64,000 nucleotides of DNA from Terrabacter sp. Root181 (GTDB lineage Bacteria > Actinomycetota > Actinomycetes > Actinomycetales > Dermatophilaceae): the NCBI RefSeq assembly GCF_001428505.1, contig NZ_LMHU01000001.1:397055-461054 (forward strand), in the 5' to 3' direction. Positions 1 through 64,000 of the stretch are shown piece after piece. Position 1 is the stretch's first letter. Every line of letters begins with the position of its first letter. The notes under the pieces are model-generated. The model saw only the letters and a list, made by a program, of their open reading frames with translations, ran no database searches and was not told where the DNA came from. Both the position numbers and the translations under genes were made by a program.

Positions 1-711
1 GAGCCACACGGGGACCTGCACGCGCAGCAGGCGGGCGCGGGCGGCATACGTCCGGAGGAGGGAGACGTAGCTGAGGCGGTCGGGGCCGACGACGTCGAGG
101 TGTCCCGTCACGTCGGGCCGCTCGACCGCCTCGGCGAGGAACCACACCGCGTCCGCGACGGCGACCGGCTGGATGACCGAGCTGCCCATCCACGCCGGCA
201 CCGTCTGCACGACCCCGAGCCGGGTGGACATCTGGCGCATCACCTCGAAGCTCGTCGAGCCGGCCCCGACGACCATCGACGCGCGCAGCGTCAGCACCGG
301 GCAGTCCGCCGTCGCGAGGATCTCCTCGACCTCGAGCCGCGACAGCAGGTGGTCCGAGAGCTCGTCGTCGGGCAGGTCGGGCACGATCCCCGAGAAGTAG
401 ACGAGGCGGCCCGCGCCGACGACGCCCGTGGCATACGCGACGTTGTCGGCGGCCTGCCGGTCGCGCTGCATGAAGTCGTCGGAGTCGAGACCGTGCACGA
501 GGTAGCAGATCGCGTCGACGCCCTCGAGGGCCTCGACGACGCGGTCCTCGTCGTGGACGTCGACGCGCCGCCACGCGACGTCAGCCGACCACGGGTACGC
601 CGTCGCCGGGCTCCGGTGGTGGGTCGCCACGACGTCGTGGCCGCGACGGAGCAGCTCGGGCACGAGGCGTGAGCCGACGTAGCCGCTCGCGCCGACGACG
701 GCGACCCTCAT
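1..711 (-). CDS. NAD(P)-binding epimerase/dehydratase-like protein, C-terminus cut by window edge
   Basis: The translation starts MRVAVVGASGYVGSRL, a Rossmann GxxGxxG loop typical of the atypical short-chain dehydrogenase / NmrA-like NAD(P)H-binding family. About 237 codons are visible and the gene continues left of position 1. A region near residues 108-125 (LVYFSGIVPD) resembles the fourth strand of such folds. Its stop side lies outside the window, so the substrate cannot be inferred. It starts inside the end of the CoxG-like gene (ATGA overlap at 708-711), so the two are probably co-transcribed from the right. Family placement is fairly sure; function is open. Confidence 0.8.
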   Translation of the reverse strand, partial: MRVAVVGASGYVGSRLVPELLRRGHDVVATHHRSPATAYPWSADVAWRRVDVHDEDRVVEALEGVDAICYLVHGLDSDDFMQRDRQAADNVAYATGVVGAGRLVYFSGIVPDLPDDELSDHLLSRLEVEEILATADCPVLTLRASMVVGAGSTSFEVMRQMSTRLGVVQTVPAWMGSSVIQPVAVADAVWFLAEAVERPDVTGHLDVVGPDRLSYVSLLRTYAARARLLRVQVPVWL

Positions 712-1280
712 CGGCGCTTGCGCTCGCGCCGGTCGCGCCGGAGGGAGCCGAAGAGGTCGGTGGCCGAGCGGACGAGGTCGAGCGAGCTATCGTCGTCGGC
801 CTCGGCGTCCGGGACGGGGCCGGACACGGACATGCACGTGAGGAACCGCTCGATGAGGGGGTCGGACGCGCGCTGGACGAGGCCGGTGCCGAAGTCCATC
901 GGGAAGCCGAGGAAGACGAGGTCGGTCACGAGGTGCGCCCGGGTGCGGTCGCCGTCCCGGTCGTCGTCGCCGTCCGCGTCGACGGGGTGCAGCGTGAGCG
1001 TGATGTCGATGGTCGCCCTGCCGAGACCGTGCCGCTCCTGGCCCGAGGCCGTCAGGCGCGCGCGACCGGCGTCCTCGTCGCGCTCGACCATCGAGCCGGT
1101 GCCGTCGAAGTACATCGACAGCGGCCCGAGCTTGGCCTTGATCTCACCGACGAAGTCGTCGCCGTCGACCTCGGTGACCTTCGCGCCCGGGAAGCACCGG
1201 CCGATCCGGCGCAGGTCCATGAAGTGCGCCCAGACCACGTCGCGCGGTGCGTCGAGCTCCTGCTCGTGCCCGAGTCTCAT
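708..1280 (-). CDS. SRPBCC / CoxG-like protein
   Basis: A 190-residue protein starting MRLGHEQELDAPRDVVWAHF, with RRIGRCFPGAKV shortly after. This is the START/Bet v1-like ligand-binding fold of the CoxG family (named for carbon monoxide dehydrogenase subunit G). The ATG at 1280 was chosen because a GGGAGG ribosome site sits seven bases upstream; the longer upstream extension is low complexity. The C-terminus (residues 165-190) is acidic and then Arg/Lys rich. No CO dehydrogenase genes are nearby, so the family name says little about its job. It may bind a hydrophobic ligand together with the downstream NAD(P)-binding protein, with which it overlaps by four bases. Confidence 0.8.
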   Translation of the reverse strand: MRLGHEQELDAPRDVVWAHFMDLRRIGRCFPGAKVTEVDGDDFVGEIKAKLGPLSMYFDGTGSMVERDEDAGRARLTASGQERHGLGRATIDITLTLHPVDADGDDDRDGDRTRAHLVTDLVFLGFPMDFGTGLVQRASDPLIERFLTCMSVSGPVPDAEADDDSSLDLVRSATDLFGSLRRDRRERKRR

Positions 1281-1400
1281 CGCGTGTCCTCCCGTCGGCC
1301 GCGCCGCCCGGTGGGTGGCCGGCGGCGCTTCGTCCACCGTGGCATACCCGTACGGCCCGCGGCAGAGGCGGCCCGGTCCAGGGCGTGGGCCGGTGGCCCC

Positions 1401-2561
1401 TCAGTCGCCGGCGCCGGAGGGCAGCAGCTCCCAGTAGAGGCCGTCGCCCCAGCCGCCGTCGGTGACCCGGTCCACGGCGTGCTCCCGACCGAACTCCACG
1501 AAGCCGACCGACCGGAGCACGGCGTTGCTCGCCGCGTTGTCGGCGGCCGTCTCGGCGACGAGGCGGCGCAGGCCCAGCCCGCCCTCGCTCGTCGGGGCCA
1601 GGGCGTGGGCGACGGCGAGCCGGGCGGCCTCCTTGGCGGCGCCGCGACCGCGGGCGCTCGGGAAGAACTGGTAGCCCAGCTCGGCCGTGTCGGTGATGGC
1701 CCCGCCGCGGCTGAAGACGGTGACGCCGCCGAGGGCGCGGTCGGTCTCGAGGTCCGCGACGCACCAGTCGATCGCCGTGCCCTCGGACATCCGCTCCTGC
1801 CGGGTGAGCAGCCAGGCCGGGAAGGTCTCGCGGCGCAGGATCGACCGGGACGGCATCCAGTGCACGGGGTCGTCGCGCAGCTCGATGGCGTCGACGTCCT
1901 CGGGCCGCCAGGGGCGCAGCCGGACCCGGTCGCCCTCGGTCGGCGTCGCGGCGAACCACGGCGTCTGCGCCGTGAGCGGGTCGCCCGGGGTGATGCTGCC
2001 GGTCCACGTGTCGAGCGCCTCGGAGCCGCCCTCGGGGTCCGGGTGGCTGGCCGGGATGGTGCCGTGGAAGGTGAAGCCCGCGGCCCACGCGGCTCGTCGC
2101 GAGCCCCAGTTGCCGACGACCGCCCGCCAGTGCACGCGACGGACCGGGACGCCCCAGACCGGTGTCGCGAAGGCGTGGTCGACGACGAGCCGGACGGCGC
2201 GCGACATCAGGCCCCGGCCACGCGCATCCGGGTGCAGCCCGAAGCCGAGCTCACCGACGGACGCCGCGGCGCCGGGTCGCAGGTCGATGGTGCCGGCGTA
2301 GCGGGCCGCACCCGTCTCGTCGGTCCACTCGATCGCCCACGAGCGCCTGGCGCCGGCCTCGCCCCAGGCGGCGAGGTTGCCCTCGACGAAGGTCACGGCG
2401 TCCTCGGCGGAGTAGGGCCGGGGCACCGTCGTCCACCGCAGGCTCTCGGGGTCGGTGCTCTGTTCGACGATCGCCTCGGCGTCGTCGACGGAGTGGGCGC
2501 GCAGCGTCACGACGCCGTCGGTCAGGGGGTGAACGGCGGGCGGCTGGGAGGCATCGGTCAC
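1401..2561 (-). CDS. Tandem GNAT N-acetyltransferase
   Basis: A 386-residue protein with two complete GNAT domains in a row. The first (about residues 8-185) carries the acetyl-CoA loop as LHPDARGRGLMSRAVRL. The second (about 205-380) carries FFPSARGRGAAKEAARLA. Both resemble the RimJ/RimL branch, which acetylates ribosomal-protein N-termini or small molecules. The GTG at 2561 was chosen because the open frame further upstream is proline/arginine-rich shadow sequence running through a terminator hairpin. The product is unknown; a tandem arrangement suggests one gene-internal duplication followed by divergence. It stands alone, with a strong hairpin upstream at 2659-2690. Confidence 0.85.
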   Translation of the reverse strand: MTDASQPPAVHPLTDGVVTLRAHSVDDAEAIVEQSTDPESLRWTTVPRPYSAEDAVTFVEGNLAAWGEAGARRSWAIEWTDETGAARYAGTIDLRPGAAASVGELGFGLHPDARGRGLMSRAVRLVVDHAFATPVWGVPVRRVHWRAVVGNWGSRRAAWAAGFTFHGTIPASHPDPEGGSEALDTWTGSITPGDPLTAQTPWFAATPTEGDRVRLRPWRPEDVDAIELRDDPVHWMPSRSILRRETFPAWLLTRQERMSEGTAIDWCVADLETDRALGGVTVFSRGGAITDTAELGYQFFPSARGRGAAKEAARLAVAHALAPTSEGGLGLRRLVAETAADNAASNAVLRSVGFVEFGREHAVDRVTDGGWGDGLYWELLPSGAGD

Positions 2562-2658
2562 GGCGTCAGCCTGCCAGCCGGCATACGGCCCCGTCACGGC
2601 GATTCCGGGTGCCGGCGCGGTAGCGCAGACCTCCCGGGACGTGCCCGGGAACGAGAGA

Positions 2659-2690
2659 GGACCGGGAGCCGGCGTGCCGGCTCCCGGTCC
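2659..2690. terminator. Perfect 15-bp inverted repeat, probable terminator
   Basis: Arms 2659-2673 and 2676-2690 are exact reverse complements, separated by two bases, so the RNA would form a very stable G+C hairpin on either strand. There is no T run, which is normal in actinobacteria. It lies upstream of the tandem GNAT gene (minus strand) and about 360 bp before the HTH gene (plus strand). It may therefore close a plus-strand transcript or insulate the two. No gene is convincing between 2691 and 3000. Confidence 0.6.
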
Positions 2691-3000
2691 AAAGGCCCGC
2701 TTCCCCTCCACAGGCTGCGTACCGGCCTCTACCGTACCCAATGGGTCGTCCGGACGAACACGCGTTGCGGGCGGCCCTGGACGACGCAACTCGGGGGAGG
2801 ATGCGTGGGGAGCCGACCGGCTCCCGACGCGAGGAAGGGTTGCCGTGGTGACAGGGGCCGAGGGGGGCGCGCGACGCCCGGCGCTCTCGGATCGAGGACA
2901 GGCCGGTGGCGGGACGGAAGTCTCCCCCTGGCCTCGACTCCCGCCCCGGCCCACCGGTGCCAGTCGTCACGATACGAAGGTCGTGGGCCGTGACGCGTCT

Positions 3001-3031
3001 CTGTTGCGCACGCGGGCGCCGCGCGCAACAG
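3001..3031 (+). promoter_or_regulatory. Inverted repeat just upstream of the HTH gene
   Basis: CTGTTGCGC (3001-3009) is repeated inverted as GCGCAACAG (3023-3031), nine perfect base pairs around a 13-base spacer, ending 22 bp before the GTG start of the HTH-domain gene. It could be the binding site of that protein (autoregulation) or a 5' leader hairpin. No -10/-35 pair stands out. Confidence 0.4.
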
Positions 3032-3053
3032 GGCTTCACGCCGGGGTGTCCTC

Positions 3054-4628
3054 GTGTTGAACGAACAGGTGCAGTGGGTGCTGCGCAACGCCCGCCTCCA
3101 GGCCGCCGACCCCGCACTGCGCAGCGCGGCGGCGTTCGCCCACGGCGCGGGGCGGGCCGAGCCGGTGCACCGGTCCCAGGTCGGCCGCTGGGAGAACGGC
3201 CGCGTCGAGCTGACGCGGTCGCTCGTGCGCCGCTACGAGACCGTGCTCGACCTGCCCGACGGCCAGCTGCTCGCCGCCGTCGACCTCTTCTCGCGCTCCC
3301 ACCAGCCCGTGCGCCCGGCCGCCACGCTCCCACCGCCGACCCCGCCCGACGTCGACGGCACCCTCGACCTGCTCGAGCGAGCGCTCGCCGACGAACGGAT
3401 GAGCGGGCTCGACTGGGACCGGCTCTCCGACCACCTCGGCCGGATGCCCCACGCCATGGTGCGAGCCGGCGACTGGGAGGGACTGATCCGCCGGCTCCTC
3501 CAGGAGGTCAGCCTCGGGCTGGACCTCGACTACGTGCAGCGTGCCGAGGCCATGGCCCGCCTGGCCGGGCACCCCCGCAGCGCCGGCGTCGTCGCCGCGC
3601 TGGCCGCCGAGGTGGTGGGCCGGCCCGACGCGCAGTTCTACGTCGACACCCTGGGCCTGCTGCGCTTCATGGAGGCCCCGCGCGGCTTCTCCGTCCTCAT
3701 CGGACAGCTGCGCGAGCCGACCAACGCCAGCTCGCTGCGGGCCTGCCTCAGCGTGCTGACGACGCTCGTGCGCGGCACCGGCCTCGACCCCGAGGCGCGT
3801 CTCGACGCCGTCCGGCTCGCGGTCCAGCACCTGCGCGACCCCTCGCACCCCTACCTCGTGCACCGCGGCGCCGCCAACCTCGTGCGCACGCTGGGGCCCG
3901 AGGGCCACCGCGTCGCGACGGGTCTCACGGCCGAGGACCGTCGGGCCGCGGCCTCGATCGTCCGCAACGGCCGGGCGATCACGGCGCAGGCGATCCGCGA
4001 GGCCCACCTGCGGATCCGGGGCGAGCTCGAGGCGGCCGACGGGCACGCGGCCGCCCACGAGCCGATCCTCGGCGAGCTGCTGCAGACGGCGCTCGGCGAG
4101 ACCAACGAGGAGGACCGGGCCTACGCGCTCGGCATCCTCATGCTCTCGCCGCAGAGCCGGATCATCGGCCGGGTCCACGCCGCGGCCTTCGCCGACGCCC
4201 TCGCGCGGCACGACCACGTCGCCGCGCACGAGAGCCTCACCGTGCTGACGTGGATGGGCCAGGCCGAGGACCTCGACCTCTTCGAGCGGGTCGCGCTGTC
4301 GCCCGCCTCGGCACCCGACGTCGCCAAGGAGGCCGGCTACGTCGTGGGCAACACGCTGGAGCCGGCCGGCCGGCGGCGGGAGGAGCGCGAGGAGGCCGTC
4401 GCCCGGCGGATCGCCGGGCTGGTCGCGACCGGCGGCGGCGAGCCCGACGCCCAGCTGCTCCGTGGCCTTGTCTACGCCCTCGGCATGCGAGGCCGCTACG
4501 ACCTCGTGGCCGCCCTCGTCGAGGCCCTGCCCGTGTCGGGGCGTGACCCGCTCGCGATGGCCGAGCAGGCCCGCGCCACGCTCGGCTGGTGGCTCGACGT
4601 GCCCGAGCACCTGCGGCCGGAGCGGTGA
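3054..4628 (+). CDS. XRE-type helix-turn-helix protein with large alpha-helical C-terminus
   Basis: A 524-residue protein. Residues 3-75 form an XRE-like helix-turn-helix, with the recognition segment SQVGRWENGR at about 41-50. The remaining 430 residues are leucine- and alanine-rich helices with HEAT/armadillo-like character and no catalytic motif that I can see. The start is GTG 3054 or TTG 3057; the ribosome site (GGGGTG) is weak. An inverted repeat lies directly upstream. The gene is single, followed after 26 bp by a phosphatase gene with its own leaderless-type promoter. It is probably a sequence-specific regulator with a sensor or scaffold domain; the signal is unknown. Confidence 0.7.
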   Translation: MLNEQVQWVLRNARLQAADPALRSAAAFAHGAGRAEPVHRSQVGRWENGRVELTRSLVRRYETVLDLPDGQLLAAVDLFSRSHQPVRPAATLPPPTPPDVDGTLDLLERALADERMSGLDWDRLSDHLGRMPHAMVRAGDWEGLIRRLLQEVSLGLDLDYVQRAEAMARLAGHPRSAGVVAALAAEVVGRPDAQFYVDTLGLLRFMEAPRGFSVLIGQLREPTNASSLRACLSVLTTLVRGTGLDPEARLDAVRLAVQHLRDPSHPYLVHRGAANLVRTLGPEGHRVATGLTAEDRRAAASIVRNGRAITAQAIREAHLRIRGELEAADGHAAAHEPILGELLQTALGETNEEDRAYALGILMLSPQSRIIGRVHAAAFADALARHDHVAAHESLTVLTWMGQAEDLDLFERVALSPASAPDVAKEAGYVVGNTLEPAGRRREEREEAVARRIAGLVATGGGEPDAQLLRGLVYALGMRGRYDLVAALVEALPVSGRDPLAMAEQARATLGWWLDVPEHLRPER

Positions 4629-4642
4629 CGGGGCGGGGTCGA

Positions 4643-4648
4643 TAGGTT
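4643..4648 (+). promoter_or_regulatory. -10 element of a probable leaderless promoter
   Basis: TAGGTT matches the actinobacterial -10 pattern TAnnnT and ends six bases before the GTG of the phosphatase gene, so transcription would begin at or next to the start codon. No ribosome site is present. Confidence 0.5.
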
Positions 4649-4654
4649 GGGGGC

Positions 4655-5455
4655 GTGCAGACGGACGAGGTGCTGAGCCTCCTGAAGGACGTGGCCGACG
4701 AGGTCATCAACCCGCGGTTCCGGGCGCTGGCGGCCGGAGAGATCCACGAGAAGCGTCCCGGCGACCTCGTGACCGACGCCGACCGCGAGGCCGAGGTGCT
4801 CATCACCGCCGCCCTGGTCGCCGCCTACCCCGACGCCGTCGTGCTCGGCGAGGAGACCTTCGCCGGAGACCCGGCGCTCATGCAGCGGTATGCCGCCGCG
4901 GACCACGCGTTCACGGTCGACCCCGTCGACGGCACGAAGAACTTCGTCCACGGCTCCAAGGACCACGCCGTCATGGTCGCCGAGACCGTGGCCGGGGAGG
5001 CCGTGCGGGCGTGGATCTGGCAGCCACAGCACGAGGTCGGCTTCGTCGCCGAGCGCGGAGCAGGAACCTGGCGCCACGACGCCGACGGGTCGCGTCGCCT
5101 CACGATCCCCGAGCCACCCGCCGCGGGCCTCCGGGGCCGCACGTCACGCCGGAAGTGGATCGGCCAGGCGCTGCACGGCCTCGAGCCGATGACGCTGACG
5201 TGGGTCTCGTGCGGCATCGACTACCCCAAGCTCGTCGAGGGCGAGGCCGACTACATCCTCTACGCGTCCGCTGCTCCGTGGGACCACGTGCCCGGCTCGC
5301 TCCTGCTCGCCGAGGCCGGTGGTCTGCTCGGCACGACCGAGGGCGTCGTCTACTCCCCCCGCGACACCGCGCCCCCGGGGCTCGTCGCCGCCGGCAGCCC
5401 CACGGCATACGACCACGTATGCCGTGCGCTCGCCTCGAGCGCCCACCTGCCCTGA
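4655..5455 (+). CDS. Inositol monophosphatase family phosphatase
   Basis: A 266-residue metal-dependent phosphatase of the IMPase/FBPase/CysQ superfamily. Metal ligands are visible: GEE at about 65-67, DPVDGTKN at about 89-96 (the DPxDGT signature), and the WDHVPG motif near residue 210. Substrates in this family include inositol phosphate, histidinol phosphate, fructose bisphosphate and PAP, and the sequence does not decide between them. The start is GTG at 4655, directly after a leaderless-type -10. The 3' end contains an inverted pair of the GGCATAC motif. No histidine or inositol genes are adjacent. Confidence 0.88.
   Translation: MQTDEVLSLLKDVADEVINPRFRALAAGEIHEKRPGDLVTDADREAEVLITAALVAAYPDAVVLGEETFAGDPALMQRYAAADHAFTVDPVDGTKNFVHGSKDHAVMVAETVAGEAVRAWIWQPQHEVGFVAERGAGTWRHDADGSRRLTIPEPPAAGLRGRTSRRKWIGQALHGLEPMTLTWVSCGIDYPKLVEGEADYILYASAAPWDHVPGSLLLAEAGGLLGTTEGVVYSPRDTAPPGLVAAGSPTAYDHVCRALASSAHLP
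5401..5426. repeat. Inverted pair of the GGCATAC motif
   Basis: CACGGCATAC (5401-5410) and GTATGCCGTG (5417-5426) are perfect inverted copies six bases apart, inside the last codons of the phosphatase gene. GGCATAC/GTATGCC recurs throughout the window (see findings). Here it makes a 10-bp-arm palindrome 29 bp before the stop codon. Confidence 0.55.
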
Positions 5456-5506
5456 CCCGCCGCTGACGTGGCACGCCCGCGGCTCCGGTACCGGCTCACC
5501 GGCCAG

Positions 5507-6139
5507 TCACTCCTCGGAGGCCGCCGCCGACGCCTTCTTCGAGCGTGCCGCGCGGGCCGGCGCGGTCTTGGCGGCCTTCCGCGCGTCGCGAGCGGCCTTC
5601 TTCGCCGTGGCCGACGCCTTCGTCGTCTTCCTCGCGGCGACGTAGCGCTCGGGGTCCTTGTCCTTCGGGGTGATCCCCTCGGCCCAGCGCACCGCCTCGT
5701 AGCGCAGGAACTGCACGGCGATCTCGTGGCGCAGCTCGAGGCTCGCGCGCTGCCGGAAGTCGGCGAGGTCCTGGCGCTCCTCCTCGCCCATGTGGTCGCT
5801 GTTGTGGACGTTGGCGTCGACGACCGCCGTCCACCACGCGTCGGAGCCGGTGCGGCAGCGCCCCACCTTGCGCACCGACTTGCGGATGTCGTTGTGGTCC
5901 TTGACGGCGTCCTCGACCTCCTCGTCGACGGACTCGGCGTCGGCGCCGCCCGTGCCGATGCGCAGCAGCTCCGGGTAGAAGTAGAGCTCCTCGGCCTCGG
6001 CGTGCGTCTCGAGGAGGATCTCGAGCCGCTTCCAGACCGCGGCCAGGCCCTCGTGGTCGTCGCGCGGCCACTCCTCGAGCACGGCGAACATCCGTCGCTG
6101 CTCGTCGTGCTGGCGGAGGATGACGTCGGTGATGTCCAC
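5507..6139 (-). CDS. Hemerythrin HHE-domain protein with Lys/Ala-rich tail
   Basis: A 210-residue protein. Residues 1-150 form a hemerythrin-like four-helix domain with histidines and carboxylates spaced for a di-iron site: LRQHDEQRR, LETHAEAEE, KDHNDIRK and VHNSDHMGEEE. Such proteins bind oxygen, NO or metal, and are often linked to redox stress. From about residue 165 the sequence turns into a basic tail of lysine, alanine and arginine (KKAARDARKAAK and similar), reminiscent of the C-termini of actinobacterial histone-like proteins. The GTG at 6139 was chosen for the GAGAGG site seven bases upstream. Transcription converges with the phosphatase gene. Confidence 0.85.
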   Translation of the reverse strand: MDITDVILRQHDEQRRMFAVLEEWPRDDHEGLAAVWKRLEILLETHAEAEELYFYPELLRIGTGGADAESVDEEVEDAVKDHNDIRKSVRKVGRCRTGSDAWWTAVVDANVHNSDHMGEEERQDLADFRQRASLELRHEIAVQFLRYEAVRWAEGITPKDKDPERYVAARKTTKASATAKKAARDARKAAKTAPARAARSKKASAAASEE

Positions 6140-6310
6140 GGGAGGGCCTCTCTGTCGTCCGGCGGGTTCCGGATCCACTGTGCCGCATCCATACCCGTTG
6201 GACGTCGCGGGCTTGGCCGTTTCGCGTATCACCGGCCCCGGCTGGTGCCACCGTTGGTCGGGAGAGTTCACCGACGCGCTTCAGCGACGCAGGATGGGTG
6301 GTGGGTCCGC

Positions 6311-7732
6311 ATGACGAGCAACGACCTGGTCGTGGTGCTTCCGGGGATCACCGGCAGCACGCTCGGGGTCCGGGGTGACGACGGCTCGCCGGCGAGCGAG
6401 AACCTCATCTGGGCCCCCAGCGCGGGCGCGGTGTGGAAGCTGCTGACGGGTAGCCAGTCCATCCTCAAGAAGGTGCTGCCCGAGGGGATCGGCGACGACC
6501 ACCCGGGTGACGGCGTCGAGCCGGTGGCCCTCATGCCGGACGTCCACGTCCTGCCGGGCATCTGGACGCCGATCCGCGGCTACGACGTGCTCGTCAGCGC
6601 CCTCGAGAAGCAGGGCTACCAGCGGGGCACCGGCGGCAAGCCGGCCACGCTCATCACGTACGCCTACGACTGGCGCCTCTCGAACCGCTACAACGGCGCT
6701 CGTCTCAAGACCGTCGTCGAGCCCGCCCTCGAGCAGCTGCGGGCGCAGGGTGGCGCGTATGCCGACGCGAAGGTCGTCTTCGTCTGCCACTCCATGGGTG
6801 GGCTCGTCGCCCGCTGGTACATCGAGAAGTGTGGCGGGGCCGAGGTGACCCGCAAGCTCATCACCCTCGGCACCCCGTGGCGGGGTGCCACCGACGCGCT
6901 CACGCAGCTCGTCAACGGCGTCAAGAAGGGCATCGGCCCGCTGTCGATCGACCTCACGGACTTCTCGCGCAGCATGCCCTCGCTCTTCCAGCTGCTGCCC
7001 GAGTTCGCGTGCATCAGCAACGCCGGCGGCTACGCGAAGACGACCGAGGTGTCGGTGCCCAACGTCAGCACGGCGATGGTGGCCGACGCGATGGCCTTCC
7101 ACACCGACCTCCAGGCCGCCGAGGCAACCCGCCCGGAGAGCCACACGTCGGCCCACATGATCGTCGGCATCCGGCAGCCGACGGCGACCACGGTCCAGCT
7201 CTCGGGCGGCACGGCCACGGCCTACCAGGACTTCGGCACCGACAACGACTTCGGCGACGGCACGGTGCCGCTGACCGGGGCGGTGGGTCTCGGCGAGGCG
7301 CTCGACACCAACCTGGCCGTGCGCGTGCCCGACCAGCACACCAACCTCCAGTGCAACCAGCTCGTCCTCGACCAGGTGCAGGAGATCCTCAGCGCCAAGC
7401 CCGTCCGGAGGCGGGAGATCACCGACACGAACGTGCGCGCCGTCGTGCCCGACCTCGTCACGGCCGGACAGCCGCTCAAGGTGGCCTTCGACCTCGAGTC
7501 GGACGACCTCGGCGCCGACCCACCGCACAAGGCCGTGACGGTGACGGTCAGCAGCGAGAAGGGCAAAGTGCTCGCCACGGCCGAGCCGGCGCTGCGCAAG
7601 GGCCACGGCGTCGCGACCTTCGACGACCTGCCGGCCGGCACGCACACCGTCACGGTCACCGGCTCGGGACCCACGTCGACGGTGCGCCCGGTCACGTCGA
7701 CGACGCTCGTCTGGCCGAAGCCGACGCGCTGA
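6311..7732 (+). CDS. LCAT-like alpha/beta hydrolase or acyltransferase
   Basis: A 473-residue protein of the lecithin:cholesterol acyltransferase-like branch of alpha/beta hydrolases. The oxyanion-loop strand is VVVLPGITGSTL near residue 10. The nucleophile elbow is CHSMGG (Ser near 160). An acid residue probably lies in FGDGTVPL near 315, and a histidine in PDQHTNL near 340. Residues 370-473 look like a beta-sandwich extension. No signal peptide is visible, so it may act in the cytoplasm. Likely substrates are lipid or ester acyl groups; the true one is unknown. The start is ATG 6311 after a G-rich leader. It is divergent from the hemerythrin gene, sharing a 171-bp intergenic region. Confidence 0.8.
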   Translation: MTSNDLVVVLPGITGSTLGVRGDDGSPASENLIWAPSAGAVWKLLTGSQSILKKVLPEGIGDDHPGDGVEPVALMPDVHVLPGIWTPIRGYDVLVSALEKQGYQRGTGGKPATLITYAYDWRLSNRYNGARLKTVVEPALEQLRAQGGAYADAKVVFVCHSMGGLVARWYIEKCGGAEVTRKLITLGTPWRGATDALTQLVNGVKKGIGPLSIDLTDFSRSMPSLFQLLPEFACISNAGGYAKTTEVSVPNVSTAMVADAMAFHTDLQAAEATRPESHTSAHMIVGIRQPTATTVQLSGGTATAYQDFGTDNDFGDGTVPLTGAVGLGEALDTNLAVRVPDQHTNLQCNQLVLDQVQEILSAKPVRRREITDTNVRAVVPDLVTAGQPLKVAFDLESDDLGADPPHKAVTVTVSSEKGKVLATAEPALRKGHGVATFDDLPAGTHTVTVTGSGPTSTVRPVTSTTLVWPKPTR

Positions 7733-7853
7733 GGAACGCGCCTGGTCGTCCGCGTGATCCTGCACCTGATCGCGCCACAGCTGCGCCCGAGCGACACATC
7801 CTGCGCTACCTCGCGCGCGACCTGGTGTCCGCGACTGGTGGTTGAGTGAGGGA

Positions 7854-8261
7854 ATGACCTCAGAGATCAGTGCATCGACGATCGGCTGGGACTGCGTCGC
7901 GCTCGACTGCGCCGACGCAGCCGGTGTCGCGCAGTTCTACGCCGACCTGCTCGGCGGCCGCGTCGAGGCCGACCCGGACGGCGACTGGTTCAACGTGCTG
8001 TGGGACGGCCCGCGCATCGCGACCCAGCTCGCTCCCGACCACGAGTCGCCCGACTGGCCGCGAGGCCAGCAGCAGGCCCACCTCGACTTCGTCGTCGTCG
8101 ACATCGCTGCCGCCCACGAGCGGGTGCTCGCCCTCGGCGGCACGGCGCTCGACCCCGTCGAGCCGCCACGGCCGGAACCCGAGCGCGGGTTCCGCGTGTA
8201 CGCCGACCCGGCCGGCCACCCGTTCTGCCTGTGCCGCCCGACCGAGGACGCCTGGGGCTGA
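7854..8261 (+). CDS. VOC superfamily (glyoxalase-like) protein
   Basis: A 135-residue vicinal-oxygen-chelate protein with the typical start (DCVALDCADAAGVAQFYADL) and end (YADPAGHPFCLCRP) of the glyoxalase/bleomycin-resistance-like group. It is one of three VOC genes in the window (also 14027 and 36637). A TTG four codons upstream (7842) is an alternative start. The ribosome site GTGAGGGA lies very close to the ATG, so the start is uncertain. Function is unknown; members act as metal-dependent lyases or isomerases or bind drugs. It converges with the MFS transporter gene 20 bp away. Confidence 0.8.
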   Translation: MTSEISASTIGWDCVALDCADAAGVAQFYADLLGGRVEADPDGDWFNVLWDGPRIATQLAPDHESPDWPRGQQQAHLDFVVVDIAAAHERVLALGGTALDPVEPPRPEPERGFRVYADPAGHPFCLCRPTEDAWG

Positions 8262-8281
8262 GCCTCGGCGGCCTCCGACCG

Positions 8282-9880
8282 TCAGCCGAAGTCGAGTCCG
8301 TCGAGGGACGTCGAGGGCTTCTGGTCGGGCAGCCGCAGCATGCGGAACGAGTTGGCGAGTCCCAGCAGGCCGGCCAGGAGCGGGACCAGCAGGGCGATCT
8401 GGAGAGAGCGGTTCCGGGCCTCGTCGTTGATGGCCAGCACCTCGGCCTCCACCTCGGCCGGCTGGCCGGAGATCTGCTGCTCGAGCTGGCTGTTGCTCAT
8501 GATCTCGGCGTCGTGCTCGAGGGCCTGGGCGATCTGCTGCTGCTGCGCGGCCGGGATGACGGGACTGCTCTCGGACAGCTGGGTGAAGCTGAGCGACAGC
8601 GCGGCGAGCATGAGGCCGCCCGCCATGGCGAGACCGAAGGAGAGGCCGAAGGACCCGGCGGCCGAGTTGACTCCGGCGGCCTCGCTGACCCGCTCCTCCT
8701 CGACCGGTGCGAGGGTGTAGTTGTTCAGCTGCGACACCAACAGGCCGAGGCCGCACCCGGTGATCGCGAGCGGGACCACGAACCACCACCCGCTGTCGGC
8801 GCGTGGGACGAACGGGATGATGATCGCGACACCGAGGCTGCTCAGGACGAAGCCGACGCGGATGATCGCGGCAGGTCGCCGGTCACCGGCCTTCCTGCCG
8901 GCCACGAGGGCCGCCCCGAACATCGTCAGCGACAGGGGGGCGAGCGACAGGCCGGACTGGAGGGCGTTGTACTCGAGGGTCATCTGGAAGTAGAGCGGGA
9001 GGGCGATCATCGCGCCGCCCAGGGTGACCTGCTGCAACAGCTGTCCCGAGACACCGGCCGTGAAGTTCGGATGACGGAACAGGTCCGGGTCGAGCAGGGT
9101 CACGGCCCCGGCGCGCTTGCGCCGGATGAGCCACCGGGCCAGCAGCACGAGAGCCACGGCCCCGACGGCCATGAGGAGGCCGACGAACTCACCGCCCTCC
9201 TGCCAGACGAGGATCCCCAGCACCACGCCTCCCATGCCGAAGACGGACAGGACCGCGCCGACCACGTCGACCTTGCGTGAACCGGTGTATGCGACATCGC
9301 GGACCAGCCGGATCTGGCTCAGGACGACGACGATGATGACGACCTCCAGCGCGAACCCGACCCGCCACGACAGGTAGGTGGTGACGAAGCCGCCGAGCAG
9401 TGGACCGATCGCGGCGGCGATGGCGGCCGAGGCGCCGACGAGGGCGTAGGCCTGCTTCTGCGCGGTGCCGACGAAGTTGCCGTGGATCAGCGACTGCATG
9501 GCCGGCAGGAGCAACGATGCGCCGAGCCCGCCGATGATCGCCCAGAAGATGATGATCGCCGTGAGGCTCTGGGCGAGCGTCATCGCGAGCGCCCCGATGG
9601 CATACGCGAGCAGACCCAGGACATAGGCCCGCTTGCGCCCGATCAGGTCGCCGACCTTGCTGTTGATGAGGATGAACGCGGCCGAGACGAGCGCCTCGAG
9701 CGCGATGGCGGACTGCACCCCGCTGGCCGTCGTGTCGAGGTCGACGATGACCGCGGAGATCGACACGTTCATCAACGACGTGTCGACCACGAGGACGAAC
9801 ATCGCCGCGGCCAGCAGCAGCATCAGGCGGCGACTCCCCGAGGCGTCGGGATCCGATCCTGGGGCGGGACTCTGCGTCAT
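8282..9880 (-). CDS. MFS multidrug exporter, DHA2 (14-TM) type
   Basis: A 532-residue integral membrane protein with about fourteen hydrophobic segments. The first helix is followed by the EmrB/QacA signature VVDTSLMNVSI, and the cytoplasmic loop motif A is seen as GDLIGRKRAYVL near residue 78. The DHA2 family exports cationic drugs, dyes or toxic metabolites using the proton gradient. Between the last helices (about residues 430-490) is a long soluble, glutamine/glutamate-rich loop. No TetR-type regulator is adjacent, so its control is not visible. The substrate cannot be predicted. Confidence 0.9.
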   Translation of the reverse strand: MTQSPAPGSDPDASGSRRLMLLLAAAMFVLVVDTSLMNVSISAVIVDLDTTASGVQSAIALEALVSAAFILINSKVGDLIGRKRAYVLGLLAYAIGALAMTLAQSLTAIIIFWAIIGGLGASLLLPAMQSLIHGNFVGTAQKQAYALVGASAAIAAAIGPLLGGFVTTYLSWRVGFALEVVIIVVVLSQIRLVRDVAYTGSRKVDVVGAVLSVFGMGGVVLGILVWQEGGEFVGLLMAVGAVALVLLARWLIRRKRAGAVTLLDPDLFRHPNFTAGVSGQLLQQVTLGGAMIALPLYFQMTLEYNALQSGLSLAPLSLTMFGAALVAGRKAGDRRPAAIIRVGFVLSSLGVAIIIPFVPRADSGWWFVVPLAITGCGLGLLVSQLNNYTLAPVEEERVSEAAGVNSAAGSFGLSFGLAMAGGLMLAALSLSFTQLSESSPVIPAAQQQQIAQALEHDAEIMSNSQLEQQISGQPAEVEAEVLAINDEARNRSLQIALLVPLLAGLLGLANSFRMLRLPDQKPSTSLDGLDFG

Positions 9881-9938
9881 TTCTCCCTCTCGGTCACCGA
9901 ATGGTCCGGAGTCTATCGAGGTCGACCGGACGCGTTGG

Positions 9939-10736
9939 TCAATCGAGGACGATGCCGAAGTGGTCGGCGAGGGCGGCCCGCACGGCGTCCTCGTCGGTGA
10001 GCCGGGTCTCCTCGCGGCGGCCGTGGGTGGTCGTGATGAGCCGGTCGCCGCTCAGGGTGACCCGTCCCGTCGGGGTGAGCACCGACGCGAGCCGGGACCG
10101 GGTGAAGTGGCTCTCGGCCGAGGTCTGCTGCCACTCGTTGCGCGCGGCGAAGTCGCTCAGCGGGTGGGGTGTCGTCGTGAAGACGAAGCCGTCGCGCCAG
10201 TCCTCGCCGTCACGGCGCTCGCGGGAGACCCACGTGCCGTCGCGCCGCACGAGCCCGACGAGGTGCCCGCGCTCGCGGCGTTCGACCCCGTCGCGCAGCG
10301 GCAGCGGCTCGACGAACCCGTCACCGAAGCCGACGTCGGCGAGCACGGGCTCCTCGAGCCGCCCACCCGCGACCACGAGCGCCAGGTGGTCGAAGTCGTC
10401 GGTGAGCCCGCCGGCCGCGGTGGCGACGCGCGCGGAGACGAGGTCGACGGCATACCCGAGGCTGCGCAGCAGCAGGGCGAAGAGGCCGTTGAGCTCGTAG
10501 CAGTAGCCGCCGCGTCGGGCGTCCACGACCTTGGCCAGCAGGGCCGCGCGGTCGAGGCGGATCGGCCGGCCGAGCGAGATGTCGAGGCTCTCGAACGGCA
10601 CGGCCAGCAGGTGCGCCCGGTGCAGCGACGCGAGGGCGCCCAGGGTCGGGGACTCGGGGGCGGCGGCGCCGATCCGCGCGAGGTAGGCGGCCGCCTCCGG
10701 CGTGGTCAGCGCGTCGGCCGTGGTCGGTGGGGTCAC
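9939..10736 (-). CDS. nat: Arylamine N-acetyltransferase
   Basis: A 265-residue NAT family enzyme that transfers acetyl from acetyl-CoA to arylamines or related substrates. The catalytic triad is visible: Cys in RRGGYCYELNGLF (about residue 79), His in DDFDHLALVV (about 117) and Asp in LADVGFGDG (about 135). VPFESLD near residue 48 is also family-typical. The length matches the family. The start is GTG 10736, with an AGGA site eight bases upstream. In actinobacteria NAT is sometimes tied to sterol breakdown or antibiotic biosynthesis; nothing here supports either. Confidence 0.92.
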   Translation of the reverse strand: MTPPTTADALTTPEAAAYLARIGAAAPESPTLGALASLHRAHLLAVPFESLDISLGRPIRLDRAALLAKVVDARRGGYCYELNGLFALLLRSLGYAVDLVSARVATAAGGLTDDFDHLALVVAGGRLEEPVLADVGFGDGFVEPLPLRDGVERRERGHLVGLVRRDGTWVSRERRDGEDWRDGFVFTTTPHPLSDFAARNEWQQTSAESHFTRSRLASVLTPTGRVTLSGDRLITTTHGRREETRLTDEDAVRAALADHFGIVLD

Positions 10737-10769
10737 CCGGTCATCCTGCGACCTCCAGCCTGTTTGAGG

Positions 10770-11795
10770 TCAAGGGGTCGGCAGCGGCAGGGTCACCCCG
10801 ACCATCGTCACGCCGCGCCCGTCCCACTCGTATGCCGTCCGCTCGAGCAGGTGCCCGGCCGCGGTCCGCAGGGCGGCGGGGTCGACCGTCGGCGCGTCGA
10901 GGGGTCCGCGCTCGAGCACCTGGGTGCCGTCGTCGTAGCGGACGAGCACCTCGAGCCGGCGGGGGAGGCGGGGTGGCCCGTCGAGCGCGATCACGCGCGA
11001 GACGGCACGGTCGACGCAGCCGTCGAGCACGGCGACGACCTTCGACCGGGTCCGGGTCGCGGGCAGCGACCGGCTGGCGCTCACCGAACGGCGAGGTCCC
11101 GGAAGGCGGATCGTCGCGTCGTCGGTGCCGCTCGCGATGGAGACGAGGCGGCGGGCCATGGCCGTGGTGACGAGGCGCTTGAGGTCGTCCTCGTCGAGGC
11201 CGTGGAGGTCGGCGACGACGAACAGCCCTGCTGCGTGGAGCTTTTCGTAGGTCGTCGGCCCGACACCCCAGAGCTCGTCGAGGCGCAGGCGAGGTCGCAC
11301 GCGTGCCTCGAGCTCGGCGTCGACGACGACGAGGCCGTCGGGCTTGGCGCGCCGGCTGGCGAGCTTGGCCATCAGCTTGGTGCGCCCGACCCCGACCGAG
11401 ACCGGGATCCCGACCTCGGCTCTGGCGGCGGCGCGGAGGGCGGCGGCCATCCCGCGCGGGTCGCCCCGGTCGCGACCCGTCACGTCGAGGAAGGCCTCCT
11501 CGACCGAGCCCGGCTCGACGAGGGGCGTGAAGCGGCGGAACACCTCGAAGAGCCGTGCGGATGCCTCCTCGTAGGCCCCCGAGCGGTAGCCGGTCACGAG
11601 CACCTGGGGCCAGCGCCGCTGGACCTGGCGCAACGGCATACCTGCGTGGATGCCGAGCGCGCGGGCCTCGTAGGACGGGCACGCGACGACCTCGTGGGCC
11701 ACGACCATCGGCCGGCCGCGCAGCGCGGGGTTATCGCGCTGCTCGACCGAGGCGAAGAACGCGTCGGCATCGGCGTGCAGGATCACCACGGGCAC
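10770..11795 (-). CDS. dinB: Y-family DNA polymerase IV (DinB), with altered catalytic motif
   Basis: A 341-residue translesion polymerase. The N-terminal metal-binding strand is HADADAFFASVEQ (residues 7-19), and the nucleotide-contact motif is PSYEARALGI. Palm, thumb helix-hairpin-helix (LWGVGPTTYEKL) and little-finger domains follow in order. The usual catalytic SIDEAFLD is SVEEAFLD here (about residues 96-103): the conserved Asp of the DE pair is Glu, confirmed by GAG-GAG codons. Acidity is kept, so activity may persist but altered. I see no LexA-type box upstream. The start is GTG 11795. Confidence 0.9.
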   Translation of the reverse strand: MPVVILHADADAFFASVEQRDNPALRGRPMVVAHEVVACPSYEARALGIHAGMPLRQVQRRWPQVLVTGYRSGAYEEASARLFEVFRRFTPLVEPGSVEEAFLDVTGRDRGDPRGMAAALRAAARAEVGIPVSVGVGRTKLMAKLASRRAKPDGLVVVDAELEARVRPRLRLDELWGVGPTTYEKLHAAGLFVVADLHGLDEDDLKRLVTTAMARRLVSIASGTDDATIRLPGPRRSVSASRSLPATRTRSKVVAVLDGCVDRAVSRVIALDGPPRLPRRLEVLVRYDDGTQVLERGPLDAPTVDPAALRTAAGHLLERTAYEWDGRGVTMVGVTLPLPTP

Positions 11796-11846
11796 AGTCT
11801 CCGCCCGACTACCGACAGAACGCAGGGTGAAGTGCGTGATGGTCCG

Positions 11847-11878
11847 GCATCCGGTGTGGTGATCACCCCACCGGATGC
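11847..11878 (-). terminator. Near-perfect 32-base palindrome, probable terminator of the patatin gene
   Basis: Outer arms 11847-11856 and 11869-11878 (ten base pairs) enclose an inner perfect GGTGATCACC (11858-11867), with a single T/C mismatch. It lies 29 bp after the patatin-gene stop and 52 bp before dinB, and would give a stable hairpin. Confidence 0.55.
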
Positions 11879-11907
11879 AGTTTCATCCGCAGGTTCATGA
11901 ACGGGGC

Positions 11908-12909
11908 TCAGTAGCCGGCGTGGTCGAGGGCCTCGGTCGTCAGCTGGCGGCCGAGCTCGATCATCTCGGCAGCCCGGTGGAAGTCCAGGGTCTTCACGGC
12001 GTTCGAGGGCACGGTGACGAGCACGTCGGGAGGGTTGCTCGCCATCCGGTAGCGCGAGATGAGGGCGCTCATCGTCTCGAACGACATGTTGAGCAGGTCG
12101 ACGAGCCCGACGTCGGCGGCGCGCACGACGAGCGCCTCGGTCGGGGTCGGGGGCAGGTCGGCGATCGCCTCGGGCGGGATCGTCTGGTGGTGGTCGAGGT
12201 CGCGGCCGTGCCCGCCGAGGCGGCTCGTGATGGCTCGGATGCGCTCGGACTCGAGCACGTCGGTCGCGCTGCGCCGCAGGCGGGTCGTCCACTCCTCGCG
12301 CGGGACGGCCTCCGACGACTCCTTGACCGGCGTCGTCGGGCCGCCGGCGGCCCGCATCCCCGACAGCGAGACCGCGATCGTCACGTCCGCGTTGGCCGCC
12401 GCGGTCGGCTCGATGGGGATCGGGTTGATGAGGCCGCCGTCGACGAGCACCCGTCCGTTGATGACCGCCGGCGTGATGACGCCCGGGATCGCGATCGAGG
12501 CCCGGATCGCGTGCACGACGGGTCCGCGCTGGAACCACACCTCCCGGCGTGCGTTGATGTCGGTCGCGACCGCCGTGTAGGGGATCGGCAGGCTTTCGAT
12601 CGTCGCGCCGTCGAGGATCTCGCCGACCTTCGCGATGATCCGCTCCGCGCGGATCGCGCCGCCGGGCGAGGTGATGCTGAGGTCGAGCAGGCGCCACACC
12701 TCGCGCTGGGTCAGGCTCCGCGCCCACTCGGTGTAGGCGTCGAGCTTGCCTGCCGCCGCGACGCCGCCGACGAGCGCACCCATCGACGAGCCCGCGATCG
12801 ACACAACCTCGAAGCCGCGCTCGGCGAGCACCTCGAGCGCCCCGATGTGGGCGTAGCCGCGCGCCCCGCCCGACCCGAGCACGACCGCCGCACGCATCCC
12901 CTCAGCCAC
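11908..12909 (-). CDS. Patatin-like phospholipase
   Basis: A 333-residue serine hydrolase of the patatin / RssA-like family with the Ser-Asp dyad. The oxyanion loop is GSGGARGYAHIG (about 12-23), the nucleophile elbow is IAGSSMGALVGG (Ser near 42), and the catalytic Asp lies in DGGLINPIP (near 155). These enzymes cut acyl ester bonds of membrane lipids; some only bind them. GTG 12909 was chosen because it begins six bases after a TATCGT -10 element (leaderless type); ATG 12897 is the alternative. A hairpin follows the stop. Confidence 0.88.
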   Translation of the reverse strand: MAEGMRAAVVLGSGGARGYAHIGALEVLAERGFEVVSIAGSSMGALVGGVAAAGKLDAYTEWARSLTQREVWRLLDLSITSPGGAIRAERIIAKVGEILDGATIESLPIPYTAVATDINARREVWFQRGPVVHAIRASIAIPGVITPAVINGRVLVDGGLINPIPIEPTAAANADVTIAVSLSGMRAAGGPTTPVKESSEAVPREEWTTRLRRSATDVLESERIRAITSRLGGHGRDLDHHQTIPPEAIADLPPTPTEALVVRAADVGLVDLLNMSFETMSALISRYRMASNPPDVLVTVPSNAVKTLDFHRAAEMIELGRQLTTEALDHAGY

Positions 12910-12915
12910 GCTCCG

Positions 12916-12921
12916 ACGATA
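12916..12921 (-). promoter_or_regulatory. -10 element of a probable leaderless promoter (patatin gene)
   Basis: Read on the minus strand this is TATCGT, six bases before the GTG start at 12909, matching TAnnnT. No separate ribosome site is needed. Confidence 0.45.
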
Positions 12922-12984
12922 GCCCGCCCCCCGGAGGGGTCGCTCGCCGGTCACGAGGTCAGGTCACGAGTTCAGGCCAGGAGG

Positions 12985-13908
12985 TCAGGACGTCAGGAAC
13001 CAGATCTCCATCGCGTCCAGCCGCGCCCGGTCGGCGACCATCTCGATGCCGGTGACGATGTCGCGGTCGTCGTCGACGGTGAAGCGGAACGCGACCATGG
13101 CCTCGCCCCGCAGCGTCCAGACCGCACCGATGCCGCCGTCGAAGGCCGCGAGCCGCGCCGACCTGGCGCCGCCGTTGAACCGCTGGGCCACGGCCTCGGG
13201 CCCGCGCAGCACCTCGGGCGAGCCCATCGCGACCGCGGCCTCGTCGGAGGTCAGCACGACGTCCGGGTCGAGCATCTCGAGCAACGCCGTGAAGTCGCCG
13301 CCCCGGGCCGCGGTGAGGAAGGCCGTGACGACCTCGCGCTGCCGGGTGCGGGCGGGCGCGGCCGCGTCGGCGTCGGCCGCGCGCACCCGGCGGCGGGCGC
13401 GGCTCGCGAGCTGGCGGGTGGCGGCGGGGGAGCGGTCGAGGATGTCGGCGATCTGCTCGAACGGCATCCCGAAGAGGTCGTGGAGCACGAAGGCGAGCCG
13501 CTCGGCGGGGGCCAAGGTGTCGAGCACGACGAGCAGGGCCAGACCGATGCTGTCGGCGAGCTCGACCTCGCTGGCCGGGTCGGGGGCCGGTCGGGTCGGC
13601 TGGGTCGGGGCGGTGCGCACGGCCCCACCCGCGACGAGCTCGGCGAGCCCCGCGTCCCAGCTGTCCTCGCGCCGGGAGCTGCGCGAGCGCAGCATGTCGA
13701 GGCTGATCCGCCCGACGACGGTCGTCAGCCAGCCGGCGAGGTTGGTGACCTCGGTCGTGTCGCTCCGGCTGAGCCGCAGCCACGCCTCCTGCACGGCGTC
13801 GTCGGCGTCCGCCGCCGAGCCCAGCACTCGGTAGGCGACCGCACGCAGCCGCGGCCGCTGCTGCTCGAAGTCGCGGGCGAGCCACTGCTCGCGGGTGTCG
13901 TCGTCCAT
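12985..13908 (-). CDS. sigJ: ECF41/SigJ-like sigma factor with SnoaL-like C-terminal domain
   Basis: A 307-residue RNA polymerase sigma factor. Region 2 lies at about 10-85 (AYRVLGSAADADDAVQEAWL) and region 4 at about 125-185 (FGMPFEQIADILDRSPAATR). A C-terminal NTF2/SnoaL-like domain (about 195-307) follows, which in ECF41 and SigJ replaces an anti-sigma factor. Motifs usual in ECF41 (a WLPEP linker motif, a DGGG loop and a terminal NPDKL) are not present: the SnoaL loop reads SDEAAVAMG and the end reads DRARLDAMEIWFL. It may therefore be a diverged subgroup. The start is ATG 13908 with GGAGG upstream (GTG 13917 is the alternative). A SigJ/ECF41-type promoter lies upstream, so it probably drives its own gene. 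Confidence 0.85.
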   Translation of the reverse strand: MDDDTREQWLARDFEQQRPRLRAVAYRVLGSAADADDAVQEAWLRLSRSDTTEVTNLAGWLTTVVGRISLDMLRSRSSRREDSWDAGLAELVAGGAVRTAPTQPTRPAPDPASEVELADSIGLALLVVLDTLAPAERLAFVLHDLFGMPFEQIADILDRSPAATRQLASRARRRVRAADADAAAPARTRQREVVTAFLTAARGGDFTALLEMLDPDVVLTSDEAAVAMGSPEVLRGPEAVAQRFNGGARSARLAAFDGGIGAVWTLRGEAMVAFRFTVDDDRDIVTGIEMVADRARLDAMEIWFLTS

Positions 13909-13911
13909 GGT

Positions 13912-13938
13912 CGTCACATCCTCCACTCGGGATCCGTC
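13912..13938 (+). promoter_or_regulatory. Candidate SigJ/ECF41-dependent promoter driving the VOC-PPOX pair
   Basis: GTCACA (13913-13918) is followed by exactly 16 bases and then CGTC (13935-13938). From memory, published SigJ and ECF41 promoters read GTCACA-N16-CGTC, with TGTCACA preferred at -35. Here the base before GTCACA is C. It points toward the VOC gene at 14027 and overlaps the sigma gene's translation start region. Confidence 0.65.
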
Positions 13939-13946
13939 ATAGCACT

Positions 13947-13973
13947 GACGAGCCCAAACCACCCGATGTGACA
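13947..13973 (-). promoter_or_regulatory. Candidate SigJ/ECF41-dependent autoregulatory promoter
   Basis: On the minus strand TGTCACA (13973-13967) is followed by exactly 16 bases and CGTC (13950-13947), a full match to the ECF41 consensus as I recall it. It points to the sigma gene (start 13908), giving a leader of about 30 bases. It faces the plus-strand promoter at 13912-13938. Confidence 0.75.
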
Positions 13974-14026
13974 CCAACGGCTCGGCAACCCACCACCAGT
14001 AGCACGCGACCACCCAGGAGACCACG

Positions 14027-14365
14027 ATGTCCGCTGTGAACACTCTCATCTACCCCGTCGCCGACCTCGCCGCCGCGAAGCAGGTCTTCACGACGCTGCT
14101 CGGCACCGAGCCGCACACCGACGAGTCCTACTACGTCGGCTACAACGTCGACGGCCAGGAGATCGCCCTCGACCCGAGCGGCCACCGCAAGGGCCTCACC
14201 GGGGCGACGCCCTACTGGTCGGTCGACGACCTCGAGGCGACGGTCGCGGCGCTCACCGAGGCCGGGGCGACCGTCAGCCAGCGACCGACGGCGGTCGGTG
14301 GCGGACGCACCGTGGCCGTGCTCGCCGACGCCGACGGCAACATGATCGGCGTGATGCAGGGATGA
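14027..14365 (+). CDS. VOC superfamily protein, likely SigJ target
   Basis: A 112-residue single VOC/glyoxalase-like domain (NTLIYPVADLAAAKQVFTTL at the start, LADADGNMIGVMQG at the end). The start is ATG 14027, with CAGGAG six bases upstream. It is divergent from the ECF41-like sigma gene, and a consensus SigJ-type promoter points at it. ECF41 genes are usually next to small redox or epimerase genes of the carboxymuconolactone decarboxylase group; a VOC protein fills that place here. It overlaps the next gene by four bases (ATGA), so the two are one unit. Confidence 0.85.
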   Translation: MSAVNTLIYPVADLAAAKQVFTTLLGTEPHTDESYYVGYNVDGQEIALDPSGHRKGLTGATPYWSVDDLEATVAALTEAGATVSQRPTAVGGGRTVAVLADADGNMIGVMQG

Positions 14366-14874
14366 CGGCCCCCGACGACGTATGCCGTCCGCCCGCCGAG
14401 GTGCCCGCGTCGCCTCCTCCGCCACGCCCCACCGCAGCGCGGGTCCGCGACACGAGGGACCTGCTGGGCCGCGAGATCGACTGCTGGGTCGCCACGACCG
14501 ACCCGGCGACGGGCGCACCGCACCTGGTCCCGCTGTCGTTCGACTGGGACGGGAGCACGCTGCTGCTCGCGACGGGCGAACGCAGCGTCGCGGGAAGGGG
14601 TCTCGCCTCCGGCGCGGGGGTGCGGATCGGGCTCGGCGGGACACGCGACGTCGTCATGGTCGACGGGTCGGTCGGGGTGGTCCCGACGGCCGACCTCGAC
14701 CCGGCCGAGGCCGACCGTTTCGCCCAGCGGACGGGTTTCGACCCCCGGGAGACCTCCGGTTCCTACCTCTTCTTCCGGGTCGTCCCGAGCCGCATCCAGG
14801 CCTGGCGCGAGGAGAACGAGCTGCGTGGTCGCGACGTGATGCGCGACGGACGGTGGCTCGGATCGACCGACTGA
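14362..14874 (+). CDS. Pyridoxamine 5'-phosphate oxidase-like flavin/F420 split-barrel protein
   Basis: A 170-residue split-barrel protein of the PPOX / F420-dependent class. Strands such as IDCWVATTDPATGAPHLVPL (about 41-60) and RIGLGGTRDVVMVDG (about 92-106) are typical of TIGR-type PPOX proteins. Cofactor could be FMN or F420. The first 25 residues are proline-rich and probably disordered. It is translationally coupled to the VOC gene and probably in the same SigJ-dependent transcript, suggesting a small reductive detoxification pair. A hairpin follows at 14886. Confidence 0.8.
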   Translation: MTAPDDVCRPPAEVPASPPPPRPTAARVRDTRDLLGREIDCWVATTDPATGAPHLVPLSFDWDGSTLLLATGERSVAGRGLASGAGVRIGLGGTRDVVMVDGSVGVVPTADLDPAEADRFAQRTGFDPRETSGSYLFFRVVPSRIQAWREENELRGRDVMRDGRWLGSTD

Positions 14875-14885
14875 GCCATCACGCC

Positions 14886-14911
14886 GGATCCGACTGTGCC
14901 GCAGTCGATCC
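14886..14911 (+). terminator. Hairpin after the VOC-PPOX pair
   Basis: GGATCCGACTG and CAGTCGATCC pair around a TGCCG loop with one bulged C, starting 12 bp after the PPOX stop. A second, weaker G+C inverted repeat with a bulge lies at about 14995-15036. The rest of 14912-15062 shows no gene. Confidence 0.45.
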
Positions 14912-15062
14912 CATGCCAACCGCAGGCTGACTGAGCTGCTGCTCCCGAGGCGCGTGACGGCATACGCACGTGGTGCCGGCGACGGCCGCACGACGAGGGG
15001 CCGGGAGGGGTGTCACCGACGCCCACCCGGCCCTCCGCGCTGCCCGGAGCCTTAGTCGGGTC

Positions 15063-15091
15063 TTGCGCCCTCGCTGTGACCTGTGCAGTAT
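15063..15091 (+). promoter_or_regulatory. Candidate promoter of the first LacI locus
   Basis: TTGCGC (15063-15068), 17 bases, CAGTAT (15086-15091): a plausible SigA promoter. The expected transcript start near 15098 is five bases before the LacI-type operator. Confidence 0.4.
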
Positions 15092-15102
15092 GGGAGAGCA
15101 GA

Positions 15103-15116
15103 TGTAAGCGCTTACA
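15103..15116 (+). promoter_or_regulatory. LacI-family operator
   Basis: TGTAAGCGCTTACA is a perfect 14-bp palindrome with the central CG typical of LacI/GalR-family operators. It lies 72 bp before the LacI gene and just downstream of a candidate promoter, so bound repressor would block transcription of its own gene and probably the downstream transport and hydrolase genes. Confidence 0.7.
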
Positions 15117-15188
15117 GAGCCGGGGAGACCCGGTCAGGGGCCTGGTCGCGACACATCACTCAACGACGAGACGCGAGAGGTGGGACCC

Positions 15189-16268
15189 ATGGCGACAGCA
15201 CGCGAGCACGGCCCGGACACCCCCTCGGTGGGGGCCACGATCTACTCCGTCGCCGAGCGCGCCGGCGTCTCGATCGCCACCGTCTCCCGCGTCCTCCAGG
15301 GCGCCGGCACCGTGTCGTCGACGACGACGCAGAAGGTCCTCGACGCCGTCGAGCAGCTCAACTACGTGCCGCTCGGGGCCGCTCGCAGCCTCGCCGTTCG
15401 GCACCACGAGGCGTACGGGCTCGTGCTGCCCGAGCTGACCGGCCCGTACTACTCAGAGCTGCTCATGGGCTTCGAGTCGCGGGCGGCAGAGCTGGGCCAG
15501 AGCGTCACCCTGATGCTCACCGACGGCAAGGCCGACCTCGCCCGTGCCGTGCGCCAGCTCGCCACCCGCGTCGACGCCATCGCGGTGCTCGGCTCGGCCG
15601 CGATGCCGCCCGCCGTCGCCCGCGCCCTGCACGGCCAGAAGCCCGTCGTCATCATCGCCGGTGCGCCCCAGGAGGGCATCGAGAGCGTGGGCGCCGAGAA
15701 CGCCCACAGCGCCGAGCAGCTCACCGAGCACGTGCTCACCCACGGGCGCACCCGCCTCGTCTTCGTCGGTGACCCCGAGGGTGCACCCGACATCTACGAG
15801 CGCCACGCCGGTTTCGTCGCCGCCCACCGGGCGCGGGGCGCCGAGCCCGCTGCTCCGGTCCGCGTGCCGTTCCGTGAAGGGGAGGGCGAGGCCGTCGCGG
15901 AGCGCATCCTCTCCGGCGAGATCGAGGCCGACGCGCTCGTCTGCGCCAACGACGAGCTCGCGCTGGGCATCATGAGCCGCCTGCAGGACGCCGGCCGAGA
16001 CGTCCCGGGCGACGTCGCCGTCGTCGGCTGGGACGACGTGATGGCGTCAAGGTACGTCCGGCCGGGTATGACCACCGTGAGTCAGCCAGTCAGGGAACTC
16101 GGGGTCCTGGCGGCAGACCGTCTTCACCATCGGGTCCAAGGGGGTGAGCCCCACGCCGAGCGGCAGGTGCTCGCGACCCGGGTGATCATCCGCGGCTCGT
16201 GCGGCTGCGCGAGCCCGCGAAACACCCATCCCGGACGGAGCGGCGTCACGGATGACGAGCAGCCGTGA
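15189..16268 (+). CDS. LacI-family transcriptional regulator
   Basis: A 359-residue repressor. The helix-turn-helix lies at about 18-45 (YSVAERAGVSIATVSRVLQG), followed by the hinge helix and a periplasmic-binding-protein-like sugar-sensing domain ending at about 335. The tail includes a short cysteine pair (GSCGCASP). ATG 15189 was chosen for the GAGAGG site eight bases upstream; GTG 15180 is in frame. Downstream are a sugar ABC importer, a GH144-like glycanase and a GH3 enzyme, so the inducer is probably a short beta-glucoside. A perfect palindromic operator lies upstream, consistent with autoregulation. Confidence 0.9.
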   Translation: MATAREHGPDTPSVGATIYSVAERAGVSIATVSRVLQGAGTVSSTTTQKVLDAVEQLNYVPLGAARSLAVRHHEAYGLVLPELTGPYYSELLMGFESRAAELGQSVTLMLTDGKADLARAVRQLATRVDAIAVLGSAAMPPAVARALHGQKPVVIIAGAPQEGIESVGAENAHSAEQLTEHVLTHGRTRLVFVGDPEGAPDIYERHAGFVAAHRARGAEPAAPVRVPFREGEGEAVAERILSGEIEADALVCANDELALGIMSRLQDAGRDVPGDVAVVGWDDVMASRYVRPGMTTVSQPVRELGVLAADRLHHRVQGGEPHAERQVLATRVIIRGSCGCASPRNTHPGRSGVTDDEQP

Positions 16269-16304
16269 CGGCAGTGCTTCACCACAGCAAACGAAACCCC
16301 CAAC

Positions 16305-16318
16305 GTCTCGAACGAGAC
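16305..16318 (+). promoter_or_regulatory. Short inverted repeat before the binding-protein gene
   Basis: GTCTCG-AA-CGAGAC is a perfect 14-bp palindrome, 20 bp before the ATG of the solute-binding protein. It does not resemble the 15103 operator. It may be a leader hairpin or a second regulator site. Confidence 0.3.
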
Positions 16319-16337
16319 CCGAGAAAGCGAGAGACCG

Positions 16338-17624
16338 ATGAGACGCACCACTGTCATCTCCGTCGCGTGCATGACCGCCGCGGCCCTCACCGTGACCGCG
16401 TGTGGTCGCGGTGCCGAGGACGGCGGCTCCGCCGCCGGTCAGACGGGCGCCGCAGTCAGCACCGGCAAGGCCACGGGCACGATCACCGTCTGGGCGATGG
16501 GCGCCGAGGGCGACAACCTGTCCAAGCTGACGAAGGACTTCGAGGCCGCCAACCCCGGGGTGAGCGTCAAAGTGACGTCCATCCCGTGGGCCGCGGCGCA
16601 CGACAAGTTCACGACCGCGATCACGGCGGGCAAGACGCCCGACGTCGCGATGGTCGGCACCACGTGGATGGGTGAGTTCGCCGGGAGTGACGCCATCGAC
16701 CCGACGCCTGCCCAGATCGACAAGTCCGCCTTCTTCGAAGGTGCGCAGAAGACGACCGAGGTGAACGGCACGTCCTACGGCATCCCGTGGTACGTCGAGA
16801 CCCGTGTCGTCTTCTACCGCACCGACCTCGCGAAGAAGGCCGGCTACGACACCGTGCCGACCGATGCGGCCGGACTGAAGGACATGGCCAAGGCCATGCA
16901 GACCAAGGCCGGCGCCAAGTGGGGCATCGGCCTCCAGGCGGGCGGCGACGGCTCGTGGCAGACCTTGATGCCCTTCGCCTGGAGCGAGGGCGCTGACCTC
17001 ACCAAGGACGGCGGCAAGAAGTACAACTTCGACAGCCCGGAGGTGCTCAAGGCGACCCAGTACTACCAGTCGTACTTCACCGACGGCATCTCGAACAAGA
17101 GCGCCCCGGCGACGCCGACGACCGAGCCCGACTTCGTCAACGGCACGGTCCCGATGTTCATCTCCGGCCCGTGGATGATGTCCGCGGTCGAGAAGGTGGG
17201 CGGTGCCGGCTTCAAGGACAAGTACAACGTCGCGCCGATCCCGGCCGGTTCGGCCGGCTCGTCGTCGTTCGTCGGCGGCTCGAACTTCGTCGTCTTCAAG
17301 AACACGCAGAACCGCGACACCGCGTGGAAGTTCGTCCAGTGGCTCGCCGAGCCCAAGGTCCAGTCGAAGTGGTACACGATCTCGACCGACCTGCCGTCGG
17401 TCAAGAGCGCGTGGCAGGACCCGGCGCTCGCCTCGGACAAGAAGCTCGCCGTCTTCGGAAAGCAGCTCGAGACGGCCAAGGCGCCGCCGTCCTTCCCGAC
17501 GTGGGAGCAGGCGGTCAAGGGACTCGACACGGAGCTGGAGAAGATCACCAAGACGGGCGAGGACCCGGCCACGGGCCTCAAGACGGCGCAGCAGCAGGCC
17601 GACTCCATCGGCACGGGCATGTGA
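16338..17624 (+). CDS. Sugar ABC importer, solute-binding lipoprotein (CUT1)
   Basis: A 428-residue extracellular binding protein. A lipoprotein signal peptide ends in the lipobox-like TVTAC (Cys about 22). The body has the MalE-like fold (GTITVWAMG at the start of the mature domain, aromatic residues WYVETRVVFY and YYQSYF). It captures an oligosaccharide and hands it to the two permeases encoded directly downstream. The GH144-like and GH3 enzymes in the same run suggest a beta-glucan oligosaccharide. A binding protein in its own transcript head, after LacI, is the usual CUT1 arrangement. Confidence 0.9.
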   Translation: MRRTTVISVACMTAAALTVTACGRGAEDGGSAAGQTGAAVSTGKATGTITVWAMGAEGDNLSKLTKDFEAANPGVSVKVTSIPWAAAHDKFTTAITAGKTPDVAMVGTTWMGEFAGSDAIDPTPAQIDKSAFFEGAQKTTEVNGTSYGIPWYVETRVVFYRTDLAKKAGYDTVPTDAAGLKDMAKAMQTKAGAKWGIGLQAGGDGSWQTLMPFAWSEGADLTKDGGKKYNFDSPEVLKATQYYQSYFTDGISNKSAPATPTTEPDFVNGTVPMFISGPWMMSAVEKVGGAGFKDKYNVAPIPAGSAGSSSFVGGSNFVVFKNTQNRDTAWKFVQWLAEPKVQSKWYTISTDLPSVKSAWQDPALASDKKLAVFGKQLETAKAPPSFPTWEQAVKGLDTELEKITKTGEDPATGLKTAQQQADSIGTGM

Positions 17625-17628
17625 TCGC

Positions 17629-18639
17629 ATGACTGCCCAGACCGGCACGACCGGGTCCCCCACAGGACCTGTGACGCCACCTCCGGTCACCGCTCCGGGA
17701 CGGCCCGACCACGGGTCGTCCCGGGGGGCGGGCGACGGAGGCTCCCCCGGACGGGTCGGGTCCGGCCGCCGGCGGGAGGGGCGGGCCGCCTGGATCCTCG
17801 CGATCCCCTTCTGCCTGCTCTTCCTCGCCTTCACGGCGTGGCCGGTGGTCCAGTCGCTCTTCATGAGCTTCACCGACACCAAGGCGAAGGACCTGCGACA
17901 CCCCTTCAGCGTCAACATCGTCGGCTTCGACAACTTCACCAAGGCGCTGTCGGACCCGATCTTCCGCAAGGCTGCCGCCAACACCGCCTACTTCGTCCTC
18001 GTCGGGGTGCCGCTGACTCTCCTCCTCGCGCTCGCCGCGGCAGTCGCGCTCGACAAGGGCATCACGCGGTTCCGCGCGGTCTTCCGCCTCGGCTTCTACA
18101 TGCCGGTCATCACCTCGATCGTCGCGGTGGCGGTCGTCTGGCGCTTCCTGCTGCAGGATCCGGGTGGCCTGATCAACACCGTGCTCGGGTGGTTCGGCAT
18201 CACGGGGCCCAACTGGCTCGGTGACCCGAACTGGTCGATGCCGGCGCTCATCATGATGGCCGCGTGGCGCAACTTCGGCACGGGGATGATCATCTTCCTC
18301 GCGGGCCTGCAGGCCGTGCCCGCCGAGCTGCACGAGGCGGCCGCCATCGACGGCGCCGGAGCGGTGAAGCGGTTCCGCCACGTCACCCTGCCCCTGCTGC
18401 GACCCACCCTGCTCTTCGTCATGGTCACGACGTCCATCGGCTACCTCCAGGTCTTCGAGGAGCCGTTCGTCATGACCCAGGGCGGGCCGCTCAACAGCAC
18501 GATCACGGTGACGTACAACACGTACCAGCAGTTCGGCTTCGGCAACTACGGCCTCGCGTCGGCGATGAGCTACCTCATCTTCGTCGTCATCGCGATCGTC
18601 ACGGCGCTGCAGTTCCGGCTGCTGCGAGAGAGGAGCTGA
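17629..18639 (+). CDS. Sugar ABC importer permease, MalF type
   Basis: A 336-residue membrane protein with about six helices after a 45-residue proline/glycine-rich cytoplasmic N-terminus. The EAA loop that docks the ATPase is EAAAIDGAGAVKRFRHVTLP (about 243-262). The ATG begins four bases after the binding-protein stop, so it is in the same operon. No ATPase gene is found in the locus. In actinobacteria a shared MsiK-type ATPase encoded elsewhere usually serves such importers. Confidence 0.9.
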   Translation: MTAQTGTTGSPTGPVTPPPVTAPGRPDHGSSRGAGDGGSPGRVGSGRRREGRAAWILAIPFCLLFLAFTAWPVVQSLFMSFTDTKAKDLRHPFSVNIVGFDNFTKALSDPIFRKAAANTAYFVLVGVPLTLLLALAAAVALDKGITRFRAVFRLGFYMPVITSIVAVAVVWRFLLQDPGGLINTVLGWFGITGPNWLGDPNWSMPALIMMAAWRNFGTGMIIFLAGLQAVPAELHEAAAIDGAGAVKRFRHVTLPLLRPTLLFVMVTTSIGYLQVFEEPFVMTQGGPLNSTITVTYNTYQQFGFGNYGLASAMSYLIFVVIAIVTALQFRLLRERS

Positions 18640-18641
18640 CC

Positions 18642-19541
18642 ATGTCCGTCGACACCGCACCCCGTCAGCCCGCGGCCGCGCCCCAGCAGGAGTCCGGCAC
18701 GCCGCGCTCCGGCATGGTCGGGACCAGCCGCAGCGGGCACTGGTGGCTCTACGTCATCCTCGTCATCGCCCTCGCCGCCGTCGTCGCGCCCTTCGTGTGG
18801 ATGGTGCTCGGCAGCTTCAAGGGTGAAGGAGAGCTGAGGCAGATCCCGCCGACGTGGTGGCCCCAGGACGCCTCGCTCGACAACTACACCCAGCTGTTCA
18901 GCAAGCTCAACTTCGGCCAGTACTTCACGAACTCGACGGTCGTCGCCGTCGTCGTGACGGCGGGCAATCTCGTCTTCTGCTCGATGCTCGGATATGCCCT
19001 CGCGATGCTCGACTTCAAGGGCAAGCGGGTCATCTTCGTCGCCGTCATGACGACGCTCATGATCCCGGGCGTCGTGACGTTCGTGCCGCTCTTCGTCCTC
19101 GTCGCGAACGCCGGCCTCGTCGACACGATCCCGGGTCTCTTCCTGCCGTGGCTCGTCAGCCCGTTCGGCGTGTTCCTCATGCGCCAGTTCATTCTCGGGC
19201 TCCCGAGGGACCTGCTCGACGCGGGACGCGTCGACGGCGCCGGCGAGCTGCGGATCTTCTGGCGGATCATCCTGCCCCTCTGCGGTCCCGCCCTCGCGAC
19301 GCTCGGCATCCTCACCTTCCTCGGCAGCTGGAACAACTTCCTGTGGCCACTGGTCGTGGCGCAGTCCGAGGACAAGTACACCCTCCCGGTGGCCCTGGCG
19401 CTCTACTCCACCGGCCAGAACAGCACGAACTACGGCCTGCTCCTCGCCGGGGCGACCGTCGTCATCATCCCGGTCCTCGTCGTCTTCCTCATCTTCCAGA
19501 AGCGCTTCATCGAGGGCATCGCCACCACCGGCCTCAAGTAA
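18642..19541 (+). CDS. Sugar ABC importer permease, MalG type
   Basis: A 299-residue membrane protein with about six helices after an N-terminal tail of 35 residues. The EAA-type loop reads DAGRVDGAGELRIFWRIILP (about 191-210), with Glu-Ala-Ala relaxed to Asp-Ala-Gly. It ends in the GIATTGLK-type tail common in MalG homologues. It starts two bases after the partner permease stop, with AGAGGAG upstream. It pairs with the MalF-type protein to form the channel. Confidence 0.9.
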   Translation: MSVDTAPRQPAAAPQQESGTPRSGMVGTSRSGHWWLYVILVIALAAVVAPFVWMVLGSFKGEGELRQIPPTWWPQDASLDNYTQLFSKLNFGQYFTNSTVVAVVVTAGNLVFCSMLGYALAMLDFKGKRVIFVAVMTTLMIPGVVTFVPLFVLVANAGLVDTIPGLFLPWLVSPFGVFLMRQFILGLPRDLLDAGRVDGAGELRIFWRIILPLCGPALATLGILTFLGSWNNFLWPLVVAQSEDKYTLPVALALYSTGQNSTNYGLLLAGATVVIIPVLVVFLIFQKRFIEGIATTGLK

Positions 19542-19561
19542 TCGGAAACGGAGTACAGCCC

Positions 19562-21226
19562 ATGGCAGACCTGACCGACCGCACCCCGAAGACCCTCCAC
19601 ACCCCGAGCCGACGCGCCCTGCTCGTCGGAGGCGCGGCCTCCGTCGCCGCGTTCGCGCTCGCGCCCTCGGCGTCAGCCTCGACCACCTCCGCCCGTCAGG
19701 CGCCCGCGTTCCTCCGGACGGCCCCGAATGCGGTCCGCTCCCTGGAGAGCGCGACGGTGCGCACGTGGGCGGCCGACACGTGGCGCAGCCTCGTCGCGAT
19801 GACGAACCCACAGACCGGCCTTCCGGCGGACAACATCCCCGAGTCGCTCGCGCCCGGCGACCGTTCCGGCTACACGTCACCCACCAACATCGGCGGCTAC
19901 CTCTGGTCGACGATTGCGGCGCGAGAGCTCGGCATCATCAGCCGCGGTGAGGCCACGGCGCGGCTCATCCGCACCCTGAAGACGCTCTACCGCATGGAGC
20001 ACCATGTCCCCAGCGGCATGTACTACAACTGGTACGACGAGGAGACCGGCAAGGCCCTGACATCCTGGCCGGGTTCGGGTGACAAGGTCTACGCGTTCGC
20101 CTCGAGCGTCGACAACGGCTGGCTCGGGGCGGCGCTGCTCGTCGTCGCCAACTCCGACCGCGCCGCCGGCCCGTGGGCGAGGCGGATCTTCGACCGGATG
20201 CGCTGGAAGGCGTTCTACAACGACAACAGCGACCCTGCCCACCAGGTCCGCGCGGGTGGTCTGGTCCACGGCGGCTTCTACCCCTACGAGGACGGTCGGC
20301 CCGGAGGGACCTACCTGGGCACCCACATAGGCGGCGAACCGGTCTGGCTGACGACGCACCACTACGACACCACGGTGTCGGAGACGCGCATCACGACCTA
20401 CCTCGGCATCATCACCGGCCAGATCAACCCGACCGCGTACTACGCAACCTGGCGCACCTTCCCGGACACCTGCGACTGGTCGTGGCAGGAGATGAAGCCG
20501 GTGGGTGTGACCCGCAGGTACTACGGCCTCGACGTCTACGAGGGTGCGTACACCTACCGTGGCCTGCACATCGTGCCCGGCTGGGGCGGATCGATGTTCG
20601 AGGAGCTGATGCCCGACGTCTTCGTCGACGAGGCCACGTGGGCCCCCAGCTCGTGGGGTCGCAACCACCCGCTGCACGTCCGTGCGCAGCGTGAGCACGG
20701 ACTCGTCGACGCGGACTACGGCTACTGGGGCTTCAGCCCGTCGAGCAACCCCGCCGGTGGCTACCGTGAGTACGGCGTCGACCCGCTCGGGCTCGGCCCG
20801 GGCAACGAGCCCGGCAACGGCGCCAACGGGTACTTCTCCGACCAGGAGATGACGAACTACGACGTCGGCTTCGACGGCTGTCGTGCTGCCACGAACCCGA
20901 CTCCGACGTACGGCGACGGTGTCGTCACGCCGCACGCGTCGTTCCTGGCGATGATGCACGAGCCCGACCAGGCGTTCACGAACCTCGCGAACATCCAGGC
21001 CGACTTCGACGCGTACGACCGAGGTGGGTTCTTCGACGCCGTCGCGGTCCGGTCCGGCATGGTCGCCCGGCGCTACCTCTCGCTCGACCAGGCCATGGTC
21101 ATGGGCGCGATCGGCAACGTGCTCGGCAACGACGTCATCCGTCGCGGCTTCAGCACCCCGGCCGTGGAGCGCGCGCTCAAGCCCGTCATCGGCATCGAGG
21201 AGTTCGGCGCCAGCCCGATCGCCTGA
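19562..21226 (+). CDS. Tat-exported glycoside hydrolase, GH144/glucoamylase-like (PF10091)
   Basis: A 554-residue secreted protein. Residues 15-42 form a twin-arginine signal (SRRALLVGG followed by an Ala-rich stretch). The catalytic module is alpha/alpha-barrel-like and shows the family-typical YTSPTNIGGYLWSTIAARELG segment (split at about 100-120) and GGSMFEELMPDV near residue 343. These resemble the glycoamylase domain of cyclic beta-1,2-glucan synthases and GH144 endo-beta-1,2-glucanases. It would cut an extracellular glucan into oligosaccharides for the neighbouring ABC importer. The beta-1,2 specificity is inferred from family resemblance only. It starts 20 bp after the MalG-type gene. 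Confidence 0.65.
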   Translation: MADLTDRTPKTLHTPSRRALLVGGAASVAAFALAPSASASTTSARQAPAFLRTAPNAVRSLESATVRTWAADTWRSLVAMTNPQTGLPADNIPESLAPGDRSGYTSPTNIGGYLWSTIAARELGIISRGEATARLIRTLKTLYRMEHHVPSGMYYNWYDEETGKALTSWPGSGDKVYAFASSVDNGWLGAALLVVANSDRAAGPWARRIFDRMRWKAFYNDNSDPAHQVRAGGLVHGGFYPYEDGRPGGTYLGTHIGGEPVWLTTHHYDTTVSETRITTYLGIITGQINPTAYYATWRTFPDTCDWSWQEMKPVGVTRRYYGLDVYEGAYTYRGLHIVPGWGGSMFEELMPDVFVDEATWAPSSWGRNHPLHVRAQREHGLVDADYGYWGFSPSSNPAGGYREYGVDPLGLGPGNEPGNGANGYFSDQEMTNYDVGFDGCRAATNPTPTYGDGVVTPHASFLAMMHEPDQAFTNLANIQADFDAYDRGGFFDAVAVRSGMVARRYLSLDQAMVMGAIGNVLGNDVIRRGFSTPAVERALKPVIGIEEFGASPIA

Positions 21227-21266
21227 CCCGCTCCAGAACGTCCCTCATCGACGAAAGGTCCGACCC

Positions 21267-23093
21267 GTGCGCCCCCAGCTTCGCACCACCGAGGACGGCG
21301 TCGCCTACCGCGACCTCAACGGCAACGGCCGGATGGACCCCTACGAGGACCCACGGCTGGCCGTCGAGGTGCGGGTCGAGGACCTCCTCGTGCGCCTGTC
21401 CCTCCAGGAGAAGGTCGGCCTGATGTTCCAGACCGTCATCGAGGCAGGCGCGGACGGCACGGTGCTCGAGCACCCGGGCACCATCAGCAAGTCCCCGACG
21501 AGCACCGTCGTGCTCGACAAGCACCTCACCCACTTCAACGTTCACGCCCTCGACGACCCGCGCACGGCGGCCCGGTGGAGCAACGCCCTGCAGGCGCTCG
21601 CCGAGCGCACGCCGCACGGCATACCCGTGACGGTGTCGACCGACCCGCGGCACGCGTTCATCGAGAACGTCGGGGTCTCCTTCTCGGCCGGGGCGTTCTC
21701 GCAGTGGCCTGAGCCGCTCGGGCTCGCGGCGCTGCGCGACGCGGACGCGGTGCGACGCTTCGCCGACATCGCGCGGCAGGAGTACGCCGCGGTCGGCATC
21801 CGGGCCGCGCTGCACCCGACGCTCGACCTCGCGACCGAGCCGCGCTGGGCACGCCAGGCCGGCACGTTCGGCCAGGACCCCGACCTCGTGACGGAGCTCG
21901 GAGTCGCGTATCTCCAAGGCTTCCAAAGAGATTCGCTCGGTCCGGGCAGCGTGGCGTGCACGAGCAAGCACTTCCCCGGGGGCGGCCCGCAGAAGGACGG
22001 CGAGGACGCGCACTTCCCCTATGGGCGCGAGCAGGTCTACCCCGGTGGGCGTTTCGCCGACCACCTCAAGCCGTTCCCGCCGATCATCGCGGCCGGCACC
22101 GCGGGGATCATGCCGTACTACGGGATGCCGGTCGACCTCGTCGTCGACGGCGCGGAGATCGAGCCGATCGGCTTCGGCTACAACAAGCAGGTCGTCACCG
22201 GCCTGCTCCGCGAGAAGCTCGGCTACGACGGCGTCGTCGTCACCGACTGGGAGCTCGTCAACGACAACCACGTGGGCGACCAGGTGCTCCCCGCCCGCGC
22301 ATGGGGTGTCGAGCACCTCGACCCGCACGGCCGCATGGAGCTGATCCTCGAGGCCGGCGCCGACCAGTTCGGTGGCGAGGAGTGCGTCGACATCCTCCTC
22401 GACCTCGTCGCCCAGGGCCGGGTCCCCGAGGCGCGCGTCGACGAGTCGGCGCGCCGCATCCTCGCGGTGAAGTTCCGGCTCGGGCTGTTCGAGAACCCCT
22501 ACGTCGACGAGGACGCGGCCGCCGCAACCGTGGGCCGGGGCGACTTCCGCGAGGAGGGGTATGCCGCCCAGGCCCGTTCGGTGACCGTGCTGCACAACGA
22601 GGGTGGCCGGCTCCCGCTCGAGCAGGGCCTGCGCATCTACGCAGAGCGGCTCTCACCCGAGGCGGTCGCGCGGCACGGCAAGCTCGTCGAGCGGCCCGAG
22701 GACGCCGACGTCGCCGTCGTGCGCCTCACCGCGCCCTTCGACCCGCGGGCCGACCTCTTCCTCGAGTCGTGGTTCCACCAGGGCTCGCTCGACTTCCCGC
22801 CGGGCCTCGTGGCCCGGCTCGAGCGCATCGCCGCGGTGTGCCCGCTCGTCATCGACGTCGTGCTCGACCGGCCGGCCGTGCTCACCCCGCTGCTGCGCTT
22901 CGCCTCGGCCGTCGTCGGTAGCTACGGCTCGTCCGACGACGCCCTGCTCGACGCGATCACCGGGACCATCGCGCCCGCCGGTCGCCTGCCGTTCGACCTG
23001 CCCCGGTCGATGGACCAGGTGCGGGCGCACGGCGAGGACGTGCCCGGCTACGACGACCCGCTCTTCCCGGTCGGCCACGGCCTCACGATCTGA
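21267..23093 (+). CDS. Glycoside hydrolase family 3 beta-glucosidase-like enzyme
   Basis: A 608-residue GH3 enzyme without a signal peptide, so probably cytoplasmic. It begins with DLNGNGRMDPYEDP, typical of this GH3 branch. The catalytic domain (about 30-395) contains the substrate-binding KHFPGGG (near 235) and the nucleophile Asp in VVTDWELVN (near 327). A C-terminal alpha/beta sandwich follows to about 600, shorter than in plant-type GH3. The start is GTG 21267, with AAAGG upstream. As the last gene in the LacI locus it probably splits imported beta-linked glucose oligomers to glucose. Confidence 0.88.
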   Translation: MRPQLRTTEDGVAYRDLNGNGRMDPYEDPRLAVEVRVEDLLVRLSLQEKVGLMFQTVIEAGADGTVLEHPGTISKSPTSTVVLDKHLTHFNVHALDDPRTAARWSNALQALAERTPHGIPVTVSTDPRHAFIENVGVSFSAGAFSQWPEPLGLAALRDADAVRRFADIARQEYAAVGIRAALHPTLDLATEPRWARQAGTFGQDPDLVTELGVAYLQGFQRDSLGPGSVACTSKHFPGGGPQKDGEDAHFPYGREQVYPGGRFADHLKPFPPIIAAGTAGIMPYYGMPVDLVVDGAEIEPIGFGYNKQVVTGLLREKLGYDGVVVTDWELVNDNHVGDQVLPARAWGVEHLDPHGRMELILEAGADQFGGEECVDILLDLVAQGRVPEARVDESARRILAVKFRLGLFENPYVDEDAAAATVGRGDFREEGYAAQARSVTVLHNEGGRLPLEQGLRIYAERLSPEAVARHGKLVERPEDADVAVVRLTAPFDPRADLFLESWFHQGSLDFPPGLVARLERIAAVCPLVIDVVLDRPAVLTPLLRFASAVVGSYGSSDDALLDAITGTIAPAGRLPFDLPRSMDQVRAHGEDVPGYDDPLFPVGHGLTI

Positions 23094-23096
23094 GCG

Positions 23097-23345
23097 TCAG
23101 CCGGTGTAGCCCTCGACAGTGCGCTCGGACCGGACCTCGGCGCCGTCGGGGTCCTGGCCGAACTCGCGTCGGGCGCGACGTTGGCGCAGCAGGTCCCAGC
23201 ACTGGTCGAGCTCGACCTCGACGGTCCGCAGCCGGGCGTGCTCCTCGTCGACGGTGATCTCACCGGCCTGGAGTGCGGAGCGGAGCCGGTGCTCCTCGTC
23301 GATGAGCGAGCCGATGCGGTCCTGGATCGAGGGGTCGTCAGCCAT
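23097..23345 (-). CDS. DUF2630 family small protein
   Basis: An 82-residue protein reading IQDRIGSLIDEEHRLR near the start and RTVEVELDQCWDLLRQRRA in the middle, the pattern of the actinobacterial DUF2630 family. It is helical with heptad-like spacing, probably a coiled coil. Function is unknown. Its stop is three bases from the GH3 stop (convergent genes). A GATCGT element six bases before the ATG is close to the leaderless pattern seen elsewhere. Confidence 0.85.
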   Translation of the reverse strand: MADDPSIQDRIGSLIDEEHRLRSALQAGEITVDEEHARLRTVEVELDQCWDLLRQRRARREFGQDPDGAEVRSERTVEGYTG

Positions 23346-23385
23346 GACGCCACGATCGCACGCCGCTCGGGGCGCCGTCGAGGGC

Positions 23386-23391
23386 TAGCAT
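23386..23391 (+). promoter_or_regulatory. -10 element of a probable leaderless promoter
   Basis: TAGCAT (23386-23391), then seven bases, then GTG at 23399, which begins exactly at the first strand of the hydrolase domain. The upstream in-frame ATG at 23390 overlaps this -10 and is therefore a less likely start. Confidence 0.45.
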
Positions 23392-23398
23392 GTGGACA

Positions 23399-24070
23399 GT
23401 GACCACATTCGCACTCGTCCCCGGCGCCGGGGGCGCCGCCTGGTACTGGCACCGGGTCGTGCCGCTCATCGAGGAGGCGGGCCATGAGGCCGTCGCCGTC
23501 GAGCTGCCGGCCGACGACCCGGATGCCGGGCTGCCGGAGTACGCCGACCTCGTCACCTCCGCGGTCGAGGGCCGCGACGACGTCGTGGTCGTCGGCCAGT
23601 CGATGGGCGGCTTCACCGTCCCGATGGTCGCGGTGCGGCGGCCGGTCGCAGGACTCGTCCTGCTCAACGCCATGCTCCCGCTGCCGGGCGAGACGGCCGG
23701 TGCGTGGTGGGACGCCGTGGGGTCGGAGGGCGCCCGGGTGGCGGCGGCCCGCGCCGGCGGCTACCCCGAGGAGTTCGACCTCGACACGTACTTCCTCCAC
23801 GACGTCGACCCGGCCGTCGCCGCGAGCGGCGAGGAGCACCAGCGACCCGAGGGCGACCGCGCCTTCGAGACGCCGTGCGACATCGTGACGTGGCCCGAGG
23901 TGCCGACGCGGGTCGTCGCCGGCGCCGGCGACCGCTTCTTCCCGGTCGGCCTGCAGCGCCGGGTCGCCCACGAGCGGCTCGGCCTCGACGTCGACACGGT
24001 CCCCGGTGGGCACCTCGCCGCGCTCTCGCACCCCGCCGAGCTCACGGCATACCTTCTGACGGGACGCTGA
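23399..24070 (+). CDS. Alpha/beta hydrolase
   Basis: A 223-residue small alpha/beta hydrolase of the methylesterase/hydroxynitrile-lyase-like branch. The oxyanion strand is FALVPGAGGAAWYW (about 4-17), the nucleophile elbow GQSMGG (Ser near 66), and a histidine lies in VPGGHLAALSHP near 205. Substrate unknown. GTG 23399 was chosen from the promoter position; ATG 23390 would add three residues. It is followed 26 bp later by a DinB-superfamily gene on the same strand. Confidence 0.85.
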   Translation: MTTFALVPGAGGAAWYWHRVVPLIEEAGHEAVAVELPADDPDAGLPEYADLVTSAVEGRDDVVVVGQSMGGFTVPMVAVRRPVAGLVLLNAMLPLPGETAGAWWDAVGSEGARVAAARAGGYPEEFDLDTYFLHDVDPAVAASGEEHQRPEGDRAFETPCDIVTWPEVPTRVVAGAGDRFFPVGLQRRVAHERLGLDVDTVPGGHLAALSHPAELTAYLLTGR

Positions 24071-24096
24071 CGACCGGGCGTGCGAGGCTGGCGCGC

Positions 24097-24678
24097 GTGA
24101 TCGACGACTTCGCCAAGGCGTACCTCCACGACAACCTCCGGTGGGCCCGGGCGTCCCTGCTCGCCAAGCTCGAGGGAGTGTCGGAGTACGACGCGCGACG
24201 ACCCCTCACGACGACGGGCACCAACCTGCTCGGCCTCGTCAAGCACCTCACCCTGTCCGAGGCCCGCTACCTCGGCGGCATCATGGGCCGGCCCTTCCCC
24301 GAGCCGCTGCCCCAGTTCGACGACCCGGGATTCGTGAGCCGCGACCACCTGTGGGTGAGGGCGGACGAGTCGCGGGCCGACGTCGTCGAGCGCTACCGCC
24401 GCGCCTGCGCCCACGCCGACGCGACGATCGAGGCGCTGCCGGTCGACGCCCCCGGCCACGTCCCGTGGTGGCCGCGGCCGGACGTCATGCTCTTCAACCT
24501 CATGGTCCACGTCCTCACCGAGACCAACCGTCACGTCGGCCATGCCGACATCCTGCGCGAACAGGTCGACGGCGTCGTCGGTGACGACCTCGTGTCGACG
24601 AGCGACGACGCGGCCGACTGGGCTGCTCACCGGGAGAAGGTCGAGCAGGCAGCGCGCGCAGCGGGATCCGGCACCTGA
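24097..24678 (+). CDS. DinB-superfamily (DUF664) four-helix protein
   Basis: A 193-residue protein of the DinB/YfiT superfamily, DUF664 branch, unrelated to the polymerase of the same name. The helical bundle carries histidines for a metal site (LVKHLTLSE near 48 and ETNRHVGHADILRE near 143-156). Members include thiol-dependent transferases using mycothiol or bacillithiol, but many have no known substrate. The start is GTG 24097. It stands alone before a convergent LacI gene. Confidence 0.82.
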   Translation: MIDDFAKAYLHDNLRWARASLLAKLEGVSEYDARRPLTTTGTNLLGLVKHLTLSEARYLGGIMGRPFPEPLPQFDDPGFVSRDHLWVRADESRADVVERYRRACAHADATIEALPVDAPGHVPWWPRPDVMLFNLMVHVLTETNRHVGHADILREQVDGVVGDDLVSTSDDAADWAAHREKVEQAARAAGSGT

Positions 24679-24733
24679 CCTTGCGCAGACCTTGCGGGTT
24701 GTCTGCTCCTTGACACGGCAGCCCTTGCAGGCG

Positions 24734-25747
24734 TCACCGGCGGGTCGGGACGCCTAGCGTCGTCTCGCGGGCCTCGAGCGTCCACGCCACCTCGACCTCC
24801 TCGGCGTCACCGCGCTCGCCGTCGATGCGGCGTGACAGCAGCTCGAGGGCGGCGCGGGCCAGCCCCGTGAGGTCGGGGGAGATCGTCGTGATCGTGGGGT
24901 TGGAGTAGCGGGTCTCGGCGATGTCGTCGAAGCCGACGATGGCCATCTCGTCCGGCACCGACACGCCGGCCTCGACGCAGGCGCGCAGCGCGCCGATGGC
25001 CATGAGGTCGTTGAAGCAGAAGACGGCGTCCGGAGGCTCGGGCAGCTCGAGCAGCCGCTGCATCGCGGCGTGCCCGTCGGCGCGCTCGAAGTGGGGCACG
25101 CCGATGACGAGATCGGGGTCGTACGCCAGGCCGGCGGCCTTGAGCGCTTGCCGGTAGCCACGCAGCCGCGCGGACGCCGTGCCCTTCATCGTCTCGCGTC
25201 CGACGGCGGCGATACGTCGACGTCCTTGCGCCACAAGGTGATCCGTCGCCGCTCGGGCTGCGGCGACGGAGTCGACGGCGATGTGGTCGAAGCCCGAGGG
25301 GACGGGTCGCTCACCGAGCAGCACCATCGGCAGGCTGTCGGCGCGCCGGCTGATCTCGTCGGGGGAGAGGGCGAGCGGCGAGAAGATGACGCCGTCGATG
25401 ACGTGCGAGCGCATGCCCTCGAGGACGACGCGCTCGGCGTCGGCGTCGCCGCCGGTGACGTCGAGCAGGACGATGAAGCCGAGGGCGGCCGCCTCCTCGG
25501 TGATGCGGGCCGCGAGCTCGGCGAAGTAGGGCGAGTCCATCGCCGGTACCGCGAGGGCCAGGAAGCCCGCGCGACCGTGCTTGAGGCTGCGCGCCGACAG
25601 GTTGGGCCGGTAGTGCAGCTCGGCCATCGCGGCCTCGACGCGCTCGCGCGTGCTGGCCTTCACGTGTGGGTGGTGGTTGAGGACGTTGGAGGCGGTCTTG
25701 ACCGACACTCCTGCACGTTCCGCAACGTCTCGCAGCCGCGCCGCCAA
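24734..25747 (-). CDS. LacI-family regulator of the arabinan locus
   Basis: A 337-residue repressor with an N-terminal helix-turn-helix (RLRDVAERAGVSVKTASNVL, from about residue 4), hinge, and sugar-binding domain (VDSVAAARAATDHLVAQGRR, FCFNDLMAIGALRA, VGFDDIAETRYSNP). TTG 25747 was chosen because it follows GACGGAG at the right distance and sits just before the HTH, as in family members. The gene is divergent from the GH51-ABC-GH43 operon. Two copies of a 13-bp sequence in the shared region are the likely operators, and an arabinose-containing sugar the likely inducer. Confidence 0.9.
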   Translation of the reverse strand: MAARLRDVAERAGVSVKTASNVLNHHPHVKASTRERVEAAMAELHYRPNLSARSLKHGRAGFLALAVPAMDSPYFAELAARITEEAAALGFIVLLDVTGGDADAERVVLEGMRSHVIDGVIFSPLALSPDEISRRADSLPMVLLGERPVPSGFDHIAVDSVAAARAATDHLVAQGRRRIAAVGRETMKGTASARLRGYRQALKAAGLAYDPDLVIGVPHFERADGHAAMQRLLELPEPPDAVFCFNDLMAIGALRACVEAGVSVPDEMAIVGFDDIAETRYSNPTITTISPDLTGLARAALELLSRRIDGERGDAEEVEVAWTLEARETTLGVPTRR

Positions 25748-25851
25748 CCGTGTCTCCGTCCTGCGTGCCCCCGTGCAAGCCCCGTCGAGGAACAGGCTAG
25801 CGCCCGGCGTGGCTCGCCGTGATGACCTCGGACAACCTCTGGACACTTTTC

Positions 25852-25864
25852 GGTAACCGTTGTA
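25852..25864 (+). promoter_or_regulatory. Operator copy 1 of the arabinan locus
   Basis: GGTAACCGTTGTA, identical to copy 2 at 25887-25899 (35 bp offset, about 3.3 helical turns). The core AACCGTT is an imperfect dyad, as in many LacI-family sites. It overlaps the possible -35 TTGTAA at 25860-25865. Confidence 0.6.
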
Positions 25865-25886
25865 ATTTTCAGCACACACGCTATTG

Positions 25887-25899
25887 GGTAACCGTTGTA
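25887..25899 (+). promoter_or_regulatory. Operator copy 2 of the arabinan locus
   Basis: An exact second copy of GGTAACCGTTGTA, placed just after a possible -10 (TATTGG, 25882-25887) and 41 bp before the GH51 ATG. The stretch 25850-25900 is AT-richer than its surroundings, as expected for a promoter. Confidence 0.6.
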
Positions 25900-25940
25900 G
25901 GACGCGGTGCGACCCGACGCCGACGGTCAAGGAGGACCGC

Positions 25941-27476
25941 ATGGGACGAGCGATGGTGCGGCTGGACCCCGCCTTCACGGTGGGGCCCGTGCGACCGAGG
26001 ACCTTTGGGTCCTTCGTCGAGCACATGGGCCGGTGCGTCTACACGGGCATCTACGAGCCGGACCACCCCGACGCCGACGAGCTGGGCTTCCGCAGCGACG
26101 TCGCGCGGCTCGTCCGGGAGCTCGGGGTCACCGTCGTGCGCTACCCCGGGGGCAACTTCGTCTCCAACTACCGCTGGGAGGACGGCGTCGGACCCAAGGC
26201 CGAGCGGCCCACGCAGCTCGACCTCGCCTGGCGCTCCGTCGAGACCAACCAGGTCGGCACCGACGACTTCGTCGACTGGGCCCGCGGCGTCGGCGTCGAG
26301 CCGATGATGGCGGTCAACCTCGGCACGCGGGGCGTGCAGGAGGCCATCGACCTGCTCCTCTACTGCAACGCCGAGGCCGGCACGTCGTGGCCTGACCGGC
26401 GGGTCAAGAACGGACACACCGAGCCGCACGACATCCGGGTCTGGTGCCTCGGCAACGAGATGGACGGCCCGTGGCAGATGGGCCACAAGACCGCCGAGGA
26501 GTACGCGCGTGTCGCCGAGGAGGCGGCGCGGGCCATGCGTCGGGTCGACCCGGGCCTCGAGCTCGTGGCCTGCGGCTCGTCCAACCGCGGCATGCCGACC
26601 TTCGGAACCTGGGAACGCGTGGTCCTCGAGCGATGCTTCGACCTCGTCGACCACATCTCCGCCCACGCCTACTACGAGCCCGTCGACGGCGACGTGGACT
26701 CCTTCCTCGCGAGCGGCGAGGACATGCACCGCTTCATCGAGTCCGTCGTCGCCACGGCCGACCACGTGGCCGCGGTCAAGGGCTCCGACAAGCGGATCAT
26801 GGTCTCCTTCGACGAGTGGAACGTGTGGTTCCAGAAGCGCTTCCACGGTGAGAGCTCCCTCGAGATCCGCCAGGCCCCGGAGCTGATCGAGGACGTCTAC
26901 GACGTCACCGACGCCGTCGTCGTCGGCAGCCTGCTGATCACGCTGCTCCAGCACACCGACCGCGTCTCGATGGCCTGCCAGGCGCAGCTCGTCAACGTCA
27001 TCGCCCCCATCGCCACCCGTCCCGGCAGGGGTGCGTGGAAGCAGACGATCTTCCACCCCTTCGCCCTCACCGCGAGGCATGCCCGTGGCACCGTGCTGCG
27101 CCCGGCCGTCTCCTGCGACTCGATGGAGACCCAGGCCTTCGGGCCCGTCGACCAGCTCGTCGTCACCGCCACCCACGACCCCGACACCGGAGACCTCGCC
27201 GTGTTCGTGGTCAACCGCAGCCGCACCGAGACGGCCGAGCTGACGCTCGACGTCGCGGCCGCCGTGCGGGGGCACCCCACGGCATACGCACTCGTCGAGC
27301 ACCTCCAGGTGCACGACGACGACACCTCGGCCACGAACACCGAGGAGCACCCCGACCGGGTGACCCCGCGCCCGGGGGACGCGGCGGTCGACGGCACCGA
27401 TGGCACCACCCTCACGGCAACCCTGCCGCCCACCTCCTGGCACTGCATCCGCCTCACCGAAGGGACCGTTCAATGA
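25941..27476 (+). CDS. abfA: Alpha-L-arabinofuranosidase, GH51
   Basis: A 511-residue cytoplasmic enzyme releasing L-arabinofuranose from arabinan or arabinoxylan oligosaccharides. The (beta/alpha)8 barrel starts with FGSFVEHMGRCVYTGIYEP. The acid/base Glu lies in CLGNEMDGPW (near 172) and the nucleophile Glu in SFDEWNVW (near 292). The C-terminal beta-sandwich covers about 380-505. The length is family-typical. A near-perfect AAGGAGG site precedes ATG 25941. It is the first gene of an operon (its stop overlaps the next ATG) and is controlled by the divergent LacI protein. Confidence 0.93.
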   Translation: MGRAMVRLDPAFTVGPVRPRTFGSFVEHMGRCVYTGIYEPDHPDADELGFRSDVARLVRELGVTVVRYPGGNFVSNYRWEDGVGPKAERPTQLDLAWRSVETNQVGTDDFVDWARGVGVEPMMAVNLGTRGVQEAIDLLLYCNAEAGTSWPDRRVKNGHTEPHDIRVWCLGNEMDGPWQMGHKTAEEYARVAEEAARAMRRVDPGLELVACGSSNRGMPTFGTWERVVLERCFDLVDHISAHAYYEPVDGDVDSFLASGEDMHRFIESVVATADHVAAVKGSDKRIMVSFDEWNVWFQKRFHGESSLEIRQAPELIEDVYDVTDAVVVGSLLITLLQHTDRVSMACQAQLVNVIAPIATRPGRGAWKQTIFHPFALTARHARGTVLRPAVSCDSMETQAFGPVDQLVVTATHDPDTGDLAVFVVNRSRTETAELTLDVAAAVRGHPTAYALVEHLQVHDDDTSATNTEEHPDRVTPRPGDAAVDGTDGTTLTATLPPTSWHCIRLTEGTVQ

Positions 27477-28837
27477 CGAACACCACACCCCGCCCCCAGT
27501 CACCTCTCACCCCGCTGTCCCGGCGCACGATCCTCTCGGGAGCGCTCGGCATCGCCGGCGTCGCGGGCCTCGCCGCATGCGGCTCCGGATCCAGCGGCGT
27601 CCCCGGTCAGGCCCCGGCCGTGTCGGGCGGCGGTGGCGCCACCGGATACTCCGGTCCCAAGGTCGCCCTCGCCTTCTGGAACGGTTTCACAGGAGGCGAC
27701 GGGCCCTACATGAAGCGCCTCGTGGACCAGTTCAACGCCGAGCACCAGAACATCGCCGTCAGCATGAACACGATGCAGTGGGCCGACTACTACGCCAAGC
27801 TGCCCGCCGCGGTTGCGGCCGGCAAGGGGCCCGAGATCGCCATCATGCACGTCGACTCCGTCGCGACCAACGCCGCCCGCAGGGTCGTCCAGCCACTGGA
27901 CGACGTCGCCGCCGCTCTCAAGCTCAGCGAGAGCGACTTCGCACCGGTTCCGTGGAAGGCGGGCATCTACAACGGAAAGCGCTACTCCATCCCGCTCGAC
28001 GTGCACCCACTGGGCTTCTTCTACAACAAGAGCGTCATGGAGCAGGGCGGGCTGGACCCGGAGAAGCCCCCGATGACGAACGACGAGTACATGGCGGCTC
28101 TCGAGACCATGAAAGGCAAGGGAATCCAGGGTCACTGGGCCAGCCCGTTCCCGTTCACGGGTGGTCTCTCGATCCAGGCGCTCATCTACCAGTTCGGTGG
28201 CTCGCTCTTCTCGGAGGACGGCAAGCAGGTCCTCTGGGCGGAGGACCCCGGCGTCAAGGGACTGACCTGGTTCCAGGACCTCGTGACGAAGGGCTACTCG
28301 CCGGGCAAGATCGCCCAGGACGCCGACCTCATCGCGCTGGAGAATGCCAAGACGGCTTTCAACTGGAATGGCATCTGGACCATCAACACCCTCAAGGAGA
28401 AGTCGGGCCTGGAGTGGGGTGTGGCCCCGTTGCCCAACATCGGCGGCACCAAGGCGGCGTGGGCCGGTTCACACCAGTTCGTGCTGCCGACGATGCGCAC
28501 GCCCGACCAGAACAAGCAGGACGCGGCCCGCGTCTTCCTCAACTGGATCAGCACGAAGAGCCTCGAGTGGGCGAAGGGCGGTCAGGTGCCGGCTCGCAAC
28601 TCCGTGCGCGAGTCCGCGGAGTTCGAGGCCCTCAAGGAACAGGCGATCCTGGCCAGCCAGATCGACGACCTGCACTTCCTGCCGGCGGTTGCCGGTATCG
28701 GAGATGCCATGCCGGAGTTCGACAAGGCGGTCAACGCGGCGGTCCTCGGTGGACAGGACCCGGCAAAGGTCCTCTCCGACGCTGCTGCCCGCGCGACGAA
28801 GATCCTCGAGGCCAACGCGAAGAAGTACGGCGGCTGA
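27473..28837 (+). CDS. Arabinan-locus ABC importer, solute-binding lipoprotein
   Basis: A 454-residue CUT1 binding protein. It carries both a twin-arginine motif (SRRTILSG, about 16-23) and a lipobox (GLAAC, Cys about 36), so it is probably exported by Tat and then lipid-anchored. The mature domain begins VALAFWNGFTGGDGPYMKRL. The ATG overlaps the GH51 stop (ATGA), so binding protein and hydrolase are translationally coupled. The likely ligand is an arabino-oligosaccharide, by context. Confidence 0.9.
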   Translation: MTNTTPRPQSPLTPLSRRTILSGALGIAGVAGLAACGSGSSGVPGQAPAVSGGGGATGYSGPKVALAFWNGFTGGDGPYMKRLVDQFNAEHQNIAVSMNTMQWADYYAKLPAAVAAGKGPEIAIMHVDSVATNAARRVVQPLDDVAAALKLSESDFAPVPWKAGIYNGKRYSIPLDVHPLGFFYNKSVMEQGGLDPEKPPMTNDEYMAALETMKGKGIQGHWASPFPFTGGLSIQALIYQFGGSLFSEDGKQVLWAEDPGVKGLTWFQDLVTKGYSPGKIAQDADLIALENAKTAFNWNGIWTINTLKEKSGLEWGVAPLPNIGGTKAAWAGSHQFVLPTMRTPDQNKQDAARVFLNWISTKSLEWAKGGQVPARNSVRESAEFEALKEQAILASQIDDLHFLPAVAGIGDAMPEFDKAVNAAVLGGQDPAKVLSDAAARATKILEANAKKYGG

Positions 28838-28839
28838 CC

Positions 28840-29808
28840 ATGGCTGTGACGACACAGCCCACCGGATTCTCCTCGGGAGCGGAGGCCGCGCCGGGCGGGC
28901 GCCGCTCCCGAGGAGCCCCAGCAGGGATCCACGGGTCGCCGTGGACCCCATATCTCTTCCTCGCGCCCTTCCTCCTGCTGTTCCTCACGTTCGTGGTGCT
29001 TCCGGGAATTCTCGGGATCTGGATCTCCCTGCACGACTGGGACTTCCTCCTGCCGAACAAGCCCTTCATCGGGACCCAGAACTACGCGGACCTCCTGGAC
29101 AGCGAATCCCCACAGTTCGAGCCGTTCTGGAGCGGCATGAAGGCCACGGGCCTCTTCGTGCTCATCAGCGTCCCGTTCCTCGTCGTCCTGCCGCTGCTCC
29201 TCGCGATCCTGCTCAACCGAAGGTTCCCCGGCCGCACCTTCTTCCGCGCGCTCTACTTCGCACCCTTCGTCCTGGGCGTCGCAGTGGTCGGCCTCATGTG
29301 GCGCTACCTGCTCGACCCGTCGTTCGGCATGGTCAACGGTGTGCTGGGCGCGCTCGGCCTGCCCGATGACACCCCCTGGACGACCGCGCAGCCGTGGGCA
29401 TGGATCTCACTCGCGGGCGTGACGGTCTGGTGGACCATGGGCTTCAACGCCGTCATCTACCTGGCCGGACTCGCCGACATCCCCGCCGAGCACTACGAGG
29501 CCGCGGACATCGACGGTGCCTCTGCCTGGCAGAAGCTGCGCTTCATCACGATCCCGGGTCTCCGACCGGTCCTCGTCTTCATCGTCGTCACCACGATCCT
29601 GGCCAGCGCCAACATGTTCGGCCAGAGCTACCTCATCACCAAGGGCGGTCCGGGCGACTCGACGCGAACGGCGATCATGGAGATCACCGACCTCGGCCTC
29701 TCGCAGTACCGGATGGGTCAGGCATCGGCCATGAGCTACGTGCTTGCGGTCTTCCTCGCCCTCATCTCGCTCGTCAACTTCTGGGCGCTCAGGGAGAAGA
29801 AGTCATGA
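28840..29808 (+). CDS. Arabinan-locus ABC importer permease, MalF type
   Basis: A 322-residue membrane protein with about six helices (first: YLFLAPFLLLFLTFVVLPG) after a 38-residue cytoplasmic N-terminus. The ATPase-docking loop reads YEAADIDGASAWQKLRFITI (about 218-237). It starts two bases after the binding-protein stop and overlaps the next permease by four bases. No ATPase gene is present. Confidence 0.9.
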   Translation: MAVTTQPTGFSSGAEAAPGGRRSRGAPAGIHGSPWTPYLFLAPFLLLFLTFVVLPGILGIWISLHDWDFLLPNKPFIGTQNYADLLDSESPQFEPFWSGMKATGLFVLISVPFLVVLPLLLAILLNRRFPGRTFFRALYFAPFVLGVAVVGLMWRYLLDPSFGMVNGVLGALGLPDDTPWTTAQPWAWISLAGVTVWWTMGFNAVIYLAGLADIPAEHYEAADIDGASAWQKLRFITIPGLRPVLVFIVVTTILASANMFGQSYLITKGGPGDSTRTAIMEITDLGLSQYRMGQASAMSYVLAVFLALISLVNFWALREKKS

Positions 29809-30632
29809 GGCGTCGCAACGGACCCCTCTTCTGGCTGGGCATGGGCGCGTTGAGCCTGATCTTCGTCGGCCCGCTCCTGCTCATCTTCCTGACGTCCTTC
29901 AAGTCGCAGAGCGAGGCCCGCACCGTCCCGCCGACGTACCTGCCCCAGGAGCCGACTCTCCGGGCCTACGACGTCCTGTTCTTCCAGGACGCCGCAAGCC
30001 CGGTGCTGCGCTGGTTCGCCAACTCCATGGCGGCGGCCACGATGCACGCCCTGCTCGTCCTGTTCGTCTGCTCCCTCGCCGGCTATGCCTTGGCGCGCAT
30101 GGAGTTCCGCTTCAAGAACGCCATCTTCAGTGCCATCATCCTCACCCTGTTCGTGCCGGGCTTCATCTTCCTCATGCCCAACTTCCTGCTGCTCGACAAG
30201 CTCGGCTGGCTCGACCAGATCTGGGCGCTCGTCGTGCCCGGGGCGGCAGGCGCTTTCGGAGTTTTCTTCATGCGGCAGTTCTTCCTCGGTCTGCCGAAGG
30301 AGCTCGAGGAGAGCGCCCGCCTCGACGGCGCCGGAGCCTTCCGCACCTGGTGGTCCATTGTCCTCCCGAATGCACGGCCGGCACTCGTCACGCTGGGCGT
30401 GCTCAGCTTCCTCGCCAACTGGAACGACTTCATCTGGCCGATCTACGTGCTCTTCTCCCCGGAGCGGCTGACGCTGCCCGCCGGCCTCAGCCGGCTCCAG
30501 GGCGCCTACACGATCGACTACCCCGTGGTCATGGCCGGCGCCATGCTCGCCGCGATCCCCGTCCTCGCGCTCTACGTCTTCGTGCAGCGCTACGTCATCG
30601 AGGGCGTCGCCAACAGCGGCGTCAAGGGCTGA
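29805..30632 (+). CDS. Arabinan-locus ABC importer permease, MalG type
   Basis: A 275-residue membrane protein with about six helices. The EAA-like loop is EESARLDGAGAFRTWWSIVL (about 166-185), and the end is GVANSGVKG, as in MalG homologues. Translation is coupled to the MalF-type gene by an ATGA overlap. Together they form the channel for the 27473-28837 binding protein. Confidence 0.9.
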   Translation: MRRRNGPLFWLGMGALSLIFVGPLLLIFLTSFKSQSEARTVPPTYLPQEPTLRAYDVLFFQDAASPVLRWFANSMAAATMHALLVLFVCSLAGYALARMEFRFKNAIFSAIILTLFVPGFIFLMPNFLLLDKLGWLDQIWALVVPGAAGAFGVFFMRQFFLGLPKELEESARLDGAGAFRTWWSIVLPNARPALVTLGVLSFLANWNDFIWPIYVLFSPERLTLPAGLSRLQGAYTIDYPVVMAGAMLAAIPVLALYVFVQRYVIEGVANSGVKG

Positions 30633-30641
30633 GGAGTCCGT

Positions 30642-32954
30642 ATGCGTCCCCTGACCTCCCTGAGCGCCCGTGCCTTCCGGCGCGGAACCGCCTGTCTCGC
30701 AGCATTCGTCACGGTCGTCGGTATGAGCGCCGCGGCACCGGCATCAGCGGGTCGTATGCCGTCCGCGGCCCTCCCGACGGCATACGACAACGCCGTGTCG
30801 GACTCCTTCTCGGACACGTTCGCCGACCCGTCCGTGATCCGCGGCCGCGACGGCTGGTGGTACGCCTACGCCACGTCCGACCCGCTGCGCTCAGGTGACG
30901 CCCCCGGCGCGATACACATGGCGCGCACCCGTGACTGGTCGAGCTGGGAGTACCTCGGCACCGTCTTCGACGCGGGCAACCGACCGTCGTGGGCGACCCC
31001 GACCTCGGGCCTGTGGGCCCCCGACATCCGTTTCGTGGCAGGGCGGTACGTCCTCTACTTCACCGTCACCGACACGACGCTCCACCCCGGCGACGACTCG
31101 GCCATCGGCGCCGCGACGGCGCCCACGCCGTCGGGCCCCTGGACTCCCGCCCCCGCGCCGGCCATCCCACCACGGCCGGCGTCGGGTGGCGGGTTCCTCT
31201 GGACCTTCGACCCGGCGGGGTTCACCGACACCGACGGGCAGCGCTACGTCTACTTCGGCAGCTACTTCGGCGGCCTGTGGGCGACGCGCATGTCGGCGGA
31301 CGGCCTGACGCCGGTCGGCGCGGCCACGCAGGTGGCGATCGACAACCGCTACGAGGGCTCCTACGTGGTGCGCCACGGCGACTTCTACTACCTCATGGGC
31401 TCGGCGGCGAACTGCTGTGCCGGCCCGACCACGGGCTACTCCGTCTTCGCCGGCCGCGCGCGCTCGCCCCTCGGGCCGTTCCTCGACGCCGAGGGCACGC
31501 CGCTGCTCACCTCGCGCGTCGGTGGCACGACCGTGCTGACGCAGAACGGCAACCGCTTCGTCGGCGCCGGCCACCATGCCGTCGTCACCGACGCGCAGGG
31601 GCGCGACTTCATCGCCTACCACACCATCGACCGGACGAACCCGTGGCTCACGACGCCCTTCGGGATCAACCGCCGGCCCATGCTCCTCGACGTTCTCGAC
31701 TGGGTCGACGGCTGGCCGCGCACCCGCGCAGGGGCCGGTCCGTCGGACACGCCCCAGCCGGCGCCGTCCTTGGAATCGGGGCTCGGCATCACACCGACCG
31801 ATCCGTTGGCGAGCGGCTTCACGGGCCTGGCCGCGGGACCGGCGGATCCCGTCACCGGCAACACGGCTCTCGTCCACGGCACCGCCTCGACGGCGGCGTT
31901 CGCCCCTGCCGGGCCGCTCCACGTGCGTCTCGACCACCAGGGCACCGAGCCGCTCCGTGTTCTGCTCGGGCGCGACCCTGCCGTCAAGATCACCCTGGAC
32001 CCCAAGGGTCGCCGGCTCACCGCCCAGGTCGAGCGCGACGGCACCGTGCGCTCGTCGACGACGGCGTTGCCCCCGATCCCGACCGGGGCGTGGCGCACGC
32101 TGACCGTCGAGGCGACGGCAGACGGGCTCACCGCCGAGGTGACCGAGAGCGACCTCGCCGACGTCGTGGCCCGGGTGAAGGTGTCCGGCGACGCCAGGCC
32201 CGCTGCCGCCCCGGTACGCCTGAGCAGCAGCAACGCGGTCGTCGACAACGTCGTCGTCAACCCGGCAGCCGCGGATGCAGCCGCCCTCGCGCCAGTGCCG
32301 GTGGCCGGGGCGCTCCTGTCGTCCGAGGAGTTCGACGAGCCGGACCTACCCGGCTTCACGTGGGTGCGGCGCAACTCGGCCGTGACCGTGTCGGGCGGCA
32401 GCCTGCGCTGGCCGGTCGAGGGCGCCGACCTCGTCGGTGGTGGCAACACCGCGGGCGTGCTGCTCCACGACGTCCCGGGCGACGGCGACTGGATCGCCGA
32501 GGCCAGGACGACGCTAGACCTCGGCACCGACTCGGTGCGCAACTACCAGCAGGTCGGGCTCGTCGCCTACGCGAACGACGACGACTTCGCCCGCCTGTCC
32601 AACGTCGCGATCTGGAACACCCGCCAGACCGAGTTCGGCCGCGAGACCGCGGCCGACCCCGACGCACCGGACGGCCCGACGAGCTACGGCGGCGCCATCA
32701 TCGGCACGTCGGCGCCGACCCTCTGGCTGCGGCTCGCCCACCACCGGAACGCCGCCGGCGAACACCTCTACCGGGCGGGCACGAGCCGTGACGGCGTGCA
32801 CTGGACGTGGGGCGCGACGTGGACCTTCCGCGCCGACACCCACCCGCGCATCGGGCTCGTCGCCCACGGCGGTGCGTCCCCGGCCGTCACCGCCGAGGTC
32901 GACCACCTGCGGTTCTACGCGTCGAGCTGGCCCGCCGACCCGGGCGCCGGATGA
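30642..32954 (+). CDS. Secreted GH43 arabinanase/arabinosidase with C-terminal beta-sandwich modules
   Basis: A 770-residue extracellular enzyme. A Sec signal peptide covers residues 1-36. The five-bladed propeller GH43 domain (about 50-370) has catalytic Asp in FADPSVIRG (near 61), the pKa-modulating Asp in WAPDI (near 126) and a general-acid Glu in EGSYVVRHG (near 239). Residues 380-540 form one beta-rich module and 560-765 a second, concanavalin-like module (DUF1349-like, EEFDEPDLPGFTW). It probably attacks arabinan outside the cell. A GGAG site precedes ATG 30642. Two GGCATAC motifs in opposite orientation lie in the signal-peptide codons. Confidence 0.87.
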   Translation: MRPLTSLSARAFRRGTACLAAFVTVVGMSAAAPASAGRMPSAALPTAYDNAVSDSFSDTFADPSVIRGRDGWWYAYATSDPLRSGDAPGAIHMARTRDWSSWEYLGTVFDAGNRPSWATPTSGLWAPDIRFVAGRYVLYFTVTDTTLHPGDDSAIGAATAPTPSGPWTPAPAPAIPPRPASGGGFLWTFDPAGFTDTDGQRYVYFGSYFGGLWATRMSADGLTPVGAATQVAIDNRYEGSYVVRHGDFYYLMGSAANCCAGPTTGYSVFAGRARSPLGPFLDAEGTPLLTSRVGGTTVLTQNGNRFVGAGHHAVVTDAQGRDFIAYHTIDRTNPWLTTPFGINRRPMLLDVLDWVDGWPRTRAGAGPSDTPQPAPSLESGLGITPTDPLASGFTGLAAGPADPVTGNTALVHGTASTAAFAPAGPLHVRLDHQGTEPLRVLLGRDPAVKITLDPKGRRLTAQVERDGTVRSSTTALPPIPTGAWRTLTVEATADGLTAEVTESDLADVVARVKVSGDARPAAAPVRLSSSNAVVDNVVVNPAAADAAALAPVPVAGALLSSEEFDEPDLPGFTWVRRNSAVTVSGGSLRWPVEGADLVGGGNTAGVLLHDVPGDGDWIAEARTTLDLGTDSVRNYQQVGLVAYANDDDFARLSNVAIWNTRQTEFGRETAADPDAPDGPTSYGGAIIGTSAPTLWLRLAHHRNAAGEHLYRAGTSRDGVHWTWGATWTFRADTHPRIGLVAHGGASPAVTAEVDHLRFYASSWPADPGAG

Positions 32955-33988
32955 GCGCTGCCACCCGGGGCGCCTTCGTCCTCGTCGCGGTCGCCGCGAC
33001 CGTCCTCACCGGCGCCTGCCAGGCGCTCGACCCCGCCACCAGCCCGACAGGAGACCGCGTGACCACCCCCGCGACGCAGGCAGCACCACCCACCGCGACG
33101 AACCCGGTCTGGCGGAGCAACTTCCCCGACCCGCAGATCCTCCCGGCCGGCGACGGCTGGGTCGCGATCGCGACCAACGGCAACGGCATGAACGTCCAGA
33201 CGCTGACGAGTGACGACCTCGCCACGTGGACGCAGGGGAGCGACGCGCTTCCGCGCGTCGCCTCGTGGAGCACGCCGGGCAAGGTGTGGGCGCCCGAGGC
33301 GCACCGCTTCGGCGACCGGTGGGTCATGTACTACACGACGATGGCGCCCGACCCGACGATCCAGTGCATCGGTCTGGCCGTTGCCGACGACCCCAGGGGA
33401 CCCTTCACCGACACGAGCAGCCAGCCGCTCGTCTGCGAGCACGACCAGGGCGGCTCCATCGACGCGTCACCGTTCGTGGCGTCCGACGGTACGGCATACC
33501 TCTTCTGGAAGAACGACGGCAACGCCGTCGGGATCGACACGTGGATCTCCGTGCAGCGCCTCTCGTCGGACGGTCGGCGACTCGAGGGTGAGCCGAAACG
33601 CCTGATCCGACAGGACCTTCCGTGGGAGGGGCAGCTCGTCGAGGCACCCTTCGTCTGGGAGCGCGACGGCGTTTACCACCTCTTCTACTCCGCCAACGAC
33701 TACGGCAGCGACCGGTACGCCGTCGGGCACGCCACCGCGATGTCGCCGACCGGTCCGTTCACCAAGGATCCCGAGCCGGTGCTGACGAGCACCGACGTCG
33801 CGGCCGGGCCGGGTCACTGCGCGCTGTTCGAGGCCGGCGGCCGGGTGCTCATGGTCTACCACGCGTGGGCACCCGACTCGATCGGCTCGGAGGTGCCCGG
33901 CCGCACGATGTGGCTGAGCGAGGTCACCTTCGACGGCGCGAAGGTCTCGGTCACCCCACCGCGGACGCAGCTGCCCGACGGGCTCTGA
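32951..33988 (+). CDS. GH43 lipoprotein arabinosidase-like enzyme
   Basis: A 345-residue single-domain GH43 enzyme with a lipoprotein signal (VLTGAC, Cys about 23), so it is anchored on the outer face of the membrane. Catalytic residues are Asp in NFPDPQIL (near 59), Asp in DASPFVA (near 174, modulator) and Glu in VEAPFVWERD (near 232). It overlaps the preceding GH43 gene by four bases, closing the arabinan operon. Its role would be trimming oligosaccharides released by the larger GH43 before import. A terminator hairpin follows 51 bp later. Confidence 0.87.
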   Translation: MSAATRGAFVLVAVAATVLTGACQALDPATSPTGDRVTTPATQAAPPTATNPVWRSNFPDPQILPAGDGWVAIATNGNGMNVQTLTSDDLATWTQGSDALPRVASWSTPGKVWAPEAHRFGDRWVMYYTTMAPDPTIQCIGLAVADDPRGPFTDTSSQPLVCEHDQGGSIDASPFVASDGTAYLFWKNDGNAVGIDTWISVQRLSSDGRRLEGEPKRLIRQDLPWEGQLVEAPFVWERDGVYHLFYSANDYGSDRYAVGHATAMSPTGPFTKDPEPVLTSTDVAAGPGHCALFEAGGRVLMVYHAWAPDSIGSEVPGRTMWLSEVTFDGAKVSVTPPRTQLPDGL

Positions 33989-34039
33989 GATGGCCGTGTA
34001 TCAACCCCACCCACGTCGTCTCTGAGTGTCATGGGGAAC

Positions 34040-34068
34040 GGTGCGGGGCAGGGGGGCTGCCCCGCACC
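34040..34068 (+). terminator. Terminator of the arabinan operon
   Basis: Arms 34040-34051 and 34057-34068 are 12 perfect base pairs (GGTGCGGGGCAG and its complement) around a five-G loop, 51 bp after the last GH43 stop. Confidence 0.7.
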
Positions 34069-34120
34069 ACACCCCGAATCGCTTGGGCGGCTGGCCCGTT
34101 GAGGTACGTTAACCGCCATC

Positions 34121-34163
34121 AGGGCCCGGGATCGCAGACCTGATCAGTCGCGAGCCGGGCCCT
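34121..34163 (-). terminator. Inverted repeat after the anti-sigma gene
   Basis: AGGGCCCGG (34121-34129) and CCGGGCCCT (34155-34163) form nine pairs around a 25-base loop, 43 bp beyond the anti-sigma stop on the minus strand. It is a probable terminator for the sigma/anti-sigma transcript. Nothing else is visible in 33989-34205. Confidence 0.4.
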
Positions 34164-34205
34164 CTGGCGTGTCCCCGGACGGCGAGGTCGCCGCCCCACT
34201 CGGTC

Positions 34206-34898
34206 TCAGGTGCGGGCTGCGGCGAGCACCCGCCCAGTGCCGGTGCGCACCTCGAGAGCCTGGATCTCGTTCGGCCGCAGCGCCGTCGCTCCGGTGACGC
34301 GGGAGTAGCCGGTGGTCGTCGCGCGCCAGGAGGCCGCGGTCGTCGCCTTGCCGCCCCGGTCGATGACCCAGAGGGCGAGCTCGCCGTCGGTCGGCATGTC
34401 CTCGCAGTCGATGTCGAGCTGCGTGCCCCAACCTCGCGTCACGAGGGCGATGTCGATCCGGACCTGGCTGCCGGCGACGGCAGCGGCGGCGACGTGCGTC
34501 GTCGGCAGCGTCGGCGTGGCGGGTGTCAGCAGCAGCGGACCGAGCCATGCGCCGCCGGCGAAGATGAGGACCGCGGCCGCGGCCGCGACGACCGAGAGCC
34601 ACGTGCGCCGCCGGCGTCGGCGGCGGCCGACCTCGGCGAGCAGGGTGGTGACGCGCTCGTCGTCGTGGTCGGTCAGGAGCGGGGCGGGCACAGCGACCGG
34701 GGCCTCGGTGAGGTGGGGACCGCCCTCGGGACCGGCCAGGTCGAGCAGGCGGGGGAGCCCGGACACCTGGCCCATGTCGGTCTGGCACTGCCGGCACGAG
34801 CGCAGGTGCTCGCTGAAGGCGCGGTGGTCGTCATCGGACAGGCCACCGAGCACGTACGCGCCGAGCAGCGCGTGCAGGTCGTCCGGTCCGGTGGTCAT
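34206..34898 (-). CDS. Zinc-binding anti-sigma factor (RslA-like)
   Basis: A 230-residue single-pass membrane protein. The N-terminal anti-sigma domain has the zinc motif HLRSCRQC (HxxxCxxC, near 30-37). One transmembrane helix follows a basic run (WLSVVAAAAAVLIFAGGAWL, about 100-119). The external part (about 120-230) is a beta-rich domain like that of RskA/RslA. It would hold the adjacent ECF sigma inactive until stress-triggered proteolysis or metal loss. It overlaps the sigma gene by four bases, so the two are made in fixed ratio. Confidence 0.9.
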   Translation of the reverse strand: MTTGPDDLHALLGAYVLGGLSDDDHRAFSEHLRSCRQCQTDMGQVSGLPRLLDLAGPEGGPHLTEAPVAVPAPLLTDHDDERVTTLLAEVGRRRRRRRTWLSVVAAAAAVLIFAGGAWLGPLLLTPATPTLPTTHVAAAAVAGSQVRIDIALVTRGWGTQLDIDCEDMPTDGELALWVIDRGGKATTAASWRATTTGYSRVTGATALRPNEIQALEVRTGTGRVLAAART

Positions 34899-35383
34899 CT
34901 CGTCACTCCCATCTCGTCGAGGATGTCGCGCAGGTTGCGCACGGCGTAGTAGGCGCGGGACTTCACGGTGCCCTCGGGCACCCCGACCCGCACGGAGGTC
35001 TCGGCGACGGTCAGGCGTTCGTAGTAGAGGTAGCGCACGATCTCGCGGTGGTTGGACTGGAGGCGGCCGAGGGCTTCCTCGACGAGCACCTGGTCGAGGG
35101 CGCGGTCGAGCGCGGAGTCCGTCTCGGCGACGTCGACGAGCTGCGCCTGCTGGGGTCGGCGTCCGGCGGCGCGGTGCTGGTCGACGATGAGGTGGCGGGC
35201 GGTCGTGATGAGGTAGGCGCGCAGGTTGTCGGCCTCGGGGGCCTGCTTCCAGACCCGCAGGATGACCTCCTGGACGATGTCCTCGACCCGGTTGGCGTCG
35301 CTCGTCGCGCGCCACACGACGCGTCGGAGCATCGGCCCGTGCTCGCGGTAGATCTCAGCGACCGCCTCGTCGTCGAGCGGCAT
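34895..35383 (-). CDS. ECF sigma factor (SigL/SigK-like)
   Basis: A 162-residue ECF sigma factor. Region 2 lies at about 8-75 (RVEDIVQEVILRVWKQAP) and region 4 at about 100-158 (RLTVAETSVRVGVPEGTVKS). The start is ATG 35383, with GGAGG upstream. It is the first gene of a two-gene operon with its zinc anti-sigma factor. The promoter at 35422-35447 matches the SigL-type TGAACC-N16-CGT pattern, indicating autoregulation. The regulon is unknown; SigL in mycobacteria controls cell-envelope and secreted-protein genes. Confidence 0.9.
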   Translation of the reverse strand: MPLDDEAVAEIYREHGPMLRRVVWRATSDANRVEDIVQEVILRVWKQAPEADNLRAYLITTARHLIVDQHRAAGRRPQQAQLVDVAETDSALDRALDQVLVEEALGRLQSNHREIVRYLYYERLTVAETSVRVGVPEGTVKSRAYYAVRNLRDILDEMGVTR

Positions 35384-35421
35384 GCCGCAGCCACCTCCTC
35401 ACTGGTGCTCCCGGTTGCAGA

Positions 35422-35447
35422 GACGCCTCCGCGCCCCGTCCGGTTCA
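35422..35447 (-). promoter_or_regulatory. Candidate ECF (SigL-type) autoregulatory promoter
   Basis: On the minus strand TGAACC (35447-35442), exactly 16 bases, then CGTC (35425-35422). This matches the mycobacterial SigL consensus as I recall it (TGAACC, spacer near 16, CGTgtc-type -10). It lies 39 bp before the sigma ATG. Confidence 0.65.
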
Positions 35448-35460
35448 TCAGTCCGACCCC

Positions 35461-35487
35461 TGAACCGTCTCACGTCCGTATGCCGTC
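35461..35487 (+). promoter_or_regulatory. Possible second SigL-type promoter, toward udgB
   Basis: TGAACC (35461-35466), 17 bases, CGTC (35484-35487), pointing at the UdgB gene. The spacer is one base longer than in the autoregulatory copy, so support is weaker. The SigA-type TAGCGT at 35504-35509 is an alternative promoter for the same gene. Confidence 0.35.
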
Positions 35488-35503
35488 CGGCCCGGTCCCG
35501 GCC

Positions 35504-35509
35504 TAGCGT
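35504..35509 (+). promoter_or_regulatory. -10 element of a probable leaderless promoter (udgB)
   Basis: TAGCGT, then six bases, then ATG 35516. Confidence 0.5.
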
Positions 35510-35515
35510 GGGGCC

Positions 35516-36358
35516 ATGTGTCCCGTCGACCTGCCGAACCCGGCCCAGCACCCCGTGACCGGCGGCCTCTTCCTGTCGCCGGTGCCCGCCGGCTCGGGCT
35601 GGCCGGGTGACCCGGCGACGGCCGAGACGCCTGTGGCGACCACCGCGGCGCAGGTGCGCCGGCTCGCGATGGGGGCGGGCGGCATACGCGAGCTCGATGG
35701 CCGGATCAGCGTGTGCCGCGCGTGCCCGCGGCTCGTCGCGTGGCGCGAGTCGGTCGCGACCCACGGGCGCCGGGCCGCGTTCGCCGACCAGCCGTACTGG
35801 GGCAGGCCGGGGCCGTCGTTCGGCGACCCCGAGGCGGAGGTGCTCGTCGTCGGACTCGCCCCGGCGGCCAACGGCACCAACCGGACCGGCCGGATGTTCA
35901 CCGGCGACCGCTCCGGCGACTGGTTGTATGCCGCGCTCCACCGGGGTGGGTACGCGAGCCAGCCCACGTCGGTCGCCTCGGGCGACGGGCTGGTGCTGAC
36001 CGGACTGCGGATCGTCGCCGCCGTCCGGTGCGCCCCGCCGGCCAACAAGCCGACGACCGAGGAGAAGGCGGCGTGCGCGCCGTGGCTCGACCGGGACCTC
36101 GAGCTCTCCGAGCCGCGACTGCGATCGATGCTCGCGCTCGGGGCGATCGCCTGGGACGCGGCCCTCGGGGCGGCCCGCCGCCGAGGCTGGGACGTGCCGA
36201 GGCCCAAGCCGAGGTTCGGCCACGGCGCCGAGGCCGTGCTGACCACCGAGACGGGACGGCAGGTGCGGCTCGTCGGCAGCTACCACGTGAGCCAGCAGAA
36301 CACGTTCACCGGCAAGCTCACCGAGGCCATGCTCGACGAGGTCATCGTGCGCCTCTGA
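35516..36358 (+). CDS. udgB: Family 5 uracil-DNA glycosylase
   Basis: A 280-residue DNA repair glycosylase that removes uracil and some other deaminated bases. The family 5 active-site loop is [16 protein letters not shown] followed by TGDRSGD (about 115-137). Cysteines in CRACPRL (near 65) and in [18 protein letters not shown] (about 171-188) are placed to bind the usual iron-sulfur cluster. A histidine motif SYHVSQQNT lies near the end. The first 45 residues, proline-rich, are longer than in many homologues. It is divergent from the SigL-like sigma gene and may be under that sigma or a leaderless SigA promoter. Confidence 0.9.
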
Positions 36359-36399
36359 GCGCGACCGCGCTCACTGGGGGACGACCGGGCCGCACGGCA

Positions 36400-36405
36400 T
36401 ACGAT
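36400..36405 (+). promoter_or_regulatory. -10 element of a probable leaderless promoter
   Basis: TACGAT, six bases, ATG 36412. It overlaps a GGCATAC motif at 36396-36402. Confidence 0.4.
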
Positions 36406-36411
36406 CGCGGG

Positions 36412-36618
36412 ATGATGCCCTGGCTCGTCGTCGCGCTCGCCCTGGCGCTGGTCGGGCTGCTCCTCCGGCGCGCGGCCCTCGTCGTGCGGCGTCGAGGAGC
36501 CGGCCACGTGATGGCGCCGTTCGAGGAGATCTGGCGCCCGACCGCGCTCGAACCACACGCCGAGGTGCGCCAGCAGTCGCAGCGGCGCGCGCCCGCCCCG
36601 TCGCCCGACGACGCGTGA
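36412..36618 (+). CDS. Small single-pass membrane protein
   Basis: A 68-residue protein with one hydrophobic helix at about 3-18 (PWLVVALALALVGLLL), then an arginine-rich and proline-rich cytoplasmic-looking tail ending in SPDDA. No family recognised. The start is ATG 36412 (or the immediately following ATG 36415); a leaderless-type -10 precedes it. It lies 53 bp after udgB. Confidence 0.55.
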   Translation: MMPWLVVALALALVGLLLRRAALVVRRRGAGHVMAPFEEIWRPTALEPHAEVRQQSQRRAPAPSPDDA

Positions 36619-36636
36619 CGCCCACCCCTCTGGCGG

Positions 36637-37020
36637 TCAGGCCACGCAGAACTCGTTGCCCTCGGGGTCGAGCATGACGACGTGCCCGAGGGCGCCGTCG
36701 TAGCTCTCCTCGCGGACGACGGTCGCGCCGAGGTCGACGAGCTGGGGCACCCTGGCGCGGATGAGCCGTTCGCGCTCGACGAGGTCCCACGGGCCCTCGC
36801 CCGCGACGCGGATGTCGATGTGGAGGCGGTTCTTGGCCGACTTCGGCTCGGGCACCCGGAGCCAGCCGATCGCGGGGCCCCTGCCGTTCGGGTCGATGAT
36901 CGAGGCGCCGTCGGGGTCGTCGTAGCCGGGCTCGGCGACGTAGCCGAGGGCCGCCGCCCAGAAGGCTGCGAGCCGGTGCGGGTCGGTGGCGTCGCAGCCG
37001 AGGGTCCAGTGAGTGGCCAT
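36637..37020 (-). CDS. VOC superfamily protein
   Basis: A 127-residue VOC protein of the glyoxalase-like group (DATDPHRLAAFWAAALGY at the start, GHVVMLDPEGNEFCVA at the end). The KNRLHIDIRV segment near 64-73 carries a typical metal-ligand histidine. ATG 37020 was chosen; a TACGGT -10 element sits six bases upstream. Substrate unknown. Confidence 0.85.
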   Translation of the reverse strand: MATHWTLGCDATDPHRLAAFWAAALGYVAEPGYDDPDGASIIDPNGRGPAIGWLRVPEPKSAKNRLHIDIRVAGEGPWDLVERERLIRARVPQLVDLGATVVREESYDGALGHVVMLDPEGNEFCVA

Positions 37021-37026
37021 GACGAC

Positions 37027-37032
37027 ACCGTA
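37027..37032 (-). promoter_or_regulatory. -10 element of a probable leaderless promoter
   Basis: TACGGT on the minus strand, six bases before the ATG at 37020. Confidence 0.45.
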
Positions 37033-37135
37033 GGAGCCGATCCGGATGTTCGGCGTCCTCGACGCGGGCCCGGCTCTGGCCGTGCTGAGTAGGGGCGCCG
37101 ATGCGGGCCCGGCGGACGTGGGCGATGGTGGAGGC

Positions 37136-37459
37136 GTGGAGCCACGCAGCGTTCGCCCGTACATCGTCGCCCTCGGCCTGCTCTGGATCGTCCCGGCCGT
37201 CCTCGTGCTCGTGCTGCACCTGACGCTCCCGGACTACAACGCCTCGGGGCAGTGCACCGGTCTCGGCTTCGGCTGCACCCCGACCCCTGCGGACACGGTG
37301 CTGTTCCTCGGCTACCTGGCCGCGCTGCCGCTCTTCCTCCTCGGCATGGTGGCCTGCCTCGTCATCGCCGTCGTGCGCGCGCGCCGCGACCGGCGCGATG
37401 CCGGCCGCGACGAGGTCGAGACGACGGACAGCCGCGACGCCGGCGACCCTGGCCGCTGA
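37136..37459 (+). CDS. Two-helix membrane protein of unknown function
   Basis: A 107-residue protein with two hydrophobic segments (YIVALGLLWIVPAVLVLVLH at about 9-28 and VLFLGYLAALPLFLLGMVA at about 55-73). The loop between them carries two cysteines, and the basic/acidic tail is hydrophilic. GTG 37136 was chosen for the GGTGGAG site upstream. No family recognised. Confidence 0.6.
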   Translation: MEPRSVRPYIVALGLLWIVPAVLVLVLHLTLPDYNASGQCTGLGFGCTPTPADTVLFLGYLAALPLFLLGMVACLVIAVVRARRDRRDAGRDEVETTDSRDAGDPGR

Positions 37460-37478
37460 CTGCGCCCGTGCCCCGGCG

Positions 37479-37880
37479 TCAGAGGCCGGCGAACGGCAGC
37501 AAGGGGTCGAACCCCAGGACGGCGAGCATGCCGGTCGTGGCCACGACCCCGGTGACCAGGGCGATCGGGAGAGCGGCCAGCACCGGCGGCCACGCGGCCG
37601 CTCGGGTCCGCATGGTCAGTCTCGACAGTCCCAGCGCGCCGAAGACGTTGGTGCCGATGCCGACCGCCAGCGCCAGCTCGTAGCGGCCGATGTCCGGGTC
37701 GTCGACCGAGCCCAGATCGAGCACGTAGGCGAAGCCGTAGGTCAGGGAGTGCATGACCAGCAGCACGAACGCCAGGCCGGCCAGAAACGCCGTCGTCAGG
37801 GCGCCGATGGCAAGTGACCACCACGGCAGGCTGAGTCCCCAGCGACTCTCGACCGGCTCTGCCCCGCCCATGCGTGTCAT
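37479..37880 (-). CDS. Four-helix membrane protein of unknown function
   Basis: A 133-residue protein with about four hydrophobic segments (WWSLAIGALTTAFLAGLAFV, YELALAVGIGTNVFGALGL, and two near the C-terminus). It is similar in layout to DUF6069-type actinobacterial membrane proteins, but I cannot confirm that. ATG 37880 is used; ATG 37871 (MGGAEP) is possible. It converges with the gene at 37136. Confidence 0.55.
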   Translation of the reverse strand: MTRMGGAEPVESRWGLSLPWWSLAIGALTTAFLAGLAFVLLVMHSLTYGFAYVLDLGSVDDPDIGRYELALAVGIGTNVFGALGLSRLTMRTRAAAWPPVLAALPIALVTGVVATTGMLAVLGFDPLLPFAGL

Positions 37881-37943
37881 CCTCGCGACTCCTGGCCGTG
37901 CACCGCGTCCGTATGCGTACTCGACCTGGACTGTCTGGCGCGG

Positions 37944-38352
37944 TCAGAGGGGACGTGCGTAGCCGAGGAGCTCTGGGCAGGGCGCGAACGAGCTCCTGCT
38001 GCGCTCTCCGGTCGGCTCCCATCCGTGCTTCTCGTAGAAGCGGCGGCCGCGGCCGTTGCCCGTGAAGACGCGGAGCCGGGCACGCCGGATGCCGCGGTCG
38101 CGCAGGTGGTCGAGGACGTCGTCGTGCGCGAGCGTCGCCAGCCCGCTGCCCCAGTGGTCGACGGCGATGCCGAAGTGCAGGAACTCGTCGCCACGAGTTG
38201 CCGCGAAACCAGCGACAGCCCCCTCGGAGGACGACGAAGCAGTCGGTCCCGGGAAGGTCGATCTCGCGGAGCCACCGTTCGGCGATGGCCTCGCGCGGGA
38301 ACCGGTGCTGGTCCTGAGGGAAGACGTCAGCCAGCCCGAGGACCGCCCCCGG
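37944..38352 (-). pseudogene. GNAT N-acetyltransferase, frameshifted
   Basis: The C-terminal two thirds reads as a normal GNAT (GAVAGFAATRGDEFLHFGI, then GSGLATLAHDDVLDHLRD, FYEKHGWEPTGE). The N-terminal helix region appears in a different frame (LGLADVFPQDQHRFPREAI, then DLPGTDCFVVLR) and stops matching at about 38218-38229, where CTCCGAGG looks two bases short of a continuous reading frame. Upstream of 38352 that frame meets a TGA. Either the gene is decaying or the assembly has an error here. It cannot make a normal enzyme as written. Confidence 0.65.
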
Positions 38353-38496
38353 TCACGCGGGCAGTATGACCCCGGTGCGCGCCGCGGCGTGACGAACCCA
38401 GGTGGCACCGAGCAGCGCGGATGGGTGAAGATCATGCTGACTCGCTGACCCGAGGACGTGTCAGCCTCATCGAACGACAGGGAAGTTGAGGTTCAC

Positions 38497-39372
38497 ATGT
38501 CCGACCTCTCAGCCGCGCCACGTCTCGGCGGCCTGCGGAGCTTCTTCGACCGAGGCGGCTTCTGGCGGCTCGTGCCGCTCGTCGTCGTCTACCTCGCCAT
38601 CTACCTCGGTGCGGGCCTGCTCGCGACGACGGTCTTCGCCCGACAAGGTGAGGAGGAGCTGCTGACGACCGTCGGCAGCGTCTTCGTCGACGTCACCTTC
38701 GCGCTCATCGTCGGCGCGGTCGTCCTCGGTGTCTTCCTGTGGGCGATGGGCTGGACCCGCGAGGTCTTCGGCCCGCAGCCCATCGGCGGGTCGCGGTGGA
38801 TGTGGATCGGCCCGACCCTCGTCACGATCCCGATCGTGCTGCGCATCATCGGCCCGGACTACGGGAAGTACAGCCTCGCCGTCATCGTGCTCACGATCGT
38901 GACGGGGCTGCTCGTCGGCCTCGTCGAGGAAGTCCTGACCCGCGGCATCGCGGTCAAGATGCTGCGCGACGCCGGACACTCGGAGCGCGTCGTGGCGCTC
39001 GTCTCCTCGCTGGTCTTCGCGGCGCTCCACTCGGTCAACCTGCTGAGCGGTCAAGCGGTCACGACCGTGGGGGTCACGATGGCCTACACCTTCGGGTTCG
39101 GTGTCTGCATGTACCTCACGATGCGCGTCACGCGATCGATCATCCCCGCGATCGTGCTCCACGGGCTGACCGACCCGTTCGTCCTGCTGTCAACGGGTGG
39201 CATCGACGAGGTGGGCTCGAACGGGACCCAGAACGCCCTGCTGACCGTCGCGGGCTCGTTCAGCTTCATCATCATCGTCGCGGGACTGGTCATGGTGTGG
39301 TTCGTCCGGGGGCGCGTCGCCCAAGGCACGGACGGGACCGTCCACGACCCGGTGGGCGCCACGAAGGGCTGA
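38497..39372 (+). CDS. CPBP-family intramembrane metalloprotease
   Basis: A 291-residue membrane protein with about eight hydrophobic segments and the CAAX-protease/bacteriocin-processing motifs: EEVLTRG (near 147-153), FAALHSVN (near 181-188) and a third histidine in IVLHGLTDP near 224. These proteins are glutamic intramembrane peptidases related to Rce1. In bacteria they are linked to bacteriocin immunity or membrane-protein trimming. No peptide gene is visible nearby. The start is ATG 38497, with GAGG eight bases upstream. Confidence 0.88.
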   Translation: MSDLSAAPRLGGLRSFFDRGGFWRLVPLVVVYLAIYLGAGLLATTVFARQGEEELLTTVGSVFVDVTFALIVGAVVLGVFLWAMGWTREVFGPQPIGGSRWMWIGPTLVTIPIVLRIIGPDYGKYSLAVIVLTIVTGLLVGLVEEVLTRGIAVKMLRDAGHSERVVALVSSLVFAALHSVNLLSGQAVTTVGVTMAYTFGFGVCMYLTMRVTRSIIPAIVLHGLTDPFVLLSTGGIDEVGSNGTQNALLTVAGSFSFIIIVAGLVMVWFVRGRVAQGTDGTVHDPVGATKG

Positions 39373-39400
39373 GGTCCACGCGGGCTGCCCGCGCCGTGTC

Positions 39401-40999
39401 TCACGGTCGCGGCGGATCCGCTCCCGGTGTGGTGCCCCGCCGTGGGGTGAGGTCGACGAGGTGCAGGTGCAGCGGTCCGCCCGAGGGGGCGGGGTAGCGC
39501 CGCCCAAGTCTGGCTGGTGGTCTGCGTCGGTCACGCTGTTTCGGGTCGGGGTCCTGGGCCAGGGTGAGACGGGGCGGCCGCTGGGGTGGGCCGATGAGCA
39601 GCCCGGTGTCGGTCGTGAAGGTGAGCCCGTCGGGGTGGGTGGGGTCGCCGGTGAGGGTGAACTCGCCGCGGTGGTGTCCGTCGTGGTGGAACGGGCACAG
39701 GCCCAGGAGGTTGGTGGTGTCGGTGCGGGGGGGGTGGGGTCGCCGGTGAGGGTGAACTCGCCGCGGTGGTGTCCGTCGTGGTGGAACGGGCACAGGCCCA
39801 GGAGGTTGGTGGTGTCGGTGGGTCCGCCGTCGCGCCAGTGCTGGAGGTGGTGGATCTCGAGGTGTCGGGTGCTCCCGCAGCCGGGGAACCGGCAGCCGCG
39901 GTCGCGGTCGAGGACCAGGATGCGGGTGCGGTGCGGGACGACGCGCTGGGCGCGGCCGACGTTGACGGGGGTGCCCGTCGGTCTCCCAGACGGGGGTCAG
40001 GGTCCCGTCGCAGGTCAGCTGGTTCGTGATGTGTTGGGGCAGGCGGGGTCGTCCGGTGAGCCAGCCGCCGTCGGTGTCGAGGTGGACCTGGACCCGGTAT
40101 CTGGCGGACCGGGCCCGGCGCGCGGCCCCACCCGAACCACCCGACCCGGCAGACGCGTGACTGCCGGTCGTGGTGGTGGCGGCGTCGAGGGAGCGGGTGG
40201 CGAGCACGGTCAGCGCGTCGGCCCACGTGACCAGGGGCTTGCCTCCGTCGGTGCAGCACCGGTCCGGGTGCAGCACGTCCCCGTTCAGGGCCCGCTTCTC
40301 CTCCTCACTCACGCCCTCGCTCACGCCCTCGCGGTTGGCGGGGTCGTGGCTCAGGGTGTGGAAGAGGTGGTCCTTCGCCTCGGTGAGCGCTGACTCGATG
40401 AGGGCGCCGACCTCGGCCGGGGCGTCGTAGCGCAGCCGGAACCGCCCGTCCGCGTCCAGACCCATGCTCAGGTGCGCCGGCTCGACCGGCGCGGGCTTCA
40501 CACCGGTCGTGGACGCGGCGTCCTCCTGCGACCCTTCGTCGGGCTGGAGCTCGCCGGGCAGGCCGCGGCCGCGGTCGTCGACGGTGTCGGGCTGCAGGGT
40601 GAAGTCGTAGCGGGTGACCGAGCGCTGCAGCTGGGTGACGGTCGCGTGCTGCGCGAACTCGGCGACGGTCGCGTCGAACGCGGCCGGGGTGTGCCGGGCC
40701 ACGACCGCGGCCTGGTCGAGGCTGATCCGCCCCTCCCGCAACGCCGCGGCGATGGCGGGCAGATCCCCGGCGCGGCGGGCCAGCAGGATGACCGCGGCGG
40801 CCTGGGCCCGGGACAGTCCCGCGCGGAGCATCAGCCAGTGCTCGGGGGAGCGCAGACCCCCGGCCTGCCAGGACCCGTCCGACAGGACGGTGGCGACGAA
40901 GTCGACGAGCCGGGCGTGCGCGTCGTGCAGGTCGGCGGCCAGGGATGCGACGTGCTCCCAGTCCTGCTCGATCTGCTGCGCGGTCCGGCTCTGCTCCAT
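39401..40999 (-). pseudogene. DUF222 / 13E12-repeat HNH endonuclease, disrupted
   Basis: The N-terminal two thirds is a good DUF222 domain (MEQSRTAQQIEQDWEHV onward, YDFTLQPDT, DADGRFRLRYDAP, LTPVWETDG). After that the frame is wrong because of one extra C in CCC at 39974-39976. The HNH core (RGCRFPGCG, HLEIHHLQHWRDGGP) is intact but in another frame. A 95-bp tandem duplication (39637-39820) then brings the reading frame back, so the open frame continues with DTTNLLGLCPFHHDG and the normal C-terminus. The product would carry about 65 junk residues in place of the nuclease core. An SOS-box-like site precedes the gene. It is a probable pseudogene, or an assembly error at the insertion. Confidence 0.7.
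39637..39820. repeat. Tandem duplication, 95-bp period, two copies
   Basis: The 89-bp segment 39637-39725 recurs exactly as far as I can align at 39732-39820, with six extra G/C bases between. It encodes the post-HNH segment TNLLGLCPFHHDGHHRGEF. Since 95 is not a multiple of three, the duplication shifts the frame. Confidence 0.85.
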
Positions 41000-41007
41000 A
41001 CCCTCTA

Positions 41008-41023
41008 TCGTACAGGTGTTCGA
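41008..41023 (-). promoter_or_regulatory. LexA (SOS) box-like site before the 13E12 gene
   Basis: TCGTACAGGTGTTCGA matches the actinobacterial LexA consensus TCGAAC-N4-GTTCGA at 11 of 12 fixed positions. It lies eight bases upstream of the ATG at 40999 and overlaps a TACGAT -10 element. Several mycobacterial 13E12 genes are known LexA targets. Confidence 0.6.
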
Positions 41024-41088
41024 ACGACCCGACAAGACCTGTCCACACCAAACCCACTGTCCCGCAACGGTTTACGACTCAACAGCGT

Positions 41089-41316
41089 TCAGCGGTACGA
41101 CTTCGCCTGCAGCTCGAAGAGCTCTGCGTAGGCACCCCCGGCGGCCATCAGCTCGTCGTGCGTCCCCTCCTCGGCCACGCGCCCGTCGACGGTGGACGAC
41201 GCTGCGACGAGCCACGGCACCCCGACGGCGACGCCGGAGACGAAGAGCGCGTTGACGGCGACGAGCACGACCCCGAGCGGGTGCACGCGGAACTGGTGGC
41301 GCACGAGTCCGAGCAC
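41089..41316 (-). pseudogene. Remnant of an ABC exporter with a large internal deletion
   Basis: The 75-residue frame joins a typical exporter N-terminus (first helix, HPLGVVLVAVNALFVSGVAV) directly to the last 35 residues of a nucleotide-binding domain (DGRVAEEGTHDELMAAGG, then YAELFELQAKSYR). Intact family members have about 500 residues between these parts. The Walker A, signature and Walker B motifs are all missing, so no function is expected. Confidence 0.75.
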
Positions 41317-41386
41317 GGGATCCCCTGTCGTCGCGGACGCTGACTGCCCTCCGGTCTACCCGACCCCGCCGACGAGCGCACCCGGA

Positions 41387-41392
41387 TAACGT
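41387..41392 (+). promoter_or_regulatory. -10 element of a probable leaderless promoter
   Basis: TAACGT, six bases, ATG 41399. Confidence 0.5.
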
Positions 41393-41398
41393 GGGCCC

Positions 41399-41740
41399 AT
41401 GGGAGACAACGCGATCGCGGGCACGTCGTGGGTGGTCCAGGAGCTCGGCGGTGTCGTCACGACCGACCCGAAGCCGCAGCTGGCGTTCGACGAGGACGGC
41501 CGGGTCACCGGCACGACCGGCGTCAACCGGGTCATGGGGCGCTACGAGGTGGCGGACGGCCTGCTCACGGTGGCCGATGCAGCCACGACCCGCATGGCCG
41601 GCCCGCCCGAGGCGATGGAGCAGGAGCAGCGACTGCTCGGGCTCTTCGATGCGCCGCAGGCGTTCGTCGTGACGGGCGACCGTCTCGAGGTCGGCGACGG
41701 CGAGACCCTCGCGCTCCTCGTGCGGCCGCGAGAGGGGTAG
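41399..41740 (+). CDS. META-domain protein (HslJ-like)
   Basis: A 113-residue META domain, the small beta-rich fold found in HslJ and secreted stress proteins. It has the expected first strand (GTSWVVQELGG), the central TGTTGVNRVMGRYEV and the end strand GDRLEVGDGETLALLVR. No signal peptide, so it is cytoplasmic. Function unknown; HslJ is linked to heat shock and novobiocin tolerance in E. coli. It starts six bases after a TAACGT element. Confidence 0.8.
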   Translation: MGDNAIAGTSWVVQELGGVVTTDPKPQLAFDEDGRVTGTTGVNRVMGRYEVADGLLTVADAATTRMAGPPEAMEQEQRLLGLFDAPQAFVVTGDRLEVGDGETLALLVRPREG

Positions 41741-41749
41741 GACCTCGGT

Positions 41750-41755
41750 TAGCGT
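41750..41755 (+). promoter_or_regulatory. -10 element of a probable leaderless promoter
   Basis: TAGCGT, seven bases, ATG 41763. Confidence 0.45.
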
Positions 41756-41762
41756 GGACGGC

Positions 41763-42263
41763 ATGACGGGCCAGCCGTACTGGGAGAGCGCTGTGGACAA
41801 GCAGATCCGCGAGGCGCAGGAGCGTGGGGACTTCGACAACCTGCCGGGCGCCGGCAAGCCTCTCGACCTCAGCGACTCGGGCGATCCCGACTGGTGGGTC
41901 AAGCGCTTCGCGGCCCGCGAGCAGCTCGACCTGGCCGGTGCGCTGCCGGGAGCGCTGGGCCTGCGCAAGGAGGCGGCGGGCTACCCGGAGTCGCTCGTCG
42001 ACGTCCGCACCGAGGCGCAGGTGCGCGAGATCATCGAGGGCTACAACAAGCGCGTCCTCGCCGACCGGCTGCGCCCCGCCGTCGGCAACCTGCCGCCGCT
42101 CATCGCCAAGACCCTCGACGTCGACGAGATGGTGCAGCGGTGGCGACCGCTGCGCGAGGCGCTCGAGGAGCAGCAGCGCGCGGCGCGCGACGAGGCGGCG
42201 GCCGCCCGGGCCGCCGCGCAGCAGCCCCGCCCGTCGTGGTGGCGCCGCCTCCTCGGAGGTTGA
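41763..42263 (+). CDS. DUF1992 (DnaJ-homologue 28-type) protein
   Basis: A 166-residue protein with the DUF1992 signature ESAVDKQIREAQERGDFDNL and PGAGKPLDL near the N-terminus, as in the non-J part of DNAJC28. The C-terminus is helical and Glu/Ala/Arg-rich and ends in SWWRRLLGG. Function is unknown in bacteria. It begins seven bases after a -10 element and is followed by a short hairpin-like region (42303-42320). Confidence 0.85.
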   Translation: MTGQPYWESAVDKQIREAQERGDFDNLPGAGKPLDLSDSGDPDWWVKRFAAREQLDLAGALPGALGLRKEAAGYPESLVDVRTEAQVREIIEGYNKRVLADRLRPAVGNLPPLIAKTLDVDEMVQRWRPLREALEEQQRAARDEAAAARAAAQQPRPSWWRRLLGG

Positions 42264-42348
42264 ACGCGCCCTACCCAAGCGGCGTCCCGCGTGTCACGAT
42301 CACGGGGAGCCGTGTCCCCGCGCAGGGCCACCCGTCGCAAAGGTGCGC

Positions 42349-43527
42349 ATGTCCACAGCCTCCGGACTCGAAGCGGCCCTGACTGCGTTCGAGGACCCCG
42401 CAGCCAAGGCCCGGGACCTGCTGCGCCTGCACCGCTCCTGGGCGCACACGCACGAGGTGCCGGCGGGCGCGCGCGGTGTCGTCGCGCGGTCCTGGCTCCG
42501 GCAGACGCCCGAGGGCGACAAGATCTCGACGCCGATCTCCGACCACGCCCTGCTCGCCCGGCGCGAGCGCTCGCGCCTGCTCGCCTCGGTCGTGCCGGTC
42601 CTCAAGGACCGCCTGCTCCCCCTCGCCCACGAGGCCGGCAACGAGCTCGTCATCAGCGACGACGAGGGCTACCCGCTGTGGATGTTCGGGCCCTCGCCGA
42701 TCCGTCGCCGCAGCGACGGTCTCGGCTTCGTCGAGGGCGCCCGCTGGCGCGAGGGCGACGTCGGCACCAACTCGCTCGGAACGGCGATGGAGGAGCGCAG
42801 GCCCGTCCAGATCTTCGGCCCCGAGCACGCCCGCGAGGACCAGCACGCGTGGGTATGCACGAGCGCCCCGATCCTCGACCGTCGGGCGCGGACACCGCTC
42901 GGTGTCGTCACCCTGAGCGGGGCCTTCCGCACGGCGCACCCGCACACGCTGATGCTCGTCACCATGGCCGTCCGCGAGGCCGTCGACTCGCTCGCCGGCC
43001 AGCACGAGCGCGACCTGCGCCGGGTCGCCCGTGCCAGCGAGTCGTGTGCCGGGTCGGGTCGTTTCGTCGTCGTCGACCGTCACGGGTGGGTGGCCCGGGC
43101 GGAGGGCTACGGCGTCGGTGAGCGGGTCTGGGTGCCGGGCAGCCTGCGCGAGGGCACCGTGTGGGTGCCCGAGATCGGGCAGGTCCGCGCCGAGGCGATC
43201 TCGGGCGGCTGGGTGCTCCACGAGGCGGCCACGACCGCTGCCACGCTCGAGGTCGTCCGCCACCCGAACCCGCGCGTCCTCGTCATCTCCGCAGGCTCGA
43301 CCGTGGAGATCGCGCTCAGCGAGCGCCATGCCGAGATCGTCGCCCTGCTGGCGCAGCATCCCGCCGGGCTCGACACCGCCGCCCTCATGGCGCGGCTCGA
43401 CGGCGCGACGACGCCCGTGACGATCCGGGCCGAGATGTCGCGCCTGCGCAAGCGCCTCGGCGGCCTCGTCGACAGCCGCCCCTACCGCCTCACCACGCGC
43501 GCGACGGTCCGGCCCGACGCGACCTGA
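42349..43527 (+). CDS. GAF-domain transcriptional regulator
   Basis: A 392-residue protein. Residues 20-225 match the sensor part of AcoR-like activators: a GAF domain with EGARWREGDVGTNSLGTAME and VCTSAPILDRRARTPLGV. The sigma-54 AAA domain is missing, and a C-terminal winged-helix-like region (about 325-385, SERHAEIVALLAQHPAG and RAEMSRLRKRLGGLVDSRPY) replaces it. Such proteins sit beside oxidoreductase genes in actinobacteria and probably activate them. Here the next gene is a flavin monooxygenase, with a paired repeat in its promoter. The start is ATG 42349, with AAAGG upstream. Confidence 0.8.
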   Translation: MSTASGLEAALTAFEDPAAKARDLLRLHRSWAHTHEVPAGARGVVARSWLRQTPEGDKISTPISDHALLARRERSRLLASVVPVLKDRLLPLAHEAGNELVISDDEGYPLWMFGPSPIRRRSDGLGFVEGARWREGDVGTNSLGTAMEERRPVQIFGPEHAREDQHAWVCTSAPILDRRARTPLGVVTLSGAFRTAHPHTLMLVTMAVREAVDSLAGQHERDLRRVARASESCAGSGRFVVVDRHGWVARAEGYGVGERVWVPGSLREGTVWVPEIGQVRAEAISGGWVLHEAATTAATLEVVRHPNPRVLVISAGSTVEIALSERHAEIVALLAQHPAGLDTAALMARLDGATTPVTIRAEMSRLRKRLGGLVDSRPYRLTTRATVRPDAT

Positions 43528-43555
43528 GCACCCGGCATACGCCCTCTGGGTCTGC

Positions 43556-43572
43556 CTGCAACGTTCTGCAAC
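43556..43572 (+). promoter_or_regulatory. Paired CTGCAAC repeats upstream of the monooxygenase promoter
   Basis: CTGCAAC occurs at 43556-43562 and again at 43566-43572, ten bases (one helical turn) apart. They end just before where the -35 of the TAGCGT promoter (43598-43603) would lie, and that -35 is poor. This is the usual place for an activator, most likely the GAF-domain protein. Confidence 0.45.
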
Positions 43573-43642
43573 CCTGTCCGGCGACCCCGCCCGCTCCTAG
43601 CGTCACTCCCACGACCCCACCACGTGGACAAAGGAGTTGGCG

Positions 43643-45424
43643 ATGGGTGAGCAGTTGACGGCGAGCGAGTGGCTCGCGCGGTTCGGGGACGCCCTGGCCT
43701 CCGGCGAGGTCGACCGGGTGACCGGTCTCTTCGGCGACGAGTGCTACTGGCGCGACCTGATCAGCATGACGTGGAACATCCACACCTCCGAGGGCCGCGA
43801 GCAGATCGGCGACATGCTCTCGGGCGTCGAGCCCGGAGCGTGGCCCACCGACATCGTGGCGACGAGCGAGTCGGAGGCCGACGGCGTCCACGAGGCGTGG
43901 TTCACCTTCGGCAACGCCATCTTCACCGGCAAGGGGCTCGTGCGCGTCCGCGACGGCCTCGCCTGGACCCTGCTGACCAGCGCGCAGGCGCTCAAGGACC
44001 ACCCGGAGCCGTCCGGCACGCGCCGACCGCGCGGCGCCGAGCACGGCGTCAACGTCTCGACCGAGAACTGGCTCGACAAGCGGCAGCAGGAGGTCGAGTC
44101 CTACGGCGTCGACGCCGAGCCCTACGTGCTCGTGGTCGGCGGCGGCCAGGGTGGCATCGGCCTCGCCGCGCGGCTCAAGCGTCTCGGCGTGCCGACGCTC
44201 GTCGTCGACAGGTACCCCAGGCCCGGCGACCAGTGGCGCAGCCGCTACCACTCGCTCTGCCTGCACGACCCGGTCTGGTACGACCACATGCCCTACCTGC
44301 CCTTCCCCGACCACTGGCCCGTCTTCACGCCCAAGGACAAGATGGGCGACTGGCTCGAGAGCTACACCCAGGTCATGGAGCTCGACTACTGGAGCAACAG
44401 CGAGGCGACGTCGGCGACCTTCGACGAGGCCACCGGCGCCTGGACGGTGCACGTGACCCGTGAGGGCCGCGAGGTCGTGCTCCACCCCGCCCAGCTCGTC
44501 CTTGCCACCGGCATGAGCGGCATCGCCAACGTGCCGACGCTGCCCGGCCAGGACGTCTTCCAGGGCGACCAGCACCACAGCAGCAAGCACCCCGGCGGCG
44601 CGCGCTACGTCGGCAAGAAGGTCGTCGTCATCGGGTCGAACAACTCGGCCCACGACATCTGTGCCGACCTGTGGCAGAACGGCGCCCAGCCGATCATGCT
44701 GCAGCGCTCCAGCACCCACATCGTGAGGTCCGACTCGCTCATGGACACGGTGCTCGGCCCGCTCTACTCCGAGGAGGCCGTCGCCAACGGGATCGACCAC
44801 GACACCGCCGACCTCGTCTTCGCATCGATCCCCTACAAGATCCTCGCCGACTTCCAGCGACCCGCCTTCGACGCCATCCGTGAGCAGGACGCCGACTTCT
44901 ACGCCGCTCTCGAGGCGGCCGGATTCGACCTCGACTTCGGTGACGACGACTCGGGCCTCTTCCTCAAGTACCTCCGCCGCGGCTCGGGCTACTACATCGA
45001 CATCGGCGCTTCCGAGCTCGTCGCCAAGGGCGCGATCCGGCTGGTGCGCGGGCAGGTCGACCACCTGACCGAGCACGCCGTCGTCCTCACCGACGGCACC
45101 GAGCTCGAGGCCGACGCCGTCGTCTACGCCACGGGCTACGGGTCGATGAACGGCTGGGCCGCCCGGCTCATCAGCCAGGACGTCGCCGACGCCGTCGGCA
45201 AGTGCTGGGGCCTCGGCTCCGACACGACGAAGGACCCCGGGCCGTGGCAGGGCGAGCTGCGCAACATGTGGAAGCCAACCCGCCAGGACAACCTGTGGTT
45301 CCACGGGGGCAACCTGCACCAGTCGCGGCACTACTCGCGCTACCTGGCGATGCAGCTCAAGGCGCGCATGGAGGGCATCGACACCCCCGTGTACGCCCTC
45401 GCGGAGACCCACCACCTGGCCTGA
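43643..45424 (+). CDS. Flavin-containing monooxygenase fused to an NTF2-like domain
   Basis: A 593-residue enzyme. The first 130 residues form an NTF2/SnoaL-like domain (WLARFGDALASGEVDRVTGL, CYWRDLISMTWNI). The FMO part follows, with the FAD site VVGGGQGGIGLAARL (near 162-176), an RSRYHSLCLHDP segment and the NADPH site VVVIGSNNSAHDIC (near 329-342). It would oxidise a small organic substrate at N, S or carbonyl (Baeyer-Villiger type); which is not visible. ATG 43643 has AAAGGAG six bases upstream. A strong terminator follows. Confidence 0.88.
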   Translation: MGEQLTASEWLARFGDALASGEVDRVTGLFGDECYWRDLISMTWNIHTSEGREQIGDMLSGVEPGAWPTDIVATSESEADGVHEAWFTFGNAIFTGKGLVRVRDGLAWTLLTSAQALKDHPEPSGTRRPRGAEHGVNVSTENWLDKRQQEVESYGVDAEPYVLVVGGGQGGIGLAARLKRLGVPTLVVDRYPRPGDQWRSRYHSLCLHDPVWYDHMPYLPFPDHWPVFTPKDKMGDWLESYTQVMELDYWSNSEATSATFDEATGAWTVHVTREGREVVLHPAQLVLATGMSGIANVPTLPGQDVFQGDQHHSSKHPGGARYVGKKVVVIGSNNSAHDICADLWQNGAQPIMLQRSSTHIVRSDSLMDTVLGPLYSEEAVANGIDHDTADLVFASIPYKILADFQRPAFDAIREQDADFYAALEAAGFDLDFGDDDSGLFLKYLRRGSGYYIDIGASELVAKGAIRLVRGQVDHLTEHAVVLTDGTELEADAVVYATGYGSMNGWAARLISQDVADAVGKCWGLGSDTTKDPGPWQGELRNMWKPTRQDNLWFHGGNLHQSRHYSRYLAMQLKARMEGIDTPVYALAETHHLA

Positions 45425-45466
45425 GCCTGAGTGAAGTCTGGGAGTTCCATGTCAGGTGCATGGGAA

Positions 45467-45503
45467 TGCCCCCGCGGCGGGTCGCGAGACCCCTGCGGGG
45501 GCA
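45467..45503 (+). terminator. Terminator after the monooxygenase gene
   Basis: TGCCCCCGC (45467-45475) pairs with GCGGGGGCA (45495-45503), and within the loop GGGTC pairs with GACCC. This gives a long G+C-rich hairpin 43 bp after the stop. Confidence 0.65.
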
Positions 45504-45561
45504 GGCACGGGGCTACGGTCGAGCGGCCCACCCGCACCCCGAACAGCCCAGAGGTGAACCC

Positions 45562-47199
45562 ATGAGGCGTCCCACCCCCAGAGCCGCCGGCCTCGCGGCC
45601 GCAGCAGTCGGCTCGATCATCGGCTCCCTGGTCGTCGCCAGCGCGTCCCCGGCCCTCGCCCACGGCGACGCCGGCGGCCGTCACGACCAGACCCTGACCC
45701 CGCGTACCCAGTTCGTCATGGCGCCCGACGGCTCGAGCGGCGCGCGCGCCGACGGCGCCGGCATCCCCAACATCGACTCGGTGAAGAAGACGATCTACAG
45801 CTACTACGGCGACCCCGGCACGGGCCGGGCCGACCGGGCGAGCTCGCCGTACATCTCCGAGATGCGCTCGATCACGGACGGCCTCCGCGCGTCCCTGAAG
45901 CGCACGTACGCCGCGGCCGAGCGGGCCGGCACGAAGCCGGCCATCGTGTTCGACGCCGACGACACGACGCTGTGGACCTACGACATGGAGGTCGCGGACA
46001 TGAAGTTCGTCTTCGACCCCGTGCGCCAGGACTACTGGGTGCAGCACCAGCTCTTCCCCGCGACGCCGACCATGGTCGACCTCGTCAACGAGGCCGATGC
46101 CATGGGCTTCACGATCTTCGGTCTCACCGGTCGCGGCGCGGCCCAGAAGGACGCGACGATCGGCAACCTCAAGGACGTCGGCTACAACGCCTTCACGCCC
46201 GACCACTACTTCACGAAGTGGGCCGGGTCGACGCCGCCCGCCTACCTCACGTGCGCCACGGCCAAGTGCACGACGGTCGAGTACAAGGCCGGCACGCGCA
46301 AGCACATCGAGCAGGACCTCGGCTACGACATCGTGCTCAACATCGGCGACCAGTGGTCCGACCTGCAGGGCGGCCACGCCGACCGCAACGTCAAGCTGCC
46401 GAACCCGACCTACTACCTCCCGTCGCCGAACCTCCCGGGTGTCGAGGAGCCCAGCCTCACCCCGCGCACGCACTTCACGATGGAGCCCGACGGCTCGAGC
46501 GGACTCACCGAGAGCGGCGAGGGCATCCCCAACATCGACTCGGTCAAGAAGACGATCGCCACCTACTACGGCGACCCCGGCACCGGCATTGCCGACAGGA
46601 CGAGCTCGCCCTACATCACCGAGCTCGCGGCCCTCGAGGCCCGCAACACCCAGCGACTCGTCAGCGAGTGCCGCCAGGGCGTGCGCGCCGGCACGAAGCC
46701 CGCCGTCGTGTTCGACGCCGACGACACGACGCTGTGGACCTACGACATGGAGGTGGCGGACATGAAGTTCGTCTTCAACCCCGTGCGCCAGGACTACTGG
46801 GTGCAGAACAAGCTCTTCCCCGCCACACCCGGAATGCCTTCTCTCGTCAAGGCCGTCGCCGACTCCGGCTGTACGGTCATCGGCCTGACGGGTCGCAACA
46901 CCGGCCAGAGGGCGGCCACGCTCGCGAACCTCCACGAGCAGGGCTACCCGCAGTTCACCGACGACCTCTACTTCACGAAGTGGCGCTCGACCGAGACGCC
47001 GCCGGCCTACATGCAGGGCCACTGCAAGGCCTACCCGACGTGCACGACGATCGAGTACAAGTCGACGACCCGTGCGCACGTCGAGCAGGACCTCGGCTAC
47101 GACGTCGTCGCCAACCTCGGCGACCAGTACAGCGACCTCATCGGCGGCCATGCCGACCGTGCGGTCAAGCTGCCGAACCCGACGTACTACCTGCCCTGA
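45562..47199 (+). CDS. Secreted acid phosphatase with two HAD domains in tandem
   Basis: A 545-residue protein with a Sec signal peptide (about 1-33, ending SPALAHG) and two copies of a class B-like HAD acid phosphatase domain (PF03767 type), about residues 45-290 and 300-545. Each keeps the nucleophile motif VFDADDTTLWTYDMEVADMK, a TGR motif and a GDQxSDLxGGHADR end motif, so both may be active. It would release phosphate from organic esters outside the cell. The halves are unusually alike at DNA level around the nucleophile (see findings). The start is ATG 45562, after GAGGTGAA. Confidence 0.87.
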   Translation: MRRPTPRAAGLAAAAVGSIIGSLVVASASPALAHGDAGGRHDQTLTPRTQFVMAPDGSSGARADGAGIPNIDSVKKTIYSYYGDPGTGRADRASSPYISEMRSITDGLRASLKRTYAAAERAGTKPAIVFDADDTTLWTYDMEVADMKFVFDPVRQDYWVQHQLFPATPTMVDLVNEADAMGFTIFGLTGRGAAQKDATIGNLKDVGYNAFTPDHYFTKWAGSTPPAYLTCATAKCTTVEYKAGTRKHIEQDLGYDIVLNIGDQWSDLQGGHADRNVKLPNPTYYLPSPNLPGVEEPSLTPRTHFTMEPDGSSGLTESGEGIPNIDSVKKTIATYYGDPGTGIADRTSSPYITELAALEARNTQRLVSECRQGVRAGTKPAVVFDADDTTLWTYDMEVADMKFVFNPVRQDYWVQNKLFPATPGMPSLVKAVADSGCTVIGLTGRNTGQRAATLANLHEQGYPQFTDDLYFTKWRSTETPPAYMQGHCKAYPTCTTIEYKSTTRAHVEQDLGYDVVANLGDQYSDLIGGHADRAVKLPNPTYYLP

Positions 47200-47208
47200 C
47201 GTCGGGGG

Positions 47209-48012
47209 TCAGTGCTGCTCGCCGACCTCGTGCGCGACGAAGCGGACGAGGTCGGCGACGGAGTCGACGATGCGGCTCGGGCGGTACGGGAAGTGCTCGA
47301 CCTGCTCACGGCTCGTCGAGCCGGTGAGGACGAGGACCGTGCGCAGACCGGCCTCGAGCCCGCTGATGATGTCGGTGTCCATGCGGTCGCCGACCATGAT
47401 CGTCGTCTCGGAGTGCGCGTCGAGGCGGTTGAGGGCGCTGCGCATCATGAGCGGGTTGGGCTTGCCGATGTAGTAGGGCTGGCGACCGGTCGCCGTCGAG
47501 ATGAGGGCGGCGACCGAGCCGGTGGCCGGGAGCGTGCCGGCCGGGCTCGGGCCGCTCGGGTCGGGGTTCGTCGCGATGAAGCGGGCGCCCTTCTCGATGA
47601 GGCGGATCGCGCGGGTGATGGCCTCGAACGAGTACGTGCGCGTCTCGCCGAGGACGACGTAGTCGGGGTCACGGTCGGTCATGACGTAGCCGACGTCGTG
47701 CATGGCCGTCGTCAGGCCGGCCTCGCCGACGACGTAGGCCGAGCCGCCGGGCCGCTGCTCGGCGAGGAACTGCGCCGTCGCCAGCGCCGAGGTCCAGATC
47801 GCCTCCTCGGGCACGTCGATGCCGCTGCGGAGCAGCCGGGCGCGCAGGTCGCGCGGCGTGAAGATCGAGTTGTTCGTCAGGACGAGGAAGCTCCGGCCGG
47901 ACTCCTTGAGCGCCGTGACGAACTCGGCGGCGCCGGCGATCGCGTCCTCCTCGTGCACGAGGACGCCGTCCATGTCGGTGAGCCACGTCGCGACGGGCCG
48001 GTGATCGGTCAT
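47209..48012 (-). CDS. HAD-IIA phosphatase (NagD/phosphoglycolate phosphatase-like)
   Basis: A 267-residue HAD hydrolase with subclass IIA motifs: WLTDMDGVLVHE (nucleophile Asp near 14), VLTNNSIFTPRDL (near 44-56), IGKPNPLMMRSAL and VGDRMDTDIISG (near 214). NagD-like enzymes act on nucleotide monophosphates or phosphoglycolate; the exact substrate is unknown. ATG 48012 is used; ATG 48021 is in frame three codons upstream. It converges with the acid phosphatase gene and lies 35 bp downstream of the ROK gene on the same strand. Confidence 0.85.
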   Translation of the reverse strand: MTDHRPVATWLTDMDGVLVHEEDAIAGAAEFVTALKESGRSFLVLTNNSIFTPRDLRARLLRSGIDVPEEAIWTSALATAQFLAEQRPGGSAYVVGEAGLTTAMHDVGYVMTDRDPDYVVLGETRTYSFEAITRAIRLIEKGARFIATNPDPSGPSPAGTLPATGSVAALISTATGRQPYYIGKPNPLMMRSALNRLDAHSETTIMVGDRMDTDIISGLEAGLRTVLVLTGSTSREQVEHFPYRPSRIVDSVADLVRFVAHEVGEQH

Positions 48013-48047
48013 GGACCCCATTGTGGCGGGTCGGGCCGCCGTCCCGC

Positions 48048-49253
48048 TCAGGACGCCGAGTGGGCGATGGCGAGGTCGACGCGGTCGGCCGTCAGGGCGT
48101 GCTGGATGACCATGGTGGCCGCACCGATGACGCCGGCCTGGACGCCGGTGGTCGCCGGCACGATCTGCAGCACGCCGGTGGCGAGGGGGAGCGAGCGGCC
48201 GTAGACGACCTCGCGCACGCCGGCGATGAGGCTCTCGCCGGCCTGGACGAGCGAGCCGCCGATGACGATGACCGACGGGTTGAGCAGGCTGACGCAGGTG
48301 GCGAGCACCTCGCCGATGGTGCGACCGGCCTGGCGCACCGCGAGGGCGGCCGGGATGTTGCCGCCGCGGACGAGGTCGACGATGTCCTTGTTGGAGTCGG
48401 CGATGATCCCGATCTCCTTGAGCGCCTTGGAGATCGCGGGTCCGCTGGCGACGGCCTCGAGGCAGCCGACGTTGCCGCACGAGCAGAGCACCTCGGCGGC
48501 GTGGGGCGCCGCGACGTGGCCGAGGTCGCCGGCCGCGCCGACCGCCCCGCGGTGCAGGCGGCCGCCGCTGATGATGCCGGCGCCGATGCCGGTCGCGACC
48601 TTGACGAAGAGGAGGTGCTCGACGTCGGGGTGGGCCATCGCGTGCTCGCCGAGGGCCATGATGTTGACGTCGTTGTCGACGAGGACCGGGACGTCGAAGT
48701 CGCGTCGGACGTGGGCGGGCACGTCGTAGCCGTCCCAGCCGGGCATGATCGGCGGGCGCATCGGACGGCCGCTCGAGTGCTCGACCGGCCCGGGCACCCC
48801 GATGCCGATGCCGATGAGGTCGCGGGGCTCGCGGCCCGCCTGCTCGAGCAGGCGGCGCGTCGTCGCGACGAGCCAGTCGAGGACGACCTCGGGGCCGTCG
48901 GTGATGTCGAGGCTCTCGCCGATCTCACAGATCGGACGGCCGCTGAGGTCGGTCAGGGCGACCCGGCCGTGCGTGGCACCGATGTCCGCGCCGACGACCA
49001 CGCGGGCCTCGGGGTTGAAGGCGAAGCGGACCGGCGGCCGGCCACCGGTGCTCGCGGCCTCGCCGCTGGGGGCGAGCAGGCCCGTCGCGAGCAGGGCGTC
49101 GACGCGGGCGCCCACGGTCGACCGGGCGAGGCCGGTCAGCTTGGCGAGCTCGGCACGCGTGCGCGGGGTCTCGTCGCGCAGCAGCTGCAGCAGCTCACCT
49201 GCGCCGCTGACGGCGGTGGCGGCATACGCGGACGACGTTGACTCTGGACGCAC
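48048..49253 (-). CDS. ROK-family transcriptional regulator
   Basis: A 401-residue protein. A winged helix (about 15-75, TPRTRAELAKLTGLARSTVG) is followed by a sugar-kinase-like ROK domain (VVVGADIGATHGRVALTDLSG, IGIGVPGPVE, GIGAGIISGGRLHRG). The zinc motif is GHVAAPHAAEVLCSCGNVGC. It is divergent from the ribose-type ABC importer, and an inverted repeat in the shared region is its likely operator. It probably represses the array to its right until the imported sugar binds. GTG 49253 is used; GTG 49271 is possible. Confidence 0.88.
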   Translation of the reverse strand: MRPESTSSAYAATAVSGAGELLQLLRDETPRTRAELAKLTGLARSTVGARVDALLATGLLAPSGEAASTGGRPPVRFAFNPEARVVVGADIGATHGRVALTDLSGRPICEIGESLDITDGPEVVLDWLVATTRRLLEQAGREPRDLIGIGIGVPGPVEHSSGRPMRPPIMPGWDGYDVPAHVRRDFDVPVLVDNDVNIMALGEHAMAHPDVEHLLFVKVATGIGAGIISGGRLHRGAVGAAGDLGHVAAPHAAEVLCSCGNVGCLEAVASGPAISKALKEIGIIADSNKDIVDLVRGGNIPAALAVRQAGRTIGEVLATCVSLLNPSVIVIGGSLVQAGESLIAGVREVVYGRSLPLATGVLQIVPATTGVQAGVIGAATMVIQHALTADRVDLAIAHSAS

Positions 49254-49318
49254 GTTCGAAGTCAAGCACACGCGGCTTCGGTATGTCATGCACACGGCTT
49301 TGGTGTGTCCACGAGAAA

Positions 49319-49345
49319 ACTTTTGCTTGACGTTCCGACAAAAGT
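49319..49345 (+). promoter_or_regulatory. Candidate ROK operator
   Basis: ACTTTTG (49319-49325) and CAAAAGT (49339-49345) are perfect inverted arms around 13 bases. The run is conspicuously A/T-rich for this genome. It spans the -35 of the candidate promoter, so binding would block the ABC operon. Confidence 0.6.
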
Positions 49346-49355
49346 GGGTCACGGT
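49327..49355 (+). promoter_or_regulatory. Candidate promoter of the ribose-type ABC array
   Basis: TTGACG (49327-49332), 17 bases, CACGGT (49350-49355), ending seven bases before ATG 49363. The -35 is near consensus and the -10 is weak. Confidence 0.45.
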
Positions 49356-49362
49356 GTGACGC

Positions 49363-50892
49363 ATGGAATCTCGACGGCGAGATGTAGCAGGCGCCCCTCT
49401 CCTGCGAATGACGAACGTGGTCAAGCGTTTTCCCGGGGTCGTGGCCCTCGGTGGCGTCGACCTCGACGTGCAGCCCGGCGAGGTGCACTGCCTGCTCGGC
49501 CAGAACGGCGCGGGCAAGAGCACCCTCATCAAGGTGCTCGCCGGCGTCCACGAGCCCAACGAGGGCACCATCGAGTGGGCCGGCGAGCCGGTCACCCTGC
49601 ACCACCCGCAGGCGGCGATGGACCTCGGCGTCGCGACGATGTACCAGGAGCTCGACCTCGTCGAGGGCCTCAGCGTCGCCGAGAACATCTTCCTCGGGCA
49701 CGAGCCCACCCGGTTCGGCTTCTCCCAGCGCACCGCCGCCCGCCGTGAGGCCGCCGCCCTGCTCGCCCGCCTCGGCCACCCCGAGATCTCGCCCTCCGTC
49801 GAGGTCGGCACGCTCTCGGCCGCCTCGTGCCAGATCGTCAGCATGGCCCGCGCCCTGTCCCGCGACGCGCAGCTCATCGTCATGGACGAGCCCTCCGCGG
49901 TGCTCGACGCCGGCGAGGTCAAGCAGCTCTTCCGCGTCATCGCCGAGGTGACCGGGCAGGGCGTCGCCGTCGTCTACATCTCGCACCGACTCGAGGAGAT
50001 CCGCGAGATCGGTGACCGCGTCACGGTGCTCAAGGACGGCAAGACGGTCGCCACCGGCCTCGACGCCAAGACGACGCCGACCCAGGAGCTGATCCGTCTC
50101 ATGACGGGCCGCTCCATCGAGTACGTCTTCCCGCCCAAGCCCGAGGTCGTCGTCGACGCCGAGCCCGTCCTCCGCGTCGAGGGCCTGGCCCGCGCGGGCG
50201 AGTTCGCATCGGTCACCTTCGACGTCCGTCCCGGCGAGGTCGTCGGGCTCGCCGGCCTCGTGGGCTCGGGTCGCTCCGAGGTCGTCGAGACGATCTTCGG
50301 GGCCCGCAAGGCGACGAGCGGCACGGTCAGCGTCGGCGGCAAGGCGGTGCGCGGGGGGTCCGTCGCCGCGGCCGTCGCCGCCGGGATCGGCCTGTGCCCC
50401 GAGGAGCGCAAGAGCCAGGCGCTCGTCCTCGGCGCCTCGCTCGCCTCGAACATCACCCTCGCGACGCTCCCGCGCTTCTCGCACGGCGGCCTGCTCGACG
50501 GGTCGGCCGAGGTCGAGGCCGCCGAGGAGCTGCTCGAGTCGCTCGACGTGCGCCCGCGCGGCGTCCACCGCGAGTCGCGCACCCTCTCCGGCGGCAACCA
50601 GCAGAAGGTCGTCCTGGCCCGCTGGCTGCTCCGCGGCTGCAAGGTGCTGCTCCTCGACGAGCCCACCCGCGGCGTCGACGTCGGGGCCCGCTCCGAGATC
50701 TACGCCCTGATCCGCCGCCTCACCGACGAGGGCGTCGCCGTCGTCGTCGTGTCCAGCGAGATCCCCGAGGTCCTGGGGCTGTCCAACCGGGTGCTGGTCC
50801 TCGCCGACCGCACCGTCCGTCACGAGGGCCCGGCCGACGAGCTCGACGAGCACGCCGTCCTCGACATCATCCTGAAGGGAGACGCGGCATGA
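49363..50892 (+). CDS. Ribose-type sugar ABC importer, ATP-binding protein
   Basis: A 509-residue protein with two fused nucleotide-binding domains, as in RbsA/XylG. The first has Walker A GQNGAGKST (near 46-54), a degenerate signature LSAASCQIV and Walker B LIVMDEPS. The second has a degenerate Walker A region GLVGSGRSEV (near 301-310), a good signature LSGGNQQKVVLARWL and Walker B VLLLDEPTRGVD. This asymmetry is normal for CUT2 systems. It heads the array controlled by the divergent ROK protein. Unlike the two CUT1 importers of this window, it brings its own ATPase. Confidence 0.92.
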   Translation: MESRRRDVAGAPLLRMTNVVKRFPGVVALGGVDLDVQPGEVHCLLGQNGAGKSTLIKVLAGVHEPNEGTIEWAGEPVTLHHPQAAMDLGVATMYQELDLVEGLSVAENIFLGHEPTRFGFSQRTAARREAAALLARLGHPEISPSVEVGTLSAASCQIVSMARALSRDAQLIVMDEPSAVLDAGEVKQLFRVIAEVTGQGVAVVYISHRLEEIREIGDRVTVLKDGKTVATGLDAKTTPTQELIRLMTGRSIEYVFPPKPEVVVDAEPVLRVEGLARAGEFASVTFDVRPGEVVGLAGLVGSGRSEVVETIFGARKATSGTVSVGGKAVRGGSVAAAVAAGIGLCPEERKSQALVLGASLASNITLATLPRFSHGGLLDGSAEVEAAEELLESLDVRPRGVHRESRTLSGGNQQKVVLARWLLRGCKVLLLDEPTRGVDVGARSEIYALIRRLTDEGVAVVVVSSEIPEVLGLSNRVLVLADRTVRHEGPADELDEHAVLDIILKGDAA

Positions 50893-51977
50893 GCGCCGAC
50901 GTCACGAAGGTCGACCAGGCAGGGGAGCCCGTCGGCGGAGCCGCGAGCGGGACCACCCCGCCCACCCCGAGCGGACCACCGGTCGGTGGAGCCGCCTCCC
51001 GCCGGGAGGGAGGCATCGCCGGCTTCCTCAACGGACCCGTCGGCCGGAACGCGGGTCTCGTGCTGGCCCTCGTGCTCCTCGTCATCGTCGGCATCATCAC
51101 GGCCGGGGACCGTTTCGCCAGCCCCGAGAACGCGCTGACGATCCTGCGACTCGGCTCGGTCATCGGCGTCGTCAGCGTCGGCATGACGTTCGTCATCTCC
51201 GGTGGCGGCATCGACCTGTCGGTCGGCGCCATCGTCGCCCTCTCGTCGGTCTGGGCCACCACGGTGGCGACCCAGACCATGGCCGCGAACTACCACTGGA
51301 TCGTCATGGTCATCGCGGCGCTCGTCGTCGGGGCCGTCTGCGGACTCGTCAACGGGGTGCTGATCGCCTACGGGCGCATGGCGCCGTTCATCGCGACCCT
51401 CGCGATGCTCGCCGCCGCCCGGGGCCTGGCCGAGATCATCGCCAAGCGCCGCACCCAGATCATCCGCGACCGCGGCTTCATCGAGTTCTTCGGCGGCAGC
51501 GTCCTCGGCATCCCCGTGCTCGTCATCATGTTCGCGATCGTCGCCGTCGTCGGCTGGGTCCTGCTCAACCGCACGACGTTCGGGCGTCGCACGCTGGCCA
51601 TCGGCGGCAACCCCGAGGCGGCCCGCCTCGCCGGCATCCGGGTGCAGCGCCAGACGATGTACCTCTACATCCTGCTCGGTGTCGCCTGCGGCATCGCCGC
51701 CGTGATGATCATGGCCCGCACGACGACCGGCACGTCCACGCACGGCACCCTCTACGAGCTCGACGCGATCGCCGCCGTCGTCATCGGCGGCACGCTCCTC
51801 AGCGGTGGCCGCGGCACGATCGTCGGCACCGTCCTCGGCGTCCTCATCTTCACGACGCTCACCAACGTCTTCACCCTCAACAACCTCGACACGTCGACGC
51901 AGGCGGTGGCCAAGGGGGCGATCATCGTCGCCGCCGTCCTGCTCCAGCAGCGGGTCTCCCGCACCAGGTCGGGCTAG
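50889..51977 (+). CDS. Ribose-type sugar ABC importer permease
   Basis: A 362-residue RbsC-like permease with eight to ten hydrophobic segments after a 50-residue glycine/proline-rich N-terminus. The family pattern is clear in GMTFVISGGGIDLSVGAIVA (about 98-117) and AIGGNPEAARLAGIRV (about 237-252). It overlaps the ATPase gene by four bases (ATGA) and forms the membrane channel, probably as a homodimer. Confidence 0.92.
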   Translation: MSADVTKVDQAGEPVGGAASGTTPPTPSGPPVGGAASRREGGIAGFLNGPVGRNAGLVLALVLLVIVGIITAGDRFASPENALTILRLGSVIGVVSVGMTFVISGGGIDLSVGAIVALSSVWATTVATQTMAANYHWIVMVIAALVVGAVCGLVNGVLIAYGRMAPFIATLAMLAAARGLAEIIAKRRTQIIRDRGFIEFFGGSVLGIPVLVIMFAIVAVVGWVLLNRTTFGRRTLAIGGNPEAARLAGIRVQRQTMYLYILLGVACGIAAVMIMARTTTGTSTHGTLYELDAIAAVVIGGTLLSGGRGTIVGTVLGVLIFTTLTNVFTLNNLDTSTQAVAKGAIIVAAVLLQQRVSRTRSG

Positions 51978-52062
51978 CCGAACGGCCCGGTCGACAGCAC
52001 CACCAGCACGGCAGAGCACCACTCACCTCGCACCACCCCTCTTCGCTCACATAGGAGTCAGC

Positions 52063-53124
52063 GTGTCCGCATCACTCTCCCGTCCGACCAAGCGCGTCGC
52101 CGTCCTGGCGATCGCCCTGAGCTCGGCCCTCGTCGCCGCCGGGTGCACGAGCAACGACCCGGCCACGACTCCCGCGGCCTCGACCCAGCAGACCGGCAGC
52201 GACGCCGTGAGCGACAACGACGCCCCCGGCAAGAAGGTCGTCATCGGCTTCTCCGGACCGGCGGCCGACCACGGCTGGCTCGCGGCGGTCAACAAGTCGG
52301 CCCAGGACGAGGCCAAGAAGTACAGCGACATCGAGCTCAAGTCGGCCGAGGGCACCAACGACGCCAGCCTCCAGATCAGCCAGATCGAGACCTTCATCAA
52401 CGACAAGGTCGACGCGATCGTGCTGCTGCCGACCGACGGCGCTGCCCTCACCGAGGTCGCCACCAAGGCGATGCAGGCCGGCATCCCGGTCATCAACGTC
52501 GACCGGGAGTTCTCGAGCCCGTTCGCCGCGCGGGCGACGGTCCTCGGTGACAACTACGGCATGGGCGTCTCGGCCGGCACCTACGCCTGCAAGATCGTCA
52601 AGGACAAGAACATCGCCAACCCGGTCATCGCCGAGATCGCCGGCATCGACGCCCTGCCCCTGACGCAGGACCGGTCGAAGGGCTTCGCCGACGCGCTCAA
52701 GGCCTGCAACCAGACCGTCGACAACCGGGTCGCGGCGGAGTTCACGGTCGAGTCCGGCGAGAAGCAGGCGTCCAACCTGCTTCAGGCCGCCCCGAAGATC
52801 GACGTCCTGTGGAACCACGACGACGACCAGGGTGTGGGCGTCATGGCCGCCCTCGACCAGGCCAACCGCCACGAGATGGCCTTCATCGGCGGCGCCGGTT
52901 CGGCCAACGCGATGCGCTGGATCCAGGAGGGCAAGATGGAGGCCACGGTCATCTACCCGCCGACCCAGGCCGCCGACGGCATCAAGCTCGCGCGCCTCAT
53001 CGCCCAGGGCAAGGGCCTGAGCGACCTCGTCCAGGTCGAGGTGCCCAACCGCATCGTCCTCAACGCGCCCGTCGTGACCAAGGAGAACGTCGAGCAGTAC
53101 CTGCCCCTCGGCTTCGAGTCCTGA
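52063..53124 (+). CDS. Ribose-type sugar ABC importer, solute-binding lipoprotein
   Basis: A 353-residue RbsB-like binding protein (type I fold). The lipoprotein signal ends LVAAGC (Cys about 28). The mature domain shows VVIGFSGPAADHGWLAAVNK, DAIVLLPTDGAALTEV and GIPVINVDREF. By neighbourhood the ligand may be a cyclitol or monosaccharide that the next gene's dehydrogenase oxidises. GTG 52063 has AGGAG seven bases upstream. A hairpin follows the stop. Confidence 0.9.
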   Translation: MSASLSRPTKRVAVLAIALSSALVAAGCTSNDPATTPAASTQQTGSDAVSDNDAPGKKVVIGFSGPAADHGWLAAVNKSAQDEAKKYSDIELKSAEGTNDASLQISQIETFINDKVDAIVLLPTDGAALTEVATKAMQAGIPVINVDREFSSPFAARATVLGDNYGMGVSAGTYACKIVKDKNIANPVIAEIAGIDALPLTQDRSKGFADALKACNQTVDNRVAAEFTVESGEKQASNLLQAAPKIDVLWNHDDDQGVGVMAALDQANRHEMAFIGGAGSANAMRWIQEGKMEATVIYPPTQAADGIKLARLIAQGKGLSDLVQVEVPNRIVLNAPVVTKENVEQYLPLGFES

Positions 53125-53131
53125 CCGGTCG

Positions 53132-53167
53132 GTGCTCGCGCCACCGCACGCCAGGTGGCGCGGGCAC
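53132..53167 (+). terminator. Hairpin after the binding-protein gene
   Basis: Arms 53132-53145 and 53154-53167 pair over 14 positions with one G-T wobble, around an eight-base loop. Being inside a co-directional gene array, it could be a partial terminator or an RNA-stabilising hairpin that keeps the binding protein in excess. Confidence 0.5.
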
Positions 53168-53229
53168 CCCACCGCACCAGCAGGACCGAACCGTCAGCGG
53201 TACCACCCCTCGTCGGATGTGAGGACGTC

Positions 53230-54462
53230 ATGAGCACACCCAGCAAGCCCACCCTCGGGGTCGGGATGATCGGCTACGCCTTCATGGGGCGGGCCCACTC
53301 CCAGGCCTGGCGCAACGTGCGCAGCTACTTCGACGTGCCGGCCGCGCCGCGCCTCGTCGCCGTGGCCGGGCGCAACGAGGCGGCCGCGCGCGACACGGCC
53401 GACCGCTTCGGCTGGGCCGGGGTCGAGACCGACTGGCGGCGCCTGCTCGAGCGTGACGACATCGACGTCATCGACATCTGCACGCCGGGCGACACCCACG
53501 CCGAGATCGCGGTCGCCGCTCTCGAGGCCGGCAAGCACGTGCTCTGCGAGAAGCCGCTCGCCAACTCGGTCGGGGAGGCCGAGGCGATGGTCGTGGCCGC
53601 CGAGGCGGCCCGGGCCCGCGGCGTCCGCTCGATGGTGGGCTTCACCTACCGCCGGGTCCCGGCCATCGCGTACGCCCGTCAGCTCGTCGCGGAGGGACGG
53701 CTCGGCCGTATCCTCCACGTCCGCGGTGCTTACCTGCAGGACTGGCTCGTCGACCCCGAGTCGCCGCTCACCTGGCGCCTCCAGAAGGAGCGTGCCGGCT
53801 CGGGGGCGCTCGGCGACATCGGCGCCCACATCGTCGACCTCGCGCAGTTCGTGACGGGTGAGCACCTCACCGGGGTGTCCGCCCTGACCGAGACGTTCGT
53901 GCGCGAACGTCCGGTGGCCGATCCGGCGGCCGCCGGGACCGGGGGGATCAGCGGCACGGCCGCGCAGAACGGCTCGGCCACCACCGGGCCGGTGACCGTC
54001 GACGACGCCGCCGTGCTCGTCTCGCGGATGAGCGGTGGCGCCCTCGCGACCTTCGAGGCGACCCGCTTCGCCAACGGCCGCAAGAACGCGATCCGCCTGG
54101 AGGTCAACGGGACCGAGGGCTCGCTCGCCTTCGACTTCGAGGACATGAACGTCCTCCACGTCTTCGACGGGCGCGTCCCGAGCCGCGACGCCGGCTTCAC
54201 CCGGGTGCTCGTCACCGAGTCCACCCACCCCTACGTGGCGTCCTGGTGGCCGCCCGGTCACGTGCTCGGCTACGAGCACGGCTTCACCCACCAGGCGGTC
54301 GACCTGCTGACCGCCATCGCCGAGGGCACCGACCCCCGGCCTTCCTTCTCCGACGGGCTCCAGGTGCAGCGGATCCTGTCGGCGGTCGAGACGAGCGTGG
54401 AGCGGGAGGGGTCCTGGACCCCGATCGACGGGGCCCACGCGACGTCGCCGACCATGTCCTGA
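53230..54462 (+). CDS. Gfo/Idh/MocA-family sugar or cyclitol dehydrogenase
   Basis: A 410-residue NAD(P)-dependent oxidoreductase. The Rossmann start is GMIGYAFMGRAHSQAW (near 12-27), and CEKPLANSVGEAEAM (near 109-123) holds the catalytic lysine of the EKP motif. The C-terminal alpha/beta domain contains GDIGAHIVDLAQFV, with the usual substrate-site histidine. Between 235 and 262 there is an Ala/Gly/Thr-rich insertion that looks disordered. Such enzymes oxidise inositols or sugars, often at C3. Its position after a sugar importer suggests that it acts on the imported compound. Confidence 0.88.
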   Translation: MSTPSKPTLGVGMIGYAFMGRAHSQAWRNVRSYFDVPAAPRLVAVAGRNEAAARDTADRFGWAGVETDWRRLLERDDIDVIDICTPGDTHAEIAVAALEAGKHVLCEKPLANSVGEAEAMVVAAEAARARGVRSMVGFTYRRVPAIAYARQLVAEGRLGRILHVRGAYLQDWLVDPESPLTWRLQKERAGSGALGDIGAHIVDLAQFVTGEHLTGVSALTETFVRERPVADPAAAGTGGISGTAAQNGSATTGPVTVDDAAVLVSRMSGGALATFEATRFANGRKNAIRLEVNGTEGSLAFDFEDMNVLHVFDGRVPSRDAGFTRVLVTESTHPYVASWWPPGHVLGYEHGFTHQAVDLLTAIAEGTDPRPSFSDGLQVQRILSAVETSVEREGSWTPIDGAHATSPTMS

Positions 54463-54557
54463 ACGCTGCGGAGGCACTCGACCTCGCTTGTCAGACAAGG
54501 AGATCCAGCACAAACCGCACGTCTAGTCTCTGTCACCCCTTGAAGGAGCACGCTCAC

Positions 54558-55670
54558 ATGCACGACAACGACGTCAACCCGCTCAAGCTCGTCAGCAAGC
54601 TCGGACTCAACCGTCGCCAGTTCTTCGCGGCCACGACGGGCGTCGCCGCCGCCGTGACCCTGACCGGGACGGCCGCCAAGGCCGCCCCCGGCGCCAGCGG
54701 GGTCCTCATCCCCGCCCCTCGCCGAGGGATCATCCTCTACACCGTGCGTGACGCGGTCGGGCGCGACCCGCTGACCTCGCCGTACGCCTCCGGCTTCAAG
54801 GAGGTGCTCACCGAGCTCTCCTCGATCGGCTACCGCCAGATCGAGTTCGCCGGCTTCCGCCAGCACGCCAACGCCGAGGGCGGTGCAGACCTGAACACGG
54901 TGGCCGGTGCCACGCAGCTGCGCGCCTGGCTCGACGAGCTCGGGCTCGAGGCCGAGGGCAACCACGGCTCGATCCCGTCGACCATCACGGACACGACGAT
55001 CGCGCAGTTCGACGCGGCCTGCGAGATCGCCAACATCCTCGGCATGGGCCACGTCGGCACCGGGTCCGACCCGACCGGCTCGGCCTACGTCGCCGACTGG
55101 GAGGCCGCGGCCGCGCGCTGGAACTTCTTCGGGGAGAGGGCCGCCCAGCACGGACTCAAGCTCTACACGCACAACCACGACATCGCGTACAGCTTCCTGC
55201 TCGACAGCGGGCCGCTCGACGCACAGGGCCGCCCGACGCGCTCGTCCGGCATCCGCCGCCTCGAGCACTTCCTGGCCAACACGGACCCGAAGGCCGTCTA
55301 CCTCGAGATGGACATCTACTGGGCCCACGTCGCGCAGTACAAGCACACGACGTACACCGCCCCGGACGGCTCGGTCGTGACCTCGATCTTCGACCCGGCC
55401 GCGGTCGTCGCCGCCCAGACGTCACGCTTCCCGCTCTTCCACGCCAAGGACGGCAAGATCGACACGACGCAGTCCAACGGCTACGTCATGGCCCCCTTCG
55501 GCCAGGGCGACATCGACTACTCGACGTTCCTGCGCCGGGTCGGTGCCAAGGGCTCGCACAACCCGATGTGGGAGATGGACACCGCACCGGGCAACGCCAC
55601 GACGGCTCCGAACCAGTCGATGGAGCTCTCGAAGGTCAGCTACGACGCGATGGCCGCCCTTCGCGGCTGA
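54558..55670 (+). CDS. Tat-exported TIM-barrel sugar isomerase/epimerase-like protein
   Basis: A 370-residue protein of the xylose-isomerase-like TIM-barrel family (AP endonuclease 2 fold). The N-terminus has a twin-arginine signal (LNRRQFFAATTGVAAAVTL, about 17-35), so the barrel works outside the cytoplasm. Possible metal ligands are in RQIEFAGF, LYTHNHDIAY, YLEMDIYW, FHAKDG and MWEMDTAP. Related proteins isomerise or cleave 3-keto sugars after dehydrogenase action; that role is inferred. ATG 54558 follows GAAGGAG. A strong hairpin follows. Confidence 0.82.
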   Translation: MHDNDVNPLKLVSKLGLNRRQFFAATTGVAAAVTLTGTAAKAAPGASGVLIPAPRRGIILYTVRDAVGRDPLTSPYASGFKEVLTELSSIGYRQIEFAGFRQHANAEGGADLNTVAGATQLRAWLDELGLEAEGNHGSIPSTITDTTIAQFDAACEIANILGMGHVGTGSDPTGSAYVADWEAAAARWNFFGERAAQHGLKLYTHNHDIAYSFLLDSGPLDAQGRPTRSSGIRRLEHFLANTDPKAVYLEMDIYWAHVAQYKHTTYTAPDGSVVTSIFDPAAVVAAQTSRFPLFHAKDGKIDTTQSNGYVMAPFGQGDIDYSTFLRRVGAKGSHNPMWEMDTAPGNATTAPNQSMELSKVSYDAMAALRG

Positions 55671-55732
55671 GCCCCCTGCACACGCAGGCCGACCGCCCTC
55701 CGGGGGCGGCCGGCATACCGGAAAACACCGGG

Positions 55733-55776
55733 CCCCGGGGAGTGCAGAAGCCGTTGCAGCGGCGCACTCCCCGGGG
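55733..55776 (+). terminator. Hairpin between TIM-barrel and dehydrogenase genes
   Basis: Arms 55733-55745 and 55764-55776 are 13 perfect pairs (CCCCGGGGAGTGC and its complement). Inside the 18-base loop GCCG pairs with CGGC. It lies 38 bp before ATG 55814. Confidence 0.6.
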
Positions 55777-55813
55777 ACCGGCTTCGCCCGTCTCTGTCAA
55801 GAAGGACGTACCG

Positions 55814-58800
55814 ATGAATGCTACTTCGCGATCCAGGGCGAGGAGGCTGGTTGCCACAACTGCGGCAGCCGTCCTCGCCTGCACGGCGCTCGGCGCCGTG
55901 GCCACCCTCCCGGCCCAGGCGCACGACGGGGTCGACCACGGCTCCGAGCCGGCGCTCGACTGGTCGAACTACGAGAAGATCACCCTCACCAAGGACACCG
56001 GTGAGCCGATCGACATGGCCGTGCTCCCCGACCGCCGCGTGCTGACGACCGCCCGCAACGGCGACGTCCGCCTCGTCGACCCCGACAGCGGCGTCACCAA
56101 GGTGATCAACACCCTGCCCGTCTACAACAACTCGGAGGACGGGCTCCAGACCGTCACCCTCGACCCCGACTTCCAGACGAACCAGTGGGTCTACCTCTAC
56201 TACGCGCCGCGCACCATGACCGCGCCGTACGTGACGACGACCCCGACCGGGTCGGCGCCGAACAGCCTGCCCGCCGGCGCGGACGCCTCCTACTGGGACC
56301 AGTGGAAGGGCTACAACCAGCTCAGCCGCTTCAGGTGGGACGACGCCGCCGACAAGCTCGACCTCGCGAGCGAGCAGGTCATCCTCAAGGTGGAGACGCA
56401 GCGCGGCCAGTGCTGCCACGTCGCCGGTGACGTCGACTTCGACGCCGACGGCAACCTCTACCTCTCGACCGGCGACAACACGCCGGCGAGCGCGCCGGGG
56501 GCCAACGGCTTCGCGCCGAACAACAACGCGCCCGGCTTCAACCCCGGCTTCGACTCGCGTCGCGGCGCCGGCAACACCAACGACCTGCGCGGCAAGATCC
56601 TGCGCGTCCACCCCGAGGCCGACGGGTCCTACACGATCCCGGCGGGCAACCTCTTCGCACCGGGCACCGCCAAGACCCGTCCCGAGATCTTCGTCATGGG
56701 CGTGCGCAACCCGTTCCGCATGGACGTCGACCCGATCACGAACTCCGTCTCGTGGGGCGACTACGGCCCCGACGCCGGCGCGCCCGACGCCCAGCGCGGC
56801 CCGATGGGCTACGTCGAGTGGCAGACCACGGCCATCACCAAGCCGATCAACGGCGGGTGGCCCTACTGCCACGGGCCGAACGCGAACTACAACGAGTGGA
56901 ACTTCGCCACGGCGACGCCCGGACCGTGGTTCGACTGCAACGCCGGCGCCACGAACAACTCGACGTGGAACACCGGGCTCGCCCAGGTGCCCCCGGCCAC
57001 CGCGCCGACGCTCTACTACGGCGACAACAACACGCACCAGCCGTGGCCCGAGCTGACCGACTTCGACCCGCAGGGTGGTCAGGGCCCGATGGGCGGTCCC
57101 GTCTACCACTACGACGCGACCAACGCGTCGACGACGAAGTTCCCGGCGTACTGGGACAAGAAGGCGTTCTTCGCCGAGTTCTCGCAGGACTACCTCGCGG
57201 TGTTCGACGTGCAGTGGCCCAACGGACCCGTCAACCACATCCAGCACTTCCTGCCCAACCGCGACCTCGAGACGAACGGCCAGCCGATCACTGACAGCCC
57301 GATCGACATCGAGTTCGGCCCGGACGGGTCGCTCTACGTCCTCGACTACGGTGACGGCTTCTTCCGGGCCAACCCCGACGCCGGCCTCTACCGGATCGAC
57401 TACGCGCCCGGCAACAAGGCGCCGCAGGCGAAGATCGCGGCGAACCCGATCAGCAGCAGCAGCGCCCCGCTGACGGTCCAGTTCGACGCGTCCGGCTCGG
57501 TCGACCCCGAGGGTGGGGCCCTGACCTACGAGTGGGACTTCGACGGCAACGGCACGTTCGACGCGACCGGCGCCACGGCGAGCTTCACCTACACCGAGCT
57601 CGGGAAGTACACGGCGCGCCTGCGCGTCACCGACCCGGAGGGCCGTCGCGGCCTGACGAGCACGTCGATCAGCGTCGGCAACGTCGCCCCGACGGTCACC
57701 ATCGCGACGCCCCCCAACGGCGGCTTCTTCGACTGGGGCCAGGCCGTGCCCTTCAACGTCACGACCTCCGACCCCGAGGACGGCACCGCAACGGTGTGCT
57801 CGCGCGTGACCTGGACCTTCGGGCTGGGGCACGACGCGCACGCCCACCCGCTGAGCCAGGGCACGGGCTGCCAGTTCGCGATCCCGACCCCGGCCGACGC
57901 GACCCAGCACGGCGAGACGGAGAACATCTTCGGCGTCGTCGTCATCACGTACACCGACAACGGGGCCAACGGTCTCCCCGGTGCGACCACCACCGAGCAG
58001 CTGATCCTCAACCCGAAGAAGCAGGAGGCCGAGTGGGCCGACGCGACACAGGGTGTCGAGATCACGAACGACGACGCGGCGAGCGGCCTGCGCAAGGTCA
58101 CCTCGTTCGACGCCGGTGACTGGCTGGCCTGGGACCCGGCGAACCTCGTCGGCGTCACGGGCGTGACGGCCCGCGCCTCCGGCAGCGGCACCCTGTCGCT
58201 CCGGTGGAACTCGCCGACGGCGGTCCCCTTCGGCACCGTCGCGGTGAGCGGCTCCGGCTGGACCGACGCGGCAGCGAGCCTGTCGTCGAAGCCCACCGGC
58301 ACCGGACGCCTCTACGTCACCTCCTCCGGCGGGGTCGTGCTCGACTCCCTGACGTTCGTGGGCAACGGCGTCGCCGACGTCACACCCCCCGTCGTCTCGG
58401 CCACGCTGAACCCGGCGACGCCGAACGGCGCGAACGGCTGGTACACGAGCAACGTGACCGTCACGGTCAACGCGACCGACAACGGCACCGTCGCCTCGCG
58501 CCAGCGCTCCACCGACGGTGGGACCACGTGGGTCAACGCCAACACGGCGCTGACGATCTCGACCGAGGGCACGACGACCGTGCTCTACCGCGCCACCGAC
58601 AACGGCGGCAACGTCTCGCAGGTCGGCTCCGTCACGGTCAAGCTCGACAAGACCCAGCCCGCGGTCGCGGTGTCCGGGGTGACCGACGGCGCCACCGTCG
58701 GCAACTCCGGCGACGTGACGTGGACGGCGACGGACGCGACGAGCGGCATCGACACCGTGACCGCCACGGTCGACGGCACCGCGGTCGCGGCCGCCACGCC

Positions 58801-59158
58801 GCTGGCCCTGTGGAAGCTCTCGCTGGGCAGCCACACCCTGGTCGTCACGGCGACGGACAAGGCAGGCCTGGTGCGCACCACGACGGTGACGTTCACGACC
58901 CGCACGTCGCTGCTGACGCTCACCGCCCTGACGGAGCGACTGGCCCGCGAGGGTCTCGTCACCCCGGCGGGCGAGAAGGAGCTCGAGAAGCGTCTCCAGC
59001 AGGCCGAGAGGCACGTCGCCGCGGGTCGCACCGCGGCCGCGATCTCGCAGCTGCAGGGCTTCGTCGACGCTGCGACGTCGAGCACCAACGTCCGCGACGC
59101 GGCGGCCTCGGCCGCCCTGCAGCGTGACGCCAACGCGGTCATCGCCTCGCTGCGCTGA
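55814..59158 (+). CDS. Secreted glucose/sorbosone-dehydrogenase-type protein with PKD and Ig-like domains
   Basis: A 1114-residue exported protein. A signal peptide covers about 1-36 (ending PAQAHDG). Residues 45-535 form a six-bladed propeller of the PQQ-dependent sugar dehydrogenase (GSDH) type: DMAVLPDRRVLTTARNGDVR at the start, CCHVAGDVDFDADGNLYLST, MGVRNPFRMDVDP, SPIDIEFGPDGSLYVLDYGD. A PKD domain follows (about 540-625, VQFDASGSVDPEGGALTYEW), then a CBM-like beta-sandwich (about 735-855), Ig-like repeats (about 860-1030), and a helical C-terminus. It could oxidise a sugar or cyclitol outside the cell; whether it binds PQQ is unproven. No ThuA domain is seen, though PKD-GSDH-ThuA fusions are common relatives. 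Confidence 0.85.
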   Translation: MNATSRSRARRLVATTAAAVLACTALGAVATLPAQAHDGVDHGSEPALDWSNYEKITLTKDTGEPIDMAVLPDRRVLTTARNGDVRLVDPDSGVTKVINTLPVYNNSEDGLQTVTLDPDFQTNQWVYLYYAPRTMTAPYVTTTPTGSAPNSLPAGADASYWDQWKGYNQLSRFRWDDAADKLDLASEQVILKVETQRGQCCHVAGDVDFDADGNLYLSTGDNTPASAPGANGFAPNNNAPGFNPGFDSRRGAGNTNDLRGKILRVHPEADGSYTIPAGNLFAPGTAKTRPEIFVMGVRNPFRMDVDPITNSVSWGDYGPDAGAPDAQRGPMGYVEWQTTAITKPINGGWPYCHGPNANYNEWNFATATPGPWFDCNAGATNNSTWNTGLAQVPPATAPTLYYGDNNTHQPWPELTDFDPQGGQGPMGGPVYHYDATNASTTKFPAYWDKKAFFAEFSQDYLAVFDVQWPNGPVNHIQHFLPNRDLETNGQPITDSPIDIEFGPDGSLYVLDYGDGFFRANPDAGLYRIDYAPGNKAPQAKIAANPISSSSAPLTVQFDASGSVDPEGGALTYEWDFDGNGTFDATGATASFTYTELGKYTARLRVTDPEGRRGLTSTSISVGNVAPTVTIATPPNGGFFDWGQAVPFNVTTSDPEDGTATVCSRVTWTFGLGHDAHAHPLSQGTGCQFAIPTPADATQHGETENIFGVVVITYTDNGANGLPGATTTEQLILNPKKQEAEWADATQGVEITNDDAASGLRKVTSFDAGDWLAWDPANLVGVTGVTARASGSGTLSLRWNSPTAVPFGTVAVSGSGWTDAAASLSSKPTGTGRLYVTSSGGVVLDSLTFVGNGVADVTPPVVSATLNPATPNGANGWYTSNVTVTVNATDNGTVASRQRSTDGGTTWVNANTALTISTEGTTTVLYRATDNGGNVSQVGSVTVKLDKTQPAVAVSGVTDGATVGNSGDVTWTATDATSGIDTVTATVDGTAVAAATPLALWKLSLGSHTLVVTATDKAGLVRTTTVTFTTRTSLLTLTALTERLAREGLVTPAGEKELEKRLQQAERHVAAGRTAAAISQLQGFVDAATSSTNVRDAAASAALQRDANAVIASLR

Positions 59159-59164
59159 CCCATC

Positions 59165-59210
59165 CCGGTGGCCCGGCGGCGGGCACACGCCCCCGCCGCC
59201 GGGCCACCGG
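59165..59210 (+). terminator. Perfect 19-bp hairpin after the GSDH gene
   Basis: Arms 59165-59183 and 59192-59210 are 19 exact base pairs around an eight-base loop, six bases after the GSDH stop and 38 bp before the inositol synthase gene. It is the strongest hairpin in the window and probably ends or attenuates the sugar-import transcript before the ebo-type genes. Confidence 0.75.
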
Positions 59211-59248
59211 CCCCACACCCGGCCCCCACCTCTCGAGGAGTAACGACC

Positions 59249-60418
59249 ATGACGGACGAACGAACCGGGCTCTGGCTCGTCGGCGCACGCGGCTCGGTCG
59301 CGACGACCGTCGCCACCGGCCTCGCGCTCATCACCGCCGGCGGTGCCGGGCCCGACGGCCTCGTCACCGAGCAGCCCGACCTGGCCGCTGCCGGCCTCGT
59401 CCCGCTCGACCACCTCGTCGTCGGTGGCCACGACGTCACGGACGTGCCGCTCGTCAAGCGGGCGGCGCAGCTGGCCGACGCCGGGGTCATCCCGCACACG
59501 GCCCTGGCGCTCGTCGCCGACGAGCTCGACCGGACGTGCCGGCGGATCCGCCACGGCCACCGGGACGCCGAGGAGCGCCAGGTCGACGCCGTCGAGCGGC
59601 TGGCCGCCGACATCCGCGCCTTCGCGGAGACCGAGTCCCTGTCGCGGGTGGTCGTCGTCAACGTCAGCTCCACCGAGCCGGTCGTCACCGACGACCCGGC
59701 CCACGCATCCCTCGACGTCCTCGAGCAGGCCTGGGGCGCAGGCGAGTCCCCGCTGCCGCCGAGTGCCGTCTACGCAGCGGCCGCCTTCACGGCCGGCGCC
59801 GCGTTCATCGACTTCACGCCCTCGACCGGCGCGCGCCTGCCCGCGCTCGAGGAGCTCGCCGAGCGCCACGGGGTTCCATGGGGCGGCAGCGACGGCAAGA
59901 CGGGCGAGACCCTCGTCAAGTCGGTCCTCGCACCGATGTTCGCCGCGCGGTCGCTCCGCGTCCGGTCGTGGGCCGGCACGAACCTGCTCGGCGGCGGGGA
60001 CGGCGCCACGCTCGCCGACCCCGACGCGATGGAGAGCAAGGCGCGGAGCAAGGCCCGTGGCCTCGAGGCGATGCTCGGCCACCCGGTCGACGGCCCGGTC
60101 CACATCGACAACATCGCCGACCTCGGCGACTGGAAGACGGCGTGGGACCACCTGACCTTCTCCGGCTTCCTCGGCACGCGGATGTCGATGCAGTTCACGT
60201 GGCAGGGCTGCGACTCGAGCCTCGCCGCCCCGCTCGTCATCGACCTGGCGCGCCTCGCCGACCTGGCGCTGCGCCGCGGGGAGGTCGGCCCGCTGCCGGC
60301 CCTGGGCTTCTTCTTCAAGGACCCCGTCGGCTCGGACGAGCACCGCCTCTTCGAGCAGCACCGGGTGCTGACCGCGTGGGCGAACGAGCCGGCGACGGAG
60401 CAGGCGACGGCGTCGTGA
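59249..60418 (+). CDS. Inositol-3-phosphate synthase family protein of the ebo-type cluster
   Basis: A 389-residue protein of the myo-inositol-1-phosphate synthase family, which turns glucose 6-phosphate into inositol 3-phosphate using internal NAD. Visible features are the dinucleotide loop LVGARGSVATTVATG (about 10-24), VVNVSSTEP (near 138), AFIDFTPSTGARLPAL (near 188), and the catalytic-domain signature GGSDGKTGETLVKSVLAPMF (about 212-231) with its lysines. It belongs to the divergent bacterial branch, not necessarily the housekeeping Ino1. The start is ATG 59249, with GAGGAG eight bases upstream. It overlaps the EboC gene (GTGA), so its product is tied to that prenyltransferase pathway. 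Confidence 0.85.
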   Translation: MTDERTGLWLVGARGSVATTVATGLALITAGGAGPDGLVTEQPDLAAAGLVPLDHLVVGGHDVTDVPLVKRAAQLADAGVIPHTALALVADELDRTCRRIRHGHRDAEERQVDAVERLAADIRAFAETESLSRVVVVNVSSTEPVVTDDPAHASLDVLEQAWGAGESPLPPSAVYAAAAFTAGAAFIDFTPSTGARLPALEELAERHGVPWGGSDGKTGETLVKSVLAPMFAARSLRVRSWAGTNLLGGGDGATLADPDAMESKARSKARGLEAMLGHPVDGPVHIDNIADLGDWKTAWDHLTFSGFLGTRMSMQFTWQGCDSSLAAPLVIDLARLADLALRRGEVGPLPALGFFFKDPVGSDEHRLFEQHRVLTAWANEPATEQATAS

Positions 60419-61311
60419 CGACCCTGCGCGACCTCGTCGAGCTGGTGCGGGCGCCGGCCGCCCTCACCGTGCCCGGCGACACCCTCGCGGGGGCGGCGAG
60501 CGCGGGCTGGCCGGCCGGTGCGCGCTCAGCGGCGCTGCCGGTCGCGTCGACGTGCCTCTACTGGGCGGGCATGGCGCTCAACGACTGGGCCGACCGCCGC
60601 ACGGATGCGGTCGAGCGACCGGAGCGCCCGATCCCGTCCGGTCGTGTGCCGGCCCGGACGGCGCTCGCCGTCGCCACCGGCCTCACCGCCGCCGGCATCG
60701 CCGTCTCGGCGGCCGCCGGTGGGCGCCGCTCGGCCGCCACCGCCGCCGTGCTCGCCGCGGCGGTCTGGGCCTACGACCTGTCCCCCAAGCAGGGACCGCT
60801 GAGCGTGGCGACGATGGCCTCCACACGCGGTCTCGACGTGCTCCTCGGGGCGAGCGCGGGCGGCGTGCCCGGCCTGCGCGCCGCCGCCGTCCCGGCCACG
60901 CTCGTCGCCGTCCACACGGCAGGCGTCACGGCCCTCAGCCGCGGTGAGGTGCACGGCGGCTCGACCGGCATGGCCCGGGCCTGCGTCGCCGCGACCGCCC
61001 TCGTCGCCACAGCCTCGGCGCTGCGTACAGTCCCCACTGCCGGACGCGGACGTGCCGGCGGAGCGCTCGGCGCTGCCGTCTCCGTCGCCCTCACGGGGTC
61101 GTATGCCGTGAGCGTCCTCCGCGCGCAGCTGGCCGCCGCGCGCACGCCCGATGCCGGCACGGTCCGGCGGGCCACGGGCGCGGGCATCCGGGGCCTCGTG
61201 CCCCTCCAGGGCGCGGCGCTCGCGGCGACCGGCCACCACGCGGCCGCGCTGGGTTTCGCCGCCTCCGCGCCGGTCGGTGCGGCCGCCATGAGGCGGGTGT
61301 CGGCGACGTGA
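60415..61311 (+). CDS. eboC: EboC-type UbiA prenyltransferase
   Basis: A 298-residue membrane protein with about eight hydrophobic helices and the first UbiA aspartate motif as NDWADRRTDAVERPERPIPS (about 56-75). The second conserved region reads YDLSPKQGPLSVATMASTRG (about 120-139). UbiA enzymes join a polyprenyl chain to an aromatic or cyclitol/sugar acceptor in the membrane. The SCO-like and EboC branch lies in ebo gene clusters, which fits the neighbours EboA, EboB and EboE. It is coupled by four-base overlaps to the inositol synthase gene before and the TIM-barrel gene after. Confidence 0.85.
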   Translation: MTTLRDLVELVRAPAALTVPGDTLAGAASAGWPAGARSAALPVASTCLYWAGMALNDWADRRTDAVERPERPIPSGRVPARTALAVATGLTAAGIAVSAAAGGRRSAATAAVLAAAVWAYDLSPKQGPLSVATMASTRGLDVLLGASAGGVPGLRAAAVPATLVAVHTAGVTALSRGEVHGGSTGMARACVAATALVATASALRTVPTAGRGRAGGALGAAVSVALTGSYAVSVLRAQLAAARTPDAGTVRRATGAGIRGLVPLQGAALAATGHHAAALGFAASAPVGAAAMRRVSAT

Positions 61312-62162
61312 GCCTCCGCTTCGGCTACGGCCTCAACGGCTTCACCGACCACCGGCTCGAGGACGCCCTCGCGCTCCTCGCCGACCTCGGCTACGACGGC
61401 GTCGCCCTGACGCTCGATCACGCGCACCTCGACCCCTTCGCGCCCGACCTGGCCGGCCGGGCGGCCCGAGTCGGCGGCCTGCTGGCCCGGCACGGGCTCG
61501 GGGTCGTCGTCGAGACGGGAGCCCGCTACGTGCTCGACCCGCGCCGCAAGCACGAGCCCACCCTCGTGTCCGACTCCGGCCGAGAGCGCCGGATCGACCT
61601 GCTGGAGAGGGCGATCCGCGTCGCGGCAGAGGTCGGGTCACCGGTGGTCTCGTGCTGGAGCGGCATCGCCCCGCGTGGTGCGAGCAGCGAGGAGCTGTGG
61701 TCGCGCGTCGAGGCCGCCGTCGCAGCACTCCTGCCGGTGGCCGAGGCGCACGGCGTCGACCTCGCCCTCGAGCCGGAGCCCGGCATGTTCGTCGAACGCA
61801 TCGCCGACGTGCTCGAGCTGCGCCGACGCCTCGGCTCGCCCGATCGACTGCGCCTGACGATCGACGTCGGCCACCTGCGCTGCACCGAGGACGCCGACCC
61901 GGCGGCCTGCGTGCTCGGCGCCGGCGAGCTCCTCGCCAACGTGCAGATCGACGACATGCGCCGTGGCGTCCACGAGCACCTACCGCTCGGCGAGGGCGAG
62001 GTGGACTTCCCGCCCGTGCTCGCGGCGCTCGAGGCCGTCGAGTTCACCGGACTCGTCGCCGTCGAGCTGCCCCGCCACGCCCACGCCGCGCCGTCGCTGG
62101 CGGCCTCGAGCCTCGAGTTCCTCCGCACCGCCGCACGACGACCCCAGGAGGTGGGCCGATGA
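61308..62162 (+). CDS. Cytoplasmic TIM-barrel sugar phosphate isomerase/epimerase-like protein
   Basis: A 284-residue xylose-isomerase-like TIM barrel without an export signal (FGYGLNGFTDHRLEDALALL at the start). Metal-site residues are probably in LALEPEPGMF (near 149), TIDVGHLRC (near 186), NVQIDDMRRGVHEHLPLGEG (about 208-227) and GLVAVELPRH (near 248). It is distinct from the Tat-exported barrel at 54558. GTG overlaps the EboC stop, and its stop overlaps the EboA start, so it is a core member of the cluster. Possible roles are isomerisation or epimerisation of the cyclitol or sugar intermediate. Confidence 0.82.
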   Translation: MSLRFGYGLNGFTDHRLEDALALLADLGYDGVALTLDHAHLDPFAPDLAGRAARVGGLLARHGLGVVVETGARYVLDPRRKHEPTLVSDSGRERRIDLLERAIRVAAEVGSPVVSCWSGIAPRGASSEELWSRVEAAVAALLPVAEAHGVDLALEPEPGMFVERIADVLELRRRLGSPDRLRLTIDVGHLRCTEDADPAACVLGAGELLANVQIDDMRRGVHEHLPLGEGEVDFPPVLAALEAVEFTGLVAVELPRHAHAAPSLAASSLEFLRTAARRPQEVGR

Positions 62163-62737
62163 CCCCCACGAACCCCACGACCAGCACGGACGCGCTCGCC
62201 GAGGTCGCGAGCGACCCCGACACCATCGACCGGCACTTCCCAGCGGCGGCGCGCACCGCGGCCCGCGAGGGCCGTGACGGGGACGCCGCACGCGAGGCTC
62301 TGCTGCTCGCGGTCCCCGGCCCGGCGGCATACGTCGTCGACGTCGTGCGTCGCGTCTACGACCACGGCGACGCGGCCGAGCGCCGGGCGGTCCTGCTCGC
62401 GCTCCCGGCGCTCGACGCCCCCGACCGTCCCGACCCCATCGGCGACACCGCCCTCCCGATCGTCCGAGATGCCCTGCGCACCAACGACACCCGCCTCGTG
62501 GCCGCTGCCCTCGGACCGTATGCCGCCGCGCACCTCGACGACGACGCCTGGCGCCAGGCGGTGCTCAAGGTGCTCTTCACCGGCATCCCGGTGGAGCAGG
62601 TCGCCGGCCTGGCCGACCGTGCCGACGACGAGCTGGCCCGCATGGTCCGCGACTACGCCGCCGAGCGCGAGGCCGCCGGCCGAGTCGTGCCACCGGACGC
62701 CCGAACCGTCCTCGCCCTTGCCCACCGAGCCGACTGA
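62159..62737 (+). CDS. eboA: EboA-domain protein
   Basis: A 192-residue alpha-helical protein (PAAARTAAREGRDGDAAREA, VYDHGDAAERRAVLLALP, then AALGPYAAAHLDDDAWRQAV and VLKVLFTGIPVEQVAGL) matching the EboA family found in ebo clusters, which has no known catalytic activity. It contains HEAT-like helical repeats and no signal peptide. Placement between a TIM-barrel protein and the TatD-like EboB, with a four-base overlap, supports the assignment. Two GGCATAC-type motifs lie in it (62328 and 62518 region). Confidence 0.78.
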   Translation: MTPTNPTTSTDALAEVASDPDTIDRHFPAAARTAAREGRDGDAAREALLLAVPGPAAYVVDVVRRVYDHGDAAERRAVLLALPALDAPDRPDPIGDTALPIVRDALRTNDTRLVAAALGPYAAAHLDDDAWRQAVLKVLFTGIPVEQVAGLADRADDELARMVRDYAAEREAAGRVVPPDARTVLALAHRAD

Positions 62738-62746
62738 GGAGCCACC

Positions 62747-63631
62747 GTGCGCATCTTCGACCCCCACATCCACATGACGTCCCGCACGACGGACGACTAC
62801 CAGCGCATGCACGCCGCCGGCGTCCGCGCCGTCGTCGAGCCGTCGTTCTGGCTCGGCCAGCCGCGTACGAGCGTCGGCTCCTTCTGCGACTACTTCGACG
62901 CGCTCCTCGGCTGGGAGCCGTTCCGCGCGTCGCAGTACGGCATCGCCCACCACGCGACGATCGGCCTCAATCCCAAGGAGGCGAACGACGCCCGCTGCCG
63001 CGAGGTCCTCGACGTGCTGCCGCGCTACCTCGCCAAGGACCGCGTCGTGGCCGTGGGCGAGCTCGGCTACGACTCGATGACGCCCGAGGAGGACGACGTC
63101 TTCGCCGCGCAGCTCGCGCTCGCCGCCGAGCACGAGCTGCCCGCCCTCGTGCACACCCCGCACCGCGACAAGCTCGCGGGCACGAGGCGCACCCTCGACG
63201 TCGTGCGCGAGTCGGCGCTCGAGCCCGGCGCCGTCCTCGTCGACCACCTCAACGAGATGACGGTGGACGTCGTGGCCGAGTCCGGTTGCTGGATGGGCTT
63301 CTCCGTCTACCCGGACACGAAGATGGACGAGCACCGGATGGTCGAGATCCTGCGCCGCCACGGCCTCGACCGGATGATCGTCAACTCGGCCGCCGACTGG
63401 GGCAACAGCGACCCCCTCAAGACGCGCCGCGTCGCCGAGACCATGCTCGCCGCGGGCTACACGCCCGACGACGTCGACCGGGTGCTGTGGCGCAACCCCG
63501 TCGAGTTCTACGGACAGAGCGGGCGGCTCGAGCTCCCCGAGACGCAGGCGCCGGGGGCGTCCGAGGGTGAGCTCGTCGCAGCCGGCGCCACGTTCATGGG
63601 CAACTCCGTGCTCCGCGGCGCGAGGGAGTGA
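62747..63631 (+). CDS. eboB: EboB-type TatD-family metal hydrolase
   Basis: A 294-residue TIM-barrel amidohydrolase of the TatD family. Metal ligands are visible: HIH in FDPHIHMTSRT (near 5-7), Glu in VGELGYDSMTPEE (near 105), HTPHRDK (near 137) and DHLNEMT (near 166), with a later Asp in NSAADWGNSD (near 217). In ebo clusters this TatD-like protein accompanies the prenyltransferase and EboE. Its substrate is unknown. The start is GTG 62747, with GAGGAG seven bases upstream. Confidence 0.85.
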   Translation: MRIFDPHIHMTSRTTDDYQRMHAAGVRAVVEPSFWLGQPRTSVGSFCDYFDALLGWEPFRASQYGIAHHATIGLNPKEANDARCREVLDVLPRYLAKDRVVAVGELGYDSMTPEEDDVFAAQLALAAEHELPALVHTPHRDKLAGTRRTLDVVRESALEPGAVLVDHLNEMTVDVVAESGCWMGFSVYPDTKMDEHRMVEILRRHGLDRMIVNSAADWGNSDPLKTRRVAETMLAAGYTPDDVDRVLWRNPVEFYGQSGRLELPETQAPGASEGELVAAGATFMGNSVLRGARE

Positions 63632-63634
63632 GCC

Positions 63635-64000
63635 GTGCGCCTGCTCCACGCCGACGGCCAGACCGTCCACGTCGCGTACTGCACCAACGTCCACCCGGGC
63701 GAGGACCTCGACACGATCATCGGGCAGCTCGACCGCTTCGCGCTGCCCGTACGCCGTCACCTCGGCAGCGATGTCCTCGGCCTCGGTCTGTGGCTGAGCG
63801 CTCCCGTCGCCCGTGGCCTCGCCGGTGACCCGCGACAGACCGACCGCCTCCGCGCCGCGCTCGACGGGCGCGGCCTCGAGGTCGTCACCCTCAACGGGTT
63901 CCCCTACCGCGGCTTCCAGGACGAGGTGGTCAAGCACCGCGTCTACCACCCCGACTGGACCGAGCCGGCCCGCCTGGCCTACACGACCGACCTCACCGAG
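63635..64000 (+). CDS. eboE: EboE, metabolite traffic protein, N-terminal part only
   Basis: The first 122 residues of a TIM-barrel protein of the EboE family, cut by the window end. The family signatures AYCTNVHPGEDLDTIIGQL (about 14-32), GLGLWLSAPVARGLA (about 49-63), VVTLNGFPYRGFQ (about 84-96) and HRVYHPDWTEPARLAY are all present. EboE is the most recognisable ebo marker. In cyanobacteria the ebo genes are needed to move the scytonemin monomer to the periplasm. It starts at GTG 63635, three bases after the EboB stop, so translation is coupled. Confidence 0.88.
   Translation, partial: MRLLHADGQTVHVAYCTNVHPGEDLDTIIGQLDRFALPVRRHLGSDVLGLGLWLSAPVARGLAGDPRQTDRLRAALDGRGLEVVTLNGFPYRGFQDEVVKHRVYHPDWTEPARLAYTTDLTE

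Follow-up and report, generated by a model that had tools for sequence, protein, structure and literature searches.

When the ebo genes received their name in 2016, their product was unknown (PMC5133447), and no product is named in the available passages of the later open-licence PMC literature on ebo that was looked at. As far as the operon is described in the relevant parts of PMC5133447 and PMC6282210, EboA, EboB, EboE, EboF and a UbiA-superfamily protein of the EboA-F operon are all shared by the cluster analysed here from Terrabacter sp. Root181, which differs in the absence of EboD, in the presence of an inositol-3-phosphate synthase (MIPS) and an extra TIM barrel, in a UbiA protein of the SCO3242 branch and in the order MIPS-C-TIM-A-B-E-F. 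The UbiA-297/EboC proteins of marine Flavobacteria and Saccharomonospora (the loci of the latter appear in a figure legend) are likewise UbiA proteins within ebo clusters, but there EboD is part of the set and inositol is unmentioned in the main text (PMC9235831); the proteins assayed in that work came from Maribacter, Zobellia and Algoriphagus. For the CDA region of Streptomyces coelicolor, a published table gives SCO3242 and SCO3243 as a 'putative transferase' beside a 'myo-inositol phosphate synthase', with no tie to ebo genes in the passages on this pair (PMC3610822). No description of a MIPS-type ebo variant was found among the listed papers of the open-licence PMC literature, nor any paper there in which eboC, eboA and inositol, or EboA and inositol-3-phosphate synthase, occur together.

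The Root181 cluster is an actinobacterial form of the ebo cluster, in which MIPS, usually with the TIM barrel, probably replaces EboD as the source of a cyclitol. The rings produced by EboD and by MIPS may be different.

Composition of the cluster

The window, that is, the whole stretch of 64,000 nucleotides that was analysed, contains most of an operon in the order MIPS, UbiA protein (SCO3242 family), TIM, EboA, EboB, EboE and EboF, which ends 2.2 kb beyond position 64000 (Table 1). From MIPS to EboE, overlapping genes share 4 bases, and gaps of 9 and 3 bases separate EboA from EboB and EboB from EboE, the coordinates agreeing with the gene order and tight spacing given for this run in the first-pass annotation. 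EboF was present beyond 64000, where that annotation had suggested looking for it, and the assignment of the sequence from 62159 onward to EboA, EboB and EboE was borne out by NF035938, PF01026 and NF035939, all over cut-off. The narrower EboA family NF035937 gave 78.1 bits with the EboA of the window, below its cut-off of 320. The EboB call rests on PF01026, no EboB-specific model being reported in the profile search; as single queries, EboB and EboF of this cluster scored 210-311 and 469-497 bits, respectively, against their counterparts in three EboD-type clusters.

Table 1. Genes of the Root181 ebo cluster and its surroundings (positions in the window; window-equivalent beyond 64000).
Feature	Position	Strand	Profile match
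Sugar locus, recurrent neighbour: ROK regulator (-), sugar ABC transporter and binding protein, Gfo/Idh dehydrogenase, TIM barrel	48048..55670		
Exported glucose/sorbosone-dehydrogenase-like protein (GSDH, PKD, CBM6)	55814..59158	+	PF07995, 102.5 bits
MIPS (ebo-type inositol-3-phosphate synthase), in EboD's place	59249..60418	+	PF07994, 8e-48, 164 bits; PF01658, 3.8e-31, 107.9 bits (both over cut-off)
UbiA-superfamily prenyltransferase, SCO3242 family, EboC position	60415..61311	+	NF045897, 337.6 bits (cut-off 260)
Xylose-isomerase-like TIM barrel, accompanies MIPS	61308..62162	+	PF01261, 2.9e-43
EboA	62159..62737	+	NF035938, 173.7 bits (cut-off 50)
EboB, TatD-like metal hydrolase	62747..63631	+	PF01026, 60.6 bits (cut-off 27)
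EboE	from 63635 (window part to 64000), end 64825	+	NF035939, 422.8 bits, full gene (cut-off 250)
EboF-type phosphodiesterase, outside window	64822-66228		PF01663, 215.3 bits
IolE-like TIM barrel after EboF, outside window	66271-67281		

The lack of EboD noted in the visible part of the run also held for the sequence read past 64000, so an EboD gene directly beyond the window is ruled out. A search of the whole genome for DHQ-synthase-family proteins (E up to 0.001) returned one match only, on contig C6. This protein scored 145 bits against the EboD profile, compared to 632 bits for an EboD used in building that profile, and its gene adjoins a frame that by eye is shikimate-kinase-like; because of this neighbour and the low score it was read as AroB and rejected as EboD.

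Predicted proteins and a putative route

The label EboC, first given to the UbiA protein, stood as regards the superfamily, but not as regards the curated EboC equivalog (NF035940, 124.3 bits against a cut-off of 250), the protein belonging to the SCO3242 branch instead. After EboC, its next-best relatives were digeranylgeranylglyceryl-phosphate synthase (55 bits) and chlorophyll synthases (49 and 48 bits), with ubiA_proteo at 24 bits; as these nearest relatives are O-transferases, a prenyl chain would probably be attached to a hydroxyl. EboE was modelled as a ketose-3-epimerase-like barrel, its best structural matches being ketose 3-epimerases (Z 23.8), and its Foldseek matches include AsbF (3-dehydroshikimate dehydratase) and IolE. 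The model of EboA was all-helical (pLDDT 96.9); by sequence it matched no solved structure and by fold it matched helical-repeat proteins only, the best values being E 0.17 in Foldseek and Z 11.3 in VIA-align. Such matches may reflect just a common helical-repeat arrangement.

The gene content, the EboD/MIPS alternation, the co-occurrence, the residue conservation and the recurrent neighbours are directly established; a whole route from MIPS to a membrane prenyl-cyclitol we put forward only tentatively. MIPS, as judged from its residues, would convert glucose 6-phosphate into inositol 3-phosphate, and the TIM barrel, together with EboF as a phosphodiesterase, would adjust this compound before the UbiA protein adds the prenyl chain. 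In the first-pass annotation, the ring once prenylated would be moved or processed by EboA, EboB and EboE; in the route put forward here, EboE and EboB would carry out the finishing and EboA would act as a helical scaffold. The resulting prenylated cyclitol would be held in the membrane and act outside the cytoplasm, either in the export of an intermediate, as proposed for scytonemin, or as an aid to exported sugar oxidases.

A product of prenylated aromatic or quinone-like nature would depart from this route in its later steps only: a phenol would arise from the cyclitol through dehydration by EboE or the TIM barrel and would then be prenylated by the UbiA protein. AsbF and IolE among the matches of the sugar-epimerase-like EboE barrel point in this direction, and so does the use of aromatic acceptors by UbiA-297, which prenylates quinolines in vitro, and by the assayed EboC-type proteins of other bacteria, in the parts of PMC9235831 that describe them. 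However, the best structural matches of EboE are epimerases and the UbiA protein is closer to O-transferases, and we consider an aromatic product possible but somewhat doubtful.

Alternation of EboD and MIPS

Among 51 EboE-seeded loci, from Actinomycetota genomes and 22 plasmid stretches hand-chosen from two record sets (48 and 47 records), MIPS was found in 36, EboD in 10, neither in 5 and both in none; these loci are not independent, as 28 of 29 loci in the phylum sample were MIPS-type or neither and the alternation thus largely tracks phylum, their scores are in-sample because the profiles were built from matches in the same loci, and G335 was counted as MIPS-type from a 91-bit fragment, with an intact copy on another contig. 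The extra TIM gene, whose tie to MIPS goes beyond the first-pass annotation, accompanied MIPS in 35 of the 36 loci and EboD in none of the 10; it was missing from L170 and also from the named loci L064 and L116, although L116 and L170 are apparently one contig (identical length and scores), the named and unnamed sets overlapping. The five loci with neither gene were a second cluster of G123 (L043), a broken locus (L052), a lone EboE (L188) and two reduced clusters (L193 and L194). Transposase-type genes lie close to the L194 cluster. A point in favour of the MIPS reading is an inositol-monophosphatase-family gene upstream of the MIPS-less cluster of G123, though a relative of this gene was found in no other locus examined.

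In the class sample (296 genomes), EboE was detected in 78 genomes, ebo-type MIPS in 73 and neither in 218, leaving out of the ebo-type three genomes with weaker MIPS (G415, G459 and G605; 258-348 bits) and out of the EboE genomes six with sub-cut-off EboE matches only. All 73 genomes with ebo-type MIPS had EboE, and MIPS lay within 10 kb at 71 of 82 EboE places, a count for which the places and genome lists were transcribed by hand. The view of the first-pass annotation that MIPS stands in EboD's place was thus upheld, since the two never met in the 51 loci and every genome with ebo-type MIPS had EboE; the same alternation and co-occurrence rule out MIPS as a chance neighbour. Contrary to our advance prediction, EboD was beside EboE in none of the five class genomes with EboE and without ebo-type MIPS (20-kb stretches): G415 held a cluster without MIPS and TIM, and the other four held lone EboE genes. 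Five Herbidospora loci kept MIPS and EboA/B/E, and UbiA and EboF were not found in their flanks. Outside the Actinomycetota, a Gemmatirosa plasmid (Gemmatimonadota) showed the same swap of MIPS for EboD, with EboG (tested with two single sequences) instead of EboA; in a midpoint-rooted tree its MIPS formed a long branch that clustered with four MIPS rows from outside ebo loci.

It could be argued that MIPS and TIM serve another purpose, such as making inositol available for the adjacent sugar locus or for specialised metabolites, the actinobacterial ebo product needing no EboD-type ring. The Gfo/Idh, IolE-like TIM and sugar-transport genes nearby would suit such a role, as would the ebo-type MIPS of L107 and L123, which have no ebo neighbours, the G415 cluster and the dependence of the alternation on phylum. 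Nevertheless, MIPS stays inside the ebo operon under varied neighbours (the sugar locus; ScyD/ScyE with a multicopper oxidase; monooxygenase with methyltransferase genes), never shares an EboE locus with EboD and replaces it again in Gemmatirosa, and we judge this explanation unlikely.

The replacement of EboD by MIPS is also consistent with the features of the enzyme. The nearest solved chain was Archaeoglobus fulgidus MIPS (1u1i; 9.9e-62, 212.6 bits), homologous over its catalytic half; other solved relatives include 7nwr (155.6 bits), 6k96 (56.4 bits) and mycobacterial 1gr0 (48.8 bits). The equivalents of Archaeoglobus D225, K227, N255, D261, K274, K278, K306, D332 and K367, which we take to be catalytic, were invariant in 27 of 27 aligned MIPS, all nine being kept in the Root181 copy. 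As this set is intact, glucose 6-phosphate is the likely substrate. Since 6k96, a five-membered-cyclitol-phosphate synthase, is among the solved relatives, the MIPS superfamily is able to change product, but the intact set and the much higher scores of the MIPS-named chains 1u1i and 7nwr (mycobacterial 1gr0 scoring lower, however) make another cyclitol phosphate, with no inositol involved, very improbable.

Unlike the Archaeoglobus enzyme, the Root181 copy is bound into an operon, and its genome encodes a second MIPS elsewhere. The presence of this second MIPS, which is of the mycothiol type, excludes the ebo copy as the sole housekeeping enzyme; mycothiol-type MIPS form a separate deep branch in the tree, and the ebo MIPS scored 47.8 bits against the mycothiol-type INO1 model TIGR03450 (cut-off 638). 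At least two MIPS matches were found in 25 of 27 EboE genomes, the ebo copy thus being mostly an extra one, and in G237 it is the only MIPS.

Recurrent neighbours and relation to known ebo systems

The GSDH-type gene, whose N-terminus is signal-peptide-like as judged by eye, ends 90 bases upstream of MIPS. Of 25 genomes, 19 had such a gene no more than 10 kb away from the cluster, compared to 0.51 expected, in a hand-tallied count with hand-transcribed lists that covers 25 of the 27 genomes (without the broken G244 and the EboD-type G301), 15 of them from one genus. The GSDH-type protein is a recurrent neighbour of the ebo system and a candidate member of it. In the sugar locus the TIM barrel carries a Tat-like signal; among 73 named loci, Gfo/Idh was present in 31 and the binding protein in 29. 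More speculatively, and with considerable doubt on our part, the product of ebo clusters in general might be a membrane lipid of the prenyl-cyclitol kind, with a ring that can be built by EboD or, alternatively, by the unrelated MIPS together with TIM; in many actinobacteria its head would be made from inositol phosphate. The general job of such a lipid would be to serve oxidation chemistry outside the cytoplasm, as a carrier on which exported propeller dehydrogenases draw for substrates or electrons.

Two unrelated cyclitol-forming enzymes alternate in one operon, which gives independent support to the idea of a cyclitol. Many soil actinobacteria have this variant, and in them the inositol phosphate gene is a concrete clue to the product of the cluster; the alternation suggests a defined first substrate, glucose 6-phosphate, and labelled inositol could trace the pathway. 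As about a quarter of the sampled class genomes (73/296) are of the MIPS type, and as named Streptomyces genomes also have the variant, the pathway is testable outside cyanobacteria.

The ebo cluster of Nostoc, which belongs to scytonemin synthesis, has the same Ebo families as that of Root181. No ScyD/ScyE match was found among the genes examined beside the cluster in the window, whose neighbours, in contrast to those in Nostoc, are the GSDH-type protein and the sugar locus. In some Streptomyces plasmids, a ScyD/ScyE-family gene lies immediately upstream of MIPS.

An ebo operon led by an inositol-3-phosphate synthase

The window occupies bases 397055-461054 of contig C1 in a 4.9-Mb actinobacterial genome. 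The first-pass annotation had described an ebo run led by an inositol-3-phosphate synthase (MIPS) with tight junctions, and this was confirmed, as the genes from MIPS to EboF are separated by 4-base overlaps or by gaps of 9 and 3 bases. The suggested search past position 64000 revealed an EboF-type phosphodiesterase. No gene for EboD, the sugar phosphate cyclase, was detected after the operon in sequence fetched beyond the window, and the only gene found by a PF01761 search of the whole genome was located on contig C6, so the absence of EboD was borne out.

Genes of the ebo operon (window coordinates, continued past 64000)
Feature	Position	Remark
MIPS	59249-60418	first gene of the operon
UbiA	60415-61311	passes SCO3242-family cut-off
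TIM barrel (TIM)	61308-62162	between UbiA and EboA
EboA	62159-62737	passes EboA-domain cut-off
EboB	62747-63631	PF01026; single-query match to EboD-type clusters
EboE	63635-64825	passes EboE cut-off
EboF-type phosphodiesterase	64822-66228	PF01663; single-query match to EboD-type clusters
Second TIM barrel	66271-67281	42-base gap after EboF-type gene

The proposed placement in Ebo families stood for EboA at the domain level, for EboE and, through PF01026, for EboB, but not for EboC, as the UbiA protein scored 124.3 against the cut-off of 250 of the curated model. The operon EboA also fell below the cut-off of a narrower EboA family (78.1 vs. 320). Single-query scores against the counterparts in three EboD-type clusters were 210-311 bits for EboB and 469-497 bits for EboF.

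The closest named relatives of the operon MIPS were those of Terracoccus, Terrabacter and an Intrasporangiaceae genome (91-95% identity). In the tree, a second MIPS of the genome (C1:166511) falls among 9 rows that form a deep branch apart from the operon MIPS, which reached only 47.8 bits with the mycothiol-type model.

Alternation of EboD and MIPS

EboE, not MIPS, was used as the seed of a survey in which all 29 EboE stretches from 396 genomes of the phylum, plus 22 plasmid stretches drawn from two record sets (48 and 47 records), were scored with profiles built in this analysis. Among these 51 loci, a phylogenetically lopsided sample in which every MIPS locus but one is actinobacterial, 36 carried MIPS, 10 EboD, 5 neither and none both, supporting the earlier claim that the synthase stands in place of EboD. 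The phylum sample contributed 26 MIPS loci (one a 91-bit fragment), 1 with EboD and 2 with neither, and the plasmid sample 10, 9 and 3, respectively. The TIM barrel was present in 35 of the 36 MIPS loci vs. 0 of the 10 EboD loci.

The sole non-actinobacterial MIPS locus, on a plasmid of Gemmatirosa kalamazoonensis (Gemmatimonadota), encodes MIPS and TIM proteins 47% and 49% identical to those of the window, with EboG in place of EboA. Two Deinococcus plasmids and one genome (G301) combine EboG with EboD, so the choice between EboA and EboG can vary without that between EboD and MIPS, although EboG was seen with MIPS in a single case.

A MIPS-seeded scan of named genomes, in which 80 of 139 loci were kept, detected EboA, EboB and EboE together in 73, the complete set in 61 and EboD in none of the 80. 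Five Herbidospora loci had MIPS, EboA, EboB and EboE only; L107 and L123 had MIPS without ebo genes despite complete flanks, and in L062, L071, L102, L104 and L126, cut by contig ends, the set was missing.

In one draw of 296 class genomes, searched for EboE and by alignment for ebo-type MIPS (>500 bits), 78 had EboE over the cut-off and 73 the MIPS, all 73 having both, and 218 had neither. MIPS lay within 10 kb of EboE at 71 of the 82 EboE places over the cut-off. Among the other 11, three had MIPS on another contig (G446, G538, G622), probably through contig breaks, as shown for G446 only, where each of two stretches opens on a UbiA gene fragment. Two were second EboE places in genomes whose first place is beside MIPS (G123, which was read, and G614), and one (G335) had an intact MIPS on a different contig. 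The last five belonged to genomes without ebo-type MIPS, for which EboD was predicted; this failed (0 of 5). G415 has an ebo cluster without MIPS and TIM, with a non-ebo MIPS on another contig, and G441, G511, G570 and G608 have a solitary EboE.

The MIPS-bearing ebo cluster is real and, within the sampled class, general; it represents a new ebo variant. The reading with the most support is that MIPS replaces EboD in supplying the cyclitol; the later chemistry and the biological role are inferred.

Several loci were irregular. The EboE-family genes of L225, L226, L227 and L228, from four class genomes, have no ebo neighbours in the 20-kb stretches retrieved. At the position expected for MIPS, the second, MIPS-less cluster of G123 (L043, 10912-13808) carries genes for an FAD oxidoreductase and for an inositol-monophosphatase-family protein, neither with relatives (at least 40 bits) in the other loci examined. 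The cluster of G244 (L052) is broken, with fragmented UbiA and EboE genes and with MIPS and TIM absent from the stretch. On a Streptomyces sp. NBC_01244 plasmid, a solitary eboE (L188, 8995-10173) is embedded in an apparent gene cluster for an aromatic polyketide and is the only ebo gene in the stretch. Hypothetical-protein and ferritin-like genes directly precede the ebo genes in Mycetohabitans (Pseudomonadota; L185, 1051-4069) and Aureibacter (Bacteroidota; L186, 43-3103).

Predicted enzymes and neighbouring genes

The MIPS aligns with that of Archaeoglobus across the catalytic half. Equivalents of D225, K227, N255, D261, K274, K278, K306, D332 and K367 (Archaeoglobus numbering), of which N255, K278 and K367 were altered in solved variants, are invariant in 27 sequences, so the ebo-type enzyme is likely to be catalytically active. 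By profile, TIM was nearest to MJ1311 (3wqo) and to the L-ribulose-5-phosphate 3-epimerase UlaE. The EboE model (pLDDT 91.2) shows the same kind of barrel, its best VIA-align match being L-ribulose 3-epimerase 8yeb (Z 23.8, rmsd 2.8, 262 residues). After SCO3242 and EboC, the UbiA protein scored best with digeranylgeranylglyceryl-phosphate synthase and chlorophyll synthases, enzymes that join chains to oxygen.

The sugar locus that precedes the operon in the window encodes a ROK regulator, a sugar ABC transporter, a TIM-barrel protein whose signal is Tat-like, and a Gfo/Idh dehydrogenase; for the last, levoglucosan dehydrogenase is the nearest family, at 376.6 bits, below the 650 cut-off. The gene of an exported glucose/sorbosone-dehydrogenase-like (GSDH) protein ends 90 bases before MIPS. 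In 19 of 25 genomes (0.51 expected), a GSDH-family gene lay no more than 10 kb from the cluster, and such genes occurred there in 5 of 8 genera. Of the 73 named loci, 41 had a GSDH-like gene in the stretch, whether ahead of the operon, behind it or within it. Other MIPS-type clusters adjoin either ScyD/ScyE-family and multicopper oxidase genes or monooxygenase and methyltransferase genes. Given these varied neighbours, the ebo cassette is a module whose partners differ from place to place and are in many cases exported or oxidative. This association is the starting point for the idea that the product may serve as a carrier, and goes no further.

Directly after the EboD-type cluster of a Salipiger sp. 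CCB-MM3 plasmid lies a PQQ-dependent dehydrogenase gene (L181, 12666-14813). Elsewhere in the window, a single open frame (45202-47199) contains two similar tandem domain copies with a DADDTTLWTYDME motif, presumably resembling HAD-type phosphatases.

Comparison with described ebo systems

No description of the MIPS variant was found in the literature searched; genes of such clusters are already named in public annotation, and PMC3610822 lists SCO3242 as a transferase and SCO3243 as a myo-inositol phosphate synthase. EboC relatives were assayed on aromatic acceptors in PMC9235831. According to PMC6282210, the scytonemin monomer remains cytoplasmic in Nostoc ebo mutants, and a lipid carrier and a helical-repeat scaffold function for EboA were proposed there; our EboA model (pLDDT 96.9) consists entirely of helices and matches HEAT-like repeats only weakly, which agrees with such a scaffold. 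PMC5133447 noted TIM-EboA fusions in Actinobacteria and proposed an isoprenoid-cyclitol product; its main text has no word starting with 'inositol', and the cyclitol idea rests there on EboD and EboC.
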